A DNA stretch of 64,000 nt from Tahibacter aquaticus (GCF_004363655.1 NZ_SNZH01000002.1:186001-250000), one strand, 5' to 3'; positions 1-64,000 are shown, counted from the first letter of the stretch. Notes: a model not told the origin generated them from the letters alone. Translations and numbers: made by a program.

Positions 1-441
1 CAGGCTGAACGAGCGCTCGCTCGCGCCGATCAGTTCCAGGCAACGCGCGTCGTCCTCGACGATGAAGTGGTCGACGCCGCGATCGAAGCCCAGGGTCGGT
101 CCGAGGATGACCGGAAAATCGCTCTTGAGAACGGTCGTATAGCCGCTGCGCTTGGCTCGCGTCATCAGCGTTTCGTATTGCAGCTTGCGATTGTAGAACT
201 CGTATACGCCATGCCGCAGCGGCCATTTCCCGGTCAGCAGCGAGGCATGCGAGGCCGACGTATACGGAGCGGCAGAAAGGCAATTGGCGAAAAAGAAACC
301 TTTTCCGATGAGCTGGTCGAGTATCGCCGTGCGCGGTGCGGCGACGCCGGGATATTTTTCCGGCCACAGCTTGAGCGGGTTCGCGGCTATGGCATCGCTG
401 CGCAGGGTATCGATGGAAATCAGGACGACATGGTCGTACAT
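1..441 (-). CDS. Sulfatase-like hydrolase/transferase, C-terminus beyond the window
   Basis: The frame is open from an ATG at 441 to the window edge, giving 147 residues of the N-terminal part. The first strand, LISIDTLRSD, carries the metal-binding Asp11 typical of the alkaline phosphatase/sulfatase superfamily. The segment APYTSASHASLLTG (residues 58-71) aligns with the sulfatase signature. The nucleophile position, a Cys or Ser made into formylglycine in classical sulfatases, is Thr61 here, as in phosphoethanolamine transferase-type and other sulfatase-like enzymes. Substrate is unknown. GGAGACC lies just upstream of the ATG. The gene is the last visible member of a minus-strand cluster with sulfotransferases and an amidinotransferase, 86 bases downstream of the latter. 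A role in sulfate or phosphate ester chemistry is inferred. Confidence 0.8.
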   Translation of the reverse strand, partial: MYDHVVLISIDTLRSDAIAANPLKLWPEKYPGVAAPRTAILDQLIGKGFFFANCLSAAPYTSASHASLLTGKWPLRHGVYEFYNRKLQYETLMTRAKRSGYTTVLKSDFPVILGPTLGFDRGVDHFIVEDDARCLELIGASERSFSL

Positions 442-527
442 GGCAAGGTCTCCGAGGCGACGCGACGACAGGCACTGACGGGCGACGAAGCAGCGTGAGG
501 TGGCCGGCACGGCCGGCATTGCGCGGT

Positions 528-1508
528 CTAGTCCACAGCAGCCTCCGCAACCGCAGGGGGATCGCGCGCCAGGATGCCGACGCTGCAACCGATGCCGCCG
601 GCGCAAGCCAGGTATTCGCTCACGTCGAGCGAGTCCACGCGCACCGATTCGCGCTGCAGCTGCGCGCGCGTGCGGGCGCCGCCGGCCGGAGCAATCACGT
701 GGCCGGCGTCGATGGCAACGAAATTCAGCACGCGGTCGCGCTCGATCTCCTCGCGCTCGGTGCAGATCACGCAGGCGATGCCCTGCGCCGACAGCGCCGC
801 CTCGATCGCCGGCGAGCGGGCGGCGCCGTTGTACACGGCCTTGCCGGGCGACAGGAAATTGACGCTGCCGAGCAGGTGCTGCACGCCGGGCGGCAAATCC
901 ACCAGCGAGCACTTCACGCCGATGCGCGCCAGGGTTTCGCTCACCTGCGCCGCGCCGCTGGCATTGCTGCGCCGGCCGATGCCGATCAGCACATGGTCGG
1001 GGGCAATCCACAGCGCATCGGCGCCTTCGAACAGGCCGTCCGCATGCACGGTGAGCAGAATCGGTATGCCCAGGTCGGCGAGGAAGCGCGACACCAGCCG
1101 CGCCTCGCCCGCCCGCTGCCGCGACGCCGGCCGCGCCACGATCGCGCCTTCGGGCGTCATGAAGAAGAGGTCACGCATGAACAGGATGTTCGGCGGCGCC
1201 GCTGCGTCGTCCAGCACGTCGACCGCCACGCCGGCGGATTCGAAATACTGCTTGAGCGCGAAGAATTGCGCCTGCAGGCGTTGCAGGTCAGGGCAGCGCA
1301 GCAGTAGCTGGACCTGGGGATCTGCGATGGCGGCCAGCGACGCGGGAGGCCTGGCCAGCGCGACGCGGCGCAACCGCCCGGTTTCGCTGCGATTGCCACA
1401 GGCGCGCCAGAGCTGGCCCGCGGCCAGGTCTTCGCCATGGCTGGCCGTGCGGCCCAGCCAGCCCTCTCCGCCCAGGGTTGCCGGCAGGCGCGGCTCAGCT
1501 CCAGGCAT
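528..1508 (-). CDS. Amidinotransferase / dimethylarginine dimethylaminohydrolase-like protein
   Basis: The 326-residue protein has the pentein fold signatures of the arginine deiminase/DDAH/amidinotransferase family: MRDLFF with Asp113, FEGAD with Glu161 and Asp164, a His at 211 before LLGSVNFL, and a C-terminal AGGIGC placing the catalytic Cys at 308. Family members cleave or transfer guanidino groups of arginine derivatives through a covalent amidino-cysteine intermediate. About 100 N-terminal residues precede the first recognisable motif, so the first part is less conserved. The start overlaps the end of the upstream sulfotransferase gene by 14 bases, implying an operon. The family is well supported. 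The substrate (free arginine, methylarginine or a small molecule of this cluster) is unknown. Confidence 0.8.
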   Translation of the reverse strand: MPGAEPRLPATLGGEGWLGRTASHGEDLAAGQLWRACGNRSETGRLRRVALARPPASLAAIADPQVQLLLRCPDLQRLQAQFFALKQYFESAGVAVDVLDDAAAPPNILFMRDLFFMTPEGAIVARPASRQRAGEARLVSRFLADLGIPILLTVHADGLFEGADALWIAPDHVLIGIGRRSNASGAAQVSETLARIGVKCSLVDLPPGVQHLLGSVNFLSPGKAVYNGAARSPAIEAALSAQGIACVICTEREEIERDRVLNFVAIDAGHVIAPAGGARTRAQLQRESVRVDSLDVSEYLACAGGIGCSVGILARDPPAVAEAAVD

Positions 1509-2784
1509 CGGTCTTGCCCTCGTAGCCCAGTTCTTCGGGACGCAGCAGCAGGGCTGCGTTGCGCACGAAATTCATGACCAGGTTCTCGCGCGAACGCCAG
1601 CGGTACGGCGCCGGCCGCTCGGTCACCATGACCGGCCGTGGCCGCTCCAGCAGCCGCGCGGCGGCGGCGATGCCGAGCCAGTGCAGCAGCGCGCAGCGCG
1701 CCTCGTGGCCGCGCGGTCCGGCATCGATGAAGTCCTCGAACTTGATGCGCCAGGTCGATCGCGCCGACGCCACGGTTTCGGCCAGGATGCGCCGGTTCGT
1801 GGTCGCCCACTGGAACGCGCAGACGTCGCCGACGCTGGCGTTGCGCACGGCTTGCCAGCCCGGCGGAAGATCGAACTTCCACCAGTGCGTGGCCCAGGGA
1901 TGGCGTTCCGAATAGCCGGCGATCTGCAGCGGCTCGGCGGTACGGTGGGAAAAGAAATTGCGGTGCTCCCAGCCGTCGAGCAGGCCGTTGATGCTCGCCG
2001 CCGGATTGCGCACCAGATGGACGACGCGAATCTCCGCCTTGGCGAATACCTTGCGCAGCAAGCCCATCCGATAGATGTTGCTGGGATCCTTGATGACGAC
2101 GGCGCGACGGCGCAGCTCCTCGGCGGCAGGCTGGCGCCACAGCCGCGGCAGCACGAACGGCGTCTCTTCGATCAGGCGTCCGGGCAGCGGCCCCACCGGC
2201 AGCGGACGATGCGGAAAATGCTGGCGGACTTTCTCCGTCGGCAGGTCGTAGCGATACGGGCATACGCCGGGATGCTGCTGGTGAATGCGCGGCAGCAGGG
2301 CCAGCAGGAATTCGACCGGGTCGAATTCGTCGGCGCGGCGCCAGCCCAGTCCGCCCAGCGTCGCCGTCACCCAGGCCAGGACCTGGTCGGCGCAGAACAC
2401 CTCGTCCGGCCATTGGCAGCACAGGTTGAACAGCACGTTGTCGGTCAGCTGCCGCAGGCGGATGCCGGCATCCGGCGGCGGCAGCTCGCCCAGGCGGCGG
2501 AAGAATTCACGCTCGAAGGCCGGCATCAGCGCCGGCGGGATCTCGCGGAGCACGTCGGAGCAGTCGTCGCCACAGAAGCTGGCGACGCCGACCAGGCGCA
2601 GTATGGATTTCAGCTCGCCGCCCAGGTGCAGCAGGCCCGGTTGCGCCCGCAGCCATTCCGCCAGCGCGCTGGATCCGCTGCGCGAGGCCGATGCGATGAG
2701 CACGACCTGGCGCACATCGTCGAAGCACGCGGCGGCGGCAGGCGCCGGCGGCGGCGCGAGACTGGATGCGGCGCCGCTGCTCAT
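1495..2784 (-). CDS. Sulfotransferase family protein (second of two)
   Basis: A 429-residue protein begins at the ATG at 2784, whose first bases overlap the stop codon of the preceding gene (ATGA), indicating translational coupling. SASRSGSSAL at residues 32-41 is the 5'-phosphosulfate-binding loop. VVHLVRNPAASINGLL in the middle resembles the 3'-phosphate-binding segment of PAPS-dependent sulfotransferases. Such enzymes move a sulfuryl group from PAPS to a hydroxyl or amine. The frame stays open upstream to 3573, but that stretch is antiparallel shadow of the neighbouring sulfotransferase and lacks family motifs, so the short start is chosen. The acceptor is unknown. The protein differs clearly from the adjacent sulfotransferase, so it is not a recent duplicate. 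Confidence 0.78.
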   Translation of the reverse strand: MSSGAASSLAPPPAPAAAACFDDVRQVVLIASASRSGSSALAEWLRAQPGLLHLGGELKSILRLVGVASFCGDDCSDVLREIPPALMPAFEREFFRRLGELPPPDAGIRLRQLTDNVLFNLCCQWPDEVFCADQVLAWVTATLGGLGWRRADEFDPVEFLLALLPRIHQQHPGVCPYRYDLPTEKVRQHFPHRPLPVGPLPGRLIEETPFVLPRLWRQPAAEELRRRAVVIKDPSNIYRMGLLRKVFAKAEIRVVHLVRNPAASINGLLDGWEHRNFFSHRTAEPLQIAGYSERHPWATHWWKFDLPPGWQAVRNASVGDVCAFQWATTNRRILAETVASARSTWRIKFEDFIDAGPRGHEARCALLHWLGIAAAARLLERPRPVMVTERPAPYRWRSRENLVMNFVRNAALLLRPEELGYEGKTDAWS

Positions 2785-3848
2785 CGGCACAGGCCCAGGT
2801 AGCGCAGCAGCAACGCCCTGCGCCAGCGCAACAGCACGTTGCGATCGCGCAGGACGGCGCGCAGCTCGGTCTTCAGCGCATGCAGCGGCTCGACCAGCCT
2901 TGCTCGCGCATAGCGCCAGCGGCTGGGCCGCGGTGGCCGCAGCGGCAACGCATAGCCCAGTGTCTGCAGCAGTTCGGCGGTGTGGCCTTCGACGTCCTGC
3001 GCCTCGCGCAGCGTGAGGCGCCGGCGATAGGCCTGCACGCTGGTGGTGGAAATCGGCTTGGCCACGTTGGCCCAGGACGAAGACAGTCGCGCCGCGATGC
3101 GCGCCTCGTCGCCGGAAAATGCGCTCAGCATCGACGCCTCGAAAGGCAGGCCGAGGAAGGCACAGATCTGTACGAATGCCGGCGCGGGATCGCCGACCAG
3201 CGCCTCGTAGTGCAGGCGCAGGATGCGTTGCGCACCGTAGCGCTGCCAGGCCGCCAGGCCGAGCTGCTGCTGTTGCTGCCACAGTACGGCGGTATTCAGT
3301 GCAACGTTGGGATTGAACACCGACTGTTTCGACGACGCGGCCACATCGCGCGGATCGCGGATCAGCCAGAGAAACCGCGCGGCCGGGTAGTAGTCCGCCA
3401 GCGCGTCGATCTGGTGGATGGCGAAGGTGCTCTTGCAGCCCCAGCGCGGCTTGCGCTGCTGCTGTGCGTGCCAGTACTGGATGGCGTCGTAAAGCCCGAG
3501 GAGATCGGGCGTGCGCATTTCCCGCAGTATCCAGGCGGCGTCGGGCAGGGTCTGCCACGGATGGATATGCCAACGCACCAGGCGCAGCGCGTCGCGCACC
3601 AGCCGTTGCCGTCTGTGCAGCTGGGCCAGATCGCCGTAGCGCGGCAGCAGCGGCAGGAAATAGCGCAGCAGATGCGGCGGATGCGGCACGCTGATAGCGG
3701 AGTGCGCATTGAGCGCAAGGCGAAGCAGGTTCGAGCCCGAGCGCTCGGTGCCGACGATGAAGACCGGCCTGTCGCGGGGATGCGGTGTCGCCCCGGCGGC
3801 GCCGTCGGCCACTGCCGGGGTCCCTGCGTCATCCAATCCCAGGCTCAT
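2781..3848 (-). CDS. Sulfotransferase family protein (first of two)
   Basis: A 355-residue protein. The ATG at 3848 is preceded by GGGAGACC; an in-frame TTG 15 bases further upstream is less likely. VFIVGTERSGSNLL contains the phosphosulfate-binding loop at residues 33-40. FLWLIRDPRDVAASS is the 3'-phosphate-binding segment. Near the C-terminus, LHYEALVGDP and ICAFLGLPFE match the usual sulfotransferase pattern around the second part of the fold. The enzyme should use PAPS; its acceptor cannot be told. It is followed by a second sulfotransferase with a four-base overlap and lies 95 bases downstream of a ferritin-like gene on the same strand, so these genes are probably co-transcribed. Confidence 0.85.
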   Translation of the reverse strand: MSLGLDDAGTPAVADGAAGATPHPRDRPVFIVGTERSGSNLLRLALNAHSAISVPHPPHLLRYFLPLLPRYGDLAQLHRRQRLVRDALRLVRWHIHPWQTLPDAAWILREMRTPDLLGLYDAIQYWHAQQQRKPRWGCKSTFAIHQIDALADYYPAARFLWLIRDPRDVAASSKQSVFNPNVALNTAVLWQQQQQLGLAAWQRYGAQRILRLHYEALVGDPAPAFVQICAFLGLPFEASMLSAFSGDEARIAARLSSSWANVAKPISTTSVQAYRRRLTLREAQDVEGHTAELLQTLGYALPLRPPRPSRWRYARARLVEPLHALKTELRAVLRDRNVLLRWRRALLLRYLGLCR

Positions 3849-3943
3849 ACGGTCTCCCGACAACGGGTTTCAGTCAGCGCGAGGCGAGATCGACCCGGCC
3901 GGAACAGTTCGGGCCGGGCGATCCCAAACGGTTTCCGAAGCGG

Positions 3944-4648
3944 TTACTGCAGGTAGTTCGAGCCATACGCCTCGACGCAGATCGCGCGGGCGGCAGGTAC
4001 TTCCACCGTGTTGCTGCAGCTCACGTCATACAGCTGCTTGCGCATCTGGTCGGCCAGTTCCAGCACGCGTGCCTGGCTTTCCGCATCCTGGGCCAGATCT
4101 TCCAGGCCCTTGCGGCCGATGTTGCTGTGGAACAGTTCGTCCTTCGCGATCCTGGAATAGGCGCGGGCGATGTAGTCGTCCTCGATGATCTCGGACATCT
4201 TCTGCCACACGCGGTGAGCGCGGCCTTCGGCGATGAACTGATAGGTGTAGAGCGCGAGCAGGTCGTTCTCGTCGAACTCTTCCAGGCAGCGCACGCCCTT
4301 GGCCTGGCCGGCGTCGCGTTCGTCGGCGAGGGACTGCATGTTCACTTCTTCGCCGGTCAGGTGTTCGATGACATTGGCCACCAGATCGAAATGGGTGGCT
4401 TCGTCGAGCACCTGCTTGGCGAGATTGCGCACCATGCCGCGCGGCAGCGTACTGGAAAGCCGCAACAGCCGGCTCGCCACCTCTTCCATGTTGCGGTACT
4501 CGTTCATGCAGCGGCCGCGGAAGTGCTCGACCATCGCCTCTTTCGACGGGTTGGCCTTGAAATACGCCTCCACCTGCATTTCGGACGCCTGGAACAGCGC
4601 CTCGTTCTGAGCCGCAAGCGTCGAAACGAAATTACTAGCCGTTTCCAT
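3944..4648 (-). CDS. Ferritin-like di-iron protein of unknown function
   Basis: A 234-residue helical protein. The ATG at 4648 sits five bases after AAGGAG, which decides the start over a GTG at 4654. It contains the four-helix di-iron pattern: Glu in the first core helix (about residue 55), EATH (Glu83, His86), Glu141 in the third helix and ELFH (Glu171, His174). This fits ferritin-like oxygenases, oxidases or desaturase-type proteins. No signal peptide or membrane segment is seen, so it should be cytoplasmic. Its length and lack of other motifs do not point to ferritin or bacterioferritin storage. It heads the sulfotransferase/amidinotransferase cluster and is divergent from a radical SAM gene, suggesting a redox step in the same pathway (inference). 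Confidence 0.7.
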   Translation of the reverse strand: METASNFVSTLAAQNEALFQASEMQVEAYFKANPSKEAMVEHFRGRCMNEYRNMEEVASRLLRLSSTLPRGMVRNLAKQVLDEATHFDLVANVIEHLTGEEVNMQSLADERDAGQAKGVRCLEEFDENDLLALYTYQFIAEGRAHRVWQKMSEIIEDDYIARAYSRIAKDELFHSNIGRKGLEDLAQDAESQARVLELADQMRKQLYDVSCSNTVEVPAARAICVEAYGSNYLQ

Positions 4649-5136
4649 AGACACTCCTTACTTAACGTTGGATAGGTCTTGCAGGAATTACAGGACTATG
4701 GCAGTGCGAACCGCACGGCCGGCCGGAGAATATGCAGTGAATGTAAAGATGTCAAAGATTAACAAGTTGGTAAAGATAGTTAGTATTCCTTACATTGACA
4801 TTGTCTATCGAACACCCGCATCCGGCACCGGACCCTGCGCGGCGACGCCCGCAACGGGGCATATATGTTGCGCCGCCACAGAAAACTGCGGACAGGCCTT
4901 TGAATACGATGTTTTCGACATCGTCGTGTCGCAGCAAAGTTTCGTTAGAAAGACGTTTTTCTGCCGGCATATGGATGCACGCCTGCGGCCACGGAAAAAA
5001 TATTCCGAACGTTTTCCATTGATGCCGAATATGGCAATCGTGGCAATTTAGTTCCCGAGGAATTTTTTGATCATGTTCCGTTTTGTTTTACGTTTACGTT
5101 AGGATCGCCGCGAAAAGGCGCCCGTAGGAGAGCCCG
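4649..5136. promoter_or_regulatory. Divergent AT-rich intergenic region
   Basis: This 488-base gap separates the divergent ferritin-like and radical SAM genes and is clearly richer in A+T than its surroundings. It should hold both promoters. A perfect 6-bp inverted repeat, CGATGT-N5-ACATCG, lies at 4907-4923, and TGGCAAT occurs twice near 5033-5047. Short open frames exist on both strands, including one encoding a Cys-containing 72-residue peptide at 4752-4970 (minus), but none has a ribosome-binding site or recognisable family, so none is called as a gene. Confidence 0.5.
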
Positions 5137-6540
5137 GTGAACGTCTTCCTGAAGCCGCAGTTTTTCCGCGACGACATACTGGCGAATCTGCTGTTGCCGC
5201 GTACCGGCTGGCGTGGCCGCTCGTATGTCGTGGTGTTTCCGACCAAGTACTGTCCGGTGGCCTGCAAGCATTGCTACTTCGCCTCGAGCATGCCGGGCCG
5301 CAACGACGAGGGCGGCTCGCTGGGCGCGGCGGACATCGAAAGGGTCAAGCAATTCGTGTTCGATGCCGATACCGAACTGCTGCAGATCACCGGTGGCGGC
5401 GAGCCGCTGCTGCAGATGCAGTCGGTGCTGGAGCTGATCGGGCAGGGCCGCGCGCGCCGCATGCTGCTCAATACCAGCGGGCTTTTCGCCAGCTCTCCCG
5501 CGCGCGCTGCCGACACGATAGAGCGGATCTTCAGCGCCTTCGCCGCCAATCCATACTGCGGCAAATTCATCTTCCGGCTGTCGGTGGACGAGTTCCACCT
5601 GGAGACCGTCAAGCCTGCCAAGCTGCTCAACGTGGTGTCGCACTTCCGCCGCAACTTCCAGCGCTACGAAGCCGCGAACTTCACGCTGAAGCTGCATACC
5701 CTGGCCGGCGACCGCGCGGTGGAGTGGCTGCTGCAACCGCTGGCGGACGAGGTGCTGCGCCTGGAACCCACCGAGGTGGTCTTCCACGACGGCACCGCCT
5801 GCGCCATAGGCCATGCGCCACGGATGATGTCGCAGGCCAGGCCGGACCTGTTCAATCTGGAGGAAACCCGCCATGCGCTGGATGTCTTCGACGAGGTGCG
5901 CGATCCGACGCCGGGCGCCTTCATCGACGACAACCTCGACCTGGGCCTGTGCTTCCTGATCCACGAAGACGGCGATGTGGAACTCTGGAATACCGCGCCA
6001 GCCGACAACGTGGCCAATGTGCGCAGCCACGATTTCGCCGCGGTTCGCCACAGCGTGCTCGGCGACGTGATCCAGCTCGGCGCGCTGGATCACACGGCCC
6101 CGTACATCGAGGCGCTGGTGGCGGAGGTAGACCCGCTTTCCCTGCGCCGGGCCAAATCGATAGGCTCGGCCACCTTTCTCAACCGCCGCATGTTTGCCGA
6201 GGCCCGCCTGCGCCTGTACGTGTCGCTGCGGGTGATACAGGACTATCTCGCCGACGGCAGCCTCGGCCAGGCCCAGCTCGAACAGCTGCAGGCAGACACC
6301 CGTGCCGCGCTGCGCCTGCCCGGCGAGCAGCTGCGGCGCCTGTACCGGGAATCCGGCTTCGACATCGTCGAGCAGCAGCTGAACCAGCCGGATCCGAGCC
6401 CGTCGGAGCTGATCGACCTGTATCAGCGCCTGAAACTGGGTCACTTCGACGTGGCCCCGACGGCGATGGTGGAACGCGTCCGCGGCGCTACCACGCTGCG
6501 CGAGCAGGTGCGCAGGGATTTCCTGGCGATGCTCGGATAG
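5137..6540 (+). CDS. Radical SAM protein without SPASM cysteines
   Basis: A 467-residue protein with a GTG start at 5137, seven bases after TAGGAG. The SAM-cleaving [4Fe-4S] motif is CPVACKHC (Cys39, Cys43, Cys46), and ITGGGEPLLQ (about 86-95) is the GGE strand that binds the SAM amino group. The C-terminal half lacks a cysteine-rich SPASM or Twitch cluster, so no auxiliary iron-sulfur clusters are expected. It contains HEDGDVELWNT and a helical tail of about 150 residues. The substrate is unknown. It is divergent from the ferritin-like/sulfotransferase genes and followed by an apparently unrelated phosphoesterase 40 bases on. A role in modifying a small molecule or peptide made by this cluster is possible but unproven. 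Confidence 0.85.
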   Translation: MNVFLKPQFFRDDILANLLLPRTGWRGRSYVVVFPTKYCPVACKHCYFASSMPGRNDEGGSLGAADIERVKQFVFDADTELLQITGGGEPLLQMQSVLELIGQGRARRMLLNTSGLFASSPARAADTIERIFSAFAANPYCGKFIFRLSVDEFHLETVKPAKLLNVVSHFRRNFQRYEAANFTLKLHTLAGDRAVEWLLQPLADEVLRLEPTEVVFHDGTACAIGHAPRMMSQARPDLFNLEETRHALDVFDEVRDPTPGAFIDDNLDLGLCFLIHEDGDVELWNTAPADNVANVRSHDFAAVRHSVLGDVIQLGALDHTAPYIEALVAEVDPLSLRRAKSIGSATFLNRRMFAEARLRLYVSLRVIQDYLADGSLGQAQLEQLQADTRAALRLPGEQLRRLYRESGFDIVEQQLNQPDPSPSELIDLYQRLKLGHFDVAPTAMVERVRGATTLREQVRRDFLAMLG

Positions 6541-6580
6541 TGTCTGTAGCCGGGGCCGCAGGTTTTCCACAGGAGAAGGC

Positions 6581-7516
6581 GTGGCGTACTACGACCTGAT
6601 CGGCGACGTGCACGGCTGCGCCGGCACCTTGCGCATTCTGCTGCACGAACTGGGCTACCGCAGCCGTGCCGGCACCTGGCGCCATCCCGAACGGCGCGCC
6701 ATCTTCGTCGGCGACCTGATCGACCGCGGTCCGCGCCAGCGCGAGACGGTCGACCTGGTCAGGCGCATGAGCGACGAAGGCGCCGCGCTGTGCATCATGG
6801 GCAACCACGAATGGAATGCCATTGCCTACGCGACACCCCGCGCCGACGGCAGCGGCTACCTGCGCGAGCACTCGGCCAAATACCGCTATCACCACCAGGC
6901 GTTCCTCGACGCCTATCGGCACGACGAGGCCGGGCGCCGCGATGCGCTGGCCTGGTTCCGCCGCCTGCCGCTATGGCTGGACCTCGGCGTCTTGCGCGTC
7001 GTGCACGCAACCTGGGACGCGACGGCGATGCAGCGGCTGCAGCGAGTCTACGGCGCGCCGGCATTCGGCGAGGGGTTGCTGCACGACGCCTTCGTCCCGG
7101 GTAGCTGGCAGTCGCAGGCCATCGACTGCCTGTTGCAGGGCGAGCAGGTGTCGCTGAACGAGGGCGTCAGCGTGGCCGACCGCTTCGGTATCCAGCGGCA
7201 GTCCGTGCGCATCCGCTGGTGGGGCAGCCGCGCCGCCAGCCTGCGCGAGGCCCACCTGGGCCCTCGCGCCAGCCGCCGCCTGGTGCCGGACATCGCATTG
7301 GCAACGGCGCACTGGGTCGGCTACGGCGAAGACCAGCCGCCGGTGTTCTTCGGCCACTACTGGCTGGACGGGCAGCCCACGGCACTGGCGCCGAACGTGG
7401 CCTGCCTCGACTACAGCGTGGCCGCGCCCGACGGAGTACTCGCGGCCTATCGCTGGAGCGGCGAAGCGGTGCTCGACGACAGGCATTTCGTCGTGGTGCC
7501 GCGCCAGGAGGATTGA
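6581..7516 (+). CDS. Metallophosphoesterase, ApaH/PrpA-like
   Basis: A 311-residue calcineurin-like phosphoesterase. All standard metal-binding blocks are present in order: GDVHG near the N-terminus, GDLIDRGP around residue 49 and GNHEWN near residue 75, then FFGHYW in the C-terminal third. The GTG start at 6581 follows AGGAGAAGG closely. These enzymes use a two-metal centre to hydrolyse phosphomonoesters, phosphoserine/threonine or dinucleotide polyphosphates; which one applies here cannot be decided. It lies 40 bases after the radical SAM gene on the same strand, so it could share its transcript, but no functional link is evident. Confidence 0.85.
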   Translation: MAYYDLIGDVHGCAGTLRILLHELGYRSRAGTWRHPERRAIFVGDLIDRGPRQRETVDLVRRMSDEGAALCIMGNHEWNAIAYATPRADGSGYLREHSAKYRYHHQAFLDAYRHDEAGRRDALAWFRRLPLWLDLGVLRVVHATWDATAMQRLQRVYGAPAFGEGLLHDAFVPGSWQSQAIDCLLQGEQVSLNEGVSVADRFGIQRQSVRIRWWGSRAASLREAHLGPRASRRLVPDIALATAHWVGYGEDQPPVFFGHYWLDGQPTALAPNVACLDYSVAAPDGVLAAYRWSGEAVLDDRHFVVVPRQED

Positions 7517-7586
7517 GCGGCGCGCCGCCGGCGCCGGCCGCCGGCCCGCAGCCCACTTGTGGCGCATTCTTGTCTACCATGCGCGG

Positions 7587-8999
7587 ATGGACACTCCGAC
7601 CCGCACGGCCCCTCTTCACGCCACGCTTGCGCAGCTGCGCGAAGCCTGGAACGCGCAGCGCCCGGACTACGGCCAGCGCATGGACGACCTGGCGCGGCTG
7701 CGCGCGGCGTTCAAGCGCCGGCTGGACGGGCTGGTCGATGCGATGAGTGCCGACTTCGGCCGCCGTTCGCGCCACGAATCGCTGCTCACCGACGGTATGA
7801 CCGTGCTGCACGAGATCGACCTGGTGCGCAGCCGGCTGCGCCGCTGGATGCGGCCGCAGGCACGCTCGGTGGAGTGGACCTTCCTGCCGGCCAGTGCCGA
7901 GATCCGCTACCAGGCGCTGGGCGTGATCGGCATCATCTCGCCGTGGAACTACCCGGTGAACCTCGCGCTGATTCCGCTGGTCAGCGCGATCGGCGCCGGC
8001 AACCACGTGATGCTCAAGCCGTCGGAATTCACGCCGCGCACCTCGCAAGCGATGGCGGAACTGCTGGCCGAGGTGTTTCCGGCCGACCGTGTCGCGACGA
8101 TACTCGGTGATGCGGACGTCGCCGCCGAATTCGCCGCCTTGCCGCTGGACCACCTGCTGTTCACCGGCTCCACGCCGGTAGGGCGCAAGGTGATGGCTGC
8201 CGCCGCTCCGAACCTCACCCCGGTCACGCTGGAACTCGGCGGCAAGTCGCCGGCCATCGTCGCACCGGGCTATTCCATCGCCACCGCCGCCGGCCGCATC
8301 GCCGCCGGCAAGCTGCTGAATGCGGGCCAGACCTGCATCGCCCCCGACTACGTACTGCTGCGCGAACAGGACAAGGCTGCCTTCATCGCCGCGCTGCGCG
8401 CCTACGTGACGCAGCATTATCCCAATTTGCGCCAAAACGCCGATTACACCAGCATCATCAACCCGCGCCAGTACGTGCGCCTGCAGGGCTTGGTGGACGA
8501 GGCGCGCGCCCGTGGCGCCGAGATCGTCACCCTGCCCGACGACCAGGCCCACGACATCGACGCGCGCGTGTTCGCGCCGACCCTGGTGCTGAATGCACCG
8601 GCCGACAGCCGCGTGATGCAGGAGGAAATCTTCGGGCCCATCCTGCCCCTGGTCACGGTTGACTCGGTCGATGCGGCCATCGCCTATATCAATGCGCGGC
8701 CGCGGCCGCTGGCGCTGTATCACTTCGACCACGACCGCAGCCGTACGCGCCAGGTGCTGGAAAGCTGCGTGGCCGGCGGCGTCAGCGTGAACGATTGCAT
8801 TTACCACAATGCCCAGGCCGAGCTGCCGTTCGGCGGCGTCGGCCCCTCGGGCATGGGCCATTACCACGGCCACCACGGCTTCCTGACGTTTTCCAAGCAA
8901 TTGCCGGTATTCCGCCAGGCTCGCTTCAGTTCCCTGTCGCTGCTGCGGCCGCCGTACAAGGGCCTGGCCAGTTTCGTCACGCGCTTTTTGACGCGCTGA
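7587..8999 (+). CDS. Coniferyl-aldehyde-dehydrogenase-like NAD(P)-dependent aldehyde dehydrogenase
   Basis: A 470-residue aldehyde dehydrogenase. IISPWNYPVNLAL is the Rossmann-fold entry strand, LELGGKSP carries the general-base Glu and NAGQTC the catalytic Cys. The unusual IAPDYVL after the Cys and the C-terminal hydrophobic region are typical of the CalB/coniferyl aldehyde dehydrogenase branch, which oxidises long or aromatic aldehydes to acids. The start is uncertain: the ATG at 7587 (MDTPTRT) is preferred because homologues begin near there, though the frame is open to 7557. A long-chain aldehyde role is as likely as a lignin-derived one. It is followed after 33 bases by a regulator gene. 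Confidence 0.85.
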   Translation: MDTPTRTAPLHATLAQLREAWNAQRPDYGQRMDDLARLRAAFKRRLDGLVDAMSADFGRRSRHESLLTDGMTVLHEIDLVRSRLRRWMRPQARSVEWTFLPASAEIRYQALGVIGIISPWNYPVNLALIPLVSAIGAGNHVMLKPSEFTPRTSQAMAELLAEVFPADRVATILGDADVAAEFAALPLDHLLFTGSTPVGRKVMAAAAPNLTPVTLELGGKSPAIVAPGYSIATAAGRIAAGKLLNAGQTCIAPDYVLLREQDKAAFIAALRAYVTQHYPNLRQNADYTSIINPRQYVRLQGLVDEARARGAEIVTLPDDQAHDIDARVFAPTLVLNAPADSRVMQEEIFGPILPLVTVDSVDAAIAYINARPRPLALYHFDHDRSRTRQVLESCVAGGVSVNDCIYHNAQAELPFGGVGPSGMGHYHGHHGFLTFSKQLPVFRQARFSSLSLLRPPYKGLASFVTRFLTR

Positions 9000-9032
9000 C
9001 CGCCGCCGTTTGCAGCACGGCAGGCGACGGGC

Positions 9033-10616
9033 ATGAGCGGCATCTATCGCCTGGACGACCTGCGCGTCGACACGCGCCGGCGCAGCGTGCAGCGCGGCGA
9101 TGCGGCGCTGGAGGTGGCCGGGCTCAGCTTCGACCTGCTCGCCTATCTGCTCAGCCAGGGCGATCGCGTGGTCAGTTTCGACGAACTGATCGCAGCGGTG
9201 TGGACGCCGTCCGTCGTCGGCGAAGAAACCGTGACCCAGCGCGTCAAGCTGCTGCGCCAGGCGCTGGACGACGACGGACGCAATCCGCGCTACCTGCGTT
9301 CGGTGCGCGGCAAGGGCTATCAGTTGTGCAGCACGCCGCAACAGCTGGCCGACACCGCCGGCACCGCGATCCCGAACGTCGTGGCGCCTGCGCGCGGACT
9401 GCGCTGGGTGATGCTGTTGCTGTCGTTGCCGCTTCTGGCCCTGGCCGTGCTGTTGCTTCTGCGCCGCCCCGACACGGCGGCACCCGTGCGCAGCGAGCGC
9501 GAGGAAATGCTGCAGCGCGCCCGCTACTACGCCGGCATCGGCCAGAAAGACGATATCGAACATGCCATCGGTCTGTACGAAACCCTGCTGCAGCGCGATG
9601 CCACCGACCGTGCCGCCCAGGTTGGCCTGAGCTTCGCCTACAGCACGCGTGTCTGCCTGTACAACCAGGCGCCGGAGTGGGCCGGGCGGGCGCAGGACCT
9701 GGCCGAATCCGCACTGGCTGCCGAGCCGCGCGACAGCCTGGCCGAGGCGGCGCTGGCTTACTCGCACGATTGCCGCGGCCATATGGCCGCAGCAATTGCG
9801 CACTACGAGAGGGCCGTCGCGCTGGATCCGCGGGCGCGCATCGACAGTGCCGCTTCGCTGGCCTATCTGTACATGGTCAAGGGCCGCCTGGCCGACGCGC
9901 TGGCACGCAACCTGGATGTACAGCGCAGCGGCAGTTCGCCGCGCTATCTGCAGATACAGATTGCGCGCAACCTGGAACTGCTCGGCGAAACCCGGCGTGC
10001 GGAACAGCGCTACGCGCGCAGTTTCCGGCTCTATCCCGACAACGTCTATTCCAATGCCGCCTGGCCACGCTGCCTGCTGCTGCAATCGCGCCTGGGCGAG
10101 GCACAGACGGCGCTGGACGAGGCGCAACGCCGTTCCGAGCATCCCGAGTTGTATCTGCTGCAGGCCGAATTGGCCCTGTTGCGTGGCGAGCGTGCCACTG
10201 CCGCGACGGCCTTCGCTGCCGCGGCGCGGCTGCGGCCGCATGCGCAACTGGCGCAGACCCTGGCCAGGCTATATGCCGCGCCGCCGGGCGATGACGCCTG
10301 GATCGCCCAGCGCATAGACGCGCTCGACCCCGGTCCGCGGCGCGGCAAGGACGACTGGCCGGAAGACCAGCTGGAACTGGCGCTGTTGCAGCTGGCCCAC
10401 GGCGACAAGGTCGCAGCCTTGGCATCGCTGCACGATGCGGTCGAAGCAGGTTTCCGCGACCGTAGTTATTTGCAGGTTTCGGCATTGTATAAACCGCTGT
10501 CCGCCGAACCCGGGTTCGCCGCCCTGCTCGACGATATCGCGCGGCGGGCAAGCCGCGAGCGCGAGGGCGCAGCCGCCACGATTGCCGCGCTCGAAACAGA
10601 TAACCCGCGACCGTAG
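9033..10616 (+). CDS. Winged-helix DNA-binding membrane protein with TPR-like C-terminus
   Basis: A 527-residue one-component regulator of the CadC/ToxR layout. Residues 1-105 form an OmpR-type winged helix ending in RYLRSVRGKGYQL, the usual recognition wing. A single membrane helix (VMLLLSLPLLALAVLLLL) lies near residues 128-145. The remaining 380 residues are helical repeats consistent with TPRs in the periplasm. There is no receiver domain. Proteins of this kind sense an envelope condition and bind DNA directly. The target genes are unknown; the adjacent aldehyde dehydrogenase, 33 bases upstream, is one candidate. Such regulators are common in Lysobacterales. Confidence 0.8.
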   Translation: MSGIYRLDDLRVDTRRRSVQRGDAALEVAGLSFDLLAYLLSQGDRVVSFDELIAAVWTPSVVGEETVTQRVKLLRQALDDDGRNPRYLRSVRGKGYQLCSTPQQLADTAGTAIPNVVAPARGLRWVMLLLSLPLLALAVLLLLRRPDTAAPVRSEREEMLQRARYYAGIGQKDDIEHAIGLYETLLQRDATDRAAQVGLSFAYSTRVCLYNQAPEWAGRAQDLAESALAAEPRDSLAEAALAYSHDCRGHMAAAIAHYERAVALDPRARIDSAASLAYLYMVKGRLADALARNLDVQRSGSSPRYLQIQIARNLELLGETRRAEQRYARSFRLYPDNVYSNAAWPRCLLLQSRLGEAQTALDEAQRRSEHPELYLLQAELALLRGERATAATAFAAAARLRPHAQLAQTLARLYAAPPGDDAWIAQRIDALDPGPRRGKDDWPEDQLELALLQLAHGDKVAALASLHDAVEAGFRDRSYLQVSALYKPLSAEPGFAALLDDIARRASREREGAAATIAALETDNPRP

Positions 10617-10635
10617 CCGGCCCTGCGGAGGGTGT

Positions 10636-10717
10636 GATGAGCGCCAGCGAATTGCACCACGAGGCATGACAGACAACCTCCGTCGCACGATCTGCGGCGC
10701 AATTCGCTGCGCTCATC
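10636..10717. repeat. REP-like long inverted repeat between convergent genes
   Basis: The arms at 10636-10658 and 10696-10717 are inverted copies of about 22 bases. The left reads GATGAGCGCCAGCGAATTGC and the right, on the other strand, GATGAGCGCAGCGAATTGC, differing by a single inserted C and one base further in. About 37 bases form the loop. It lies between the convergent regulator and beta-lactamase-like genes and could stop transcription both ways. The sequence resembles palindromic intergenic elements of many GC-rich Gammaproteobacteria. No second copy was noticed in this window. Confidence 0.6.
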
Positions 10718-10723
10718 GGCGCC

Positions 10724-11836
10724 CTACGGTTGCGGCAGGGCTTTCAGGACGTAGTCGCGGAACAGGCCTTGCGAACGTGGATGGGATTCGCGGTTGTTGT
10801 AGGCCGTGCTGGTGATCACGGCGACGAGGCCGAGCTCGGGCGAGACGAATACGTAGTTGCCACCATTGCCTGACATGGCCCAGAACCACTGGTCGCGGCC
10901 TTGCGCGGGAAAGCGGAAGCGCCAGGTCTGGTAGCCGTACTCGGTGTTCTCGCGCGGCACCGCGCGCGGCGTCAGCATCGCTTCTATCCAGGCCTGGCTC
11001 ACGACGCGGCGTTCCTTCCAGATACCGCCGCTGCGCAGCAGGTCGCCGATCTTGGCGATATCGCGGCTGCGGTAGCGCGTGCCGCCGCCGCCCATGCCGG
11101 TGCCTTCGGAACTGCGGTTCCATTGCACTTTGGCAATGCCGAGCGGCTGCTCCAGCGCGGTCGCGGCAAAGTCCTGCAGGCGCTGTTTGCTCGCCCGCTC
11201 GACCACGGCGCCCAGCAGGAACGAGCCGGCCGTGCAGTAGGAAAACGCGCGGCCGTAGGGGCTGTCGGCCGGACGCGGCTGCCATGGCGCAAAGCCGCGC
11301 AGGGGAATATCCAGCGCAAACGCGACCCAGTCTTCGCTGAGGTACATGCGTTCTTCGTTGCCGGCAGAGAACGGGTTTTCGTCGTCGCATTCCCAGGCCG
11401 AACTCATGCTCAGCAGATCCTGCAGGGTGATGGCGGCCTTGCGCGGGTCGAGCTTGCGTGCGGGCCGCTTGTCGCGAAAGAAGGCGTAGGCGCTAGCCTG
11501 CTCGTTCTTGATCAGGCCACGGTCGATGGCCTGGCCGAGCAGCAGGGCGGTGACGGTCTTGGTGGCCGAGCGCATGTCGTTGAGCGTGTCGCGCGCGCCG
11601 CCGTTGAAATAGTTCTCGTAGACCAGTTCGCCGCGCTGCACGACCAGCACGCTGGTGATGCCGGGCCCGGGCTTGGCCGCGACCTGGTTTTCCAGCTCGT
11701 CGAACAGGGCGGTATTCCAGCCGCGCTGGCGCGCATCGGCTACGGCCCAGCCGTCGTCCTGCGGCGCAGGCGGGGTATAGGCAGCGGCGCTGGCGCCGTA
11801 CAGCAGGCAGGCAAGAACTAGGGCAGAACGCAGCAT
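10724..11836 (-). CDS. Exported serine hydrolase, class C beta-lactamase family
   Basis: A 370-residue protein with a signal peptide (MLRSALVLACLLYGASAAA). The catalytic SxxK is present as SATK about residue 90, the tyrosine motif appears as FSYCTAGSFLLG, and GNGGNY near the C-terminus takes the place of the KTG box. This combination is typical of the esterase/6-aminohexanoate-dimer-hydrolase-like branch rather than true antibiotic-destroying AmpC. The ATG at 11836 is preceded by GGAGG. Substrate is unknown, likely an ester or amide in the periplasm. The gene is monocistronic and convergent with the winged-helix regulator. Confidence 0.82.
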   Translation of the reverse strand: MLRSALVLACLLYGASAAAYTPPAPQDDGWAVADARQRGWNTALFDELENQVAAKPGPGITSVLVVQRGELVYENYFNGGARDTLNDMRSATKTVTALLLGQAIDRGLIKNEQASAYAFFRDKRPARKLDPRKAAITLQDLLSMSSAWECDDENPFSAGNEERMYLSEDWVAFALDIPLRGFAPWQPRPADSPYGRAFSYCTAGSFLLGAVVERASKQRLQDFAATALEQPLGIAKVQWNRSSEGTGMGGGGTRYRSRDIAKIGDLLRSGGIWKERRVVSQAWIEAMLTPRAVPRENTEYGYQTWRFRFPAQGRDQWFWAMSGNGGNYVFVSPELGLVAVITSTAYNNRESHPRSQGLFRDYVLKALPQP

Positions 11837-12022
11837 GGAATCCTCCGTCGGTAGCGAGGAGCCAGCCTGGCACCGGTGCGGCTGAAGCGCATGAAAGCCG
11901 TCTGAAGATTTCTGAAGGCGAGCAGTGGCGCGGGTTTGCGCTGGGCCGCTGGCGCTCGCGTGAACTGCATCGGTTCGGATAGAGCAGTACCGAAAAGCCA
12001 GCCAACCACGCGCGACGATCGC

Positions 12023-13798
12023 TTAGAGCAGCGGCGTATCGTCAGCCAGCGCGTCTTTCTGTCCGCCGATTTCCCGCAGCGCATATTGGTAGCCCAGCTC
12101 GATCGCGCGTTCGTAGGCGGTCCAGTCGAGCAGGCCTACACCGGTGACCGGCGGCGCCAGCAGCAGGCTGGCCTTGGCGCGGCGGTCGGCGTTGGCAGCC
12201 TTGGAATTGACCATGCCGGCGCGCAGCAGGATGTCGACCACGCCGGGCCGGCGCGGCTTGCGCAGCTTGTCCAGCAACAGGCGCCAGCTGTGCGGCGAGG
12301 CATATTCTTCGACGCCGGCATGCAATACGTCGTCGGCGCCAATATCGACGGCAACCACGTCGCCGACGGCCTGCTCGCGCATCACGTCGGTGGGCAGGTT
12401 GTTGATCACGGCACCGTCGACCAGTACCTGGCTGTCGTGGAACAGCGGCGGCAGCACGCCGGGAATGGCCGAGCTGGCGCGCAGCCAGTACCACAGCAGA
12501 CCGTTGCGGTGGGTCATTGCGTCGCCGCTGGTCAGGTTGGCCGAGACGGCGAAGAACGGCAGCATCAGGTCTTCGATATGGCGTTCGCCAAAGGCCTGCT
12601 GCAGCAGCTCGGACACGCGCCGGCCGCTGGTCATGGCGACAAAGGGAAAGGTGTAGTCCGACAGCGGCCGCCCGGCGACGAAGGCGCGGCGGTAGCGCTC
12701 GACCATTTCCTCGTCGCTCCAGCCTGCTGCCACGCCGGCGGCGATGATCGCGCCAATACTGGTGCCGCCGACCGAATCGATGCGCACACCCGCTTCGCGC
12801 AAGGCACGCACCACGCCGATATGGGCGAAGCCACGCGCGCCGCCACCGGACAGCACCAGGCCCAGGCTGCGCCCGGCGACCAGGCGCGCGATGCGCTCGA
12901 TGTCGCCGCGCCGGCACCAGTGATGCAGGCGCGCATCGGGTGCGGCCGCCAGCCAGGCGGCGCCGCGGCCCCATTCGATTTCGCCACGCGCATGAAACAG
13001 CACCAGGTGTCGCGGCCGGTGCAGCGCCTGTTGCGCGCCCTGGCAGGCGCGTTCGGCCCAGGGCGACGGCGCGCCGCGTGCGTGTGCCAGCTGCAGCAGG
13101 GCGTCGGCCTGGCGCACGCACAGTTCGCGCCAGTCGCGGTTGTCGTTGCCGGCCAGGTAGATGACGAAATGCGAGGCGGTTTCCTGTTCGGCAAACCAGC
13201 TGCTGGTCTTGTCCGCTGCCTCGGTCGCATCGAGCAGGCGGCAGCTGCCGTAGTCGGACAGGGCTTGCTGCAGCGCCAGCGCGAACTCGCGCGCATCGAT
13301 GCCGGCATCGTGCGGCAGCACCGCGAGGGTGCGCGGCGCCGAGGCCAGATCGCCGCTGCGCCGCATCAGCAGGCGCTCGACCGCCACGCGGGAGGCTTCC
13401 AGCATTGCCCGCGGCTGGCGCTGTACCAGGTCGTTGAAAGCAGCGCGCGACAGACGCAGCAATTCCGAATCGCGCAGGGCGCGCACCGTGGCCGAGCGCG
13501 GCTGGTCGACAATAAGGCCGAGTTCGCCCACCGATTCGCCCGCGGCAATCAGGCCGATGCGGTGCTCGATTTCCTCGTCCGGGCGCCGGCGAAACGCGCC
13601 CAGGCTGCCGGAACGCAAAATATACAAAGCATCCGACGCGTCGCCGGTTTCGAACAAGGTGGCGCCGCCGGGCAGGACAAACCATTCCAGCACCTGTTCC
13701 AGTGCGGCCAGCTCGGTTTCGTCGAGGTGCTTGAACAGGCTGGACTGGCGCAGCAGTTCGCACAGGCCGGGCGTGGGCAGGCTTTCGGTTTCGCTCAT
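12023..13798 (-). CDS. Patatin-like phospholipase with cyclic-nucleotide-binding-type domain
   Basis: A 591-residue protein in the bacterial neuropathy-target-esterase class. Residues 15-140 form a CNMP-binding-like beta roll (LFKHLDETELAALEQ, GESVGELGLI, PRSATVRAL). Then comes a linker of about 150 residues and the patatin domain from about residue 305: oxyanion loop GGGARG, nucleophile elbow GTSIG, and DGA supplying the catalytic Asp. It should hydrolyse acyl esters of phospholipids or lysophospholipids. No signal peptide is seen. Whether the N-terminal domain binds cAMP, cGMP or nothing cannot be judged by eye. It is divergent from the oligopeptidase gene with 123 bases between starts. Confidence 0.88.
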   Translation of the reverse strand: MSETESLPTPGLCELLRQSSLFKHLDETELAALEQVLEWFVLPGGATLFETGDASDALYILRSGSLGAFRRRPDEEIEHRIGLIAAGESVGELGLIVDQPRSATVRALRDSELLRLSRAAFNDLVQRQPRAMLEASRVAVERLLMRRSGDLASAPRTLAVLPHDAGIDAREFALALQQALSDYGSCRLLDATEAADKTSSWFAEQETASHFVIYLAGNDNRDWRELCVRQADALLQLAHARGAPSPWAERACQGAQQALHRPRHLVLFHARGEIEWGRGAAWLAAAPDARLHHWCRRGDIERIARLVAGRSLGLVLSGGGARGFAHIGVVRALREAGVRIDSVGGTSIGAIIAAGVAAGWSDEEMVERYRRAFVAGRPLSDYTFPFVAMTSGRRVSELLQQAFGERHIEDLMLPFFAVSANLTSGDAMTHRNGLLWYWLRASSAIPGVLPPLFHDSQVLVDGAVINNLPTDVMREQAVGDVVAVDIGADDVLHAGVEEYASPHSWRLLLDKLRKPRRPGVVDILLRAGMVNSKAANADRRAKASLLLAPPVTGVGLLDWTAYERAIELGYQYALREIGGQKDALADDTPLL

Positions 13799-13921
13799 GC
13801 GCCTATGCTACGCCCAGGCCGGGCGCCGGCGTTCCCGCAACGCAGCGCAAACGCGCGGTGCGCTTGATTTTCCGGCGCCAGCGCTACACCTTGGCGCTTT
13901 GTCTGAGCCGGAAAACCGACC

Positions 13922-15964
13922 ATGGATGCGACCAATCCCCTGCTGCGCGACAGCGAACTGCCGCCGTTTGCAGCGATCAGGCCCGAACACGTAGTGCCGG
14001 CGGTGGAGAGCATCCTGGCCGAGTACCGCGCCGCGATCGACGCACTGACGGCCGACAGCGGCCCACGCGATTTCGCCAATACGCTGCTGCCGCAGGAAGC
14101 CTGGGACGAGCGGCTGGGGCGCGCCTGGTCGCCGGTATCGCATCTTCATTCGGTCAAGGACAGCGAAGAACTGCGCAAGGCCTACGCTACCGCGCTGGAA
14201 GCGATAACCGAGCATTCGACCGAGCTGGGCCAGAACCGCGAGCTTTATGCCGCCGTCGACGCGGTTGCCCGGCGCGGCGATTTCGCCGCGCTGGATCGCC
14301 CGGCACGTACCCTGACCGAGCATGCGCTGCGCGATTTCCGCCTGTCCGGCGTGGCGCTGGAAGAACCGGCGCGTTCGCGCTTCAAGGCGATTGCGAACGA
14401 GCTGTCGCGCCTGGACACCGAGTTCGAGGAAGCCGTGCTGGATGCTTCCGAAGCCTGGACCGAACACCTCACCGATGCCGCCGCGCTGGACGGCATTCCC
14501 GAATCCGGCCGTGCCGTGCTCGCCGCCTATGCCCAGGAGAAGGAACTCGGCGGCTGGCTGGTGACCTTGAAGCAACCCAGCGTGCAAGCCGTAATGACGT
14601 ATGCGACCGACCGCGCCCTGCGCCAGCGCGTCTATACCGCCAACGGCACGCGTGCTTCCGACCAGGGCCCGAACGCGGGCGAGTTCGACAATTCCGAACG
14701 CATGGAGCAGATCCTCGCCCTGCGCCACGAAGCCGCCCAGTTGCTCGGTTTCGCCAATGCGGCGGAAGAGTCGCTGGCCACCAAGATGGCGACCTCGCCG
14801 GCCAAGGTGATGGACTTCCTGCACGACCTGGCCGCACGCGCCAAGCCGAATGCCGAACGCGATATTGCCGAGCTGCGCGAATTTGCCGCGAGCGAACTCG
14901 GTATCGCCGACCTGCAGCCCTGGGACGTGAGCTTTGCGTCGGAAAAGCTGCGCGAACGCCGCTTCGAATTGAACGAAGAAGAGCTCAAGCCGTATTTCCC
15001 GCTGCCGTCCGTGCTGGAAGGCCTGTTCGCGATCTGCCAGCGCGTCTTCGGCATCCGTTTCCACCGCCGCGACGGAGTCGACGTGTGGCATGAGGACGTG
15101 CGCTATTACGACGTATTCGATGCGGACGAACAGCCTATCGCCGGCGCCTATGTCGACGTCTACGCGCGCAGCGGCAAGCGCGGCGGCGCCTGGATGGACG
15201 TCTGCCGCTCGCGCTTTCGCGAGGGTGGCGGCCTGCACAGGCCCATCGCCTACCTGACCTGCAATTTCGCTCCGCCGACCGCGACGACCCCGTCGCTGCT
15301 GACACATGACGACGTGCTGACCCTGTTCCACGAGTTCGGCCACGGTCTGCATCACCTGCTGACCGAAATCGACTATCCGGGCATTTCCGGCATCAGCGGC
15401 GTGGAATGGGACGCGGTCGAGCTGCCCAGCCAGTTCCTGGAAAACTTCGGCTGGCAGCGCGAGACGCTGGATCTGTTCGCTCGCCATTACGAAACCGGCG
15501 CGGCACTGCCCGACGCGCTGTTCCAGCGCATGCTGGCGGCACGCCATTTCCAGGCCGGCATGTTCCTGGTGCGCCAGCTGGAGTTCGGCCTGTTCGATTT
15601 CCGCATCCACAGCGAGTTCGAGCCCGGCCGCGGCGGCCGCGTGCTGGAGATACTGCAGCAGGTGCGCGACGAAGTGGCCGTGATACAGCCGCCGGCCTGG
15701 CAGCGCTTCCCGCACAGCTTCACGCATATCTTCGCCGGCGGCTACGGCGCGGGCTACTACAGCTACCTGTGGGCCGAGGTGCTGTCCGCCGATGCCTTCT
15801 CGCGCTTTGAGGCCGAAGGCATATTCAATGCGGACACCGGCGCCTCGTTCCGCCGCGAGGTGCTGGCTGTCGGCGGCTCGCGCCCGGCATTGGAAAGCTT
15901 CGTCGCGTTCCGCGGACGCGAACCCGAACCGGCCGCCCTGCTGCACAGCTACGGCCTGACCTGA
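13922..15964 (+). CDS. prlC: Oligopeptidase A, M3 family zinc metallopeptidase
   Basis: A 680-residue cytoplasmic M3 peptidase, the usual length of oligopeptidase A. The zinc site HEFGH lies near residue 470, with the third ligand in the following GVEWDAVELPSQFLENF segment. It degrades short peptides, including cleaved signal peptides. The start MDATNPLL matches the family N-terminus. A perfect 13-bp GC-rich stem-loop follows the stop codon. The gene lies upstream of xthA on the same strand with 55 bases between. Confidence 0.92.
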   Translation: MDATNPLLRDSELPPFAAIRPEHVVPAVESILAEYRAAIDALTADSGPRDFANTLLPQEAWDERLGRAWSPVSHLHSVKDSEELRKAYATALEAITEHSTELGQNRELYAAVDAVARRGDFAALDRPARTLTEHALRDFRLSGVALEEPARSRFKAIANELSRLDTEFEEAVLDASEAWTEHLTDAAALDGIPESGRAVLAAYAQEKELGGWLVTLKQPSVQAVMTYATDRALRQRVYTANGTRASDQGPNAGEFDNSERMEQILALRHEAAQLLGFANAAEESLATKMATSPAKVMDFLHDLAARAKPNAERDIAELREFAASELGIADLQPWDVSFASEKLRERRFELNEEELKPYFPLPSVLEGLFAICQRVFGIRFHRRDGVDVWHEDVRYYDVFDADEQPIAGAYVDVYARSGKRGGAWMDVCRSRFREGGGLHRPIAYLTCNFAPPTATTPSLLTHDDVLTLFHEFGHGLHHLLTEIDYPGISGISGVEWDAVELPSQFLENFGWQRETLDLFARHYETGAALPDALFQRMLAARHFQAGMFLVRQLEFGLFDFRIHSEFEPGRGGRVLEILQQVRDEVAVIQPPAWQRFPHSFTHIFAGGYGAGYYSYLWAEVLSADAFSRFEAEGIFNADTGASFRREVLAVGGSRPALESFVAFRGREPEPAALLHSYGLT

Positions 15965-15970
15965 GCCACC

Positions 15971-16000
15971 GCCCGGCCCGGCGAAACCGCCGGGCCGGGC
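15971..16000 (+). terminator. GC-rich stem-loop after prlC
   Basis: A perfect 13-bp stem (15971-15983 with 15988-16000) closed by an AAAC loop lies seven bases after the prlC stop codon. There is no T-run after it, so it may be a pause or RNA-stabilising hairpin rather than a standard intrinsic terminator. Confidence 0.5.
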
Positions 16001-16019
16001 CTGCTGGTAGACTTCCGCC

Positions 16020-16790
16020 ATGAAGATAGCGACCTGGAACGTCAATTCGCTCAACGTGCGCCTGCCGCACCTGAAGCAGTGGCTAGCCGCCGCCCAGCCC
16101 GACATCGTCGCGCTGCAGGAAACAAAACTGGAAGATGCAAAATTTCCAGATACAGATATTGCAGCACTTGGCTATCGCTGCGTGTTCTCCGGGCAGAAGA
16201 CCTACAACGGCGTCGCGCTGCTGGCGCGCAACGACATGCCGGTGGACATCGTCACCGACGTGGCCGGCCTGGATGACCCGCAGCGACGCATCCTGGTCGC
16301 CAGCGTCGGCGACTTGCGCATTGCCAATCTCTACGTGGTCAACGGCCAGGCCGTGGGCAGCGACAAGTACGCCTACAAGCTGAACTGGCTGGCCCGCGTG
16401 ACCGAACACCTGGCCAATGAAGCGGCCCGGCACAAGAACCTGATCGTGCTGGGCGATTTCAATATCGCGCCGGAAGACCGCGACGTACACGATCCGGCGG
16501 CCTGGAAAGACCAGATTCTCTGCTCCGTGCCCGAGCGCGAAGCCCTGCAAAAGCTGCAGAGCATCGGCCTCAGCGACACCTTCCGCGATTTTCACCAGAA
16601 CGACGGCGCCTTCAGCTGGTGGGATTACCGCCAGGCGGCGTTCCGTCGCAACCTTGGCCTGCGCATCGATCTGGTGCTGGCCAGCCACGCCCTGCGCCCG
16701 CGTCTTGCCGGCGCGAGCATCGACCTGGAACCGCGCCGCTGGGACCGCCCGTCCGACCATGCGCCGGCCCTGCTGGAACTGACTGCATGA
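16020..16790 (+). CDS. xthA: Exodeoxyribonuclease III
   Basis: A 256-residue AP endonuclease/3'-5' exonuclease of the exonuclease-endonuclease-phosphatase fold. ATWNVNSL supplies the first metal-site Asn, LQETKLED the metal-binding Glu, GDFNIAP the catalytic Asp-Asn pair and SDHAP the C-terminal Asp-His. It acts in base excision repair by cutting abasic sites. Full length compared with the family. The last bases overlap the start of the UPF0149 gene (ATGA), so the two are translated together. Confidence 0.93.
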   Translation: MKIATWNVNSLNVRLPHLKQWLAAAQPDIVALQETKLEDAKFPDTDIAALGYRCVFSGQKTYNGVALLARNDMPVDIVTDVAGLDDPQRRILVASVGDLRIANLYVVNGQAVGSDKYAYKLNWLARVTEHLANEAARHKNLIVLGDFNIAPEDRDVHDPAAWKDQILCSVPEREALQKLQSIGLSDTFRDFHQNDGAFSWWDYRQAAFRRNLGLRIDLVLASHALRPRLAGASIDLEPRRWDRPSDHAPALLELTA

Positions 16791-17458
16791 GCGAACGCGA
16801 AACGCCGGTGATCCTGGAAGACCACGAGCTGGAAGAACTCGACCAGTTCCTGCGCGCCCATGCGCGGGAGAACGAGAACGACCTGCTGCTCGACGGCGTC
16901 CATGGCCTGCTCACCGTGCTGGCCATAGGCCCGGACCCGGCCCTGCCCGACGAATGGCTGCCGGAAGTGCTGCATGCGCCGTTCGAGGACGAAGAGCAGG
17001 GCGAACGCGTGCTGTCGCTGCTGGCCAAGCTCAACGATTCGATCCTGGTCGAGATCGACGCCGAAACCTACGAACCCATCCTCGGCGAGGTCGATCTCGA
17101 AGACGGCGGCGTGGCCTTGTCGGCGGCGGGCTGGTGCGAAGGCGTCAGCCGCGCGATCGACCTGCGCGCCAGCGCCTGGGAATCGCGCCTGGCCGAAGAC
17201 GCCCAACTGATGGAAATGCTCGGTCCCGTCATGGCCCTGGCCGTGGACGAAGGCGTGCTCACCGCCGAAGCGGAGTTCGAACGCCTCACCGAGCAGGAAT
17301 ACGACGACTGCCTCGCACATATTCCACAAGTGGTTTCCAGTGTCGCGCAGTACTGGCGCGTTCACCCGGCCAGCGAGCGCGAAAAGGCCGGTAGCGGCGC
17401 CGCATCGAGCGAGTTCCGCGATCCGCCGAGGCGCCGCGGCGGGCGCTGGGTACATTGA
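16787..17458 (+). CDS. UPF0149 (YgfB/YecA-like) family protein
   Basis: A 223-residue acidic protein starting at the ATG that overlaps the xthA stop codon by four bases. ELEELDQFL and LDGVHGLLTVLAIGPDP near the N-terminus match the UPF0149 signature, in which a small helical domain recurs. The molecular function of this branch is not established. The C-terminus ends in an arginine- and glycine-rich tail (PPRRRGGRW) and lacks the SEC-C zinc motif found in some YecA proteins. The tight coupling to xthA is notable but may only reflect co-expression. Confidence 0.8.
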   Translation: MSERETPVILEDHELEELDQFLRAHARENENDLLLDGVHGLLTVLAIGPDPALPDEWLPEVLHAPFEDEEQGERVLSLLAKLNDSILVEIDAETYEPILGEVDLEDGGVALSAAGWCEGVSRAIDLRASAWESRLAEDAQLMEMLGPVMALAVDEGVLTAEAEFERLTEQEYDDCLAHIPQVVSSVAQYWRVHPASEREKAGSGAASSEFRDPPRRRGGRWVH

Positions 17459-17510
17459 GCCGCGCGCTGCGCCAGCACGAACGCAGGTTGGGGTAAGCCG
17501 CAGGCACACA

Positions 17511-17634
17511 CCCGACATCAAGGTGTGCCACCATCGAAGAACGCGCGCCGAAGTACTTTATCCACATTGCAGCAACGCGAAACAAAAGTGGCTTCGGCAC
17601 GCGTTCTTTGTTGCGGATAGACCGTGATGTCGGG
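17511..17634. repeat. Nested inverted-repeat element with a DnaA box in its loop
   Basis: This intergenic stretch between the UPF0149 gene and the convergent DPP IV gene holds two nested inverted repeats. The outer is CCCGACATCA (17511-17520) with TGATGTCGGG (17625-17634). The inner is 17 bases, AAGAACGCGCGCCGAAG (17537-17553) with its complement at 17592-17608, one mismatch. The loop contains a perfect DnaA-box sequence TTATCCACA at 17558-17566. No open frame of note lies inside. It could be a small mobile or palindromic repeat, or a DnaA-titrating site. Confidence 0.55.
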
Positions 17635-17728
17635 GTTCGCCAGTGGCTCACCGCCAACCGACGATCATTGTGCAGCACCCATTGCAGCGCAACGCCGCAA
17701 GCCCCGAAATTCCGCTACCGAAAACAAG

Positions 17729-17757
17729 AAAGGGGCACTTGCGTGCCCCTTTTCTGT
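17729..17757 (-). terminator. Terminator of the DPP IV-type peptidase gene
   Basis: A 10-bp perfect stem AAAGGGGCAC / GTGCCCCTTT with a TTGC loop lies at 17729-17752, directly after the minus-strand stop codon at 17759. On the minus strand it is followed by a T-rich stretch (CTTGTTTTC), fitting an intrinsic terminator. Confidence 0.8.
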
Positions 17758-17758
17758 T

Positions 17759-20014
17759 TCACGATTTCGCCGCCGTGTTTTCCGCCGGCTTGAGCTGCCT
17801 GTCGAACCAGCGCTTGAGCGTATTGAACACATGCTTCTTCATCGCCGGCGTGGACATGCCGTGCTTGCCGCCCGGGTAGGTCATCAGGTCGAAACTCCGG
17901 CCGCGGTTCTGCAGCTCGGCCATCAGCTGGGTGGAGTTGGTGAACAGCACGTTGTCGTCGGCCATGCCGTGGATCAGCAGCAGCGGCGAGGTCATGCCGT
18001 CCAGCCAGGCCAGCACGCCGCTCTTGCGATAGCCCTCGGCGTTCTCCTTGGGCTGGCCCAGATAGCGTTCGGTGTAGTGCGTGTCGTACAGCGTCCAGTC
18101 GGTGACCGGCGCGACCGAGACGCCGGCCGCAACCAGGTCGGACGACTTGGCCAGCATCATCAGCGTCAGATAGCCGCCGTAGCTCCAGCCGAACACGCCC
18201 ATGCGTTTGCCGTCGACCCAGGGCTGTCCGGCCAGCCATTTCAGTGCACTGCGCTGGTCCTGCACTTCGACTTCGCCGAGCTGGCGGTAGATCGGATCGG
18301 AAAACGCTCGGCCGCGCCGGGCCATGCCGCGATTGTCGACGGTGATCACGACATAGCCCTGCTGGGCCAGGTACTGGTCGATCAGGTCGCCGAAATCGCG
18401 CTTGGCCAGCTGGGCCGTGGGGCCGCCGTAGAAATGCGAGATCACCGGGTATTTCTTCGCTGCATCGAAACCGGCCGGCTTGTACAGGCGATACCACAAG
18501 TCCTGTCCGTCCACCGCCTTGATCGAACTGAACTCGGGCTGGATATGCGCGGCGCGATACGGCGCGTAGGGATGCGTATCGTCGACGCGGTTCTCCGCCA
18601 GCCAGGCCACGCGCGTGCCGTCGGCGCGGCGCACGCCGACCCGGGTCGGCGTCTGCGGATCGCTGAAGCTGTCCACGAACACCTTCACGCCGGCGCTGTT
18701 GTCAGCGGCAAAGCTGGCTTCATGCCAGCCGTCTTCGGTGGTGATGCGCTGCGGCGAGGCGGCATTGCTGCCGTCGAGCTTGAGCGAGTAGACCTGCTTG
18801 TCCAGCGGGTGATCCTTGTTCGCGGCAACGTAGACCAGGCCGGCGCCCTCGTCCACGGCCAGTACGCGGTCTATGCCCCAGTCACCGATGGAAAGCTGGA
18901 CTTTTTCCTTTCCGTCCATTCCATACAAGTACAGGTGCTTCTGGCCGCTGCGTTCCGATGCCCACAGGAAGGCCGGCTGCTGTTCGAGGAAATGCAGGTC
19001 GTCGTGCAGATTGACCCAGGTCGGGCTGGTTTCGCTCAGCAGCACGCGCTGCTTGTTGCTGTCGACGTCGACCAGTACCAGATCCAGGCGCTTCTGGTCC
19101 CGCGTCTGGCGCTGAAAGGCCAGGAATTTGCCGTCCGGCGTCCAGTTGACGCGGTTGAGGTAGATGTTGCTGTCCTGGCCCAGGTCGATCCAGCGCGTAC
19201 GGCCGCCAGACGGGCGGATCAGGCCCAGCTGTACCTTGGCATTGGGCTGGCCCGCGGCGGGATAGCGCTGCTCGGTCACGTCGGTGCGGTCAGGCTGGAT
19301 CTCGAAGCGCTGCACCGCAGGTACCGCGGCTTCGTCGTAGCGCTCGAAGGCAATCCATTCGCCGGTCGGCGACCACCAGTAGCCGCTGAAGCGATCCATC
19401 TCCTCCTGGGCAATGAATTCGGCCTCGCCGTTGTGCACGGTGTCCTTGCCGTCGTCGGTCAGGCGATGCTTGAGGTTGGTCTTGAGATCGACCACCCACA
19501 GATTCTGCCGGCTGACGAAGGACACATAGCGCCCGACCGGACCGACCTGGGCATCGATGACTTCCGCATCCTTGGGCGTGAGCGAGCGCACCGCATCGGC
19601 GGTGGCTGCGCCCAGGTCGTAGAGAAACAGCTGGCCGGCCAGCGGAAACAGCAGGTGGCGGCTGTCCGGCGCCCAACGGTAGCTGACGATGCCCTTGAGC
19701 CCGGCGATGCGTTGGCGCTCGCGCGTGGCCTTTTCCGCATCCGACAGCTGTTCCGCCTCGGGTTGCAGCTGCTTGGAATCGACCAGCAGGCGCGTGGCGT
19801 TGTCGCTGAGGTTGTATTCCCACAGGTCCAGCGCGTTCTGGTCGTCGGCCTTGCCGCGCAGAAAAGTCACGCGGCTGCCGTCAGGGGAAATCTTCACGCC
19901 GCGCGGCGTCGCGCCAAGCAGGGCAGGGTCGTCGTAAATGCGTTCGATACTGAGTTTTTCCGACATGGCAGGCAGGGCAACCAGGCTGAGCAGGGCAAAA
20001 GCGAGAACGCGCAT
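17759..20014 (-). CDS. Exported dipeptidyl peptidase IV-type S9 serine peptidase
   Basis: A 751-residue protein with a signal peptide (MRVLAFALLSLVALPAMS). A beta-propeller occupies the first 480 residues, and the glutamate pair that holds the peptide N-terminus is visible in AQEEMDRFSGYWWSP. The C-terminal alpha/beta hydrolase has the nucleophile in GWSYGGY (about Ser610), Asp in HGMADDNV (about 683) and His in GGKHGM (about 716). These features define DPP IV, which removes Xaa-Pro dipeptides in the periplasm. TGGAG precedes the ATG at 20014. A strong terminator follows. It is monocistronic, divergent from pldA. Confidence 0.92.
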   Translation of the reverse strand: MRVLAFALLSLVALPAMSEKLSIERIYDDPALLGATPRGVKISPDGSRVTFLRGKADDQNALDLWEYNLSDNATRLLVDSKQLQPEAEQLSDAEKATRERQRIAGLKGIVSYRWAPDSRHLLFPLAGQLFLYDLGAATADAVRSLTPKDAEVIDAQVGPVGRYVSFVSRQNLWVVDLKTNLKHRLTDDGKDTVHNGEAEFIAQEEMDRFSGYWWSPTGEWIAFERYDEAAVPAVQRFEIQPDRTDVTEQRYPAAGQPNAKVQLGLIRPSGGRTRWIDLGQDSNIYLNRVNWTPDGKFLAFQRQTRDQKRLDLVLVDVDSNKQRVLLSETSPTWVNLHDDLHFLEQQPAFLWASERSGQKHLYLYGMDGKEKVQLSIGDWGIDRVLAVDEGAGLVYVAANKDHPLDKQVYSLKLDGSNAASPQRITTEDGWHEASFAADNSAGVKVFVDSFSDPQTPTRVGVRRADGTRVAWLAENRVDDTHPYAPYRAAHIQPEFSSIKAVDGQDLWYRLYKPAGFDAAKKYPVISHFYGGPTAQLAKRDFGDLIDQYLAQQGYVVITVDNRGMARRGRAFSDPIYRQLGEVEVQDQRSALKWLAGQPWVDGKRMGVFGWSYGGYLTLMMLAKSSDLVAAGVSVAPVTDWTLYDTHYTERYLGQPKENAEGYRKSGVLAWLDGMTSPLLLIHGMADDNVLFTNSTQLMAELQNRGRSFDLMTYPGGKHGMSTPAMKKHVFNTLKRWFDRQLKPAENTAAKS

Positions 20015-20181
20015 GTGGGACTCCAGGCGAGCAGGTTCTGATTAAAGCGTTTCGCCGCGGGCGAGTCATGTGCGAAAACGTCGCGTCCCTGGCGCATTGG
20101 ACGGGTTGTACCAGCCGCCACCGTACACAAAGACCTGCCGGCGCGGCTGCTAGCATGCGTGGTCACCTGAAGGAGTTCCCC

Positions 20182-21207
20182 ATGATGGACCTGCGACCAC
20201 TCGCCGCCGCCCTGCTGTTGCCGCTGTGCGCGGCCCAGGCCGCCACGCCTGCCGACCCGAGCGCCTGTGCTGCGATCGCTTCCGACCCCGAACGCCTGTC
20301 CTGCTACGACTCGCTGTATCCGCGCCCGGTCGCGCCGGCAGTAGCGCTTACGGCCGACCAGCAAGAGCTGTACGCGTACGAAGGCCGCAGTGCCACGCGA
20401 ACGCCGGACCGCTCGCTGCTGGACAGCCGCTGGGAGCTGGACCCCGATTCCAAGCTCGGCGCCTTCAATATCCGTGGCTACAAGCCGCTGTACGTGCTGC
20501 CGTTCTTCCACACCTCGAACATCAACGCCTCGCCAAGCAGCCCCTCGCCGAACCACAACGTGGAACTGCCCGAACGCCTGAAAGCCGCGGAAATGAAGTT
20601 CCAGCTCAGCTTCAAGGGCAAGATCGCGGAGAACCTGTTCGGCGACAACGGTGACATATGGCTGGGCTATACCCAGGCTTCGCACTGGCAGGTAGCCAAT
20701 CCGCAGATCTCGCGCCCGTTCCGCGAAACCAACTATGAACCCGAAGTGATGCTGGTGCTGCGCAGCAACTACAACGTGTTCGGCTGGGACGGGCGCCTGC
20801 TCGGCATCGGCGTGAACCACCAGTCCAACGGCCGCAGCCTGCCGCTGTCGCGCAGCTGGAACCGCGTCATCGGCCAGGTCGGCTGGGAGCGCGGCGACTG
20901 GACCCTGATGGTGCGGCCCTGGTACATCTTCGAGGAAGATTTCGACAAGTCGGACAACCCGGACATCGGCGACTACGTCGGTCATGGCGACGTGCAGCTG
21001 GTGCGCGTCTGGAACGGCCACGAATTCGCCCTGATGCTGCGTCCCAGCGCGGAAGGCGGCGCAGTGCAGTTCGACTGGGCCTTCCCCATCCACAACCAGC
21101 TTCGTGGACATGTGCAGTTGTTCGACGGTTACGGCGAAAGCCTGATCGACTATAACCACCGTGCGACGTATGTCGGCGTGGGGCTTTCGCTGCTGGAGTG
21201 GTATTGA
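20182..21207 (+). CDS. pldA: Outer membrane phospholipase A
   Basis: A 341-residue protein starting at the ATG at 20182, six bases after AAGGAG (a second ATG follows directly). A signal peptide of about 22 residues ends at AQAAT. The catalytic block NHQSNGRS places the active His at 213 and Ser at 215, as in OMPLA, a calcium-dependent dimeric beta-barrel that hydrolyses phospholipids flipped to the outer leaflet. The N-terminal extension with a Cys pair is common in this branch. The last residues, LSLLEWY, end in an aromatic, as expected for an outer membrane barrel. Confidence 0.92.
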   Translation: MMDLRPLAAALLLPLCAAQAATPADPSACAAIASDPERLSCYDSLYPRPVAPAVALTADQQELYAYEGRSATRTPDRSLLDSRWELDPDSKLGAFNIRGYKPLYVLPFFHTSNINASPSSPSPNHNVELPERLKAAEMKFQLSFKGKIAENLFGDNGDIWLGYTQASHWQVANPQISRPFRETNYEPEVMLVLRSNYNVFGWDGRLLGIGVNHQSNGRSLPLSRSWNRVIGQVGWERGDWTLMVRPWYIFEEDFDKSDNPDIGDYVGHGDVQLVRVWNGHEFALMLRPSAEGGAVQFDWAFPIHNQLRGHVQLFDGYGESLIDYNHRATYVGVGLSLLEWY

Positions 21208-21234
21208 CGAGCACCTGGCGCGCGTAGCGACGCT

Positions 21235-22902
21235 TCAGTCGCCGCTGCGCCGCCAGCGATACCAGTCCAGCGCAGCACTGAGCAGACGCGTTTCGCTCTG
21301 CGCCTGCAGGGCAAGAAACGCTTCTTCGCTGGCCGCCTGCTGCAGCTGTTGCGACAGATGCTGCAGGTCTTGCAGCAGAGCGGCGCAGGCCTGCGCGCGC
21401 ATCCGGTGCTTTTGCCGGCAGCGCCTGGCCTGCAGCAGAAGTGCAGCCAGCGGCAGCTGCACGGCAAGCAACGACACCACCAGCGCAATGACACCGACCG
21501 GATGAACGGCCGTCGCCGGCACTGCCAGCGCCACCAGCAGCACAGCGACAGCGAACACCGCCAGCCCGGCCGACTGCAGGCCGATCGCGCGGATGTGCTG
21601 CTGCACCTGGGCCAGTTTTTCGGCAAAGACGGCACGCTGACCACTGACCGGCTGGTCCAGGCGTTCGTGCCGATAGCGGTCGCACAGCACCTGCCAGTCC
21701 GCCTGGCCGATGCCGCGCATGCGGCGCAGATGCGCGACGGTCAGGGTCTGCGCCAGCACGCGCTGGTCGGCGGGCAGGGCTAGTGCGAACAGGAAGGCGA
21801 AGTCGTGCGCCTGACCGGCAAACGCGCTGTCGGCAGTGTCGTCAGTGGATGCGCCAGGGGCGAACAGCCGGGTGCTGTGGGCGATTTCGGCGGCCAGCTG
21901 CAGGTCGGTCCAGCGCTGCCGCAGCCGGGCCGGCGTCGCCGCTGCGCCGCCAGATGCGCGCCATAGCAGCAGGCCGCCCGGCAGCAGCAGCAGGCACGGC
22001 GCCAGCAACAGCCAGCTCATGCTGGGCGGAATCGTATTTCTGTACAAACAGACAAGTAGCAAAGCCAGCAGGCCGAGTGCGGCCAGCCCCAGGCAGTTGC
22101 GTACGACGGCGGCACTTGCCCGCGTGGCCTGCTCGCGGCAGTGCTGCGCCCTGGCGGCACATTCCGCGGCGACACGCTGCGCCATATCGTCCAGCGCCAA
22201 CTCTGGCGCAGGCAACACGGCCGGCAGGCACGGCGCGATCCAGGTCTTGTCGCGCGGGTAGCGCAGCTCGTCATAGAGATGCAGCTGCTGCTTTTCGTCG
22301 ATCCAGAAAGTCAGTGCATAGACCGGCTTGGCGCTGCGCAGCGCCTGCCCGGCGAAAGCGTTGACGCCGCCGGGCTTGGCCAGCCCGTCGCGGTGTTTGG
22401 GTTGCAGGATCACCGCAATGTCAGCCAGCGCGAGGACTTCCGCACTGGTCTGCGCAAAGCGCGCCGCTCGCTCCGGCGCAACACTGGCGACCTTTTCCTG
22501 CCATACGCCGGCTCGTTGCAGCCGACACAGCAGGTGTTCGCGCTGTGCCGGGGAAAAATCGTCTGCGTACGGCGGGCGGGAACTTCTGGCGGCCAGTAAC
22601 GCGTCGCGTGGCTGCGGCAGGAATACCCGCAAGGCGATGGCGGCGGCGTCGCAGGCATCGGCCATGATGCCTTCGCCGGCGCTGCTCAACTGAGTGACGC
22701 CGACAAGGAAATGGCCAGCGTGCAGCGGCAGGCGTGGATGTGTGTGCAACTGGCGCAACTTGTCGGTTACCTGGCGCGTCAGCTCGGCGGCGAATTTCGC
22801 CCGGCGCTGCGCGTCGGCAATGCCTGGGAACAGGTCGCGCGCAGCGGCAATTCCCAGGTGCACGGCGCAGGCGTGGGCAACAGGCGTGACGGCCTCGGTC
22901 AT
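21235..22902 (-). CDS. SLOG-like sensor domain fused to two 2TM (SLATT-like) units
   Basis: A 555-residue protein of unusual architecture. The N-terminal 240 residues resemble nucleotide-sensing SLOG-type domains: HLGIAAARDLFPG replaces the usual GHR strand, GEGIMADACDAAAIAL corresponds to the GAD helix, YADDFSPAQREHLL follows, and KPGGVNAFAGQALRSAKPVYAL matches the GGT-type loop. Two hydrophobic hairpins follow, near residues 268-320 and 445-490, separated by a soluble region. This recalls SLATT effectors of CBASS-like defence modules, but no synthase gene adjoins it. Start is uncertain (22947 is an alternative). It is convergent with pldA, 27 bases apart. Assignment rests on pattern only; a plain inner-membrane protein is the fallback. 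Confidence 0.45.
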   Translation of the reverse strand: MTEAVTPVAHACAVHLGIAAARDLFPGIADAQRRAKFAAELTRQVTDKLRQLHTHPRLPLHAGHFLVGVTQLSSAGEGIMADACDAAAIALRVFLPQPRDALLAARSSRPPYADDFSPAQREHLLCRLQRAGVWQEKVASVAPERAARFAQTSAEVLALADIAVILQPKHRDGLAKPGGVNAFAGQALRSAKPVYALTFWIDEKQQLHLYDELRYPRDKTWIAPCLPAVLPAPELALDDMAQRVAAECAARAQHCREQATRASAAVVRNCLGLAALGLLALLLVCLYRNTIPPSMSWLLLAPCLLLLPGGLLLWRASGGAAATPARLRQRWTDLQLAAEIAHSTRLFAPGASTDDTADSAFAGQAHDFAFLFALALPADQRVLAQTLTVAHLRRMRGIGQADWQVLCDRYRHERLDQPVSGQRAVFAEKLAQVQQHIRAIGLQSAGLAVFAVAVLLVALAVPATAVHPVGVIALVVSLLAVQLPLAALLLQARRCRQKHRMRAQACAALLQDLQHLSQQLQQAASEEAFLALQAQSETRLLSAALDWYRWRRSGD

Positions 22903-23132
22903 GCAAACATCCACAAGGCCGTGCGCAATACGGACTCTGCGCCACATCGCCAGCCTGGGCCGCAAGGTACGAGGGCTGTTGCTGGACTACGGCATATTGC
23001 GCGACTGGCCGGATTCATCGCCTCTCCCTGGCAACAACGGTACGCGTGTTCGCGCGCCGCACTGCCCCAGGATAGCGCGAACCAGCGGCGGCCAGAATCG
23101 CATCGCGAGCGACGCTGCCAGTGCTGGGCCGG

Positions 23133-24479
23133 TTATTTGCCGATGCAAAAACTGGAGAAAATCGCGCCGAGCAGATCGTCACTGCTGAACTCGCCGGTCA
23201 GCTCGCCCAGGTCGCGCTGGGCATGGCGCAGTTCTTCGGCCGCCAGCTCGCCAGCCTGTTGCTGCAGCAACGCGAATTCGGTCGCGGCCAGGTGCGCCGC
23301 GACTTTTTCCAGCGCGAGCACATGTCGCGTGCGCGCGCTGAAACCGCCACCGCTGCTGTCGCCGCCGGCGGCGAGCGACTTCAGCTCGCGCCGCAGCAGA
23401 TCCAGGCCGGCGCCGGTACGCGCGGAGATGTCGATGCGAATGCCGGCACTGTCCTGCCGGCGCTGCGGCGGCGCGTCGCTGAGATCGATCTTGTTGCCGA
23501 TCAGCAAGCGGGTCTGGCCGGACTGGGCCGGGCCGAGCAGGTGCAGGTCTTCTGCCAGATGCGCCTCGTCGCTGACGAGCAGGGCGACGTCGGCGCGTTC
23601 GAGTTCCTGGCGCGCGCGGCGCATGCCTTCGCGCTCGATCAGGTCGGCCGACTCGCGCAGTCCGGCGGTATCGACCAGAGTCAGCAGCACCCCATCGAGC
23701 TGGATGTTTTCGCGCAACAGATCGCGTGTGGTACCGGCCTGGGATGTGACGATGGCCCTGTCCTGTGCGGCCAGCGCATTGAGCAGGCTGGACTTGCCCG
23801 CATTCGGCCGGCCGACGATGACAACGTGCAGTCCGTCGGACAGACGCACGCCGCGGCGGGTTTCGACCAGGAGACGCGAGAGTTCCTCGCTGACCGCCGC
23901 CAGCCGCGCACGCAGCTCCGGCGTCGCCAGGAAGTCGATTTCTTCTTCGGGGAAATCGATCGCGGCTTCGATATAGACGCGCAGGTCGACCAGGTTGGCC
24001 AGCAGGCAGCGGACGCGCGTCGAGAAAGCGCCGTCGAGCGAACGCAGCGCCGCGCGCGCCGCCGTCTCGGACTGGCTGGCGATCAGGTCGGCGATCGCCT
24101 CGGCCTGGGCCAGGTCGAGCTTGCCGTTGAGGAAGGCGCGCTCGGAGAACTCGCCGGGCCGGGCCGGACGCGCGCCCAGCGCGCAGACTCGCTGCAGCAG
24201 CAGGTTCAATACCACGGGCGAGCCGTGCGTATGCAGTTCGACCACGTCTTCGCCGGTGAACGAGTTCGCTAGTGGAAAATGCAGCAGAATGCCGCGGTCG
24301 ATCAGTTCGCCGGCGGCGTCGCGGAAAGCACAGTAGTGCGCGTGGCGCGGGCGCGGCGGTTTGCCGAGCAGGGTCTGCGCGATGCGGCCAGCGTTTTCGC
24401 CGGATACGCGCAGCATGCCGACACCGCCGGCGCCGGGTGCGGTGGCGACGGCAGCGATGGTTTCGGCGTTTTGGATCAT
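23133..24479 (-). CDS. mnmE: tRNA uridine-5-carboxymethylaminomethyl modification GTPase
   Basis: A 448-residue protein of normal length. The N-terminal formyl-tetrahydrofolate-binding domain begins IAAVATAPGAGGVGMLR. The G domain contains GRPNAGKSSLLNAL, DTAGLRE and NKIDLSD. The protein ends in CIGK, whose Cys is the family's conserved C-terminal residue. With MnmG it makes the cmnm5U34 wobble modification. The ATG at 24479 (MIQNAETIAA) matches the family start; the frame runs upstream to 24587 but that extension is not conserved. It lies downstream of yidC as in most Gammaproteobacteria. Confidence 0.96.
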   Translation of the reverse strand: MIQNAETIAAVATAPGAGGVGMLRVSGENAGRIAQTLLGKPPRPRHAHYCAFRDAAGELIDRGILLHFPLANSFTGEDVVELHTHGSPVVLNLLLQRVCALGARPARPGEFSERAFLNGKLDLAQAEAIADLIASQSETAARAALRSLDGAFSTRVRCLLANLVDLRVYIEAAIDFPEEEIDFLATPELRARLAAVSEELSRLLVETRRGVRLSDGLHVVIVGRPNAGKSSLLNALAAQDRAIVTSQAGTTRDLLRENIQLDGVLLTLVDTAGLRESADLIEREGMRRARQELERADVALLVSDEAHLAEDLHLLGPAQSGQTRLLIGNKIDLSDAPPQRRQDSAGIRIDISARTGAGLDLLRRELKSLAAGGDSSGGGFSARTRHVLALEKVAAHLAATEFALLQQQAGELAAEELRHAQRDLGELTGEFSSDDLLGAIFSSFCIGK

Positions 24480-24554
24480 GGCAGGCCTGCGCGGCTGGGC
24501 CTGCGCGGACTGCGGCTGCCGCAGCGGCGACAAGCGGAAGGGAAGCGGAAAGAC

Positions 24555-24581
24555 ACGCGCCCGGCACCAGGCCGGGCGCGT
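24555..24581 (-). terminator. Stem-loop between yidC and mnmE
   Basis: Perfect 10-bp arms ACGCGCCCGG and CCGGGCGCGT with a 7-base loop lie 11 bases beyond the yidC stop. The downstream minus strand reads GTCTTTCC, only weakly T-rich, so termination may be partial and mnmE may be reached by readthrough. Confidence 0.5.
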
Positions 24582-24591
24582 GGGCAATGCA

Positions 24592-26313
24592 TCAGCTCTT
24601 GGCGCTGTCCTGCGCTTCGATACGGCGCGTGATGAACCACTGCTGCAGCAGCGAAGTCATGCCGTTGACGGTCCAGTACAGCACCAGACCGGCGGGGAAG
24701 AATGCGAACAGCACCGAGAACACCACCGGCATGGCCTTCATCATCTTGGCCTGTACCGGGTCCATGCCCGTGGTCGGGGTGAGGTACTGCGTCGCGATCA
24801 TGGTCGCCGCGTTGAGTATCGGCAGCACGAAGTACGGGTCCGGCGCGGTCAGGTTCTGGATCCACAGGAAGAATGGCGCCTGGCGCAGCTCCACGCTTTC
24901 CACCAGTACCCAGTACAGCGAGAAGAACACCGGAATCTGCACCAGCATCGGCAGGCAGCTGCCGAGCGGGTTTATTTTTTCCTTCTGGAACAGTTCCATT
25001 TGTGCCTGGCCCATCTTCTGGCGGTCGTCGCCATAGCGGTCCTTCAGCGCCTGGATGCGCGGCTGCAGCTTGCGCATCTTGGCCATGGAACGGTACTGCG
25101 CTTCGCTGAGCTTGTAGAACACGGCCTTGATCAGCAGCACCAGCAGGATGATGGCGAAGCCCCAGTTGCCGGTGAGGCCGTGCAGCTTGGCCAGTACCCA
25201 GTGCAGCGGTTCGGACAGGAAGGTAAAGATGCCGTAGTCGATGGTCAGGCCCAGGCCCGGCGCCACGTCGTTTAGGCTGCTCTGCAGCTTGGGGCCGACG
25301 TACAGGCGCGCGTCGCTGCTGGCGCTGGTGCCGGCGGGAATGTTGATCGACGGGCCCAGGCTGCGGATCAGGTAACGCGTCTGATTGCCGCTGACGATGG
25401 TGTCGGTACTGAAGGTTTCCGGCGACTTGTCGGTCGGCAGCCAGCTGGCGAAGAAGTAGTGCTGCAGCATCGCGATCCAGCCGCCGGTCACGGCGCGGTT
25501 CTGCAGCGGCTCCTTGGCATACTTGTCGAAGGCGAGCTTCTGGAATTTTTCTTCCGGCGAATACCAGGCCGCGCCGGTGAAGCTGTAGGTCTGCGGGTTG
25601 GTGATCGCACCGAAGAAGCCGCGGTGGGCACCCGGCGGCGATACGCGCTGCAGCTGACGGTAGGCGTTGCCGGTCCAGGCCGCCGTGCCTTCGTTCTTGA
25701 TTTCCTGGCGCGTGCCAAGCACGTAGCTGCCGCGCTCCAGCACGAAGACTTTGCGCACGGTCAGGCCGCTGGCCGGGTCGGTCCAGGTGAATGGCACTTC
25801 CAGGGTCTTCTGGTCCGGCGCGAGGGCGTAGCTTTTCTGTTCGGCCGCGAACAGATCCTGGTGAGTCGCAGCTTTGGCCGAACCGGCCGCGCTGACCAGG
25901 CCGCCCTGGGCGACAAAGTAGTGCTCGTTACTGTTGTCGAGCAGGCGTACGGGATGGGTGTAGTCCTTGGGCTGCTCCGGATAGGCCAGCAGATCCGCGC
26001 GCACCACGCTGGCACCGCGGGTATCTATCCACAGCTTGAGCACATCATTGCTGATTTCGATCAGATCGCCCTGGGCGGCACCGGCAGCAGCCGGCACGGC
26101 GGCGGCCGGGGCGCTGGGCGTGTCTGCCGCGGTGGCGGCGCTGGCCGCCGGTACGTCGTTCGGTGGCGTGGTTGCCGGCGTAGCCGCGGTGCCGTCGGCA
26201 GGAGCTGCGACGGCAGGCACGGCCGGTTTCGCATAGTCCGTCTGCCATTGGTTCCAGATCAGATACGAGACCAGCAGCAGGGCGATCAACAGGAAGGAAC
26301 GCGGATTATTCAT
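24592..26313 (-). CDS. yidC: Membrane protein insertase YidC
   Basis: A 573-residue inner membrane insertase of the Gram-negative type. One membrane helix at residues 5-22, then an Ala/Pro-rich linker (about 30-80), the large periplasmic beta-domain (about 85-350), and the conserved five-helix core from about residue 360, including FYKLSEAQYRSMAKMRKLQPR and the hydrophilic-groove helices around PVFFSLYWVLVESVELR. It inserts proteins alone or with SecYEG. It follows rnpA with 127 bases between and no yidD in that gap. Confidence 0.96.
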   Translation of the reverse strand: MNNPRSFLLIALLLVSYLIWNQWQTDYAKPAVPAVAAPADGTAATPATTPPNDVPAASAATAADTPSAPAAAVPAAAGAAQGDLIEISNDVLKLWIDTRGASVVRADLLAYPEQPKDYTHPVRLLDNSNEHYFVAQGGLVSAAGSAKAATHQDLFAAEQKSYALAPDQKTLEVPFTWTDPASGLTVRKVFVLERGSYVLGTRQEIKNEGTAAWTGNAYRQLQRVSPPGAHRGFFGAITNPQTYSFTGAAWYSPEEKFQKLAFDKYAKEPLQNRAVTGGWIAMLQHYFFASWLPTDKSPETFSTDTIVSGNQTRYLIRSLGPSINIPAGTSASSDARLYVGPKLQSSLNDVAPGLGLTIDYGIFTFLSEPLHWVLAKLHGLTGNWGFAIILLVLLIKAVFYKLSEAQYRSMAKMRKLQPRIQALKDRYGDDRQKMGQAQMELFQKEKINPLGSCLPMLVQIPVFFSLYWVLVESVELRQAPFFLWIQNLTAPDPYFVLPILNAATMIATQYLTPTTGMDPVQAKMMKAMPVVFSVLFAFFPAGLVLYWTVNGMTSLLQQWFITRRIEAQDSAKS

Positions 26314-26440
26314 AGGGTACGCGAGTGCTGGCTGCCGGACGGGGCCCGACCGCGATGGGGACGATGCGGAATGCGATCAAGACGGGGCGCCCGCTGGGGC
26401 ACCAATCGACCGCGCATTGTGCCGGGCCTCTGCGACAGCT

Positions 26441-26794
26441 TCAACGCTGCGGGCGCGGCAATTTGCTCCAGAGCAGCTCCAGGTCGGCTAACAGCTCTGG
26501 ACCGGGCAGGCTCACCGCTGCCGTACGGGGAATCACCAGAATGTCGAGGCCGGGCAATTGCAGACGCTGGCGACGGAAGCTCTCGCGCACCAGACGCTTG
26601 AGCCGGTTGCGCTGCACCGCCAGCTTGGAGACACGACGAGACACCGCCTGGCCCAGACGGGCGACGGTGTCTTCGTTGCTGCGGTATTCGGCGGAGAAGT
26701 AGCGGCTGCCGATGCGGCGACTACTTTGGCGCAAGCGGGCGAAGTCGCCCTTCTTGAGCAACCGCGCGGCGCGCGGGAAGCAGAACGCTCCCAT
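26441..26794 (-). CDS. rnpA: Ribonuclease P protein component
   Basis: A 117-residue basic protein. It begins with the family pattern FPRAARLLKKGDFARL and contains the RNR motif in VQRNRLKRLVRESFR, which contacts the P RNA and the pre-tRNA leader. Length is normal. It lies 20 bases downstream of rpmH on the same strand, the classical operon. Confidence 0.95.
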   Translation of the reverse strand: MGAFCFPRAARLLKKGDFARLRQSSRRIGSRYFSAEYRSNEDTVARLGQAVSRRVSKLAVQRNRLKRLVRESFRRQRLQLPGLDILVIPRTAAVSLPGPELLADLELLWSKLPRPQR

Positions 26795-26814
26795 TATGCC
26801 GCGCGATGGACGCT

Positions 26815-26949
26815 TCAGACGGCCAGACGCTTGCGGCCCTTGGCGCGGCGAGCGTTGATGATCTTGCGGCCATTCTTGGTCTTCATGCGGCTGCGGAAGC
26901 CATGATCGCGAGCGCGCTTGAGGCGGCTAGGCTGATACGTACGCTTCAT
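26815..26949 (-). CDS. rpmH: 50S ribosomal protein L34
   Basis: A 44-residue gene found by translating the minus strand: [20 protein letters not shown] at the N-terminus and [10 protein letters not shown] at the C-terminus. This is a near-canonical L34, a component of the large ribosomal subunit. It heads the rpmH-rnpA-yidC-mnmE run and is divergent from dnaA, with 159 bases between the starts. That gap should hold both promoters; no DnaA box is visible in it. Confidence 0.97.
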
Positions 26950-27108
26950 GGCGTCGTCTCCGGTCGGAAATAGTGGGAAAAGGGGCGGGAGAATAGTTGT
27001 CGAAACGACGCAGTGTCAAGCCGCGCGTGGCGGAAAAACGGGCGTCGGCGTAGACTTCCGCGCTTTGCCGGGCTTGCCCCGGCATCCCCGCCAGTCGACG
27101 AGGAAGTA

Positions 27109-28449
27109 ATGAGCGAACTCTGGCGGCGCTGTCTGGAACGCCTGGAAGGCGAGTTCGGCGCCGAAGATATACACACTTATCTCAAACCGCTACAGCCTGC
27201 GGAAGGCGATGACGGTTTGCGCCTGTTGGCACCCAACGCCTACACATTGGAGCGGATCGAGTCCGAATTCCTGCCGCGCATCCGCGCCATACTTGGCCAT
27301 CTTGCCGGTCGTCCGGTACTGGTGCGGCTTGAGGTAGGAACCTTGAATTCGCGACGCGCGCCGGCGGCGCGCGTCGGCCGGCCCACGGCTCCTGCAGCAA
27401 GTGCACCTGAACCTGCCGTTGTCGAATTCGACGGAAACCTGGACCCCAACTACACCTTCGACAGTTTCGTCGAGGGCAAGTCGAACCAGCTGGGCAAGGC
27501 AGCGGCCATCCAGGTCGCCACCAATCCGGGCCGGGCCTACAACCCGCTGCTGCTGTATGGCGGTACCGGCCTGGGCAAAACCCACCTGATGCACGCGGCG
27601 GGTAATCTTATCCGCGAGAACAACCCGCGCACCAAGGTGATGTACCTGCGCTCGGAACAGTTCGTCTCGGCCATGATCGATGCGCTGCGCAACAAGAACA
27701 TGGACGAATTCAAGCGCCGCTTCCGCGAAGTGGACGCGCTGCTCATCGACGATATCCAGTTCTTCGCCGGCAAGAACACCACGCAGGAAGAGTTTTTCCA
27801 CACCTTCAACGCGTTGTTCGAAGGCAAGCAGCAGATCATCCTGACCTGCGACAAATATCCCAAGGAAGTCGAAAACCTGGAGCCGCGCCTGAAGTCGCGT
27901 CTGGGATGGGGCTTGTCGGTGGCGATCGAGCCGCCGGATTTCGAGACGCGCGCAGCGATTCTGCTGTCCAAGGCACAGGCCAAGGGCATGAACCTGCCCG
28001 AAGAGGTGGCCCTGCTGATTGCCAAGCGCATGCGCTCCAACGTGCGCGACCTGGAAGGGGCGCTCAATACCTTGGCCGCCCGCGCCAACTTCCTCAATCG
28101 GGTGATCACGTTGGAGTTTGCCCAGGAAACCCTGCGCGACCTGCTTACGGTGCACGCCCAGGCGATCACCGTGCCGAATATCCAGAAGACGGTGGCCGAC
28201 TTCTACCAACTGCGGCTGCAGGATCTGTTGTCCAAGCGCCGTTCGCGCTCGTTGGCGCGGCCGCGCCAGGTGGCGATGACCTTGTCCAAGGAGTTGACCG
28301 AGCACAGCCTGCCGGAAATCGGCGAGGCCTTCGGCGGGCGTGACCATACGACCGTTCTGCATGCCTGCCGGACCATTCGCGACCTTACGGAAACCGACGG
28401 AAAGCTGCGCCAGGACTACGAAAAGCTGGTGCGCATCTTGACCGGGTGA
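27109..28449 (+). CDS. dnaA: Chromosomal replication initiator DnaA
   Basis: A 446-residue protein. The ATG at 27109 ([16 protein letters not shown]) follows AGGAAG and matches the family start; an in-frame extension to 27013 is not conserved. Domain I covers about 1-80, the variable linker 80-115, the AAA+ domain has Walker [10 protein letters not shown] and Walker [10 protein letters not shown], and domain IV ends with the DnaA-box-binding signature [15 protein letters not shown]. It opens oriC. Two consensus DnaA boxes lie directly downstream, before dnaN. Confidence 0.97.
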
Positions 28450-28664
28450 TTGCCTGTGGATAAACAGGGGGTAGAACAGGCCGCTTGAGTTATCCACAAT
28501 CCATCGACAGGCGCCGGGCTTGCTTCCGGCCAGGTTTGCGAGTGTTCAAGCAATTGTTTTCTAAGTGAAAAAGTGGGTAGTCCCCAGATTTTCGCTGCTC
28601 TACTACTACCAAAACCTTCCTAAAAGAACAAAAGCGTTTGTTAGCAAACCGGGATACCTCGATC
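28450..28664. other. Probable replication origin oriC (dnaA-dnaN intergenic region)
   Basis: This 215-base gap carries two perfect DnaA boxes in opposite orientation: TGTGGATAA at 28455-28463 and TTATCCACA at 28490-28498, 26 bases apart. A locally AT-rich stretch (about 28550-28660) could serve as the unwinding element. The location between dnaA and dnaN is the expected one for Lysobacterales. Only two clear boxes are visible; weaker ones cannot be scored by eye. It also holds the dnaN promoter. Confidence 0.7.
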
Positions 28665-29765
28665 ATGCGATTCAGCCTCCAACGCGAAGCCCTGCTAAAG
28701 CCGCTGCAACAAGTCGTAGGCGTTGTGGAACGTCGCCAGACCTTGCCGGTGCTAGCCAATCTGCTGGTGAACGTTTCCGACGGACGCGTCTCGTTTACCG
28801 GGACCGACCTTGAAGTCGAGATGGTTGCCGCTGCTGCAACCAGCACGAGCGAAGCCGGCGAAATCACGATTCCGGCGCGCAAGCTGTTCGATATCTGCCG
28901 TGCACTGCCCGATGGCGTGAATGTCGATGTGAAGCTGAATGGCGATCGCGTAGTCGTCACTGCAGGTCGCAGCCGCTTCACGCTCGCGACGCTACCTGCC
29001 AGCGAGTTTCCGGTAGTGGATAACATTGAAGTCGTCGAGCGCGTTGAATTGCCCGAGGCTACGTTGAAGAACCTGATGGATCGCACTGCTTTCGCGATGG
29101 CGCATCAGGACGTGCGGTATTACCTCAACGGTATGCTGGTCGACTTGCGCGAAAATGCGTTGCGTTGTGTAGCGACGGACGGCCATCGCCTTGCGTTGGG
29201 CGAGACCGCTGTACAGGCCAAGGTTTCGCAGCGGCGCCAGATCATCATCCCGCGCAAGGGCGTACTTGAGCTGCAAGGGCTGTTCGAGAACGGCGACGGT
29301 CTGGTGGAGCTCGAATTCGGCAAGAACCATCTGCGCGTTCGCCGTGGCGACGTGCAGTTCACCTCGAAGCTGATCGACGGACGCTTCCCGGACTATGAGG
29401 CCGTGATTCCCATCGGCGCCGACAAGGAAGTTCGTATCAGCCGCGATGAGCTGCGCACCGCACTGCAGCGTGCGGCTATTTTGTCGAACGAGAAATATCG
29501 TGGCGTGAAGCTCGATGTCGCGCCTTCGCGGCTGGGCATCATTGCTCACAACCCGGAGCAGGAAGAGGCGCACGAAGAGCTGGAGGCCGATACGTCGGTC
29601 AGCGACTTGAGCGTTGGTTTCAACGTGAATTACCTGCTGGATGCGCTGGGCGCGTTGAGTGGTGAAATGGTGCTGCTTTGCCTGCGTGATGGGCAGTCCA
29701 GTTGTTTGCTGCGCGCGGTTGACTCGGACGAGTCTCGCCATGTCGTGATGCCTTTGCGCCTCTGA
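28665..29765 (+). CDS. dnaN: DNA polymerase III beta subunit (sliding clamp)
   Basis: A 366-residue clamp protein, exactly the usual length. It starts MRFSLQREALLKPLQQVVGV and ends in the conserved VMPLRL. Three repeated clamp folds are expected at about 1-120, 120-245 and 245-366. It forms a dimeric ring tethering Pol III to DNA. The ATG at 28665 is chosen on family alignment; the ribosome-binding site is weak. A terminator follows the stop codon. Confidence 0.97.
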   Translation: MRFSLQREALLKPLQQVVGVVERRQTLPVLANLLVNVSDGRVSFTGTDLEVEMVAAAATSTSEAGEITIPARKLFDICRALPDGVNVDVKLNGDRVVVTAGRSRFTLATLPASEFPVVDNIEVVERVELPEATLKNLMDRTAFAMAHQDVRYYLNGMLVDLRENALRCVATDGHRLALGETAVQAKVSQRRQIIIPRKGVLELQGLFENGDGLVELEFGKNHLRVRRGDVQFTSKLIDGRFPDYEAVIPIGADKEVRISRDELRTALQRAAILSNEKYRGVKLDVAPSRLGIIAHNPEQEEAHEELEADTSVSDLSVGFNVNYLLDALGALSGEMVLLCLRDGQSSCLLRAVDSDESRHVVMPLRL

Positions 29766-29788
29766 CGTTCTGCCCTGGCGAAATGCCG

Positions 29789-29823
29789 AAAGCCTGCGGC
29801 GCGTTAGTGCCGCGGGCTTTTTT
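29789..29823 (+). terminator. Intrinsic terminator of dnaN
   Basis: A 12-bp stem from AAAGCCTGCGGC (29789-29800) and GCCGCGGGCTTT (29809-29820), with one G-T pair, is followed by a run of T. It lies between dnaN and recF, so recF may need its own promoter or partial readthrough. Confidence 0.85.
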
Positions 29824-29838
29824 ATTGGCTGAAGACGA

Positions 29839-30918
29839 ATGGAAATTACAGAGCTGCGCTTAGGCAACGTGCGGAATCTCGCGCAGAGCGAGATCGGCCT
29901 GGTCGTTGGCCTGAATGAATTCGTTGGTGCCAATGGCGCCGGTAAGACATCGGTGCTGGAAGCGGTTTTCATGCTTTCCCACGGCCGCTCGTTTCGCGCA
30001 GTCAGACGAGAGAGCTTGATTCGGTTCGGCTGCGAGTCACTGGAAGTGTTTGCTCTGGTTCAGCGCAACAGTTCGCTGCGACGCTTGGGTTTATCGCGTC
30101 GCAAAGGTGATTGGTCGGCGAGGGTAGACGGCGCGGAAGTGGTTTCGTTGGCGCAGTTGCTTAGCGAGATCGCGGTAGTGTGTTTCGAACCTGGTTCTCA
30201 CGAGCTGATTTCCGGAGCTGCGGACGAGCGTCGTCATTTCGTGGACTGGGCGTTGTTCCACGTGGAACGTGACTACGTCGAAATTGCGCGCCGCTTTCGT
30301 CGAGCACTGAAACAGCGAAACGCACTGCTTCGCAGTGGCGTGAGCACCGAGGGGCTAGATGCGTGGGATGCTGAGCTGGTTCGTTCGGGTACCGTGCTGG
30401 ATGAGTGGCGCCAGAAATACCTGGCGGCGCTGCTCCCCGGCGTCGAGGAATTGGCCAAGCGCTTGCTTCCGGAGCTTGGCGTCCCCACCTTGAAGTACCA
30501 ACGCGGCTGGCCCGTCGAGCTGACCTTCGAGGAGGCATTGAGTCAGCGCCGTGAGCGGGACCTCGAACGCGCGCATACCGGTAGCGGCCCCCATCGCGCT
30601 GACTGGCGCCTCTCGTTTCCGGCCGCGCCAGAACGCGAACACCTTTCCCGGGGACAGGAAAAATTGACGGCTCTTGTCTGTCTGTTGGGGCAGGCGGAGT
30701 TGTTCCATAAGCAATGCGGCGATTGGCCAATCCTTTGCCTGGATGATCTGGCATCCGAGCTCGATCTCGATCACCAGCAGCGAGTTTTCGGGTGGCTGAG
30801 CGCCATCGATGCCCAGGTTCTGCTTACCGGCACAGCACCGTTGGCTGTTACTCCCAGCCCGTTGCGACAACACGCAAGGTTCCACGTGGAACAGGGCAGG
30901 GTCGAGCGACTGCTATAA
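29839..30918 (+). CDS. recF: DNA replication and repair protein RecF
   Basis: A 359-residue SMC-like ATPase. Walker A is GANGAGKTSVLEA near residue 31, the ABC signature LSRGQEKL lies near residue 272, and Walker B is ILCLDDLASELD. RecF helps load RecA at gapped DNA. The coding sequence unusually contains two near-perfect parS palindromes, each encoding FHVE. It lies in the standard dnaN-recF-gyrB order, 63 bases before gyrB. Confidence 0.96.
   Translation: MEITELRLGNVRNLAQSEIGLVVGLNEFVGANGAGKTSVLEAVFMLSHGRSFRAVRRESLIRFGCESLEVFALVQRNSSLRRLGLSRRKGDWSARVDGAEVVSLAQLLSEIAVVCFEPGSHELISGAADERRHFVDWALFHVERDYVEIARRFRRALKQRNALLRSGVSTEGLDAWDAELVRSGTVLDEWRQKYLAALLPGVEELAKRLLPELGVPTLKYQRGWPVELTFEEALSQRRERDLERAHTGSGPHRADWRLSFPAAPEREHLSRGQEKLTALVCLLGQAELFHKQCGDWPILCLDDLASELDLDHQQRVFGWLSAIDAQVLLTGTAPLAVTPSPLRQHARFHVEQGRVERLL
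30254..30269. promoter_or_regulatory. parS-like site inside recF (first)
   Basis: TGTTCCACGTGGAACG matches the gammaproteobacterial parS consensus TGTTCCACGTGGAACA at 15 of 16 positions. It would be bound by ParB to organise and segregate the origin region. It lies about 1.8 kb from the dnaA-dnaN origin. Confidence 0.8.
30878..30893. promoter_or_regulatory. parS-like site inside recF (second)
   Basis: GGTTCCACGTGGAACA matches the parS consensus at 15 of 16 positions, with the perfect 12-bp core palindrome TTCCACGTGGAA. It lies 25 bases before the recF stop codon and 624 bases from the first site. Confidence 0.8.
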
Positions 30919-33393
<2,475 letters not shown>

Positions 33394-33418
33394 TTCGCAC
33401 AGCATCTGCCACGCTCGG

Positions 33419-33454
33419 ACGCCCTGGCCTTCGCGGACCAGGGCGTTTGTGTTT
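33419..33454 (+). terminator. Intrinsic terminator of gyrB
   Basis: A stem CGCCCTGG (33420-33427) / CCAGGGCG (33438-33445) with an extra A-T pair outside is followed by TTTGTGTTTG. It lies 26 bases after the gyrB stop codon. Confidence 0.75.
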
Positions 33455-33607
33455 GAGGGCAGGGCAATTGCGCAAGAATTGCAACAAAAGCGCAACGATG
33501 GGCCACCCCGGCGAGTCCCGCCAGCCGTTGCTTCTGCTCGTGCCGCCGAACAGCAACTGCGCAAAGCGCGCGCAGATTGTCCGGACAGCAGTGCAAACGA
33601 GCGTTTC

Positions 33608-33625
33608 GAAATGTCCGAACATTTC
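33608..33625. promoter_or_regulatory. 18-bp palindrome, candidate operator
   Basis: GAAATGTCCGAACATTTC is a perfect inverted repeat with 7-base arms and a 4-base centre. It lies in the AT-rich stretch 281 bases upstream of the TPR gene. It resembles an operator for a dimeric regulator. It is not a Fur-box match that I recognise. Confidence 0.45.
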
Positions 33626-33905
33626 ATTAAATGGATTTTATACTCAATTATCCAAGTAAATATTTCCCAGGCATCTACGAAAAACTGCGTAATTCCCGCG
33701 GATTCGACTATGTTCCCAGGTGCCAGAGCGAGACGTAACAACTCGTTGCAAGCTTATGGATTCGCACAGATTCTTTTTAACGCCGCTGTAACAAGCGCAG
33801 CAGGTCATGTGCTTGTAGTTTGAACATTCGCGGATTACCCTCTGCGGCCCCTTTACCGCATGCGCAAAACGCAAGCGGCGAGCATTCCAGTCGAGGCGCA
33901 ATTCA

Positions 33906-35222
33906 ATGCATGCACCCAACGTCAAGAAACTCGTCCTTTGTATCGGTGCTGTCGGCCTGCTGGCCGCTGGTGTCGCTTCCGCGTCGCGTGTTCCCGGTGA
34001 ACGTTCTTCCGAGCAGCGCCCCAGCAAGAGCAGCAGCAAGGAAGAGAAAAACGCCTATCCGAACTCCAAGCGCGTCGATCCCAAGACCGACATGCCCGGT
34101 TCGCTGGGTACCAAGCTGAACAAGGCGCAGGAAGCTGCCGCCGATGGCGACGCCGACAAGGCGATCGGCCTGATCGAAGAAGTGATCGGCGACAAGAAGG
34201 TCACTCCATACGCCAAGGCATTCGCGCTTTACCTGCGCTCCAATGCCAAGTGGGAAAAGGAAGACGGTGCCGGCGCCATTGCCGACCTGAAGGAAGCCAT
34301 CGCCATCGATGCGCTGCCGAATTCCAACCAGTTCCCGGCGCTGTATACGCTGGCGCAGTTCCAGCTGCAGGAAGAGCAGTACACCGACTCGATCAAGAGC
34401 GTAGACCAGTACATCGAACTCAGCGGCGACAAGAAGCCCGAGGCGATCGCGATCAAGGGCAATGCCCTCTACCGCGCCGATCGTTTCCAGGAAGCCATCG
34501 ACACGCTCAAGCTGGCGATCGCCACCAGCGACAAGCCGCAGGAAAGCTGGAACCAGATCCTGATGGCCAGCTATTTCGAACTGAACCAGTATGGCGAAGC
34601 GGCCAAACTGTCCGAGGCCCAGCTGGCGAAGAACCCGACCGATAAAAAGCTTATCCAGCAGCTCGCCTCGATCTACGTCAACAACGAACAGAATGACAAG
34701 GCGCTCAAGCTGCTCAGCGACGCCAAGGCGAAGGGGCTGATCACCACGGCCGATGACTACAAGCTGCTGGCCCAGCTCTACGGCCAGGCCGAGAAGCCGG
34801 CCGAGGGCGCCGCACTGCTCGAAGAAGGTTTCGGCAAGGGCGCCATTCCACCCAGCTACGAGATGTACAAGCTGCTTGGCGACTCCTATAGCCTGGCCGA
34901 CAACGAAGCCAAGGCGATCGACGCCTACGGCAAGGCGTCGCCGCTGGCCAAGGACGGCGAAGCCGACCTGCTGCGCGGACAGCTGCAGGTGAACAACCAG
35001 CAGTGGGCGCCGGCCAAAGAATCGCTGACCAAGGCAATCTCCCGCGGCGTGAAGCGCCAGGGTGCTGCCTATGTGCTGCTTGGAAACGCGGAGAACGAAC
35101 TGGGCAACAAGGCCGCTGCCATCGCCGCGATGGAAAAAGCCAAGGGCTACGATGAGACTCGCGAGATGGCGGGCACCTGGCTCAAGATGATCAAGGGCGG
35201 AGGGGTGCCCAAGAAAAAGTAA
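33906..35222 (+). CDS. Exported TPR protein associated with TonB system
   Basis: A 438-residue protein with a signal peptide (LVLCIGAVGLLAAGVASAS) followed by a charged, low-complexity stretch and about nine helical repeats of TPR type from residue 70 onward (for example AIKGNALYRADRFQEAIDTL). It lies directly upstream of tonB-exbB-exbD-exbD, and the same arrangement occurs in Lysobacterales relatives. It probably acts in the periplasm as a scaffold, perhaps with TonB, but no function is established by sequence. Confidence 0.75.
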   Translation: MHAPNVKKLVLCIGAVGLLAAGVASASRVPGERSSEQRPSKSSSKEEKNAYPNSKRVDPKTDMPGSLGTKLNKAQEAAADGDADKAIGLIEEVIGDKKVTPYAKAFALYLRSNAKWEKEDGAGAIADLKEAIAIDALPNSNQFPALYTLAQFQLQEEQYTDSIKSVDQYIELSGDKKPEAIAIKGNALYRADRFQEAIDTLKLAIATSDKPQESWNQILMASYFELNQYGEAAKLSEAQLAKNPTDKKLIQQLASIYVNNEQNDKALKLLSDAKAKGLITTADDYKLLAQLYGQAEKPAEGAALLEEGFGKGAIPPSYEMYKLLGDSYSLADNEAKAIDAYGKASPLAKDGEADLLRGQLQVNNQQWAPAKESLTKAISRGVKRQGAAYVLLGNAENELGNKAAAIAAMEKAKGYDETREMAGTWLKMIKGGGVPKKK

Positions 35223-35413
35223 GTCATTCCGCACGCTACGCAATATCAGCGTAGTGTCGGGTTACCTTCAGGCCGGGTTAAGATAGCCGCCCCGATCGCA
35301 AGTATTGAGCGTCGGGCCGGCCTCGTGTACGGTGCCAGGCCCGCTGCTTACGGGTAGCGCGTTAATCACTGCAACAAAGCCCATCTCACACAGCGAACCT
35401 TGGTTCAAAGCAA

Positions 35414-36073
35414 ATGGCGTTGACGACAGAAGACCAGCGCGAAACCTACAGTTGGAGGCGCACCTCTGCGCTGGCCGCCGCCATGGCCGTGCATGCACTC
35501 GCCTTCATCATGATGCTTGCGCCGGTAGCACCGCCGCAGGCGAAAGAAAAGAAGAAAGACACCATCGTCTCGGTCGAGTTCGTCGAGCCGCCGCCGCCGC
35601 CGCCGCCTCCACCGCCGCCGCCGCCGGAGCCGCCGAAGAAGCCGCCGCCGAAAATCATCGAAAAGGTCAAGCCGCCGCCGACTCCGCCACCGGAGCCGCC
35701 GCCGGCGATCGTGACCGAAGAGGCAACTCCGATGTCGATCCCGGCGCCGCCGCCAGCACCGCCGGCACCACCGGCACCGCCGTCGGATATCGCCCCGAGC
35801 GAAAACATCAGCTATCGCAAGGCGCGTCCGCCTCGCTACCCGCCGCAGGCCGTACGCCAGCGCCATGAAGGCGAAGTCGTGTTGCGCGTCCTGGTCGGTG
35901 TAGACGGCAAGCCCAAGGACATCCAGGTGGAGAAATCTTCCGGATTCCGCGAACTCGATCGTGCGGCGATTGATGCCGCGCAGACTTGGGTGTTCAATCC
36001 GGGTCAGAAAAACGGTGCTGCGGTTGAGGGCTGGGCACTGGTTCCGTTCCGCTTCAGCCTCAACGAACTGTAA
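35414..36073 (+). CDS. tonB: TonB energy transducer
   Basis: A 219-residue protein. A membrane helix lies at about residues 16-36, a long proline-rich spacer (with runs of 11 and more prolines) at about 56-125, and the C-terminal TonB domain at about 135-219, including RPPRYPPQAVRQRHEGEV and WVFNPGQKNG. It couples the proton motive force harvested by ExbB/ExbD to outer membrane receptors such as the one at 55729-58797. No Fur box was recognised upstream. It is followed after 35 bases by exbB. Confidence 0.93.
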   Translation: MALTTEDQRETYSWRRTSALAAAMAVHALAFIMMLAPVAPPQAKEKKKDTIVSVEFVEPPPPPPPPPPPPPEPPKKPPPKIIEKVKPPPTPPPEPPPAIVTEEATPMSIPAPPPAPPAPPAPPSDIAPSENISYRKARPPRYPPQAVRQRHEGEVVLRVLVGVDGKPKDIQVEKSSGFRELDRAAIDAAQTWVFNPGQKNGAAVEGWALVPFRFSLNEL

Positions 36074-36108
36074 CTTCCACCTGTTCCACTTAATTCAAGG
36101 GTAGCGTC

Positions 36109-36984
36109 ATGTTCCAAGACACCTCGACCCCGGCGGGGTCCGTTCCTCCGGCGGCTGACGCCGCTGCGGCTGCGGCCGCAGCGCCCGCAGCGCCCCTCGG
36201 TTCCAATAGCAATGCCGCAGCCCTGAAGGAAATGGGCTTCAGCCATCTGATCCAGAACTACAACCCGACGAATCCCAATTTCGATCTGGTTGGCGCCATC
36301 GTCTTCGTGACGCTTTGCCTGTTCTCGGTGATGTCGATCTACTGGATCGTGCTGAACCTGATCCGAAACACGTCGATCCGCAGCCGCATGAACAACGTCA
36401 TGAAGACGTTCTGGGAAACGCCGTCTGCCCAGGAAGCAATTCGCTTCATGGAAGAACAGCCCGCTTCGGAGCCGTTCTCCAAGATCGCCCTGGACTGCGC
36501 TTCGGCGGCAGCCCACCACCAGCGCCACGAAGGCAGCCGCCTGGTCGAAGCGCTGAACCGTTCCGAGTTCATCGATCGCGCCCTGCGCCAGGCTGTTGCT
36601 CGCGAGAGCGGCCGACTGGAAAACGGCCTGACCGTGCTCGCTACGGTCGGTTCGACCGGCCCGTTCGTCGGTCTGCTCGGTACCGTGTGGGGCATCTACC
36701 ACGCCCTGATCCGCATCTCCGCTTCGGGCGACGCCTCGATGTCGGCGGTGGCAGGTCCGGTGGGTGAAGCGCTGATCATGACCGCGTTCGGTCTGTTCGT
36801 CGCCATCCCGGCCGTGTTGGCGTACAACTTCTTCGTCCGCTCCAACCGCGTAATCCTGGCGCGCTTCGACGAATTTGCTCACGACCTGCACGATTTCTTT
36901 GCTACCGGTTCGCGCGTTGAAGCAGGTGCGGGTCCCGCACCGGCCCGTCCCGCAACCCCGGCGGCGCCTGCTGCGAGGAAGTAA
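36109..36984 (+). CDS. exbB: ExbB proton channel protein
   Basis: A 291-residue MotA/TolQ/ExbB family protein. An Ala/Pro-rich N-terminal extension (residues 1-40) precedes the first helix (VGAIVFVTLCLFSVMSIYWI). The paired helices GSTGPFVGLLGTVWGIYHAL and GEALIMTAFGLFVAIPAVLAY follow and line the channel with ExbD. It ends in an Ala/Pro tail. It lies between tonB and exbD, three bases before the latter, so it belongs to one operon. Confidence 0.94.
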   Translation: MFQDTSTPAGSVPPAADAAAAAAAAPAAPLGSNSNAAALKEMGFSHLIQNYNPTNPNFDLVGAIVFVTLCLFSVMSIYWIVLNLIRNTSIRSRMNNVMKTFWETPSAQEAIRFMEEQPASEPFSKIALDCASAAAHHQRHEGSRLVEALNRSEFIDRALRQAVARESGRLENGLTVLATVGSTGPFVGLLGTVWGIYHALIRISASGDASMSAVAGPVGEALIMTAFGLFVAIPAVLAYNFFVRSNRVILARFDEFAHDLHDFFATGSRVEAGAGPAPARPATPAAPAARK

Positions 36985-36987
36985 GCC

Positions 36988-37422
36988 ATGGCATTCAGTT
37001 CAGGTGGTGGCGGCAGCGGCGGCGCGCCGATGGCAGAAATCAACGTCACGCCGCTGGTTGACGTGATGCTGGTACTGCTGATCATCTTCATGATCACGGC
37101 ACCGATGATGCAGCACAAAATCCGCATCGATCTGCCGCAGGCGTCGATCAACCAGACCCAGGAACCAACGCCCGATCCCATCGATCTCGCGATCAAGGAA
37201 GACGGCACCCTGTACTGGAACGACAGCCAGATCAGCGATCTGGAGCTCAAGGCCCAGCTCGCGGTCAGTGCGCAGAAGACCATCCAGCCGGAACTGCAGA
37301 TCCGCGCCGAAAAGAACACTCGCTACGAAATCGTGGCGAAGGTGATGGCCGACGCGAAGAACCAGGGCATGGTAAAGATCGGCTTCGTCACCACACCCGG
37401 TGCGAAGGGTTCACAGCAGTAA
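36988..37422 (+). CDS. exbD: ExbD biopolymer transport protein, first copy
   Basis: A 144-residue protein with one membrane helix (LVDVMLVLLIIFMITAPMM) carrying the essential Asp at residue 26, then a periplasmic domain. The N-terminus is preceded by GGGGSGG. It forms the proton channel with ExbB. GAGGAAG precedes the ATG. A strong terminator lies between this gene and the second exbD. Confidence 0.93.
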   Translation: MAFSSGGGGSGGAPMAEINVTPLVDVMLVLLIIFMITAPMMQHKIRIDLPQASINQTQEPTPDPIDLAIKEDGTLYWNDSQISDLELKAQLAVSAQKTIQPELQIRAEKNTRYEIVAKVMADAKNQGMVKIGFVTTPGAKGSQQ

Positions 37423-37463
37423 GCAAAGCTCGCTAACGCTACCCTGCCGGTGCGAGCCGGATA

Positions 37464-37494
37464 AGCGCCTCGGGAAACCGGGGCGCTTTTTTTT
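37464..37494 (+). terminator. Intrinsic terminator between the two exbD genes
   Basis: Ten-base arms AGCGCCTCGG and CCGGGGCGCT (one G-T pair) with a GAAA tetraloop are followed by eight T. This is one of the clearest intrinsic terminators in the window. Confidence 0.92.
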
Positions 37495-37638
37495 GCCTCC
37501 GACGCGCCGCGGCTGGCCCGGCTCAATCCACCGGCCAAACGCGCAGGCGACGCAACATGCGCCAGCCACAGCCCATACCAACAGCACATGCGTTGCACCT
37601 ATGCTGGACTTGCCAGCAACGGCATCAGGGAGCCACGC

Positions 37639-38034
37639 ATGTCCTTCAGCACGCTGCGCAACAACGAAAACCCGATGGTCGACATCAACATCACGCCGCT
37701 GATCGACGTCATGCTGGCGCTGCTGCTGATCTTCATGATCTCCGCACCGCTGTTGACCAGGAAGATCGATTTGCCCATGGGCGGGGGCACCGATGGACAG
37801 CCGCGCACGGTCGAGCTGCGCCTGGCCGCCGACGGTCAGGTACTGCTCAACGACGTCGTTCTGCAAAACGTGGAAGTGGAAGCCCAACTGCTGAACTGGG
37901 GCGGCCAGAGCGAGAAGCCGACATTGCAGCTGCGTCCGGACGGTGCCACGCCGCACCAGGCCGTGGTGCAATTGCTGGCGCAGGCGCGCAACGCCGGCGT
38001 TGCGAGCATCTCGATCGAGACGCCACGGCGATAG
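37639..38034 (+). CDS. exbD2: ExbD biopolymer transport protein, second copy
   Basis: A 131-residue protein beginning at the ATG at 37639 after CAGGGAG. It has the same layout as the first copy, NITPLIDVMLALLLIFMISA with the channel Asp, but differs over most of its periplasmic domain. It is separated from exbD by 216 bases and a strong terminator, so it probably has its own promoter. In Xanthomonas a second exbD is also found here. Confidence 0.9.
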   Translation: MSFSTLRNNENPMVDINITPLIDVMLALLLIFMISAPLLTRKIDLPMGGGTDGQPRTVELRLAADGQVLLNDVVLQNVEVEAQLLNWGGQSEKPTLQLRPDGATPHQAVVQLLAQARNAGVASISIETPRR

Positions 38035-38045
38035 CCGCCAGGCCC

Positions 38046-38078
38046 ACAGCGAATGCATGCCATGCATGCATTCGCTGT
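38046..38078. terminator. Perfect hairpin between convergent exbD2 and pdxJ
   Basis: Fourteen-base perfect arms ACAGCGAATGCATG and CATGCATTCGCTGT with a 5-base loop fill the 48-base gap between the two stop codons. There is no T-run on either side, but the position suggests a shared two-way terminator. Confidence 0.6.
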
Positions 38079-38082
38079 CGAT

Positions 38083-38841
38083 TCACTGCACTCGATGGGG
38101 CTGCAAGATGCGCAGGTAATTGCGCACCGTAGTGTCCAGGCCGTCGTACAGCGCTTCGCCGATCAGGGCGTGGCCGATCGACACCTCGGCCAGGAAAGGA
38201 ACCGCGCGAACAAGGTCGGCGAGATTTGCCTGGCTGAGGTCATGGCCGGCGTTGACCCCAAGGCCGGCTGCGCGCGCGCGTTCCGCTGTTTCCACGCACC
38301 GCGCCAGTTCTTGCGCCGACGCACCGGCTGCGTGTGCCTTGGCATACGGGCCAGTATAAAGTTCCACACGGTCGGCACCGATCTCGGCGGCCTGTTCCAC
38401 GTGGGCGCAGCCGGCATCGACGAACAGGCTGACCCGCGCGCCCAGCGACTTCAGCTGGGCAATCAACGGCTGCAGCCTGGCGCCATCGCCGCGTAGGTCG
38501 AAGCCGTGATCCGAGGTGATCTGCGCATCGCCGTCGGGCACCAGGGTCACCTGCTGCGGTCGCACTTCCTCGACCAGAGCAAGCAAGCCCGGATAGCTGC
38601 CCCGTGTCGGCGCGAAGGCATTGCCTTCGATATTGAATTCGACCCTGCGACCGATGCGCTGGGCCAGTGCGCGCACGTCGTCAGGCCGTACATGGCGCTG
38701 GTCCGGCCGCGGATGCACGGTAATACCGCCGGCGCCGGCGCCGAGCACGCAGTCGCAGGCGCGGCCGATGTCCGGTTCGTGTTCGCCGCGCGAATTGCGC
38801 AGCACCGCAATTTTATTCAAATTGACGCTAAGTACCGTCAT
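38083..38841 (-). CDS. pdxJ: Pyridoxine 5'-phosphate synthase
   Basis: A 252-residue TIM-barrel enzyme. Visible family blocks are [39 protein letters not shown], and GVNAGHDLS, and the protein ends near [12 protein letters not shown]. It condenses 1-deoxyxylulose 5-phosphate with 3-amino-2-oxopropyl phosphate. Its ATG overlaps the stop codon of the upstream pseudo-beta-lactamase gene (ATGA), so translation is coupled. Confidence 0.96.
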
Positions 38842-40844
38842 TGCTTTTTATCCTCGGTGCGCTGCGGCACAAAGCGATGGCGCGGCTCGCGCTCGGGCAG
38901 GGTTTCGACCTTGGCGGGAATCGGCGACTTTACCGGATTCGCCTTGGCCGGCAACTCGCCGCGTCGCGTAGAAACCGGGCTTTTCGGCGGCATCTGCGCA
39001 TCGGGCGCAGACGCCGCGGTGGCCGCCTTTTCAGCCGGTGCAACCGCGGCGGCGGCAACAGGCGCCGGCAGCTCGCGCAGCCAGGGAATATGCGACGGAT
39101 CGACAGATGCTGCCGTCGCCGGTGTTTCGGTTTTTGCTTCGGCCTGTCTCGCTGCCAATGTCCTGGCCGCGGCATTTTCGGCGCGCTGCTGCTGCAGCCA
39201 TCGCTGCGCATCGGCCGGCGCCTGCTGCCATTGGGTTCGCGGCAGCCGGGTTTCGCTGCCCAGCATCACCAGGCGCAATGCCTGGACCTCGCCGGCGCTG
39301 CCGCGCTCGGCGATCACCTCGAATTCGCTGTCGTCGCTGACAAAACGATCGGGTGCATACGCGCTCAGCTCGCGCAGCGCGCCGGCGGAAAATTGCAGGG
39401 CAGGGCGCGGGCTGCAGTGGAAACGGGCAAGCACATCCTCGTCGACGACGTAATCGCCGCAGAATGCTGCCAGTGCCTCTCGTGGCATCTCCACCGCCGC
39501 GCGCGCCAGCTGCGGCGCGCGCGCGCTCAGGCGCCGCACCGGTACGATGATGCCGTTCTCGGCCCAGCGCAGTGTCTCGATACGCCCCAGCACGTCACGC
39601 TGGAAACTCAGCTGCACCGCGCTTCCGGCCAACTCGAAAAGGTCGTCGCCCAGGGGCTTCATGCGGGCGGCAAGACGGCCGCTGGGTTGGGCAGTCAGCA
39701 CGCCGGCGCTGTCGCGAACCAGGAGTTGCACGCCGGGCGAAAATTCGTACAGGCCGGCGAATTCGCCCGGGTTGGCCAGCGCAACCTCGACCTGCGGCGG
39801 CCGTTGCGGACTGGTTGCGCCAAGGATGGAGAGTCCCAGTGGCATCAGGCTGGTGTCGGCATTGGCCAACAGCACGACGGCCTGCTGGCGGTCGGTGCGA
39901 AAGCCGACGAACGAGGCATAGCCGTTGCCGCTGGCCGCCTGCCATACCACCGGCCATTCCTCGTTTTCTTCCCGCGCCATATTGATGCGCCAGCCCAGGC
40001 CGAAGCTGGAACGCGCGTTGCGCGGCTGGCGCGACAACAGCAGTGCCGCGCGCAACGGCGAATCCACCGGGCGCAGCATTGCCTGCAGCAGCTTGAGCTG
40101 ATCGCCGACTGTACTGCGCAGCGCCAGGCTTGCGCCTAAGCCGCTGGCCGAAGCCGGTAGCAGCTCGATGCCGTCGCGATGACCGGGCAGCAGGTCGGTG
40201 TTGCTGTTGCCGGTCGCGCTCAGACCCAGCGGCGTGGCGATACGCCGGGACAGTATGTTTGTATAATCTTCGCTTTCTATATTGCTGAGAATCCAGCCGA
40301 GCAACACCAGGCCCAACGCCGATTCGCGCGACGGTGGATCGGCCGGCAGGCGGTAGTTGACGAGGAAATCCAGCAGTTCGGCTTCGCCGAACTCGCGCCA
40401 CGGCTGTTGCGGATTGCGCGGGAACAGGTTGGCCGGCAGCGGCGGCAGGCCCGAATCCTGTGCGGCCAGCTGCTGCAAGGTGATGGCACAGACGCGCGTG
40501 TCCGCGCAGCGAAAGTCTGCCGGCAGGTAGCGCGAGATCGGGTCATCCAGGCGCAGCCGGCCGCTGCTGGCGAGGTCGGCGAGCAGCAGGCCGGCGTAGA
40601 TGCTGGCGGAATTGCCCAGAGCGAAACGACTGTCGCTGCTGGCGTCGCCAGCAGCAGTGAAGACCGCTGTGCTGCTGGCGGTTTGCGAAACATGGCCGGC
40701 GACGACCACGGGCCAGCTGCCGTTGTCCGTGGCGCGCTTGAGATAGGCGGCAAACTGCGCTGCCAGTTCGGCACCGTCCTGAGCGGCTGCGCCGAGGCTG
40801 CACCCCAGCAAGGTGATAGTCAGTAGTCGCTTGGCAATACGCAT
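38838..40844 (-). CDS. Beta-lactamase-fold protein lacking catalytic residues
   Basis: A 668-residue exported protein with a signal peptide ([18 protein letters not shown]). Residues about 25-340 align with class C beta-lactamase/serine hydrolase patterns, including [23 protein letters not shown] and [11 protein letters not shown]. The SxxK position reads LGNSASIY, with no Ser-xx-Lys, and the YxN region reads [10 protein letters not shown], so both catalytic motifs appear lost. A second beta-rich region and an Ala/Pro-rich tail follow. It is probably a binding or structural protein of the envelope. It is upstream of and overlaps pdxJ by four bases. Confidence 0.65.
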
Positions 40845-40914
40845 GACGCGCAAGCATAGCCGCTGTTGCCTGCAACCGGCCCGGCCGGCGATCACATCGA
40901 TGGCGATGCGGGGC

Positions 40915-40942
40915 AAAAAAAAGCCGCGAAATCATTCGCGGC
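40915..40942 (-). terminator. Intrinsic terminator of the PDZ gene operon
   Basis: Arms GCCGCGAA (40923-40930) and TTCGCGGC (40935-40942) with an ATCA loop are followed on the minus strand by eight T. It lies about 110 bases after the stop codon of the PDZ protein gene. Confidence 0.88.
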
Positions 40943-41049
40943 CAGAGGGAGGTGATGATGATGAAGACCACATCCGTGTGGCGGAGCTTTGCACCCTGTG
41001 GGAGGGGAGTTACGGAGATTTCGAACCCAGCCGACGGCAGGAGTTCCGC

Positions 41050-41997
41050 TCAGCCGCATTCGTCGGGCACTTCCTTCCAGACGACCGGTTCCCAATACTC
41101 GCCGCGGACCCGGCTGTTTGCCTTGTCCTTGTTGAATTTCGCGGCCAGGTAATACGTCGTGTCGTCCTTGATGACGACCGTCAGGGTCTTGACGGCGGGA
41201 TCGTCCATCGGACGGATGGCCATCTGGCGACGGAATACCTTGGAATCGATGCGCTCGGCAATGCGCAGCTCATGCGTGCCGGCGCTGAGGCGGAACCGCG
41301 TGGCACTGGAAGGACCAGCCGAAACGCCGTCGATATTCAGCAGCTTCACGCCGTAGAGATCCTCTTGCCGCGGTGCCACGTCGTAGTCGGTGACGCGGCC
41401 GCAGCCACCAGCGGCAGACTCTTCGGCGCGGCGGCTGGCGATGCGCGTATCCGCCATCAGCTCATCACGCCCTACCTTCAAATGAATCGGCGGCAAGGTG
41501 ATGCTGTTGAGCTCGCCGGCCACTGCCAGCGCCTTGCCTTCGCGTTGCAGCGAAAATTCCAGCTTGGCGCCGTCGGGCAGGGCGTCGACCAGGGTGCGCA
41601 TCGTCGTCGCGGCTTGGGCATGACCGGCCGGGTCGGCGCCGAGGCCGGCCAGGCTGGTGCCGTTGATCGCGACGACACGGTCGCCCGCCTTGATGCCCAT
41701 GCGTTGCGCGGTGCTGCGCGGTGTTACCGCCAGAACGCGCAGACCGTCGCGCGCCTTGTCCGCCGTGGCACTGTCTACGAGCAGGCCGAGGTTGGTGATG
41801 CGCCGAGCCGGCTCGTCCAGGGTGAACGCAATCTGGTCGGTGCTCTGGCCGGCAAAGGCGCCAGCTTCGATCAGCCGCACCAGTGCCAGCTGCACTTCTT
41901 CGCTCAGGCGCTGCTCGACTTCGGCGTTCTGGGCCATAGCCGCGGCCGGAAGCAGCAGCGCCAGCAGCAGTGTAAGGGTTGGTTTCTGCAGGTTCAT
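41050..41997 (-). CDS. Periplasmic PDZ-domain protein
   Basis: A 315-residue protein starting at the ATG at 41997, preceded by GGAGAAATAGCC. A signal peptide (LTLLLALLLPAAAMA) is followed by a PDZ domain at about residues 60-160 (LRVLAVTPRSTAQRMGIKAGD, VVAINGTSL). The rest, about 170-315, is beta-rich with no known motif. There is no protease domain, so it is not DegP. It is the last gene of a sigma/anti-sigma operon and may sense or carry an envelope signal. Confidence 0.75.
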   Translation of the reverse strand: MNLQKPTLTLLLALLLPAAAMAQNAEVEQRLSEEVQLALVRLIEAGAFAGQSTDQIAFTLDEPARRITNLGLLVDSATADKARDGLRVLAVTPRSTAQRMGIKAGDRVVAINGTSLAGLGADPAGHAQAATTMRTLVDALPDGAKLEFSLQREGKALAVAGELNSITLPPIHLKVGRDELMADTRIASRRAEESAAGGCGRVTDYDVAPRQEDLYGVKLLNIDGVSAGPSSATRFRLSAGTHELRIAERIDSKVFRRQMAIRPMDDPAVKTLTVVIKDDTTYYLAAKFNKDKANSRVRGEYWEPVVWKEVPDECG

Positions 41998-42011
41998 GGC
42001 TATTTCTCCAC

Positions 42012-42458
42012 TCATATACGTGTCAGCTGGGCGCCGTCCGCGGACAGGGCGATCAGGCTGGACAACAATTCATTGCGCTGCTGCCACAGCGGCAGCAATT
42101 CGGTCGGCGCTGCGCCGCGGTCGTAGGCCTGCTGCAGCGCCAGTTCCAGCGCGCGCAACTCGGCCTCGCTCTCCAGTGGCGACAGGGGCTGGGCCAACCC
42201 GGCATACAGCTGTTCCAGTTCGTGCGAGCGCTGTTCGGCGTGCAGCAGCGGGTCGGTCTGCGGCGACGTCGGCGCCAGCGAAAACACTGCCGCCAGGGCG
42301 AGGCATGCGGCAAGTGCGCCGCCCCAGCGCAGCAGGCCGCGCTGGCGTCGGCGTCGCTGGTGCGCGCTTTCGATCCGTGCCCAGAGATCTGCGGGCGGAT
42401 CGAACTCGGGCAGCGCACCCAGGCGCAGCGACCTCAGATTCAGTTCCGGCTCGGCCAT
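42012..42458 (-). CDS. Putative anti-sigma factor
   Basis: A 148-residue single-pass membrane protein: cytoplasmic residues 1-43, one helix (GGALAACLALAAVFSLA) at about 45-62, and a periplasmic helical tail. Lack of a zinc motif separates it from ZAS anti-sigma factors. It overlaps the upstream sigma gene by 19 bases and lies 14 bases before the PDZ gene, so an anti-sigma role is inferred from position and topology only. Confidence 0.6.
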   Translation of the reverse strand: MAEPELNLRSLRLGALPEFDPPADLWARIESAHQRRRRQRGLLRWGGALAACLALAAVFSLAPTSPQTDPLLHAEQRSHELEQLYAGLAQPLSPLESEAELRALELALQQAYDRGAAPTELLPLWQQRNELLSSLIALSADGAQLTRI

Positions 42459-43039
42459 GCTTGCAGCTCCACATCAACGCGTGTCGTGTTCAACCAGTCC
42501 TGCAGGCGCTTCAACGAACGCGACAGGATGGACTTGGAATAACTTTCGGTCTGGCCGAACAACTCGGCCAGCTCCTTGTGCGTATAGCCTTCGATCTCGT
42601 GCAACACGAGAATCAGACGTGCCCGCGGCGGCAGTCGTTGCAGCAGCCCCATCGCATCGTGCACGTCGGCGGCGACGCTGTTGCTGAAATCGGCGGTATT
42701 GGCAAACAGCTGTTCCGGATCCTCGCCATTGAAATGGCGCTGACTGCGCAACTGGTCGATTGCCGCATTCACCGTCATGCGCTTGAGCCAGGCGCCGAAC
42801 GGCGCGTCGCCACGGTATTGCCGGATCGCATCCATCATCTTCAGGAATACGTCCTGGACAATGTCTTCTGCTGCCGCCGAGCTGCCGAGTACGCGCATGG
42901 CCAGGGTGTAGCACGGCCGCGAACACGTACGGTACAGCTGGGCATGGGCGGAAACGTCGCCACGCCGGGCTCGCGCCAGGGTGACGGCATCGATTTCCTG
43001 GGCAAATCCGGTTTTGGGTTCTGTCGGATTCATATTCAT
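42440..43039 (-). CDS. ECF-type RNA polymerase sigma factor
   Basis: A 199-residue sigma-70 family member. Region 2 contains DIVQDVFLKMMDAIRQY and the -10-binding segment FGAWLKRMTVNAAIDQLR; region 4 has LPPRARLILVLHEIEGYTHKELAELFGQTESYSKSILSR at its core (shown in parts). The two ATGs at 43039 and 43033 are both possible starts. It heads a sigma, anti-sigma, PDZ operon. Its targets are unknown. Confidence 0.85.
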   Translation of the reverse strand: MNMNPTEPKTGFAQEIDAVTLARARRGDVSAHAQLYRTCSRPCYTLAMRVLGSSAAAEDIVQDVFLKMMDAIRQYRGDAPFGAWLKRMTVNAAIDQLRSQRHFNGEDPEQLFANTADFSNSVAADVHDAMGLLQRLPPRARLILVLHEIEGYTHKELAELFGQTESYSKSILSRSLKRLQDWLNTTRVDVELQAWPSRN

Positions 43040-43101
43040 GCGAGCGGAGGACGCGACAGCATCGGCTAGCGTCGCAACCGGCGGCGAAATAGCCGCGCGG
43101 C

Positions 43102-44763
43102 TCAACCGCGGCCAATCACGCGGATCTCCAGAATACGCCGGCGCTCGACCACCAGGCGTGCCTGGCCACCTTCGCGATTCATCTGGATGGTCACGCCGTC
43201 CTTGCTGACGGCGACGATCTTGCCTTCGATCTCCTTGCCACCGCTGGTGATCAATGTGACGCGACTGCCGAGCTGGCCGGCAAGCGAGTCGAACGCCACC
43301 ACGGAGAACGGCCGTGGGCGTGGTTGCAGACTGGCCTCAGGCAAGCGATCGATGCGTGGCCCCTGATAGACCAGCGCGGCAGTGGTACCAGGCGGTGGCG
43401 GCGGCGCCGAGGGCAGGCCGGAAATGCGTGGATCGTCGCTGCGCAGTGGCGATGTGCGATAGGCCGGCGTTTGGTCGGACCGCGCCGGTTTGAGCGGTTC
43501 CATGGCGACGTTGCGCGGCGCTGCATCCGTCCGCGCCGGCGCAAGCGGGACAACCGGTGGTGCCGCGGGCAGGGGCGTGACCGGTGTGCTAGCCGCAACC
43601 GGTGGCTGCAACGGTGGCGCCTTGACCGGCGGTTCGCGCCTGGTTGTGGCCAAGACCGGGTTTTCCTCCGGCCGTACGACGACCGTTTCCGGTTCTGGTT
43701 CCGGCTCTGCCAGCGGATCGTGCACCAGGGCGCGATCGATGCCGGCCAGTGCCTCCACCGGTTCGGCCAGGAAGAACACCTTGAAGAGTACCGGTGGCGC
43801 GTTGTTGTGCCGTGCCGTGAGGTTGAGCCAGCGCATCACCTCTTCCGGATCGTAGGTGTCGTACTGGGCCGGGGCGATGTCGCTGCGGGGCAGGCTCAGC
43901 AGCTTGAACGCACCGCCGTGCAGCAGCAGCTGGCGGTAGAGTTCCACCACGCCCTCGGCCGGCACCATGTGTTGTTCCTTCAGGCGCTCCTGCACCAGGT
44001 CGAGGTGCCGCTGCACGAAACCGTCGACGTCCAGGCCGGTCTGCTTGGCGCAGAACTTGTTGCGCCGGTCGAGATAGTTGCCTTCGTCGGTGTAGTCAAG
44101 CTCTGCCGAGGCAATGCGCAGCGCTTCGCGCGCGCTCTTGTCGCCGAGCAGGCGCGGCGAAAAATGCTGCAGCTCCGCATTTGCACTAAAGCTTGCAAAC
44201 GGAACATTGTGCACCTGCAGGCGCAGTTGCAGGGTTTCCGCGGCGCGGTCGTGCGTGTAATCCAGGTCCAGCCGTGGCAGCGCTGCGCGCAGGTGCATGG
44301 ACTGGTAGTCGCCGGGCGACATCTGTTCCGAGGCGCCGCAGGCAAAGGTTTCGAACGGCACCAGGCTCTGCGCACCGAACCAGCCTGGCTCGACCGCGCC
44401 GGCAAGTTTCTTCAGCGCCGGCACGCTGGCGTCTTCCAGCGCGACGCCCAGCTGCTCGGGCACGCTGCTGTCGCGAGTGACGGCCCGCTTGAGCAGCCAG
44501 AACACGCTGGGCGCACGCAAGGTCAGTGCCGAGGCATCCAGCGCCGCCAGTTCGAAGCCGGGCTTGGGCTGGAAATGGATGCCGCTGATACGGATCTCGC
44601 CGCCGAAGCTGCCATTGGCGCTGGACCAGCTCAGCGTGCCCCAGTCGGCCAGCGCCTCAGCCAGCCATTTCGCCTGCTGTTGTGCAGCCGTCCATAGCGC
44701 GAGCTTGAGCCCGATGCCCAGTACCAGCGCCGACAGCAGCAGATTGCGCAACAGCTTCCACAT
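43102..44763 (-). CDS. Membrane-anchored protein of unknown function with Sm-like C-terminus
   Basis: A 553-residue protein not recognised as a known family. It has one N-terminal helix (LLLSALVLGIGLKLALW), a beta-rich periplasmic region (about 30-300) recalling AsmA-type repeats, a long Pro/Ala linker (about 345-475), and a C-terminal segment of about 60 residues (LGSRVTLITSGGKEIEGKIV) resembling an Sm/SH3-like barrel. Its stop lies 62 bases before the ECF sigma gene on the same strand. A scaffold or envelope role is possible. Confidence 0.6.
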   Translation of the reverse strand: MWKLLRNLLLSALVLGIGLKLALWTAAQQQAKWLAEALADWGTLSWSSANGSFGGEIRISGIHFQPKPGFELAALDASALTLRAPSVFWLLKRAVTRDSSVPEQLGVALEDASVPALKKLAGAVEPGWFGAQSLVPFETFACGASEQMSPGDYQSMHLRAALPRLDLDYTHDRAAETLQLRLQVHNVPFASFSANAELQHFSPRLLGDKSAREALRIASAELDYTDEGNYLDRRNKFCAKQTGLDVDGFVQRHLDLVQERLKEQHMVPAEGVVELYRQLLLHGGAFKLLSLPRSDIAPAQYDTYDPEEVMRWLNLTARHNNAPPVLFKVFFLAEPVEALAGIDRALVHDPLAEPEPEPETVVVRPEENPVLATTRREPPVKAPPLQPPVAASTPVTPLPAAPPVVPLAPARTDAAPRNVAMEPLKPARSDQTPAYRTSPLRSDDPRISGLPSAPPPPPGTTAALVYQGPRIDRLPEASLQPRPRPFSVVAFDSLAGQLGSRVTLITSGGKEIEGKIVAVSKDGVTIQMNREGGQARLVVERRRILEIRVIGRG

Positions 44764-44842
44764 GTGACGCGCGTTCCCGAAGCAGTCAGTGTTTAACCAG
44801 AACTTAGCCCGTTAAGCCAGCGCCCACAACTGGGCTGTGTCG

Positions 44843-45517
44843 CTATTTCACATCTGCCTGCCCAGGTTGTAGGGAATGGCAAAAACGGCGCAGCTGCCGT
44901 GGTTCTCCGCGCCAGGCAAGATGACCGACACGCCCGCCCGGCAGCGCCAATGCCTGCAACTGCCAGCTGGCGACAGCGCCGCCGCTGTCATCGATATGCA
45001 ACAGCCGTGGCGGCAGCGGGTCCAGCGCGAACTCAAGCCTGTCCAGGCCGAAGGCAAGGCCTCGTCCCAACGCCTTGAGCACCGCTTCCTTGGCGGTCCA
45101 CAGCTGCAGAAACAGCGCTTCGCGTGCCTCGGCCTCGCAGGCGGCGATGGCCTGGCTTTCCGCCGCGCAGAAGTAGCGCTCGGCCAGGGCCAGGTGGTGG
45201 CGCCGGCGACCGGGACGCTCCAGGTCCACGCCGAGATCGCCGTAGCGTGCCAGCGCCACCAGCGCCGCATCGCCACTGTGGCTGAGATTGAACGACAGGC
45301 TGCCGTCGCGCAGGTATGGTTTGCCGTGCGCGCCGAGCTGCAGTGCGGCGTCGTCGACCGGCCGGCCGCAGTAGGCTGACAGCAGTTGCCGCAACAGTGC
45401 CTGGATCGCCTGGCGTGTGCCCGCACCCGGCGAAAATTCACAAAACCATAAATGTATTTCATCGCCAGGCAATGGCTGGGGCGGGATGGCGCTGGCAAAG
45501 GTCGGCGGACAGGACAT
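44843..45517 (-). CDS. 4'-phosphopantetheinyl transferase, Sfp type
   Basis: A 224-residue protein, starting at the ATG at 45517 after AAGGTG. LSFNLSHSGD, GVDLERPGRR and WTAKEAVLKALGRGL are the P1-P3 motifs of Sfp-type enzymes; Asp and Glu in GVDLE and the Glu in WTAKE bind magnesium. It converts apo carrier proteins of fatty acid, polyketide or nonribosomal peptide synthases to the holo form. No carrier protein or synthase is near, so its partner lies elsewhere. It is divergent from the hybrid kinase gene. Confidence 0.9.
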   Translation of the reverse strand: MSCPPTFASAIPPQPLPGDEIHLWFCEFSPGAGTRQAIQALLRQLLSAYCGRPVDDAALQLGAHGKPYLRDGSLSFNLSHSGDAALVALARYGDLGVDLERPGRRRHHLALAERYFCAAESQAIAACEAEAREALFLQLWTAKEAVLKALGRGLAFGLDRLEFALDPLPPRLLHIDDSGGAVASWQLQALALPGGRVGHLAWRGEPRQLRRFCHSLQPGQADVK

Positions 45518-45662
45518 GGCGGCACCTTGGCCCCGGCGGTTGCAACGGTCAAGGCCGCGGGCCTGCAGCGACCGGCCAGCCTGGTATGCCGGCAGACTCG
45601 CTACTATGCGCGAGCTTAGGAATGTGCGGCGGCGCCGCGCATCGGCGCGCAACCGATACTGG

Positions 45663-48600
45663 ATGAGCGGAATGATCGCAGGCTGGGTGTTGCTGCTGGT
45701 ATCGCTGGCCTATGTGGCGCTGCTGTTCGGCGTCGCCTACTGGGGCGACACGCGCCCGCTCTATCCGGGCCGGCCCGGCCTGCGGCCGTGGATCTACAGC
45801 CTTGCCCTGGCTGTGTACTGCTCGTCCTGGACCTTCTACGGCGCGGTCGGCAGTGCGGCCAATTCCACTCTGGCCTACCTGCCCATCTACCTGGGCCCGA
45901 TGCTGCTGTATCTGTTCGGCAGCGGCCTGCCGGAACGCCTGACCCGCGTGGCCAAGGCCAACAACATCACCTCCATCGCCGACTTCATCGCCACACGGTT
46001 CGGCAAATCGCATTCCCTGGGCGCGCTGGTGACCCTGATCGCCATGATCGCCGCCATCCCGTACATCGCCCTGCAATACAAAGCCGTGGCGCTGAGCATC
46101 AGCGTGCTGGGCAAGGGCAGTGTCGGCAGCGGCGGCGGCGACCTGTTGCAGGACTCGGCCCTGTACACCGCGCTGATGCTGGCCCTGTTCGCCATCCTGT
46201 TCGGCACGCGCCGGGTCGACGCCACCGAGCACCATCACGGCATGGTGCTGGCCGTGGCGGTGGAATCGCTGGTCAAGCTCGTTGCCTTCCTCGTCATCGG
46301 CCTGTACGCGCAGCAACACCTGACCGACCTGCCCAGCCTGAGCAACGAACTCGTCGTGGACAGCCAGCTGCCGCCGGGCTTCATGGCGCAGACCCTGCTT
46401 GCCTTCACCGCCATGTTCTGCCTGCCGCGCCAGTTCCATGTCGGCGTGGTGGAATGCGAAGACCCGCACGACGTGCGCCGGGCGCGCTGGCTGTTTCCGT
46501 TGTATCTGCTGCTGATCTGCGCCCTCGTGCCGGTCATCGTCGCCGCCGGGCGCAGCGCGGCGGCGGGTACCAATCTGAGTCCCGACGTCTGGCTGCTGTG
46601 GTTGCCGCTGGCCAACGACAACAACGCACTGGCCCTGCTGGCCTATATCGGCGGCTTCTCCGCCGCGACCGGCATGGTCATCGTCGCATCGGTTGCGCTG
46701 GCGACAATGATTTCCAACGACCTGGTCATGCCGCTGCTGCTGCGTATCCGCGCGTTCAAGCTGGACCAGCGCCACGATCTGTCCAGCATCGTACTCGGCG
46801 TGCGCCGCATCGCCATCGTCGTGCTCGCACTGCTGGCCGTCGCCTACTACCGCGCCATGCCCCAGGGCGAACAACTCGCGTCGATCGGCCTGCTCTCTTT
46901 TGCTGCCGTCGCCCAGTTCGCGCCCGCCATCATCGCCGGCCTGTACTGGCGCAGTGCCAGCCGTGTCGGCGTACAGACCGGCCTGGCCGTCGGCTTCCTG
47001 GTCTGGGGCTATACCCTGATGCTGCCTAGCCTGGGCAGCGCCGGCTGGTTCGATACGCAATGGCTGCATGCCGGCCCGTTCGGCCTGAACTGGCTCAAGC
47101 CGCAGGCGCTGTTCCAGCTCAGCGGCTGGCATCCGATCACCCACGGCACCTTCTGGTCGCTGCTGGCGAATGCGGGCTGTTGTCTGATCCTGTCCCTGCG
47201 CTTCCGTCCCAGCATGGAAGAACGCCTGCGCGCGGCGAGTTTCCTCGATCTCTCCGCCGACCGCGGCAGCAGCGCCGTCGGCGAATGGCGCGGCCGCGTC
47301 AGCGTGACCGACCTGCGCGCCATCGTTGGCCGCATCATCGGTGAGCGCGGCGCGCGGCGCGCCTTCGACGACTACGCCGCCACCACCGGCAAACCCCTGC
47401 AGGACGCACTCGCCGCCGACCGTCCGCTGCTGCAGCACACCGAGCGCATATTGGCCGCCTCGATCGGTGCCGCTTCGGCGCGGCGCATGCTGACCAGCGC
47501 CCTGCGCGGCACGGGCCTGGATTTCAGCGAAGCCGTCGCACTGCTCGACGAAGCCTCGCAGGAACTGCGCTACAACCGCGAACTGCTGTCCACCACGATG
47601 GAAAACATCTCCCAGGGCATCAGTGTGGTCGACGCCGACATGCGCCTGGTGGCGTGGAATCGTCGCTATATGGAAATGTTCGATTATCCCGGCGACTCGG
47701 TCTACGTCGGCCGGCCCATCGCCGACCTGATCCGCTACAACGCCGAGCGTGGCGAATGCGGCCCGGGCAATGTGGAAACCCACGTGAGCAAGCGCCTGCA
47801 GCACATGCGTGCCGGTACCGCGCACGTCTATCAGCGCGTGCGCGCCGATGGCAGCGTGCTGGAAATGCGCGGCCAGTCCCTGCCCGGCGGCGGCTTCGTC
47901 ACCACGTTTACCGACGTCACCGACTACAAGCGCGCCGAACAGGCTCTGCGCGAAGCGAACGAAACGCTGGAGCAGCGCGTATCGCAACGCACCGCACAGC
48001 TGTCCACGGCCCTGGCCGCCCAGGAACGCGCCAAGTTCGAGGCCGAAGCCGCCAATCAATCCAAGACCCGTTTCCTCGCCGCGGCCAGCCACGACCTGCT
48101 GCAGCCCTTGAATGCAGCCAAGCTGTTCACCTCGGCGCTGCGCCACCAGCCCAACCTCGATGCCGAATCGGCGCAACTGGCCGAACGCATCGACACCGCT
48201 TTCCGCGCGGCGGAAAACCTGCTCGACGCCCTGCTCGAAGCCTCGCGCCTGGACGCTGGAAAATACCGACCCGATGTCGCCAGCGTCGCCTACGCCGACG
48301 TGATCGAGCCGCTGCAACAGCAATTCGCCATGATCGCCGAACGCCGCGGCCTGCAGCTGCGCATCCACTCCAGCCGCGTGATCGTGCGCACCGACGCCCA
48401 CCTGCTCAGCCGCATCCTGCAGAACTTCATCTCGAACGCCTTGCGCTATACGCGCAGCGGCCGTGTCGTCGTCGGACTGAGGCCACAGGGCAAGGACGTG
48501 ACGATCCAGGTCTGGGACACTGGCCCCGGCATCGCGCCGGCGCAACAGAAACGCATCTTCGACGAATTCCAGCGCTTCGATAACGGATCGCCCTGGGGCG

Positions 48601-49172
48601 AACAGGGTCTGGGCCTGGGCCTGTCGATCTGCGAGCGCATGGCCCGCATCCTCGGCCATCGCCTGAGCCTGCATTCGCAACCGGGCAAAGGCAGCTGTTT
48701 CGCCGTGCGCGTACCACTGGTGGCGCGCCGCGGCCGCCAGGCCAGCCGCACCCCCGAACGCGAAGCCGTGGTCGGCGAACTGAGCCCGCTGCACGTACTG
48801 TGCCTCGACAACGAACCGGCCATCCTGGAAGGCATGTCCGCCCTGCTCACCCGCTGGGGCATGAGCTGCGACCTCGCCGCCAACCTCGACGAAGCCCGTA
48901 CCCTGCTTACCGCGCGCCGGCCCGACCTGATCATTGCCGACTTCCACCTGGGCACCGTGCAGGACGGCATGGACGCCTTGGCCGAACTGCAGAGCAGCCT
49001 GGTACCGGCACCGCCGGCGGCATTGCTCACCGCAGATCGCAGCCCCGAGCTGAAACAGCGGGCACGTTTGCGAGGGTATGCGCTGTTGCACAAGCCGGTG
49101 AAGCCGGCGGCGTTGCGGGCGTTGCTTTCGGCGATGGCTAGGTTGTCGAGTGTGAGGATCGGGGCTGGGTGA
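45663..49172 (+). CDS. SSS-transporter-fused hybrid sensor histidine kinase (CbrA-like)
   Basis: An 1169-residue protein. The first 510 residues form a sodium:solute symporter-type domain of about 13 helices (SGMIAGWVLLLVSLAYVALL at the start, WTFYGAVGSAANS). A PAS domain lies near 645-750, the phosphoacceptor helix AASHDLLQPLNAAK at about 808, the ATPase with N-box LQNFISNALRY at about 915 and DTGPGIAPAQ after it, and a C-terminal receiver (VLCLDNEPAILEG; Asp in ADFHL about 1092). Layout matches CbrA-type sensors of nutrient state with an added receiver. No response regulator adjoins. Start could also be 45606 or 45672. Confidence 0.88.
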   Translation: MSGMIAGWVLLLVSLAYVALLFGVAYWGDTRPLYPGRPGLRPWIYSLALAVYCSSWTFYGAVGSAANSTLAYLPIYLGPMLLYLFGSGLPERLTRVAKANNITSIADFIATRFGKSHSLGALVTLIAMIAAIPYIALQYKAVALSISVLGKGSVGSGGGDLLQDSALYTALMLALFAILFGTRRVDATEHHHGMVLAVAVESLVKLVAFLVIGLYAQQHLTDLPSLSNELVVDSQLPPGFMAQTLLAFTAMFCLPRQFHVGVVECEDPHDVRRARWLFPLYLLLICALVPVIVAAGRSAAAGTNLSPDVWLLWLPLANDNNALALLAYIGGFSAATGMVIVASVALATMISNDLVMPLLLRIRAFKLDQRHDLSSIVLGVRRIAIVVLALLAVAYYRAMPQGEQLASIGLLSFAAVAQFAPAIIAGLYWRSASRVGVQTGLAVGFLVWGYTLMLPSLGSAGWFDTQWLHAGPFGLNWLKPQALFQLSGWHPITHGTFWSLLANAGCCLILSLRFRPSMEERLRAASFLDLSADRGSSAVGEWRGRVSVTDLRAIVGRIIGERGARRAFDDYAATTGKPLQDALAADRPLLQHTERILAASIGAASARRMLTSALRGTGLDFSEAVALLDEASQELRYNRELLSTTMENISQGISVVDADMRLVAWNRRYMEMFDYPGDSVYVGRPIADLIRYNAERGECGPGNVETHVSKRLQHMRAGTAHVYQRVRADGSVLEMRGQSLPGGGFVTTFTDVTDYKRAEQALREANETLEQRVSQRTAQLSTALAAQERAKFEAEAANQSKTRFLAAASHDLLQPLNAAKLFTSALRHQPNLDAESAQLAERIDTAFRAAENLLDALLEASRLDAGKYRPDVASVAYADVIEPLQQQFAMIAERRGLQLRIHSSRVIVRTDAHLLSRILQNFISNALRYTRSGRVVVGLRPQGKDVTIQVWDTGPGIAPAQQKRIFDEFQRFDNGSPWGEQGLGLGLSICERMARILGHRLSLHSQPGKGSCFAVRVPLVARRGRQASRTPEREAVVGELSPLHVLCLDNEPAILEGMSALLTRWGMSCDLAANLDEARTLLTARRPDLIIADFHLGTVQDGMDALAELQSSLVPAPPAALLTADRSPELKQRARLRGYALLHKPVKPAALRALLSAMARLSSVRIGAG

Positions 49173-49418
49173 GAGATCTGGTCGGGAGTCGGGGCTGTTA
49201 CTTCGAAATAAGCCAGGGGCCTATCGCCTTTGCCGGGGAGTCAGCAGAATCACTGATTATCCACAATTACGCTATATAAACACTGGCCTTGAGCAGCGAA
49301 AGAATTCGCCAAACAGCGTGCGAGTGCTCAAATCAGAGGTATTCAGATTGGCTGCACCGCGCAATTCTTGCCCCGAAATGTCCACGTTGGCCGTTTTAAG
49401 TGAGGCTAAGTTACAACC
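49173..49418. other. AT-rich intergenic gap with a lone DnaA box
   Basis: These 246 bases between the convergent kinase and immunity genes hold no gene. They are AT-rich, and contain a perfect TTATCCACA at 49257-49265, about 21 kb from oriC. The base composition matches the neighbouring putative acquired island. Confidence 0.45.
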
Positions 49419-49871
49419 TCACGGAAGTGTTTCGCTCACTGGTGGAACAGAAGGAAAACCTCCTTGGTCAAGTCGATAGATCCCCTGTTCGTCCAACAAC
49501 GTACTGTTGACATTCACGCTGGTGCTCCCGCCCTTTCTATCAAGCAAGATCATTGCATATGGGCTTGCGGAAGCGTCGTTTGCAATCATTACGTTAACAC
49601 CCAGCCCCATAGACAATAGCTGAGCCGCTTCGTCTATAGAAAGGCGACTTCGAACCGAAGAGAACCGATCTTCGACGTAAAACGTCAGCTGTTGCGCGAA
49701 CCCCCCAACAGGTAACTCTTGTACCAAACAGGTTACTGGCTGTTCACTCAAATCCAAGATGTCCCGAATTATCGAGATGTCATGGTAAGCATCGCCAGTC
49801 ATAGCCGAGATGGCCCGGCGAATCTGGTCGCCGCTCACCTTGCTTTCTACTATCGAGTCGAACCAGATCAT
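49419..49871 (-). CDS. Putative immunity protein for the adjacent effector
   Basis: A 150-residue protein with no recognised family. The ATG at 49871 overlaps the effector stop codon (ATGA) and follows TAGGAAA, so the two are translationally coupled; a second ATG at 49886 is less well placed. No signal peptide is visible, so it should stay in the cytoplasm. Its base composition is lower in GC than surrounding genes. Its role as immunity protein is inferred from order, size and coupling to a polymorphic-toxin-like gene. Confidence 0.55.
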   Translation of the reverse strand: MIWFDSIVESKVSGDQIRRAISAMTGDAYHDISIIRDILDLSEQPVTCLVQELPVGGFAQQLTFYVEDRFSSVRSRLSIDEAAQLLSMGLGVNVMIANDASASPYAMILLDRKGGSTSVNVNSTLLDEQGIYRLDQGGFPSVPPVSETLP

Positions 49872-50956
49872 TTTCCTAGTCTCCATACGCCAAGTGCTCT
49901 GGAAGCACCATCGGATCCTGCGACGCGCACCGCGATTTCCATCGCTCGCGGGGTATCGCCAAATTTGTTGAAAATCCCCAGCGCGTCGAACTCGCCGCGA
50001 CTGAGGGGATGAAAACCTGGCCCTGAATGCGGCACCAGATGGTCCTCGATACGTTGGTATGTTCGCTCACCGAGCGTATAAAAATCTCCATCCCTTCGCC
50101 CGTGCCCATTATTGATAGCCTCGACTTCGGCCCGCATGTCGACATCAGGTTCGGCCACTGTATTCTTTTCCCTTTTGTATCCGCCTTGCTTGATGTTCCG
50201 GATGCTGTGTCGCGACTTGAGTGGGGGATTGAAATTGAAGACCCGTTTTGGCCCGATGTAGAGGCCATAGGTTTGCCGAATCGGCACCGGCTCAATGGCT
50301 TGACGCCCTCCCATCGCCATCTGCGTCGTCGCCAGATCGAGAACGATCGCCCCCATCTGATTCGCCGCCGCCACCTGTTGCTCAGTTCCACCCAGCGCTC
50401 GCGTCACCGCGGCCGGTCCGCCGAAGATCGGACCGAGCAACGCCATGGACAGGCTGTTGCCGAAGCGCAGGTGGCGCTCGTCCAGCCAAGCCTGTTCGGC
50501 TGAGGACAGCGAGGCTTCGTAGCGCGGCCCAGGGCGGTAGATGTCGTTGATCAGCGCCAGGTCGCGGCGCAGGCGCAGCGACTCTTCCGGTGGTAGAGAG
50601 ATCTTGCCGCTCAAATGATCGTTGAGGCGTTGCTGCTGGTCGACGACGAAGGACTCAGGCAGTTGATCCGGCCATTGTTCGCACTGCTGCTTGAACAGCT
50701 TGGGGGCGAGCTGGTCCTTGGGATTGCCCCAGGCGTCCTTGGGCGCCAGCAGACTGTCGAGCAGACGCTTTTCCTCGTATGCCTTTTGCGCTCTTTCCAG
50801 CGGTTCGCCACATCGACCGGGTTTCCGGGCCAGCATCTTCGGCGGCGGCGAGGGCAGTTCACCGGTCAGCAATCGGCCATAGACCTTGTTGCCGCGGAAG
50901 CTGCCGAGCACGGATGGCGGTACTGTCGAGTCTCCGGGCGCAGACTCGTCGGCCAT
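49868..50956 (-). CDS. Putative polymorphic toxin / type VI secretion effector
   Basis: A 362-residue protein starting at an ATG that overlaps the stop codon of the PAAR-like remnant (TGATG). Residues 1-150 are charged and helical, with a proline-rich segment near 30. Residues about 160-225 are a Gly/Ala-rich hydrophobic stretch (SLSMALLGPIFGGPAAVTRA, GGTEQQVAAANQMGAIV) of the kind that precedes toxin domains. The C-terminal 130 residues, with GRRDGDFYTLGERTYQRIE, SGPGFHPLSRGEFDALGI, look like a separate toxin tail. I do not recognise its catalytic type. Composition shifts toward AT along the C-terminus, as expected for exchanged toxin tips. Confidence 0.55.
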   Translation of the reverse strand: MADESAPGDSTVPPSVLGSFRGNKVYGRLLTGELPSPPPKMLARKPGRCGEPLERAQKAYEEKRLLDSLLAPKDAWGNPKDQLAPKLFKQQCEQWPDQLPESFVVDQQQRLNDHLSGKISLPPEESLRLRRDLALINDIYRPGPRYEASLSSAEQAWLDERHLRFGNSLSMALLGPIFGGPAAVTRALGGTEQQVAAANQMGAIVLDLATTQMAMGGRQAIEPVPIRQTYGLYIGPKRVFNFNPPLKSRHSIRNIKQGGYKREKNTVAEPDVDMRAEVEAINNGHGRRDGDFYTLGERTYQRIEDHLVPHSGPGFHPLSRGEFDALGIFNKFGDTPRAMEIAVRVAGSDGASRALGVWRLGK

Positions 50957-51215
50957 CACACCGCTCCGTTCATTTCGCACGTGTCGCCGTGGCGAGCGGC
51001 CTTGCGGCTTTCGACGAAGACGGTATAGGAACCAAGTGTGATTCTGACGTTGCCGTCAGCCCGCGAGAGCAGCGATTGCACACCGTCGCCGGCATTTCCG
51101 ATCACGCCAGCGGCGATGTCGTCGATCAGCTGAGACAAGGCTTGGCGCCTTGCAGACTGTCGAAACGCAGCACTTGCGGACCCAGGAGCGCGGTGACACT
51201 GAGGGTTCGATTCAT
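50956..51215 (-). pseudogene. Remnant: VgrG N-terminus joined to PAAR-like C-terminus
   Basis: From the ATG at 51215 the minus strand reads MNRTLSVTALLGPQVLRFDS and then SLQGAKPCLS before a stop at 51126, closely resembling the first 30 residues of VgrG spike proteins. In the next frame, from about 51135 to 50956, it reads LIDDIAAGVIGNAGDGVQSL and then GSYTVFVESRKAARHGDTC, matching the tail of a PAAR-like protein (the GS-x-VF, AARxGD pattern). A deletion that removed most of vgrG and the start of the PAAR gene would explain this. It leads into the effector gene with overlapping codons. Confidence 0.5.
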
Positions 51216-51766
51216 GGTGCATACCTACGTAGAAGCGCTGTGGAGGGAATCAAAGCAGCGGCGGCGCAGTCCGCGAGCGGTGTATTGCCGCAACGCGGCC
51301 GGTTGCGGTCGAGCAAGCCGTCGGCGACGACACATTATTCCCTACAGGAATTTGTATCCTCCAGAGTACGGTGAGCGTGCGGGCACAGCTGCCGCACCAT
51401 CTGGTGTAACCCTCGCGTCCGGGATAGTCGACCTGCGGGCTGCAGGTCACAGCGGCATCCTGGTAACTGGAAATTGGGCAGGGCGGACCTTGTGTGCCGT
51501 CACCCGCTCGGCTGCACGGGGCAAATCGAAGGCCGGCCAGGTAATCGCGTCTTGCGACGGCCTGGCAGGGTGCCAGGCCGGTATTTCGTTGCCTGAGACC
51601 AGGCAGGGTGCTTCTTACCCTGGCAGAGTTGCAAGCAAGATCGCAGCCGCAGACAGCAAAAAGCCCGCACCTTACGGTACGGGCCTGGAAAGTTTGCGGG
51701 TTCTCCGATTGCTGTCTATTTATCTACAAAGCAATTAAAAAATATTTCCCAGCCAGGGTGTTGCGC
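51216..51766. other. 551-base intergenic region upstream of the secretion remnant
   Basis: No credible gene is seen. An open plus-strand frame spans much of it but has no family motifs. A perfect 8-bp hairpin GGCCTGGC-AGGGT-GCCAGGCC lies at 51559-51579 with related CAGGGT motifs repeated downstream to 51625, and the terminator of the isoaspartyl peptidase gene closes the region. It probably contains the promoter of the effector genes. Confidence 0.45.
51658..51684 (-). terminator. Intrinsic terminator of the isoaspartyl peptidase gene
   Basis: Arms GCCCGCACC and GGTACGGGC (one G-T pair) with a TTAC loop are followed by five T on the minus strand. It lies 83 bases beyond the stop codon at 51767. 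Confidence 0.82.
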
Positions 51767-52822
51767 TCAGTTGACCGCGGCAGCCGGCTCGGGCAGCTTG
51801 TCGTCCTTGTAGATCGCCACATGCGGCACGCCGTCGGCGCCGATCCAGCCGCGGTACATGCCTTCGGTGTTGAATGGCAGGGCGATATTGCCTTTGGCGT
51901 CCAGGGCGATGGCACCACCGTCGCCGCCGGCCTTGGGAATATCGCGATTGATCACGCCTTCCGCCGCTTCGCGCAGCGGTTGCCCGCCGTATTGCACGCG
52001 GGCACAAATATCGTGTGCGGCGACGGCGCGGATGTAGTACTCGCCCCAGCCCGTGCCCGACACGGCACAGTGGGCGTTGGCATAGGTGCCGGCACCAATG
52101 ATGGGCGCATCGCCGACGCGGCCGTAGCGTTTGTTGGTCATGCCGCCGGTGGAGGTGCCGGCGGCAAGATGGCCTTGCTTGTCCAGTGCCACGGCGCCGA
52201 CGGTGCCGAAATGCTTGGCCGTTTCGATATCGCTATGGGCCTGCTTCGCAGCTTCTTCCTTCAACGCTTTCTGCAATTGCTGCCAGCGCTTTTCCGTGCG
52301 GAAGTAGGACGGGTCGACCAGCGTAGTGCCGCTTTCCTTGGCAAACGCTTCGGCACCGGCGCCGACCATCATCACGTGCTTGGATTTCTCCATCACGGCG
52401 CGGGCGAGCGCGATCGGGTTTTTCACCGTATGCACGCCGGCCACGGCACCGGCACGCAGACTGGCGCCGTCCATCACGGCAGCATCGAGTTCGTTCTTGC
52501 CGTCGTGGGTGAAGACGGCGCCGCGCCCGGCGTTGAACATGGGCGCGTCCTCCAGCACGACGATGGCGGCGGTGACGGCTTCCAGTGCCGGCTTGCCGGC
52601 GCTGAGCTGGGCATGGCCGGCGCGCAGTGCCTGTTCCAGCGCGGCGCGGGCGGCTTTTTCCTCGTCGGCATTCAGGTCGGCGCGTTCGACACCGGCGCCG
52701 CCATGGATGACCAGCATGGGTTTGGCCGCCGCGGCGTTCGGCTCGGCCGCGCCCAGCACACCCGAGCCGATCAGTCCGGCCATGGCGCCTGCAAGCAATA
52801 CGCTATTCATGGAGTTGTCCAT
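51767..52822 (-). CDS. Isoaspartyl peptidase / plant-type L-asparaginase, exported
   Basis: A 351-residue Ntn-hydrolase precursor with a signal peptide (VLLAGAMAGLIGSGVLGAA). MLVIHGGAG opens the family domain. The autocleavage and nucleophile site is GTVGAVALD, where the Thr becomes the new N-terminus, and GTSTGGMTNKR and GDAPIIGAGTYA form the substrate site. It hydrolyses beta-aspartyl dipeptides and asparagine. It starts seven bases after the cyanophycinase stop on the same strand, so the two form an operon. The ATG at 52822 is preferred over 52810. Confidence 0.9.
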   Translation of the reverse strand: MDNSMNSVLLAGAMAGLIGSGVLGAAEPNAAAAKPMLVIHGGAGVERADLNADEEKAARAALEQALRAGHAQLSAGKPALEAVTAAIVVLEDAPMFNAGRGAVFTHDGKNELDAAVMDGASLRAGAVAGVHTVKNPIALARAVMEKSKHVMMVGAGAEAFAKESGTTLVDPSYFRTEKRWQQLQKALKEEAAKQAHSDIETAKHFGTVGAVALDKQGHLAAGTSTGGMTNKRYGRVGDAPIIGAGTYANAHCAVSGTGWGEYYIRAVAAHDICARVQYGGQPLREAAEGVINRDIPKAGGDGGAIALDAKGNIALPFNTEGMYRGWIGADGVPHVAIYKDDKLPEPAAAVN

Positions 52823-52829
52823 TCGCTGA

Positions 52830-53891
52830 TTAATGAAGGGGGGCAGCTGCAGCAGCGGGTGCATCGCCGCGCTTGTGCAGCTCGCCGCCTGCTGCATCGT
52901 AAACCGCGCTGAAGGCCGGGCGCTCGACCCGGAAGTCCTGCAGGCGCAGCACGCTGCCGCTGCCTATGCCGATGACTGGCACGCCGCGGAACTCCAGTGG
53001 CTTGCCGGCGGCATACACCTCGGCCGCGCGCCGCGGCCGCACCAGCCAGGCGTAGCCGCCGTTGCCGCTGTAGACCTTGCCGATGCCGTTTCCGTCGATG
53101 CACAGTGCGGTGTATTCGTCGATGCCAATGCCGGTGATGTCGTCGCGGCCGGTTTCGTGGATCAGCCGGGCGACCATGGCGATCAGCCGACCCAGGCGTT
53201 CGCGCTTGCCGAAGTGGCTGTCGGTGATGACGGTGCTCAGGAACGGCATGTGCAGGAAGTCGGCGACCAGGGTCAGCTGCGGCCCTGCCGGGTCTTTCAG
53301 CGCATCGGCCGAGACCAGGCTGCCGCCGTCCATGGCGCCGTAGGCATACGCACCGAGTATGGCCAGGCCGGCGCTGGTGCCGCCGATCGGCTTGCCCTGG
53401 CGCAGGTGTTCGTCCAGGGCCTGGTTCAGCGGCGTGCCTTTCCAGAAGCGCACGTAGTTGGACTGGTCGCCGCCAGCGAGGAAGATGCCGTCGGCCTTGC
53501 GCACGATCTCCAGCACGGTGGGATCGCTGGCGGCGCGGCGGTGATCGAACACCAGGGTCTGGGCCGCGGTGATGCCGCCGATGTCCTTGAAGAATTCGTC
53601 CTGGGCCTCGGTCGCGCCGGACGCGCGCAGAATCACGATACGGCCATGACCGGCCCGCTCGATCATCCAGCGATAGGCGTCGTAGGGCCAGTCGCCGCCG
53701 CCGCCCAGCATCAGCCCGGCCTGGGTCTTGCCGGGTGCGGCGGCCTTGATGTCGCCGATCTCGTAATAGTGGTAGCCGTCGCGGCGCGAGGCGTCCGGTG
53801 TTGCGGCATGGGCCAGGCCCAGCGCCAGTCCGGCGGCGAGCAGGATGGCGGCCAGGCGCGTGGCGCCGGATGGAACGGTTGCAGCGCGCAT
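52830..53891 (-). CDS. Cyanophycinase, exported
   Basis: A 353-residue S51-type serine peptidase. The ATG at 53891 follows AGGAG, and a signal peptide (LAAILLAAGLALGLAHAA) precedes the mature part. LMLGGGGDWPYDAYRWM, FLAGGDQSNYVRFW and the nucleophile elbow GGTSAGLAILG are the characteristic blocks. Cyanophycinase cuts cyanophycin (multi-L-arginyl-poly-aspartate) to beta-Asp-Arg dipeptides. Together with the following isoaspartyl peptidase it would complete release of aspartate and arginine outside the cytoplasm. It is divergent from the FecI-type sigma gene. Confidence 0.9.
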   Translation of the reverse strand: MRAATVPSGATRLAAILLAAGLALGLAHAATPDASRRDGYHYYEIGDIKAAAPGKTQAGLMLGGGGDWPYDAYRWMIERAGHGRIVILRASGATEAQDEFFKDIGGITAAQTLVFDHRRAASDPTVLEIVRKADGIFLAGGDQSNYVRFWKGTPLNQALDEHLRQGKPIGGTSAGLAILGAYAYGAMDGGSLVSADALKDPAGPQLTLVADFLHMPFLSTVITDSHFGKRERLGRLIAMVARLIHETGRDDITGIGIDEYTALCIDGNGIGKVYSGNGGYAWLVRPRRAAEVYAAGKPLEFRGVPVIGIGSGSVLRLQDFRVERPAFSAVYDAAGGELHKRGDAPAAAAAPLH

Positions 53892-53994
53892 CGCTTTCTC
53901 CTGCGGATGGATGGGCTCCAAGACGAACGAGCAGCGCAGATCCCTCCGGCCGGGCGTGGATGGCGCTGTGGCCGATTTGGGCTATTGTCGGCAG

Positions 53995-54561
53995 ATGGAC
54001 ACGACGCTCGATGCCTGGTTCGTCCGCGAGATCCTGGTGCACGAAGCGGCACTCGAACAGTATTTGCGGCGTTGCTGGTCGCATTCCGACGAGCTGCTCG
54101 ACTTGCGCCAGGAAGTTTATGTGCGCGTCTACGAAGCGGCCGGCAAGCTGCGGCCGCACCAGCCCAAATCGTTCCTGTTTGCCACGGCGCGGCACCTGAT
54201 CACCGACCGCCTGCGCCGCGGCCGCGTGGTTTCGATCGAGCCGGCGGGTGATTTCGAGTCCTTGAACGTCTTGGTAGACGAGGTTTCGCCCGAGCGCCGT
54301 TTCGGCGCGCGGCAGATCCTCAAGCGCCTGGCCGAAGCCTTCGACCGGCTGCCCGACCGTTGCCGCGAAGTGGTGTGGCTGCGCCGGGTGGAGGAACTGC
54401 CGCAGAAAGAAGTGGCCCGGCGTCTGGGAATCACCGAGAAAGCCGTGGAAAAGCAGATCGCCAAGGGCATGCGCCTGATTGCCGATCACTTCCACGGTGC
54501 AGACGAGATCGGCCGGCGCGCGCCCCAGGCGGCGCAGACCGCGGCCGAGCGCAGCGAGTAG
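53995..54561 (+). CDS. FecI-type ECF sigma factor
   Basis: A 188-residue sigma factor. Region 2 contains LLDLRQEVYVRVYEAA and LFATARHLITDRLRR, and region 4 has LPDRCREVVWLRRVEELPQK and KEVARRLGITEKAVEKQI. The start at 53995 fits the family; the longer open frame upstream has no support. It lies 9 bases before fecR and, with it and the STN-type receptor, forms a cell-surface signalling set in which ligand binding outside frees the sigma factor. Confidence 0.88.
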   Translation: MDTTLDAWFVREILVHEAALEQYLRRCWSHSDELLDLRQEVYVRVYEAAGKLRPHQPKSFLFATARHLITDRLRRGRVVSIEPAGDFESLNVLVDEVSPERRFGARQILKRLAEAFDRLPDRCREVVWLRRVEELPQKEVARRLGITEKAVEKQIAKGMRLIADHFHGADEIGRRAPQAAQTAAERSE

Positions 54562-54570
54562 GAAGAGCAG

Positions 54571-55629
54571 ATGGATGCAAGCCGACAGATTGAGCGCGAC
54601 GCGTCGGGCTGGCTGGCCCGGCGCGACAGCGGCCGCTGGTCCGCGCAGGAGCAGGCCGAACTGGCGGCCTGGCTTGCCGCGTCGACCGCGCACCGCGTCG
54701 CCTTTCTGCGCCTGGAGGCTGCCTGGAACGAAAGCGGCCGGCTCAAGGCGCTGGGCGCCGGAGTCGCGGCCGGCGATATGCCGGCGCGCGGCCGCTGGTC
54801 CGGTATTTCGTTCGATCCGCACATGCAGGGCAAGGCAGCCGCCACGGAGGTGTTGCCGGGGGCGCGCACGCGGACGCCGCCGCGCAGGCTGTTCCGTCCC
54901 ACCCAGGTGGCGGCGCTGCTATTGCTCGCGCTGGCCCTGGCCTGGAGCTGGCAGCGCTACGACACGGCTGAAGCGGTTGCCTACCGTACCGGCATCGGCG
55001 ACCTGCGCACGCTGGCCCTGGCTGACGGCTCGGCAGCGACCTTGAGCAGCGACAGCCGCATCGAGGTGACCTTGTCGCGGCGCGAGCGGCATGTGGAACT
55101 GCAGCGCGGCGAAGCCTATTTCGACGTGGCCAAGGATGCGCAGCGGCCGTTCGCGGTGGAAGCCGGCAACTATCGCGTCGTCGCCGTCGGCACGCGCTTT
55201 GCCGTACGCCACGACGGCGACGACCTGCGCGTGGTCGTGACCGAAGGCAGCGTACGGCTGCAGTCCGATGCGGTAGCCGGCATGGCGCAGCCGGAAACCC
55301 TGCTGCCGGCCGGCAGCGTGGCACTGGCCAATCGCCACGGCGTGCTGGTGCGCGCCGGCTCGGTCGCCGATGCGGAAAGCGATGTGGACTGGCGCCGCGG
55401 CTTCGTGGTCTTCCGCGATACCCCGCTGGCCACGGCCGTGGCCGAGTTCAACCGCTACAACACGCGGCCGCTGGTGATTGCCGACGTATCCGCGGCGCAG
55501 CTGCGCATCGGCGGCAGTTTCCGCTGGTCGAATGCCGACGTATTCGTGAACCTGCTGGAACAGGCCTTGCCGCTGCGTGCCGAACGCGAGGCCGAGCGCA
55601 TCGTGCTGCGCAGCCGTACCGCGGAATAG
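54571..55629 (+). CDS. FecR-type anti-sigma regulator
   Basis: A 352-residue protein. The N-terminal part shows the DUF4880-like pattern (ASGWLARRDSGRWSAQEQAE LAAWL, HRVAFLRLEAAW). A membrane helix lies at residues 111-126 (AALLLLALALAWSW), followed by the periplasmic FecR domain (GDLRTLALADGSAATL, LQRGEAYFDVA, GTRFAVR). A C-terminal STN-like part includes AVAEFNRYNTRPLVI. AGGAAGAG precedes the ATG. It transmits the receptor signal to the sigma factor. Confidence 0.9.
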   Translation: MDASRQIERDASGWLARRDSGRWSAQEQAELAAWLAASTAHRVAFLRLEAAWNESGRLKALGAGVAAGDMPARGRWSGISFDPHMQGKAAATEVLPGARTRTPPRRLFRPTQVAALLLLALALAWSWQRYDTAEAVAYRTGIGDLRTLALADGSAATLSSDSRIEVTLSRRERHVELQRGEAYFDVAKDAQRPFAVEAGNYRVVAVGTRFAVRHDGDDLRVVVTEGSVRLQSDAVAGMAQPETLLPAGSVALANRHGVLVRAGSVADAESDVDWRRGFVVFRDTPLATAVAEFNRYNTRPLVIADVSAAQLRIGGSFRWSNADVFVNLLEQALPLRAEREAERIVLRSRTAE

Positions 55630-55728
55630 GCGCAATCATTACCCGCCGCGCTAGGCGGGATTTCCTGGCGTCGTTCGTCCTGGTATCGCACAGGCGCCCT
55701 GACGTGCGCCGACCATGGGGGGAAGACG

Positions 55729-58700
55729 ATGCTGCGTGGCATGCGAAGACTGTTGTTGACTCTGGCCTGTAGTGCGGCACTGGCTGCGCAGGCGCAGACG
55801 CCGGAAACACCCGAAGCGATCGATATTCCCGCCGGCGACCTGGTCACCGCGCTGGAAACCCTGGCGCGCCAGTCCGGCGTGCAGTTCGTCTATTCGGCCG
55901 ACCAGCTCAAGGGCCTGCGCACAGGCGGCGCCCAGGGCAGCATGAAGGCCGGCGATGCGCTGGACCGCCTGCTGCGCGGCAGCGGCTACCAGGCCAGGCG
56001 CGATGCCTCGGGCGCCATCGTCATCGTCAAGGAAAGCGCGGCGCCGCGTGCCGCGCGGCCGAATGCGGCAGCGAGCGAAGCACCGGCCGACGGCAAACCG
56101 GTGATCGAGCTGGAAAGTGTGCAGGTGACCGGCTCGCGCATTCCACGTGCGCAGATCGAAGGCCCGGCGCCGGTCACCGTGATGACGGCGCAGGAAATCA
56201 AGGCCAACGGCTTCACCACCGTGCCCGATGTATTGCGCGCCATGACCCAGAACGGCGGCGAGACGCAAAGCCAGCAGTCGGCCAGCGGCGCCGATTTCTC
56301 GCCCGGTGCGCAGCAGGTCGATCTGCGCGGGCTGGGGCCCAACCATACCCTGGTACTGGTCAACGGCCGCCGTATCGCCGACTTCCCCATGCCGTTCAAG
56401 GGCCGCAGCAACTTTACTGACATTTCCAATATTCCACTCGGCATGGTCGACCGGATCGAGATCCTCACCGGCAGCGCCTCGGCCATCTACGGTTCGGACG
56501 CGATTTCCGGCGTGGTCAATTTCATCCTCAAGGACAAGGCCGACGGCACCACCGTTGACGTACGCGTCGGCGACACCACGCGCGGCGGCGGCGAATCGTT
56601 CAACCTGAGCCTGTCCAGCGGCTTTTCCAACGAGCGTTTCAAGGCGATCTACGGCGCCGAGCTGATTTCGCAGCGGCCGCTGTGGGCCTACGACCGCAAG
56701 ATCCAGGACTCCACCCAGGACGCGCCGACCGAACGCAGCCGGGTTGCCCGTCGCGCTTTCCTGCGCACCAACTGGTATGACGAATACCTCGATCCGGGCG
56801 CGGACACCTGTACCTCGCTGGCCGCCCTGAACAACGGCAGCACCTATCACGCGGCACGGCCGGGCTGGGGCGTGGACGGCGAGGACGGTTATTTCTGCGG
56901 CAGCGACTCCTCCATCGGCTACGGCACGATGATCAGCAAACGCCGCGGCATCAACAGCTATGCCTCGTTCTCCTACGCCTTCGACAGTGGCGTGGAATGG
57001 TTTGCCGACCTGCAGCTGGGCTTTCACGAGCTGTCGATGTTCCGCGACGTGACCCAGTGGAGCTTCCAGGCGCCCGACGGCAACGAAGAAGGCTATTTCT
57101 ACAACCAGGCCACCGAACAGGTCGAATACTGGCAACGCCAGTTTTCGCCCGAGGAAATGGGCGGCCTGCAGAACAGCATGATCAAGAACCGGCAGAAGAC
57201 CTTCAGCCTGTCTACTGGCCTGAAAGGCCAGTTCGGCCAGGCCTGGTCGTGGGAAGCGGCACTGAGCCATTCCCAGTACCGCTCGGAAATCAGCTGGCCG
57301 CAGATCGTCGCGGCCAAGGCCAACGACCTGTTCCTCGGGCCGCAACTGGGCGTGGACGAAGACGGCTTTCCGATCTACGACGCCGATCCAGCACGGCTGT
57401 ACCGGCCGCTGTCGCGCAGCGAATACGATTCGATCGCCGCGCGCACCACCTACAACCCGCGCTCGCGCACCGATACGCTGTCGCTCACCCTGACCAATAC
57501 GGAACTGTTCGAAATGCCCGCAGGCGCTGCTGGTTTCGCCGGCACGCTGGAAGTGGGCGACCAGAGCTACGACCTCAATCCCGATCCGCTGGCCACGCAG
57601 TACTACTACTACAGCTGGCGCGATTCCGACGGTCACGGCAGCCGCGACCGCTGGGCCACGGCCGGCGAGTTGCGCATACCGCTGCTGGAAACCCTCAGCG
57701 CCAGCGTCGCCGGCCGCTATGACGCCTACCGCTACGGCGGCAGCAGCATCGACAAGTTCACCCACAGCCTGGGCCTGGAATGGCGGCCGCTGGATTCGCT
57801 GCTGGTGCGCGGCTCCTACGGCACGGCATTTCGTGCGCCGGATCTGCATTACGTGTTCGCCGGCGAAGGCAATGTGGAATCTTCCGGCACCGACTACTAC
57901 CGCTGCCGCGTGGAAGAACCCGACAGCGACATCGGCGACTGCTCGTATTCCGACGAAGGCGTGATCGTCACGCGCAGCGGCAACCGCCGCCTTAATCCGG
58001 AAACCAGCAAGGCGTATACCGCCGGCTTCGTGTTCTCGCCGATGGAAAACCTGGATTTCTCACTCGACTACTTCAGCATCGACCTGCGCAACCAGGTACA
58101 GGACCTGCGTATCGACGGCATCCTGCAGGACGAGGCCAGCTGCCGTCTCGGCCAGCGCGTCGACGGCACTTTGGTGGATCCGAACTCGCCGACCTGCGTC
58201 GATGCGCGTGCCCGCGTGCGCCGCCTGGCCGACGGCAATCTGTACGGCGTGTCGGTCAACCCGATCAATATCGCGCGGGAACGCACCAGCGGCCTGGATT
58301 TCAGCAGCCACTACAAGCTGGATACCCGCATCGGCCTGTTTCGCTTCAGCGGCAACTACACCTGGGTGCGTGCGCACGAAAGCCAGCAGTACACCGGCGA
58401 TCTGGTCGAAGACCAGTTCGCCGTCAACAGCGGCTTCGATATTCCGCGCAACAAGGCCAGCGCCAGCGTGAGCTGGGAAACCGGCCACTGGACCACCACC
58501 CTGCACGGCGAGCGCCTGGGCCGGCTGCCGAATTCCGATTCGTACGCGGAAGTCTACGATCCGGAAGACGGCGGCAGTCCCTGGGTCGGCGCGACCTACC
58601 GCTACAACGCCACGCTGCAGTACCGCTTCAACGAGCGCGCCCAGCTGTCGCTGGCGGTGACCAATCTGTTCGACAAGATGCCGCCGCGGGATGCCAGCTC

Positions 58701-58797
58701 GACCGGCTATCCGTACTACGACATTTCCTGGTTCGACGCGGTCGGCCGCCAGGTCTATCTGCAGTACACGCACAAGTTCGGCGGCGGCGCGCGCTGA
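55729..58797 (+). CDS. TonB-dependent receptor with STN signalling domain
   Basis: A 1022-residue outer membrane receptor. After the signal peptide (LLLTLACSAALAAQAQ) the STN domain covers about residues 30-100 (IPAGDLVTALETLARQSGVQ), then the plug from about 130 (VTGSRIPRAQ, NGRRIADFP, GSASAIYGSDAISGVVNF), then the beta-barrel with family end NLFDKMPPRD. The STN domain would signal to the FecR protein. Substrate is unknown. Next to cyanophycin-degrading genes, peptide uptake is an attractive guess. It is convergent with the kinase gene. Confidence 0.92.
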   Translation: MLRGMRRLLLTLACSAALAAQAQTPETPEAIDIPAGDLVTALETLARQSGVQFVYSADQLKGLRTGGAQGSMKAGDALDRLLRGSGYQARRDASGAIVIVKESAAPRAARPNAAASEAPADGKPVIELESVQVTGSRIPRAQIEGPAPVTVMTAQEIKANGFTTVPDVLRAMTQNGGETQSQQSASGADFSPGAQQVDLRGLGPNHTLVLVNGRRIADFPMPFKGRSNFTDISNIPLGMVDRIEILTGSASAIYGSDAISGVVNFILKDKADGTTVDVRVGDTTRGGGESFNLSLSSGFSNERFKAIYGAELISQRPLWAYDRKIQDSTQDAPTERSRVARRAFLRTNWYDEYLDPGADTCTSLAALNNGSTYHAARPGWGVDGEDGYFCGSDSSIGYGTMISKRRGINSYASFSYAFDSGVEWFADLQLGFHELSMFRDVTQWSFQAPDGNEEGYFYNQATEQVEYWQRQFSPEEMGGLQNSMIKNRQKTFSLSTGLKGQFGQAWSWEAALSHSQYRSEISWPQIVAAKANDLFLGPQLGVDEDGFPIYDADPARLYRPLSRSEYDSIAARTTYNPRSRTDTLSLTLTNTELFEMPAGAAGFAGTLEVGDQSYDLNPDPLATQYYYYSWRDSDGHGSRDRWATAGELRIPLLETLSASVAGRYDAYRYGGSSIDKFTHSLGLEWRPLDSLLVRGSYGTAFRAPDLHYVFAGEGNVESSGTDYYRCRVEEPDSDIGDCSYSDEGVIVTRSGNRRLNPETSKAYTAGFVFSPMENLDFSLDYFSIDLRNQVQDLRIDGILQDEASCRLGQRVDGTLVDPNSPTCVDARARVRRLADGNLYGVSVNPINIARERTSGLDFSSHYKLDTRIGLFRFSGNYTWVRAHESQQYTGDLVEDQFAVNSGFDIPRNKASASVSWETGHWTTTLHGERLGRLPNSDSYAEVYDPEDGGSPWVGATYRYNATLQYRFNERAQLSLAVTNLFDKMPPRDASSTGYPYYDISWFDAVGRQVYLQYTHKFGGGAR

Positions 58798-58873
58798 GGC
58801 CGGGCAGCAAGGCCGCGGCGCCTTTGCTGGCGCTGCGGCGCAGTGCGGTGCAGCGGAAGTCTGCTGAAAAAAG

Positions 58874-61609
<2,736 letters not shown>

Positions 61610-61610
61610 T

Positions 61611-62156
61611 TCAGCCCAGGCAGGCGCTCAGGAACGCGCGTGCCTTCAGCCAGTCGCGTTCCACCGTGCGGTCGGTGATGCCGAGCATGGCGCCGATTTC
61701 CGGCGAACTGAAACCGGCGGCGAGGCGCAGTTCGGCGATGCGCGCCAGGCGCGGGTCCAGCGTCTGCAGGCGGGCGAAGGCCTGGTCCAGTGCGGCCAGG
61801 TCCAGGGCATTGTCGTCGCCGGCTTCGGCCGCGGCGACGGCACCTGCATGGCGTTCGCGCGTGCCGCGGCGGCGCACGCGGTCGATCAGGGCATTGCGCA
61901 TGGCAGTGGCGGCATAGGCGAAGAAGCGGCCGCGGTCCTCGAATTCGAGCTGGCCGCGCTCGATCAGGCCGACGAAGGCTTCATGTACAAGTGCGGTAGT
62001 GCACAAAGTCTGCGCGCCGCGGTCGGACGCAAGCTGGCGCCGGGCCAACTGGCGCAGGCGCTCGTAGACCTGGGCCAGCACACGGTCCAGCGCCTGCGCG
62101 TCGCCGTCCTGGGCGGCGCGCAGCAAGCGGGTGATGTCGTATTCGTTGTCTGCCAT
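61611..62156 (-). CDS. ECF sigma factor paired with a serine/threonine kinase
   Basis: A 181-residue sigma factor. DITRLLRAAQDGDAQALDRV, TTALVHEAFVGLI and FFAYAATAMRNALIDRVRR belong to region 2; AGFSSPEIGAMLGITDRTV is region 4. This matches the family of short sigma factors found next to kinase-TPR genes. No anti-sigma gene is near, so the kinase downstream may control it by phosphorylation (inference). Confidence 0.88.
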   Translation of the reverse strand: MADNEYDITRLLRAAQDGDAQALDRVLAQVYERLRQLARRQLASDRGAQTLCTTALVHEAFVGLIERGQLEFEDRGRFFAYAATAMRNALIDRVRRRGTRERHAGAVAAAEAGDDNALDLAALDQAFARLQTLDPRLARIAELRLAAGFSSPEIGAMLGITDRTVERDWLKARAFLSACLG

Positions 62157-62537
62157 GGGCGCCCCCGCCGGTGTTTCCAGTGGCCTGTAACGGATGAATC
62201 GAAAGCAGCTCGTTCGTCCTGGCCGCGCAGTACTTGCTGCTCACTCGGTCAATAGCGTGGGCTATTGGACTCGCTCCGCAGCGGCGTCCTGCACGACCAG
62301 TCCTTCGCGATCCCTCTCCGATTCATCCGCTACAGGCCACCAATCCCTGTCGCCAACCACGACGCTGGCGACGCTTGCCTCGGCATCAGCCCGCTACGGC
62401 GCCCCCCGGCACCGGCCATCTGCTGGCGACTGCATACGCTAGCCTGCCAGGACTGCGCCGCGGCTTCCAGTAACAACGATGGCAAGTGGCCGGAACGCAC
62501 AGGGTGCCCCAAGGGCCGCAATCGCGCCGCGCGGCGC
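62157..62537. other. 381-base intergenic region
   Basis: No gene is seen between the ECF sigma start and the response regulator stop. The region is dominated by the inverted-repeat element at 62181-62339; the rest is plain GC-rich sequence. Confidence 0.5.
62181..62339. repeat. 159-base element with 21-bp terminal inverted repeats
   Basis: The ends are inverted copies of 21 bases with one mismatch: the left at 62181-62201 begins TGGCCTGTAACGGATGAATC, and the right at 62319-62339 is its complement apart from one base. Inside, CAATAG and CTATTG form a further small hairpin at about 62252-62268. No open frame is apparent. Size and structure suggest a miniature inverted-repeat element or a structured RNA. 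Confidence 0.65.
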
Positions 62538-63209
62538 TCAGGCCTCGTCGAGGTCGCTGGTCGGCAGGATCGGGTTGGGTTCCAGCGCCAGCTGGCTTGC
62601 CGCCAGTGCCACCTGGGTGCGGTTGTTGCAGCCGAGCTTGCGCATGATCGCGGTCATATGCGCCTTGACCGTGGCCTCGGACACGCCGAGTTCGTAGGCG
62701 ATCTGCTTGTTCAACAGACCTTCGGCGATCATGGCCAGCACGCGGAATTGCTGCGGCGTGAGCTCGGCCACGCGGGCGGCGATCTGTGCCTCGTCGTCGC
62801 GCAGCGCGGCGGGAGTGCTGCCATGTGCCTGCGGCAGCCAGATCTCGCCTTCGCGGACGTGGCGTATCGCCTCGACGATGGTCTCGGCCGAACTGGACTT
62901 GGGGATATAGCCTGCGGCGCCATGCGCCAGGGCGCGCCGCACGACGCTGCCTTCCTCGTGCGCCGACACCACGATCACCGGCAGGCCGGGGTACTGGCCG
63001 CGCAGATGGGCCAGGGCGGAAAAGCCGCGCGCGCCGGGCATGTGCAGGTCCAGCAGCAGTTCGGCTTCGGGATGGGCTTCGACCAGGGTCAGCAGTTCCG
63101 GCACGGTCGAGGCTTCATACAGGTTGGCGCCCGGCGTCGCCTGGTTGAGGGCACGGCGCAGGGCGTCACGATACAGCGGGTGGTCGTCGGCGATGAGGAT
63201 CTCGGACAT
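62538..63209 (-). CDS. LuxR/NarL-type response regulator
   Basis: A 223-residue two-domain regulator. The receiver begins MSEILIADDHPLYRDALRRA, has the phosphoacceptor Asp in LLLDLHMPG (about 53) and Lys in GYIPKSSS. The C-terminal helix-turn-helix covers about 150-210 (LTPQQFRVLAMIAEGLLNKQ, SEATVKAHMTAIMRKL). The ATG at 63209 fits the family. No histidine kinase adjoins, but it lies directly after acs, and such regulators next to acs control acetate use in other Proteobacteria. Confidence 0.9.
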   Translation of the reverse strand: MSEILIADDHPLYRDALRRALNQATPGANLYEASTVPELLTLVEAHPEAELLLDLHMPGARGFSALAHLRGQYPGLPVIVVSAHEEGSVVRRALAHGAAGYIPKSSSAETIVEAIRHVREGEIWLPQAHGSTPAALRDDEAQIAARVAELTPQQFRVLAMIAEGLLNKQIAYELGVSEATVKAHMTAIMRKLGCNNRTQVALAASQLALEPNPILPTSDLDEA

Positions 63210-63311
63210 GCATCCGAGCATGGCATCGGCGCGCCGCCGCGGCAATGGCAGTGCACTGAGACGGCGCCGCACGGGCGCCGTCCACGGCCCGCGCGGCGCT
63301 GGCCAGGAGAC

Positions 63312-64000
<689 letters not shown>

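Follow-up and report, generated by a model that had tools for sequence, protein, structure and literature searches.

In Tahibacter aquaticus, a gammaproteobacterium, comparison at the protein level points to a seven-gene, minus-strand operon that would direct the synthesis of a sulfamate (R-O-SO2-NH2). The product is most likely a 5'-O-sulfamoyl nucleoside, and the route a variant of the pathway to the Streptomyces antibiotics ascamycin (acm) and nucleocidin (nuc); we put the probability of this reading at roughly 0.7. Natural sulfamates are very rare and most of the known ones come from actinomycetes (PMC9113183), and the formation of the S-N bond is unsolved, with at least eleven genes needed (PMC10946740). 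The novelty lies in the host, a gammaproteobacterium, and in an altered set of genes; the type of pathway would be the one known from ascamycin and nucleocidin. An earlier note on the same DNA had suggested that a small molecule or peptide could be modified by a combination of enzyme families for which its author knew of no described pathway. That a small molecule is handled with sulfate and guanidine chemistry is well supported, but the combination is not undescribed, since a similar one forms the sulfamate in the acm and nuc clusters.

Layout and setting of the operon

The window, i.e., the whole stretch of 64,000 nucleotides that was analyzed (G000:C2:186001-250000), does not hold the complete operon, which extends 2.2 kb beyond base 1 and is longer than the earlier note had described: the sulfatase-like gene, with its start at 441, continues for about 920 bases outside the window and is followed by genes for a third sulfotransferase-like protein (ST3) and a methyltransferase (Table 1). 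The order of transcription is di-iron protein, ST1, ST2, dimethylargininase-like (DDAH-like) protein, sulfatase-like protein, ST3, and methyltransferase. All the families named in the earlier note, including two sulfotransferases and the sulfatase-like, di-iron, and radical S-adenosylmethionine (SAM) proteins, are present on the strands it gave, and its overlaps of 4 and 14 bases are those of ST1/ST2 and ST2/DDAH-like, respectively; apart from these and a further 4-base overlap, gaps between neighbors measure at most about 95 bases. The methyltransferase gene and a MATE exporter gene lie tail to tail, with their ends about 20 bases apart, while at the other end of the operon some 0.5 kb separates it from the divergent radical SAM gene. 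This intergenic region presumably carries the promoters of both. Pfam and NCBIfam assigned the families, with the core enzymes reaching no curated NCBIfam subfamily cutoff.

Table 1. Features of the operon and its flanks. Positions are those of the window, except where prefixed G000:C2 or C2, the numbering in which the window is G000:C2:186001-250000.
Feature	Position	Strand	Remarks
MATE exporter	C2:182442-183800	convergent with operon	profile families
Small methyltransferase, 183 aa	C2:183822-184373	-	11 bases after ST3
ST3, sulfotransferase-like	C2:184385-185083	-	4-base overlap with sulfatase-like gene
Sulfatase-fold protein, 453 aa, NucG/AcmG homolog	G000:C2:185080-186441	-	N-terminal part is 1..441 of the window
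DDAH/arginine-deiminase-fold enzyme, 326 aa, NucN/AcmN homolog	528..1508	-	PF02274
Divergent sulfotransferase ST2, 429 aa, NucO/AcmO homolog	1495..2784	-	weak Sulfotransfer_3 match
Sulfotransferase ST1, 355 aa, NucK/AcmK homolog	2781..3848	-	Sulfotransfer_3, E 2e-35
Ferritin-like di-iron protein, 234 aa	3944..4648	-	operon gene 1; weak PaaA_PaaC/DUF455 matches
Divergent intergenic region	4655..5136		lower G+C; sequence and composition
Radical SAM enzyme, 467 aa	5137..6540	+	one CxxxCxxC motif
Metallophosphoesterase	at 6581		after radical SAM gene
Aldehyde dehydrogenase	at 7557		after metallophosphoesterase

The interval from DUF6249 to the aldehyde dehydrogenase spans about 21.7 kb here versus about 2.7 kb in a congener (G473); an insertion or a rearrangement therefore sets the two regions apart. 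The composition of the region here is not strongly foreign. We rejected the idea that the 21.7-kb stretch is a single biosynthetic island, given the nrdA-, nrdB-, sigma-factor-, and cold-shock-like genes inside it (the last three named from their translations by eye).

With Pseudomonadota sampled by a few hundred species, a G-K-N-O-type cluster (lettered after the acm/nuc genes) with this gene set was found in one genome. Conserved clustering across Lysobacterales, the check that the earlier note had proposed, fails: among 200 Lysobacterales genomes, the di-iron gene occurs only here, bar one weak partial match (29%), and neither the DDAH-like protein nor the MATE exporter has an ortholog in the congeners. 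Conserved clustering is instead found in Streptomyces. Of the seven further genomes in the genus (eight in all), five contain only ordinary DDAH relatives of the DDAH-like protein (29 to 33%) and two contain none, and MATE relatives reach at most 29% identity. A search of genome contigs with the di-iron protein returned no relatives, the sulfatase-like protein and ST2 gave weak partial matches at most in about 300 and about 400 Pseudomonadota, respectively, and tblastn of five proteins against plasmids returned distant families only, in uninformative neighborhoods.

Homology to Streptomyces loci of acm/nuc type

A HMMER search of 393 Streptomyces genomes with ST2 gave matches in 20, of which 12 were near full-length (39 to 44% identity; E 1e-60 to 5e-75), and the DNA around the better matches was compared with the cluster proteins. 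The sulfatase-like protein corresponds to G in six Streptomyces clusters (42 to 45% over about 445 aa; E 2e-110 to 1e-117) and ST1 to K in 11 (40 to 45%). By way of Streptomyces loci of matching content, rather than through the acm/nuc proteins directly, the DDAH-like protein was assigned to N (43 to 47%, 11 clusters) and ST2 to O (37 to 40%, 11 loci). All four homologs occur together in 6 of the 393 genomes, and K-N-O without G in 5 more; in six of the eleven K-N-O loci, the G homolog adjoins N. Clustered G, K, N, and O homologs, which mark an acm/nuc-type sulfamate cluster, are present in the operon.

The same Streptomyces loci also contain a B12-binding radical SAM protein (558 to 615 aa), a second sulfatase, a UbiE-type methyltransferase, and a GyrB-methyltransferase fusion, and their content is that published for acm/nuc. 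The ascamycin/dealanylascamycin (acm) cluster of Streptomyces sp. JCM9888 (GenBank accession number KJ817374) encodes the sulfatase AcmG (480 aa), sulfotransferase AcmK (356 aa), methyltransferase AcmL (250 aa), amidinotransferase AcmN (319 aa), AcmO (444 aa), GyrB-like AcmP (658 aa), rubrerythrin AcmQ (155 aa), and Fe-S oxidoreductase AcmJ (557 aa) (PMC4257720). The sizes and Pfam profiles of ST1, the DDAH-like protein, and ST2 fit those of K, N, and O, and the strong and weak Sulfotransfer_3 matches of ST1 and ST2 parallel those of NucK and NucO (PMC10946740). The methyltransferase matches L weakly, at 26 to 32% over about 80 aa, in the SAM-binding core alone.

Translation of the acmG and acmK knockout primers printed in PMC4257720, followed by alignment to the operon proteins, gave two clear matches. 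One acmG peptide, RTYFKSDFPIIL, aligned with the sulfatase-like protein at residues 102 to 113 (TTVLKSDFPVIL), scoring 42 against 21 for the next best protein, and the acmK peptide ALLRTHIHPW resembles residues 89 to 98 of ST1 (RLVRWHIHPW; score 42, next best 19). Another acmG peptide, GETLFTWARRRG, aligned with residues 89 to 100 of the sulfatase-like protein (YETLMTRAKRSG) with a score of 29, which is within the range of wrong-frame translations (up to 33); this match directly precedes that of the other acmG peptide. The translated acmK forward primer had no clear match in the operon proteins. These peptides are a separate line of evidence connecting the operon with the acm cluster, which has been tested by experiment.

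In trees, the sulfatase-like protein grouped with Streptomyces G (support 100/100), whereas three further sulfatases from its own genome and the I-like sulfatases of the Streptomyces loci fell outside that group, and the DDAH-like protein grouped with Streptomyces N, separately from the DDAH of the genus. Basal support in the ST2 tree is weak, and the tree of ST1 has few outgroups.

Read from the alignment, the sulfatase-like protein has a threonine in place of the formylglycine-forming Cys/Ser of CxPSR, as have the six Streptomyces G homologs, so that it lacks the signature of a formylglycine sulfatase. The label "amidinotransferase" in the earlier note holds for the superfamily fold of the fourth protein but not for its nearest relative, dimethylargininase (DDAH), a hydrolase of that fold and its best PDB match. 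The two share the fold and the catalytic Cys, His, and Glu motifs (GIGC, QHLLG, and FEGAD, conserved through the N homologs), although the DDAH-like protein scores far below the DDAH equivalog cutoff (68 versus 340 bits); the genome has a separate, ordinary DDAH. In the di-iron protein, two ExxH motifs and matching Glu residues can be read in the sequence; its AlphaFold model (pLDDT 42) was unusable.

Proposed product and competing readings

The product would be kin to 5'-O-sulfamoyladenosine, both the sulfamate and the nucleoside scaffold being predicted from gene content. Sulfamylation is PAPS dependent according to the papers on acm/nuc, and ST1 and ST2 would move sulfuryl groups from PAPS, with the DDAH-like enzyme providing the sulfamoyl nitrogen. 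In those papers, the N step is proposed to be an amidinotransferase reaction, without biochemical proof. DDAH itself releases dimethylamine from dimethylarginine. On that model, arginine or a derivative might receive a sulfuryl group on one of its guanidine nitrogens, after which the DDAH-like enzyme might cleave the C-N bond to give -SO2-NH2 and citrulline, an analogy that we advance tentatively, as possible rather than probable. With threonine at the nucleophile position, the sulfatase-fold enzyme would act as a transferase or a diesterase instead of a true sulfatase, and the radical SAM and di-iron proteins may replace NucJ and NucQ, the latter of which is reported to lack two of the six iron ligands (PMC10946740). 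More doubtful is a leaner Gram-negative route to nucleoside sulfamates as a whole, in which a B12-less radical SAM enzyme and a di-iron protein with full ligands replace NucJ/NucQ and a DDAH-type cleavage turns a guanidine nitrogen of arginine into that of the sulfamate; if true, it would define the core enzyme set for biological sulfamate formation. The adjacent MATE pump probably exports the product, which would be sensible because adenosine 5'-sulfamate hijacks aminoacyl-tRNA synthetases (PMC7613620). For the same reason, a new producer and its means of self-protection would be of interest to antibiotic and antimalarial research.

It is plausible but unproven that the radical SAM gene belongs to the pathway. 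As the earlier note had stated, its product lacks auxiliary clusters: there is a single CxxxCxxC motif, with no further conserved cysteines. Relatives (22 to 33% identity) in Amycolatopsis, Streptomyces, and Rhizobium share CPVACxHC and ITGGGEP motifs and adjoin MFS, MATE, or DMT-type exporters, and no homologs of the operon genes were found at those loci. This favors a reading in which the pathway consists of the seven-gene operon alone, with or without the MATE pump, with the radical SAM gene as an unrelated neighbor whose only tie to it is the intergenic region. We consider that only a little short of an even chance: the nuc pathway requires a radical SAM enzyme, the gene and the operon are divergently oriented, and 274 sampled Gammaproteobacteria gave the gene no close match (weak superfamily matches at most), a rarity that it shares with the remainder of the cluster. 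Such a reading is compatible with the sulfamate explanation, and our confidence in the one does not exclude the other. The radical SAM gene was also tried as an anchor for identifying the pathway and, with relatives beside exporters only, identified none. Its AlphaFold model (pLDDT 60) was unusable, the best Foldseek hit (E 5e-3) not being a radical SAM protein.

By profile, the nearest solved structure to the radical SAM protein is the epimerase YydG (E 2e-7), although its 25 bits are far from the cutoff of 300 for the YydG-type epipeptide epimerase equivalog. A peptide epimerase as nearest solved relative would suit a G-K-N-O module making a sulfated or N-sulfated guanidine-derived intermediate for another product, e.g., one derived from an amino acid or peptide. 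The gaps in the sulfamate case point the same way: the cluster has no nucleoside-specific gene, its I, P, and Q types are missing, and NucJ is required in Streptomyces calvus, the source of the nuc cluster, yet the J type is absent from the cluster and from the genome (two control genomes searched with the same query returned J at 78% and 91%). We nonetheless think a nonnucleoside product unlikely, since adenosine requires no dedicated gene and the S. calvus knockouts tie each of G, K, N, and O to sulfamylation (PMC10946740).

A cluster that was acquired and has since decayed or fallen silent, keeping part of a sulfamate pathway and producing nothing, would fit the occurrence in a single genome and the incomplete gene set, but this is improbable: all operon reading frames are intact and tightly overlapping, catalytic motifs are kept between the operon proteins and their distant Streptomyces homologs, and G+C by codon position resembles that of a working gene. 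Finally, sulfation or remodeling of a cell-surface glycan, suggested by the occurrence of sulfatase-like genes and weak relatives of the operon's genes in glycan loci (e.g., on haloarchaeal plasmids), is very improbable, as the operon has no glycosyltransferase, the DDAH-like enzyme has no known role there, and the operon proteins match G, K, N, and O far more strongly; homology also ruled out capsule or exopolysaccharide sulfation.

Comparison with known systems

Like the operon, the saxitoxin and cylindrospermopsin pathways combine sulfotransferases, an amidinotransferase-superfamily enzyme, and MATE exporters. The first enzymes of those pathways, however, are a polyketide synthase, which the operon lacks, and an amidinotransferase of the arginine type. 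A "nucleocidin-like" call in Pseudoalteromonas was rejected as a precedent, as it appears to rest on an automatic RiPP-like prediction (PMC9966250).

The acm cluster agrees with the operon in its sulfatase-fold G, sulfotransferase K, DDAH-fold N, and divergent sulfotransferase O, and there is a likeness of class in a methyltransferase, a radical SAM protein, a ferritin-family protein, and an exporter. It differs in having a B12-type radical SAM protein (J), a GyrB-like protein (P), a second sulfatase (I), a pseudo-rubrerythrin (Q), PAPS genes, AlaRS-like genes, and distant halogenases; neither I nor P (the GyrB-methyltransferase fusion) is encoded in the operon or in the DNA flanking it. The Tahibacter cluster, in turn, has another radical SAM protein, a different di-iron protein, ST3, a MATE pump, and a gammaproteobacterial host. 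J and Q have only class counterparts here, the radical SAM and ferritin-like di-iron proteins being possible ones; a motif scan showed no ferritin-like gene near the Streptomyces clusters. Because J is absent, and because the radical SAM, di-iron, ST3, and MATE proteins have no homologs in the Streptomyces loci, we regard the cluster as a variant.

Sulfamylation in S. calvus requires nucI, G, J, K, L, N, O, Q, and P as well as PAPS genes (PMC10946740). The fluorination genes, glucosyltransferase, and I, J, and P of nuc have no counterparts found in the operon, whereas nucG, K, N, and O, each required for sulfamylation, do have them. Of the nine sulfamylation genes of nuc, four are thus represented by homologs, and a fifth (L) possibly is. 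Being distant and having fewer genes, some of them of other kinds, the Tahibacter variant would separate a likely core (G, K, N, and O) from the replaceable parts of the pathway.

Surroundings of the radical SAM gene

In the T. aquaticus genome, approximately 21.7 kb separates the DUF6249 gene from that for the aldehyde dehydrogenase, versus 2.7 kb in the congener G473; the T. aquaticus interval also includes genes for ribonucleotide reductase and for a ferritin-like protein of the DUF455 family. The metallophosphoesterase encoded directly after the radical SAM gene resembles the nucleotide phosphatases PrpE and ApaH, was missing from the corresponding position in the congeners compared, and might be a member of the cluster. 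Elsewhere in the genome, two additional large sulfatase-family genes (L050 and L043) were placed by the tree apart from the acm/nuc-type sulfatase-fold group.

Features discussed (G000, T. aquaticus genome; C2 and C5, its contigs; negative positions precede base 1 of the window; L, compared stretches of DNA)
Feature	Position	Remark
DUF6249 to aldehyde dehydrogenase gene	window ~-14172 to 7557 (G000:C2:171828-193557)	
Metallophosphoesterase	window 6581-7516	40 bases past radical SAM gene
Two sulfatase-family genes	G000:C5:122288-131144	L050, L043; both inside 9 kb
ST2 relative and neighbors, haloarchaeal plasmid	L087 6383-9482	
Streptomyces locus	L140 ~1171-16828	sulfatase-fold/DDAH-fold pair
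Streptomyces locus	L144 ~2043-17954	sulfatase-fold/DDAH-fold pair

Relatives in other genomes

Relatives of the radical SAM protein (L081 to L085 and L018) form a small family without auxiliary-cluster cysteines. Its members occur in Amycolatopsis, Streptomyces, and Rhizobium, where their genes adjoin those for exporters of the MFS, MATE, or DMT type. On a haloarchaeal plasmid, a relative (30%) of ST2, the divergent sulfotransferase of the operon, lies near genes for an adenylyl-sulfate kinase and a YqcI/YcgG-family protein, perhaps a further sulfation pathway.

Streptomyces loci with the sulfatase-fold/DDAH-fold pair

Both Streptomyces loci also encode NRPS-like giants, a HisRS/HisZ-like protein, and, as assigned by eye, QueD-, QueE-, and GTP cyclohydrolase-like proteins. 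QueD, QueE, and GTP cyclohydrolase serve 7-deazapurine synthesis, and the product of these loci may be a 7-deazaadenosine sulfamate coupled to an amino acid or peptide.
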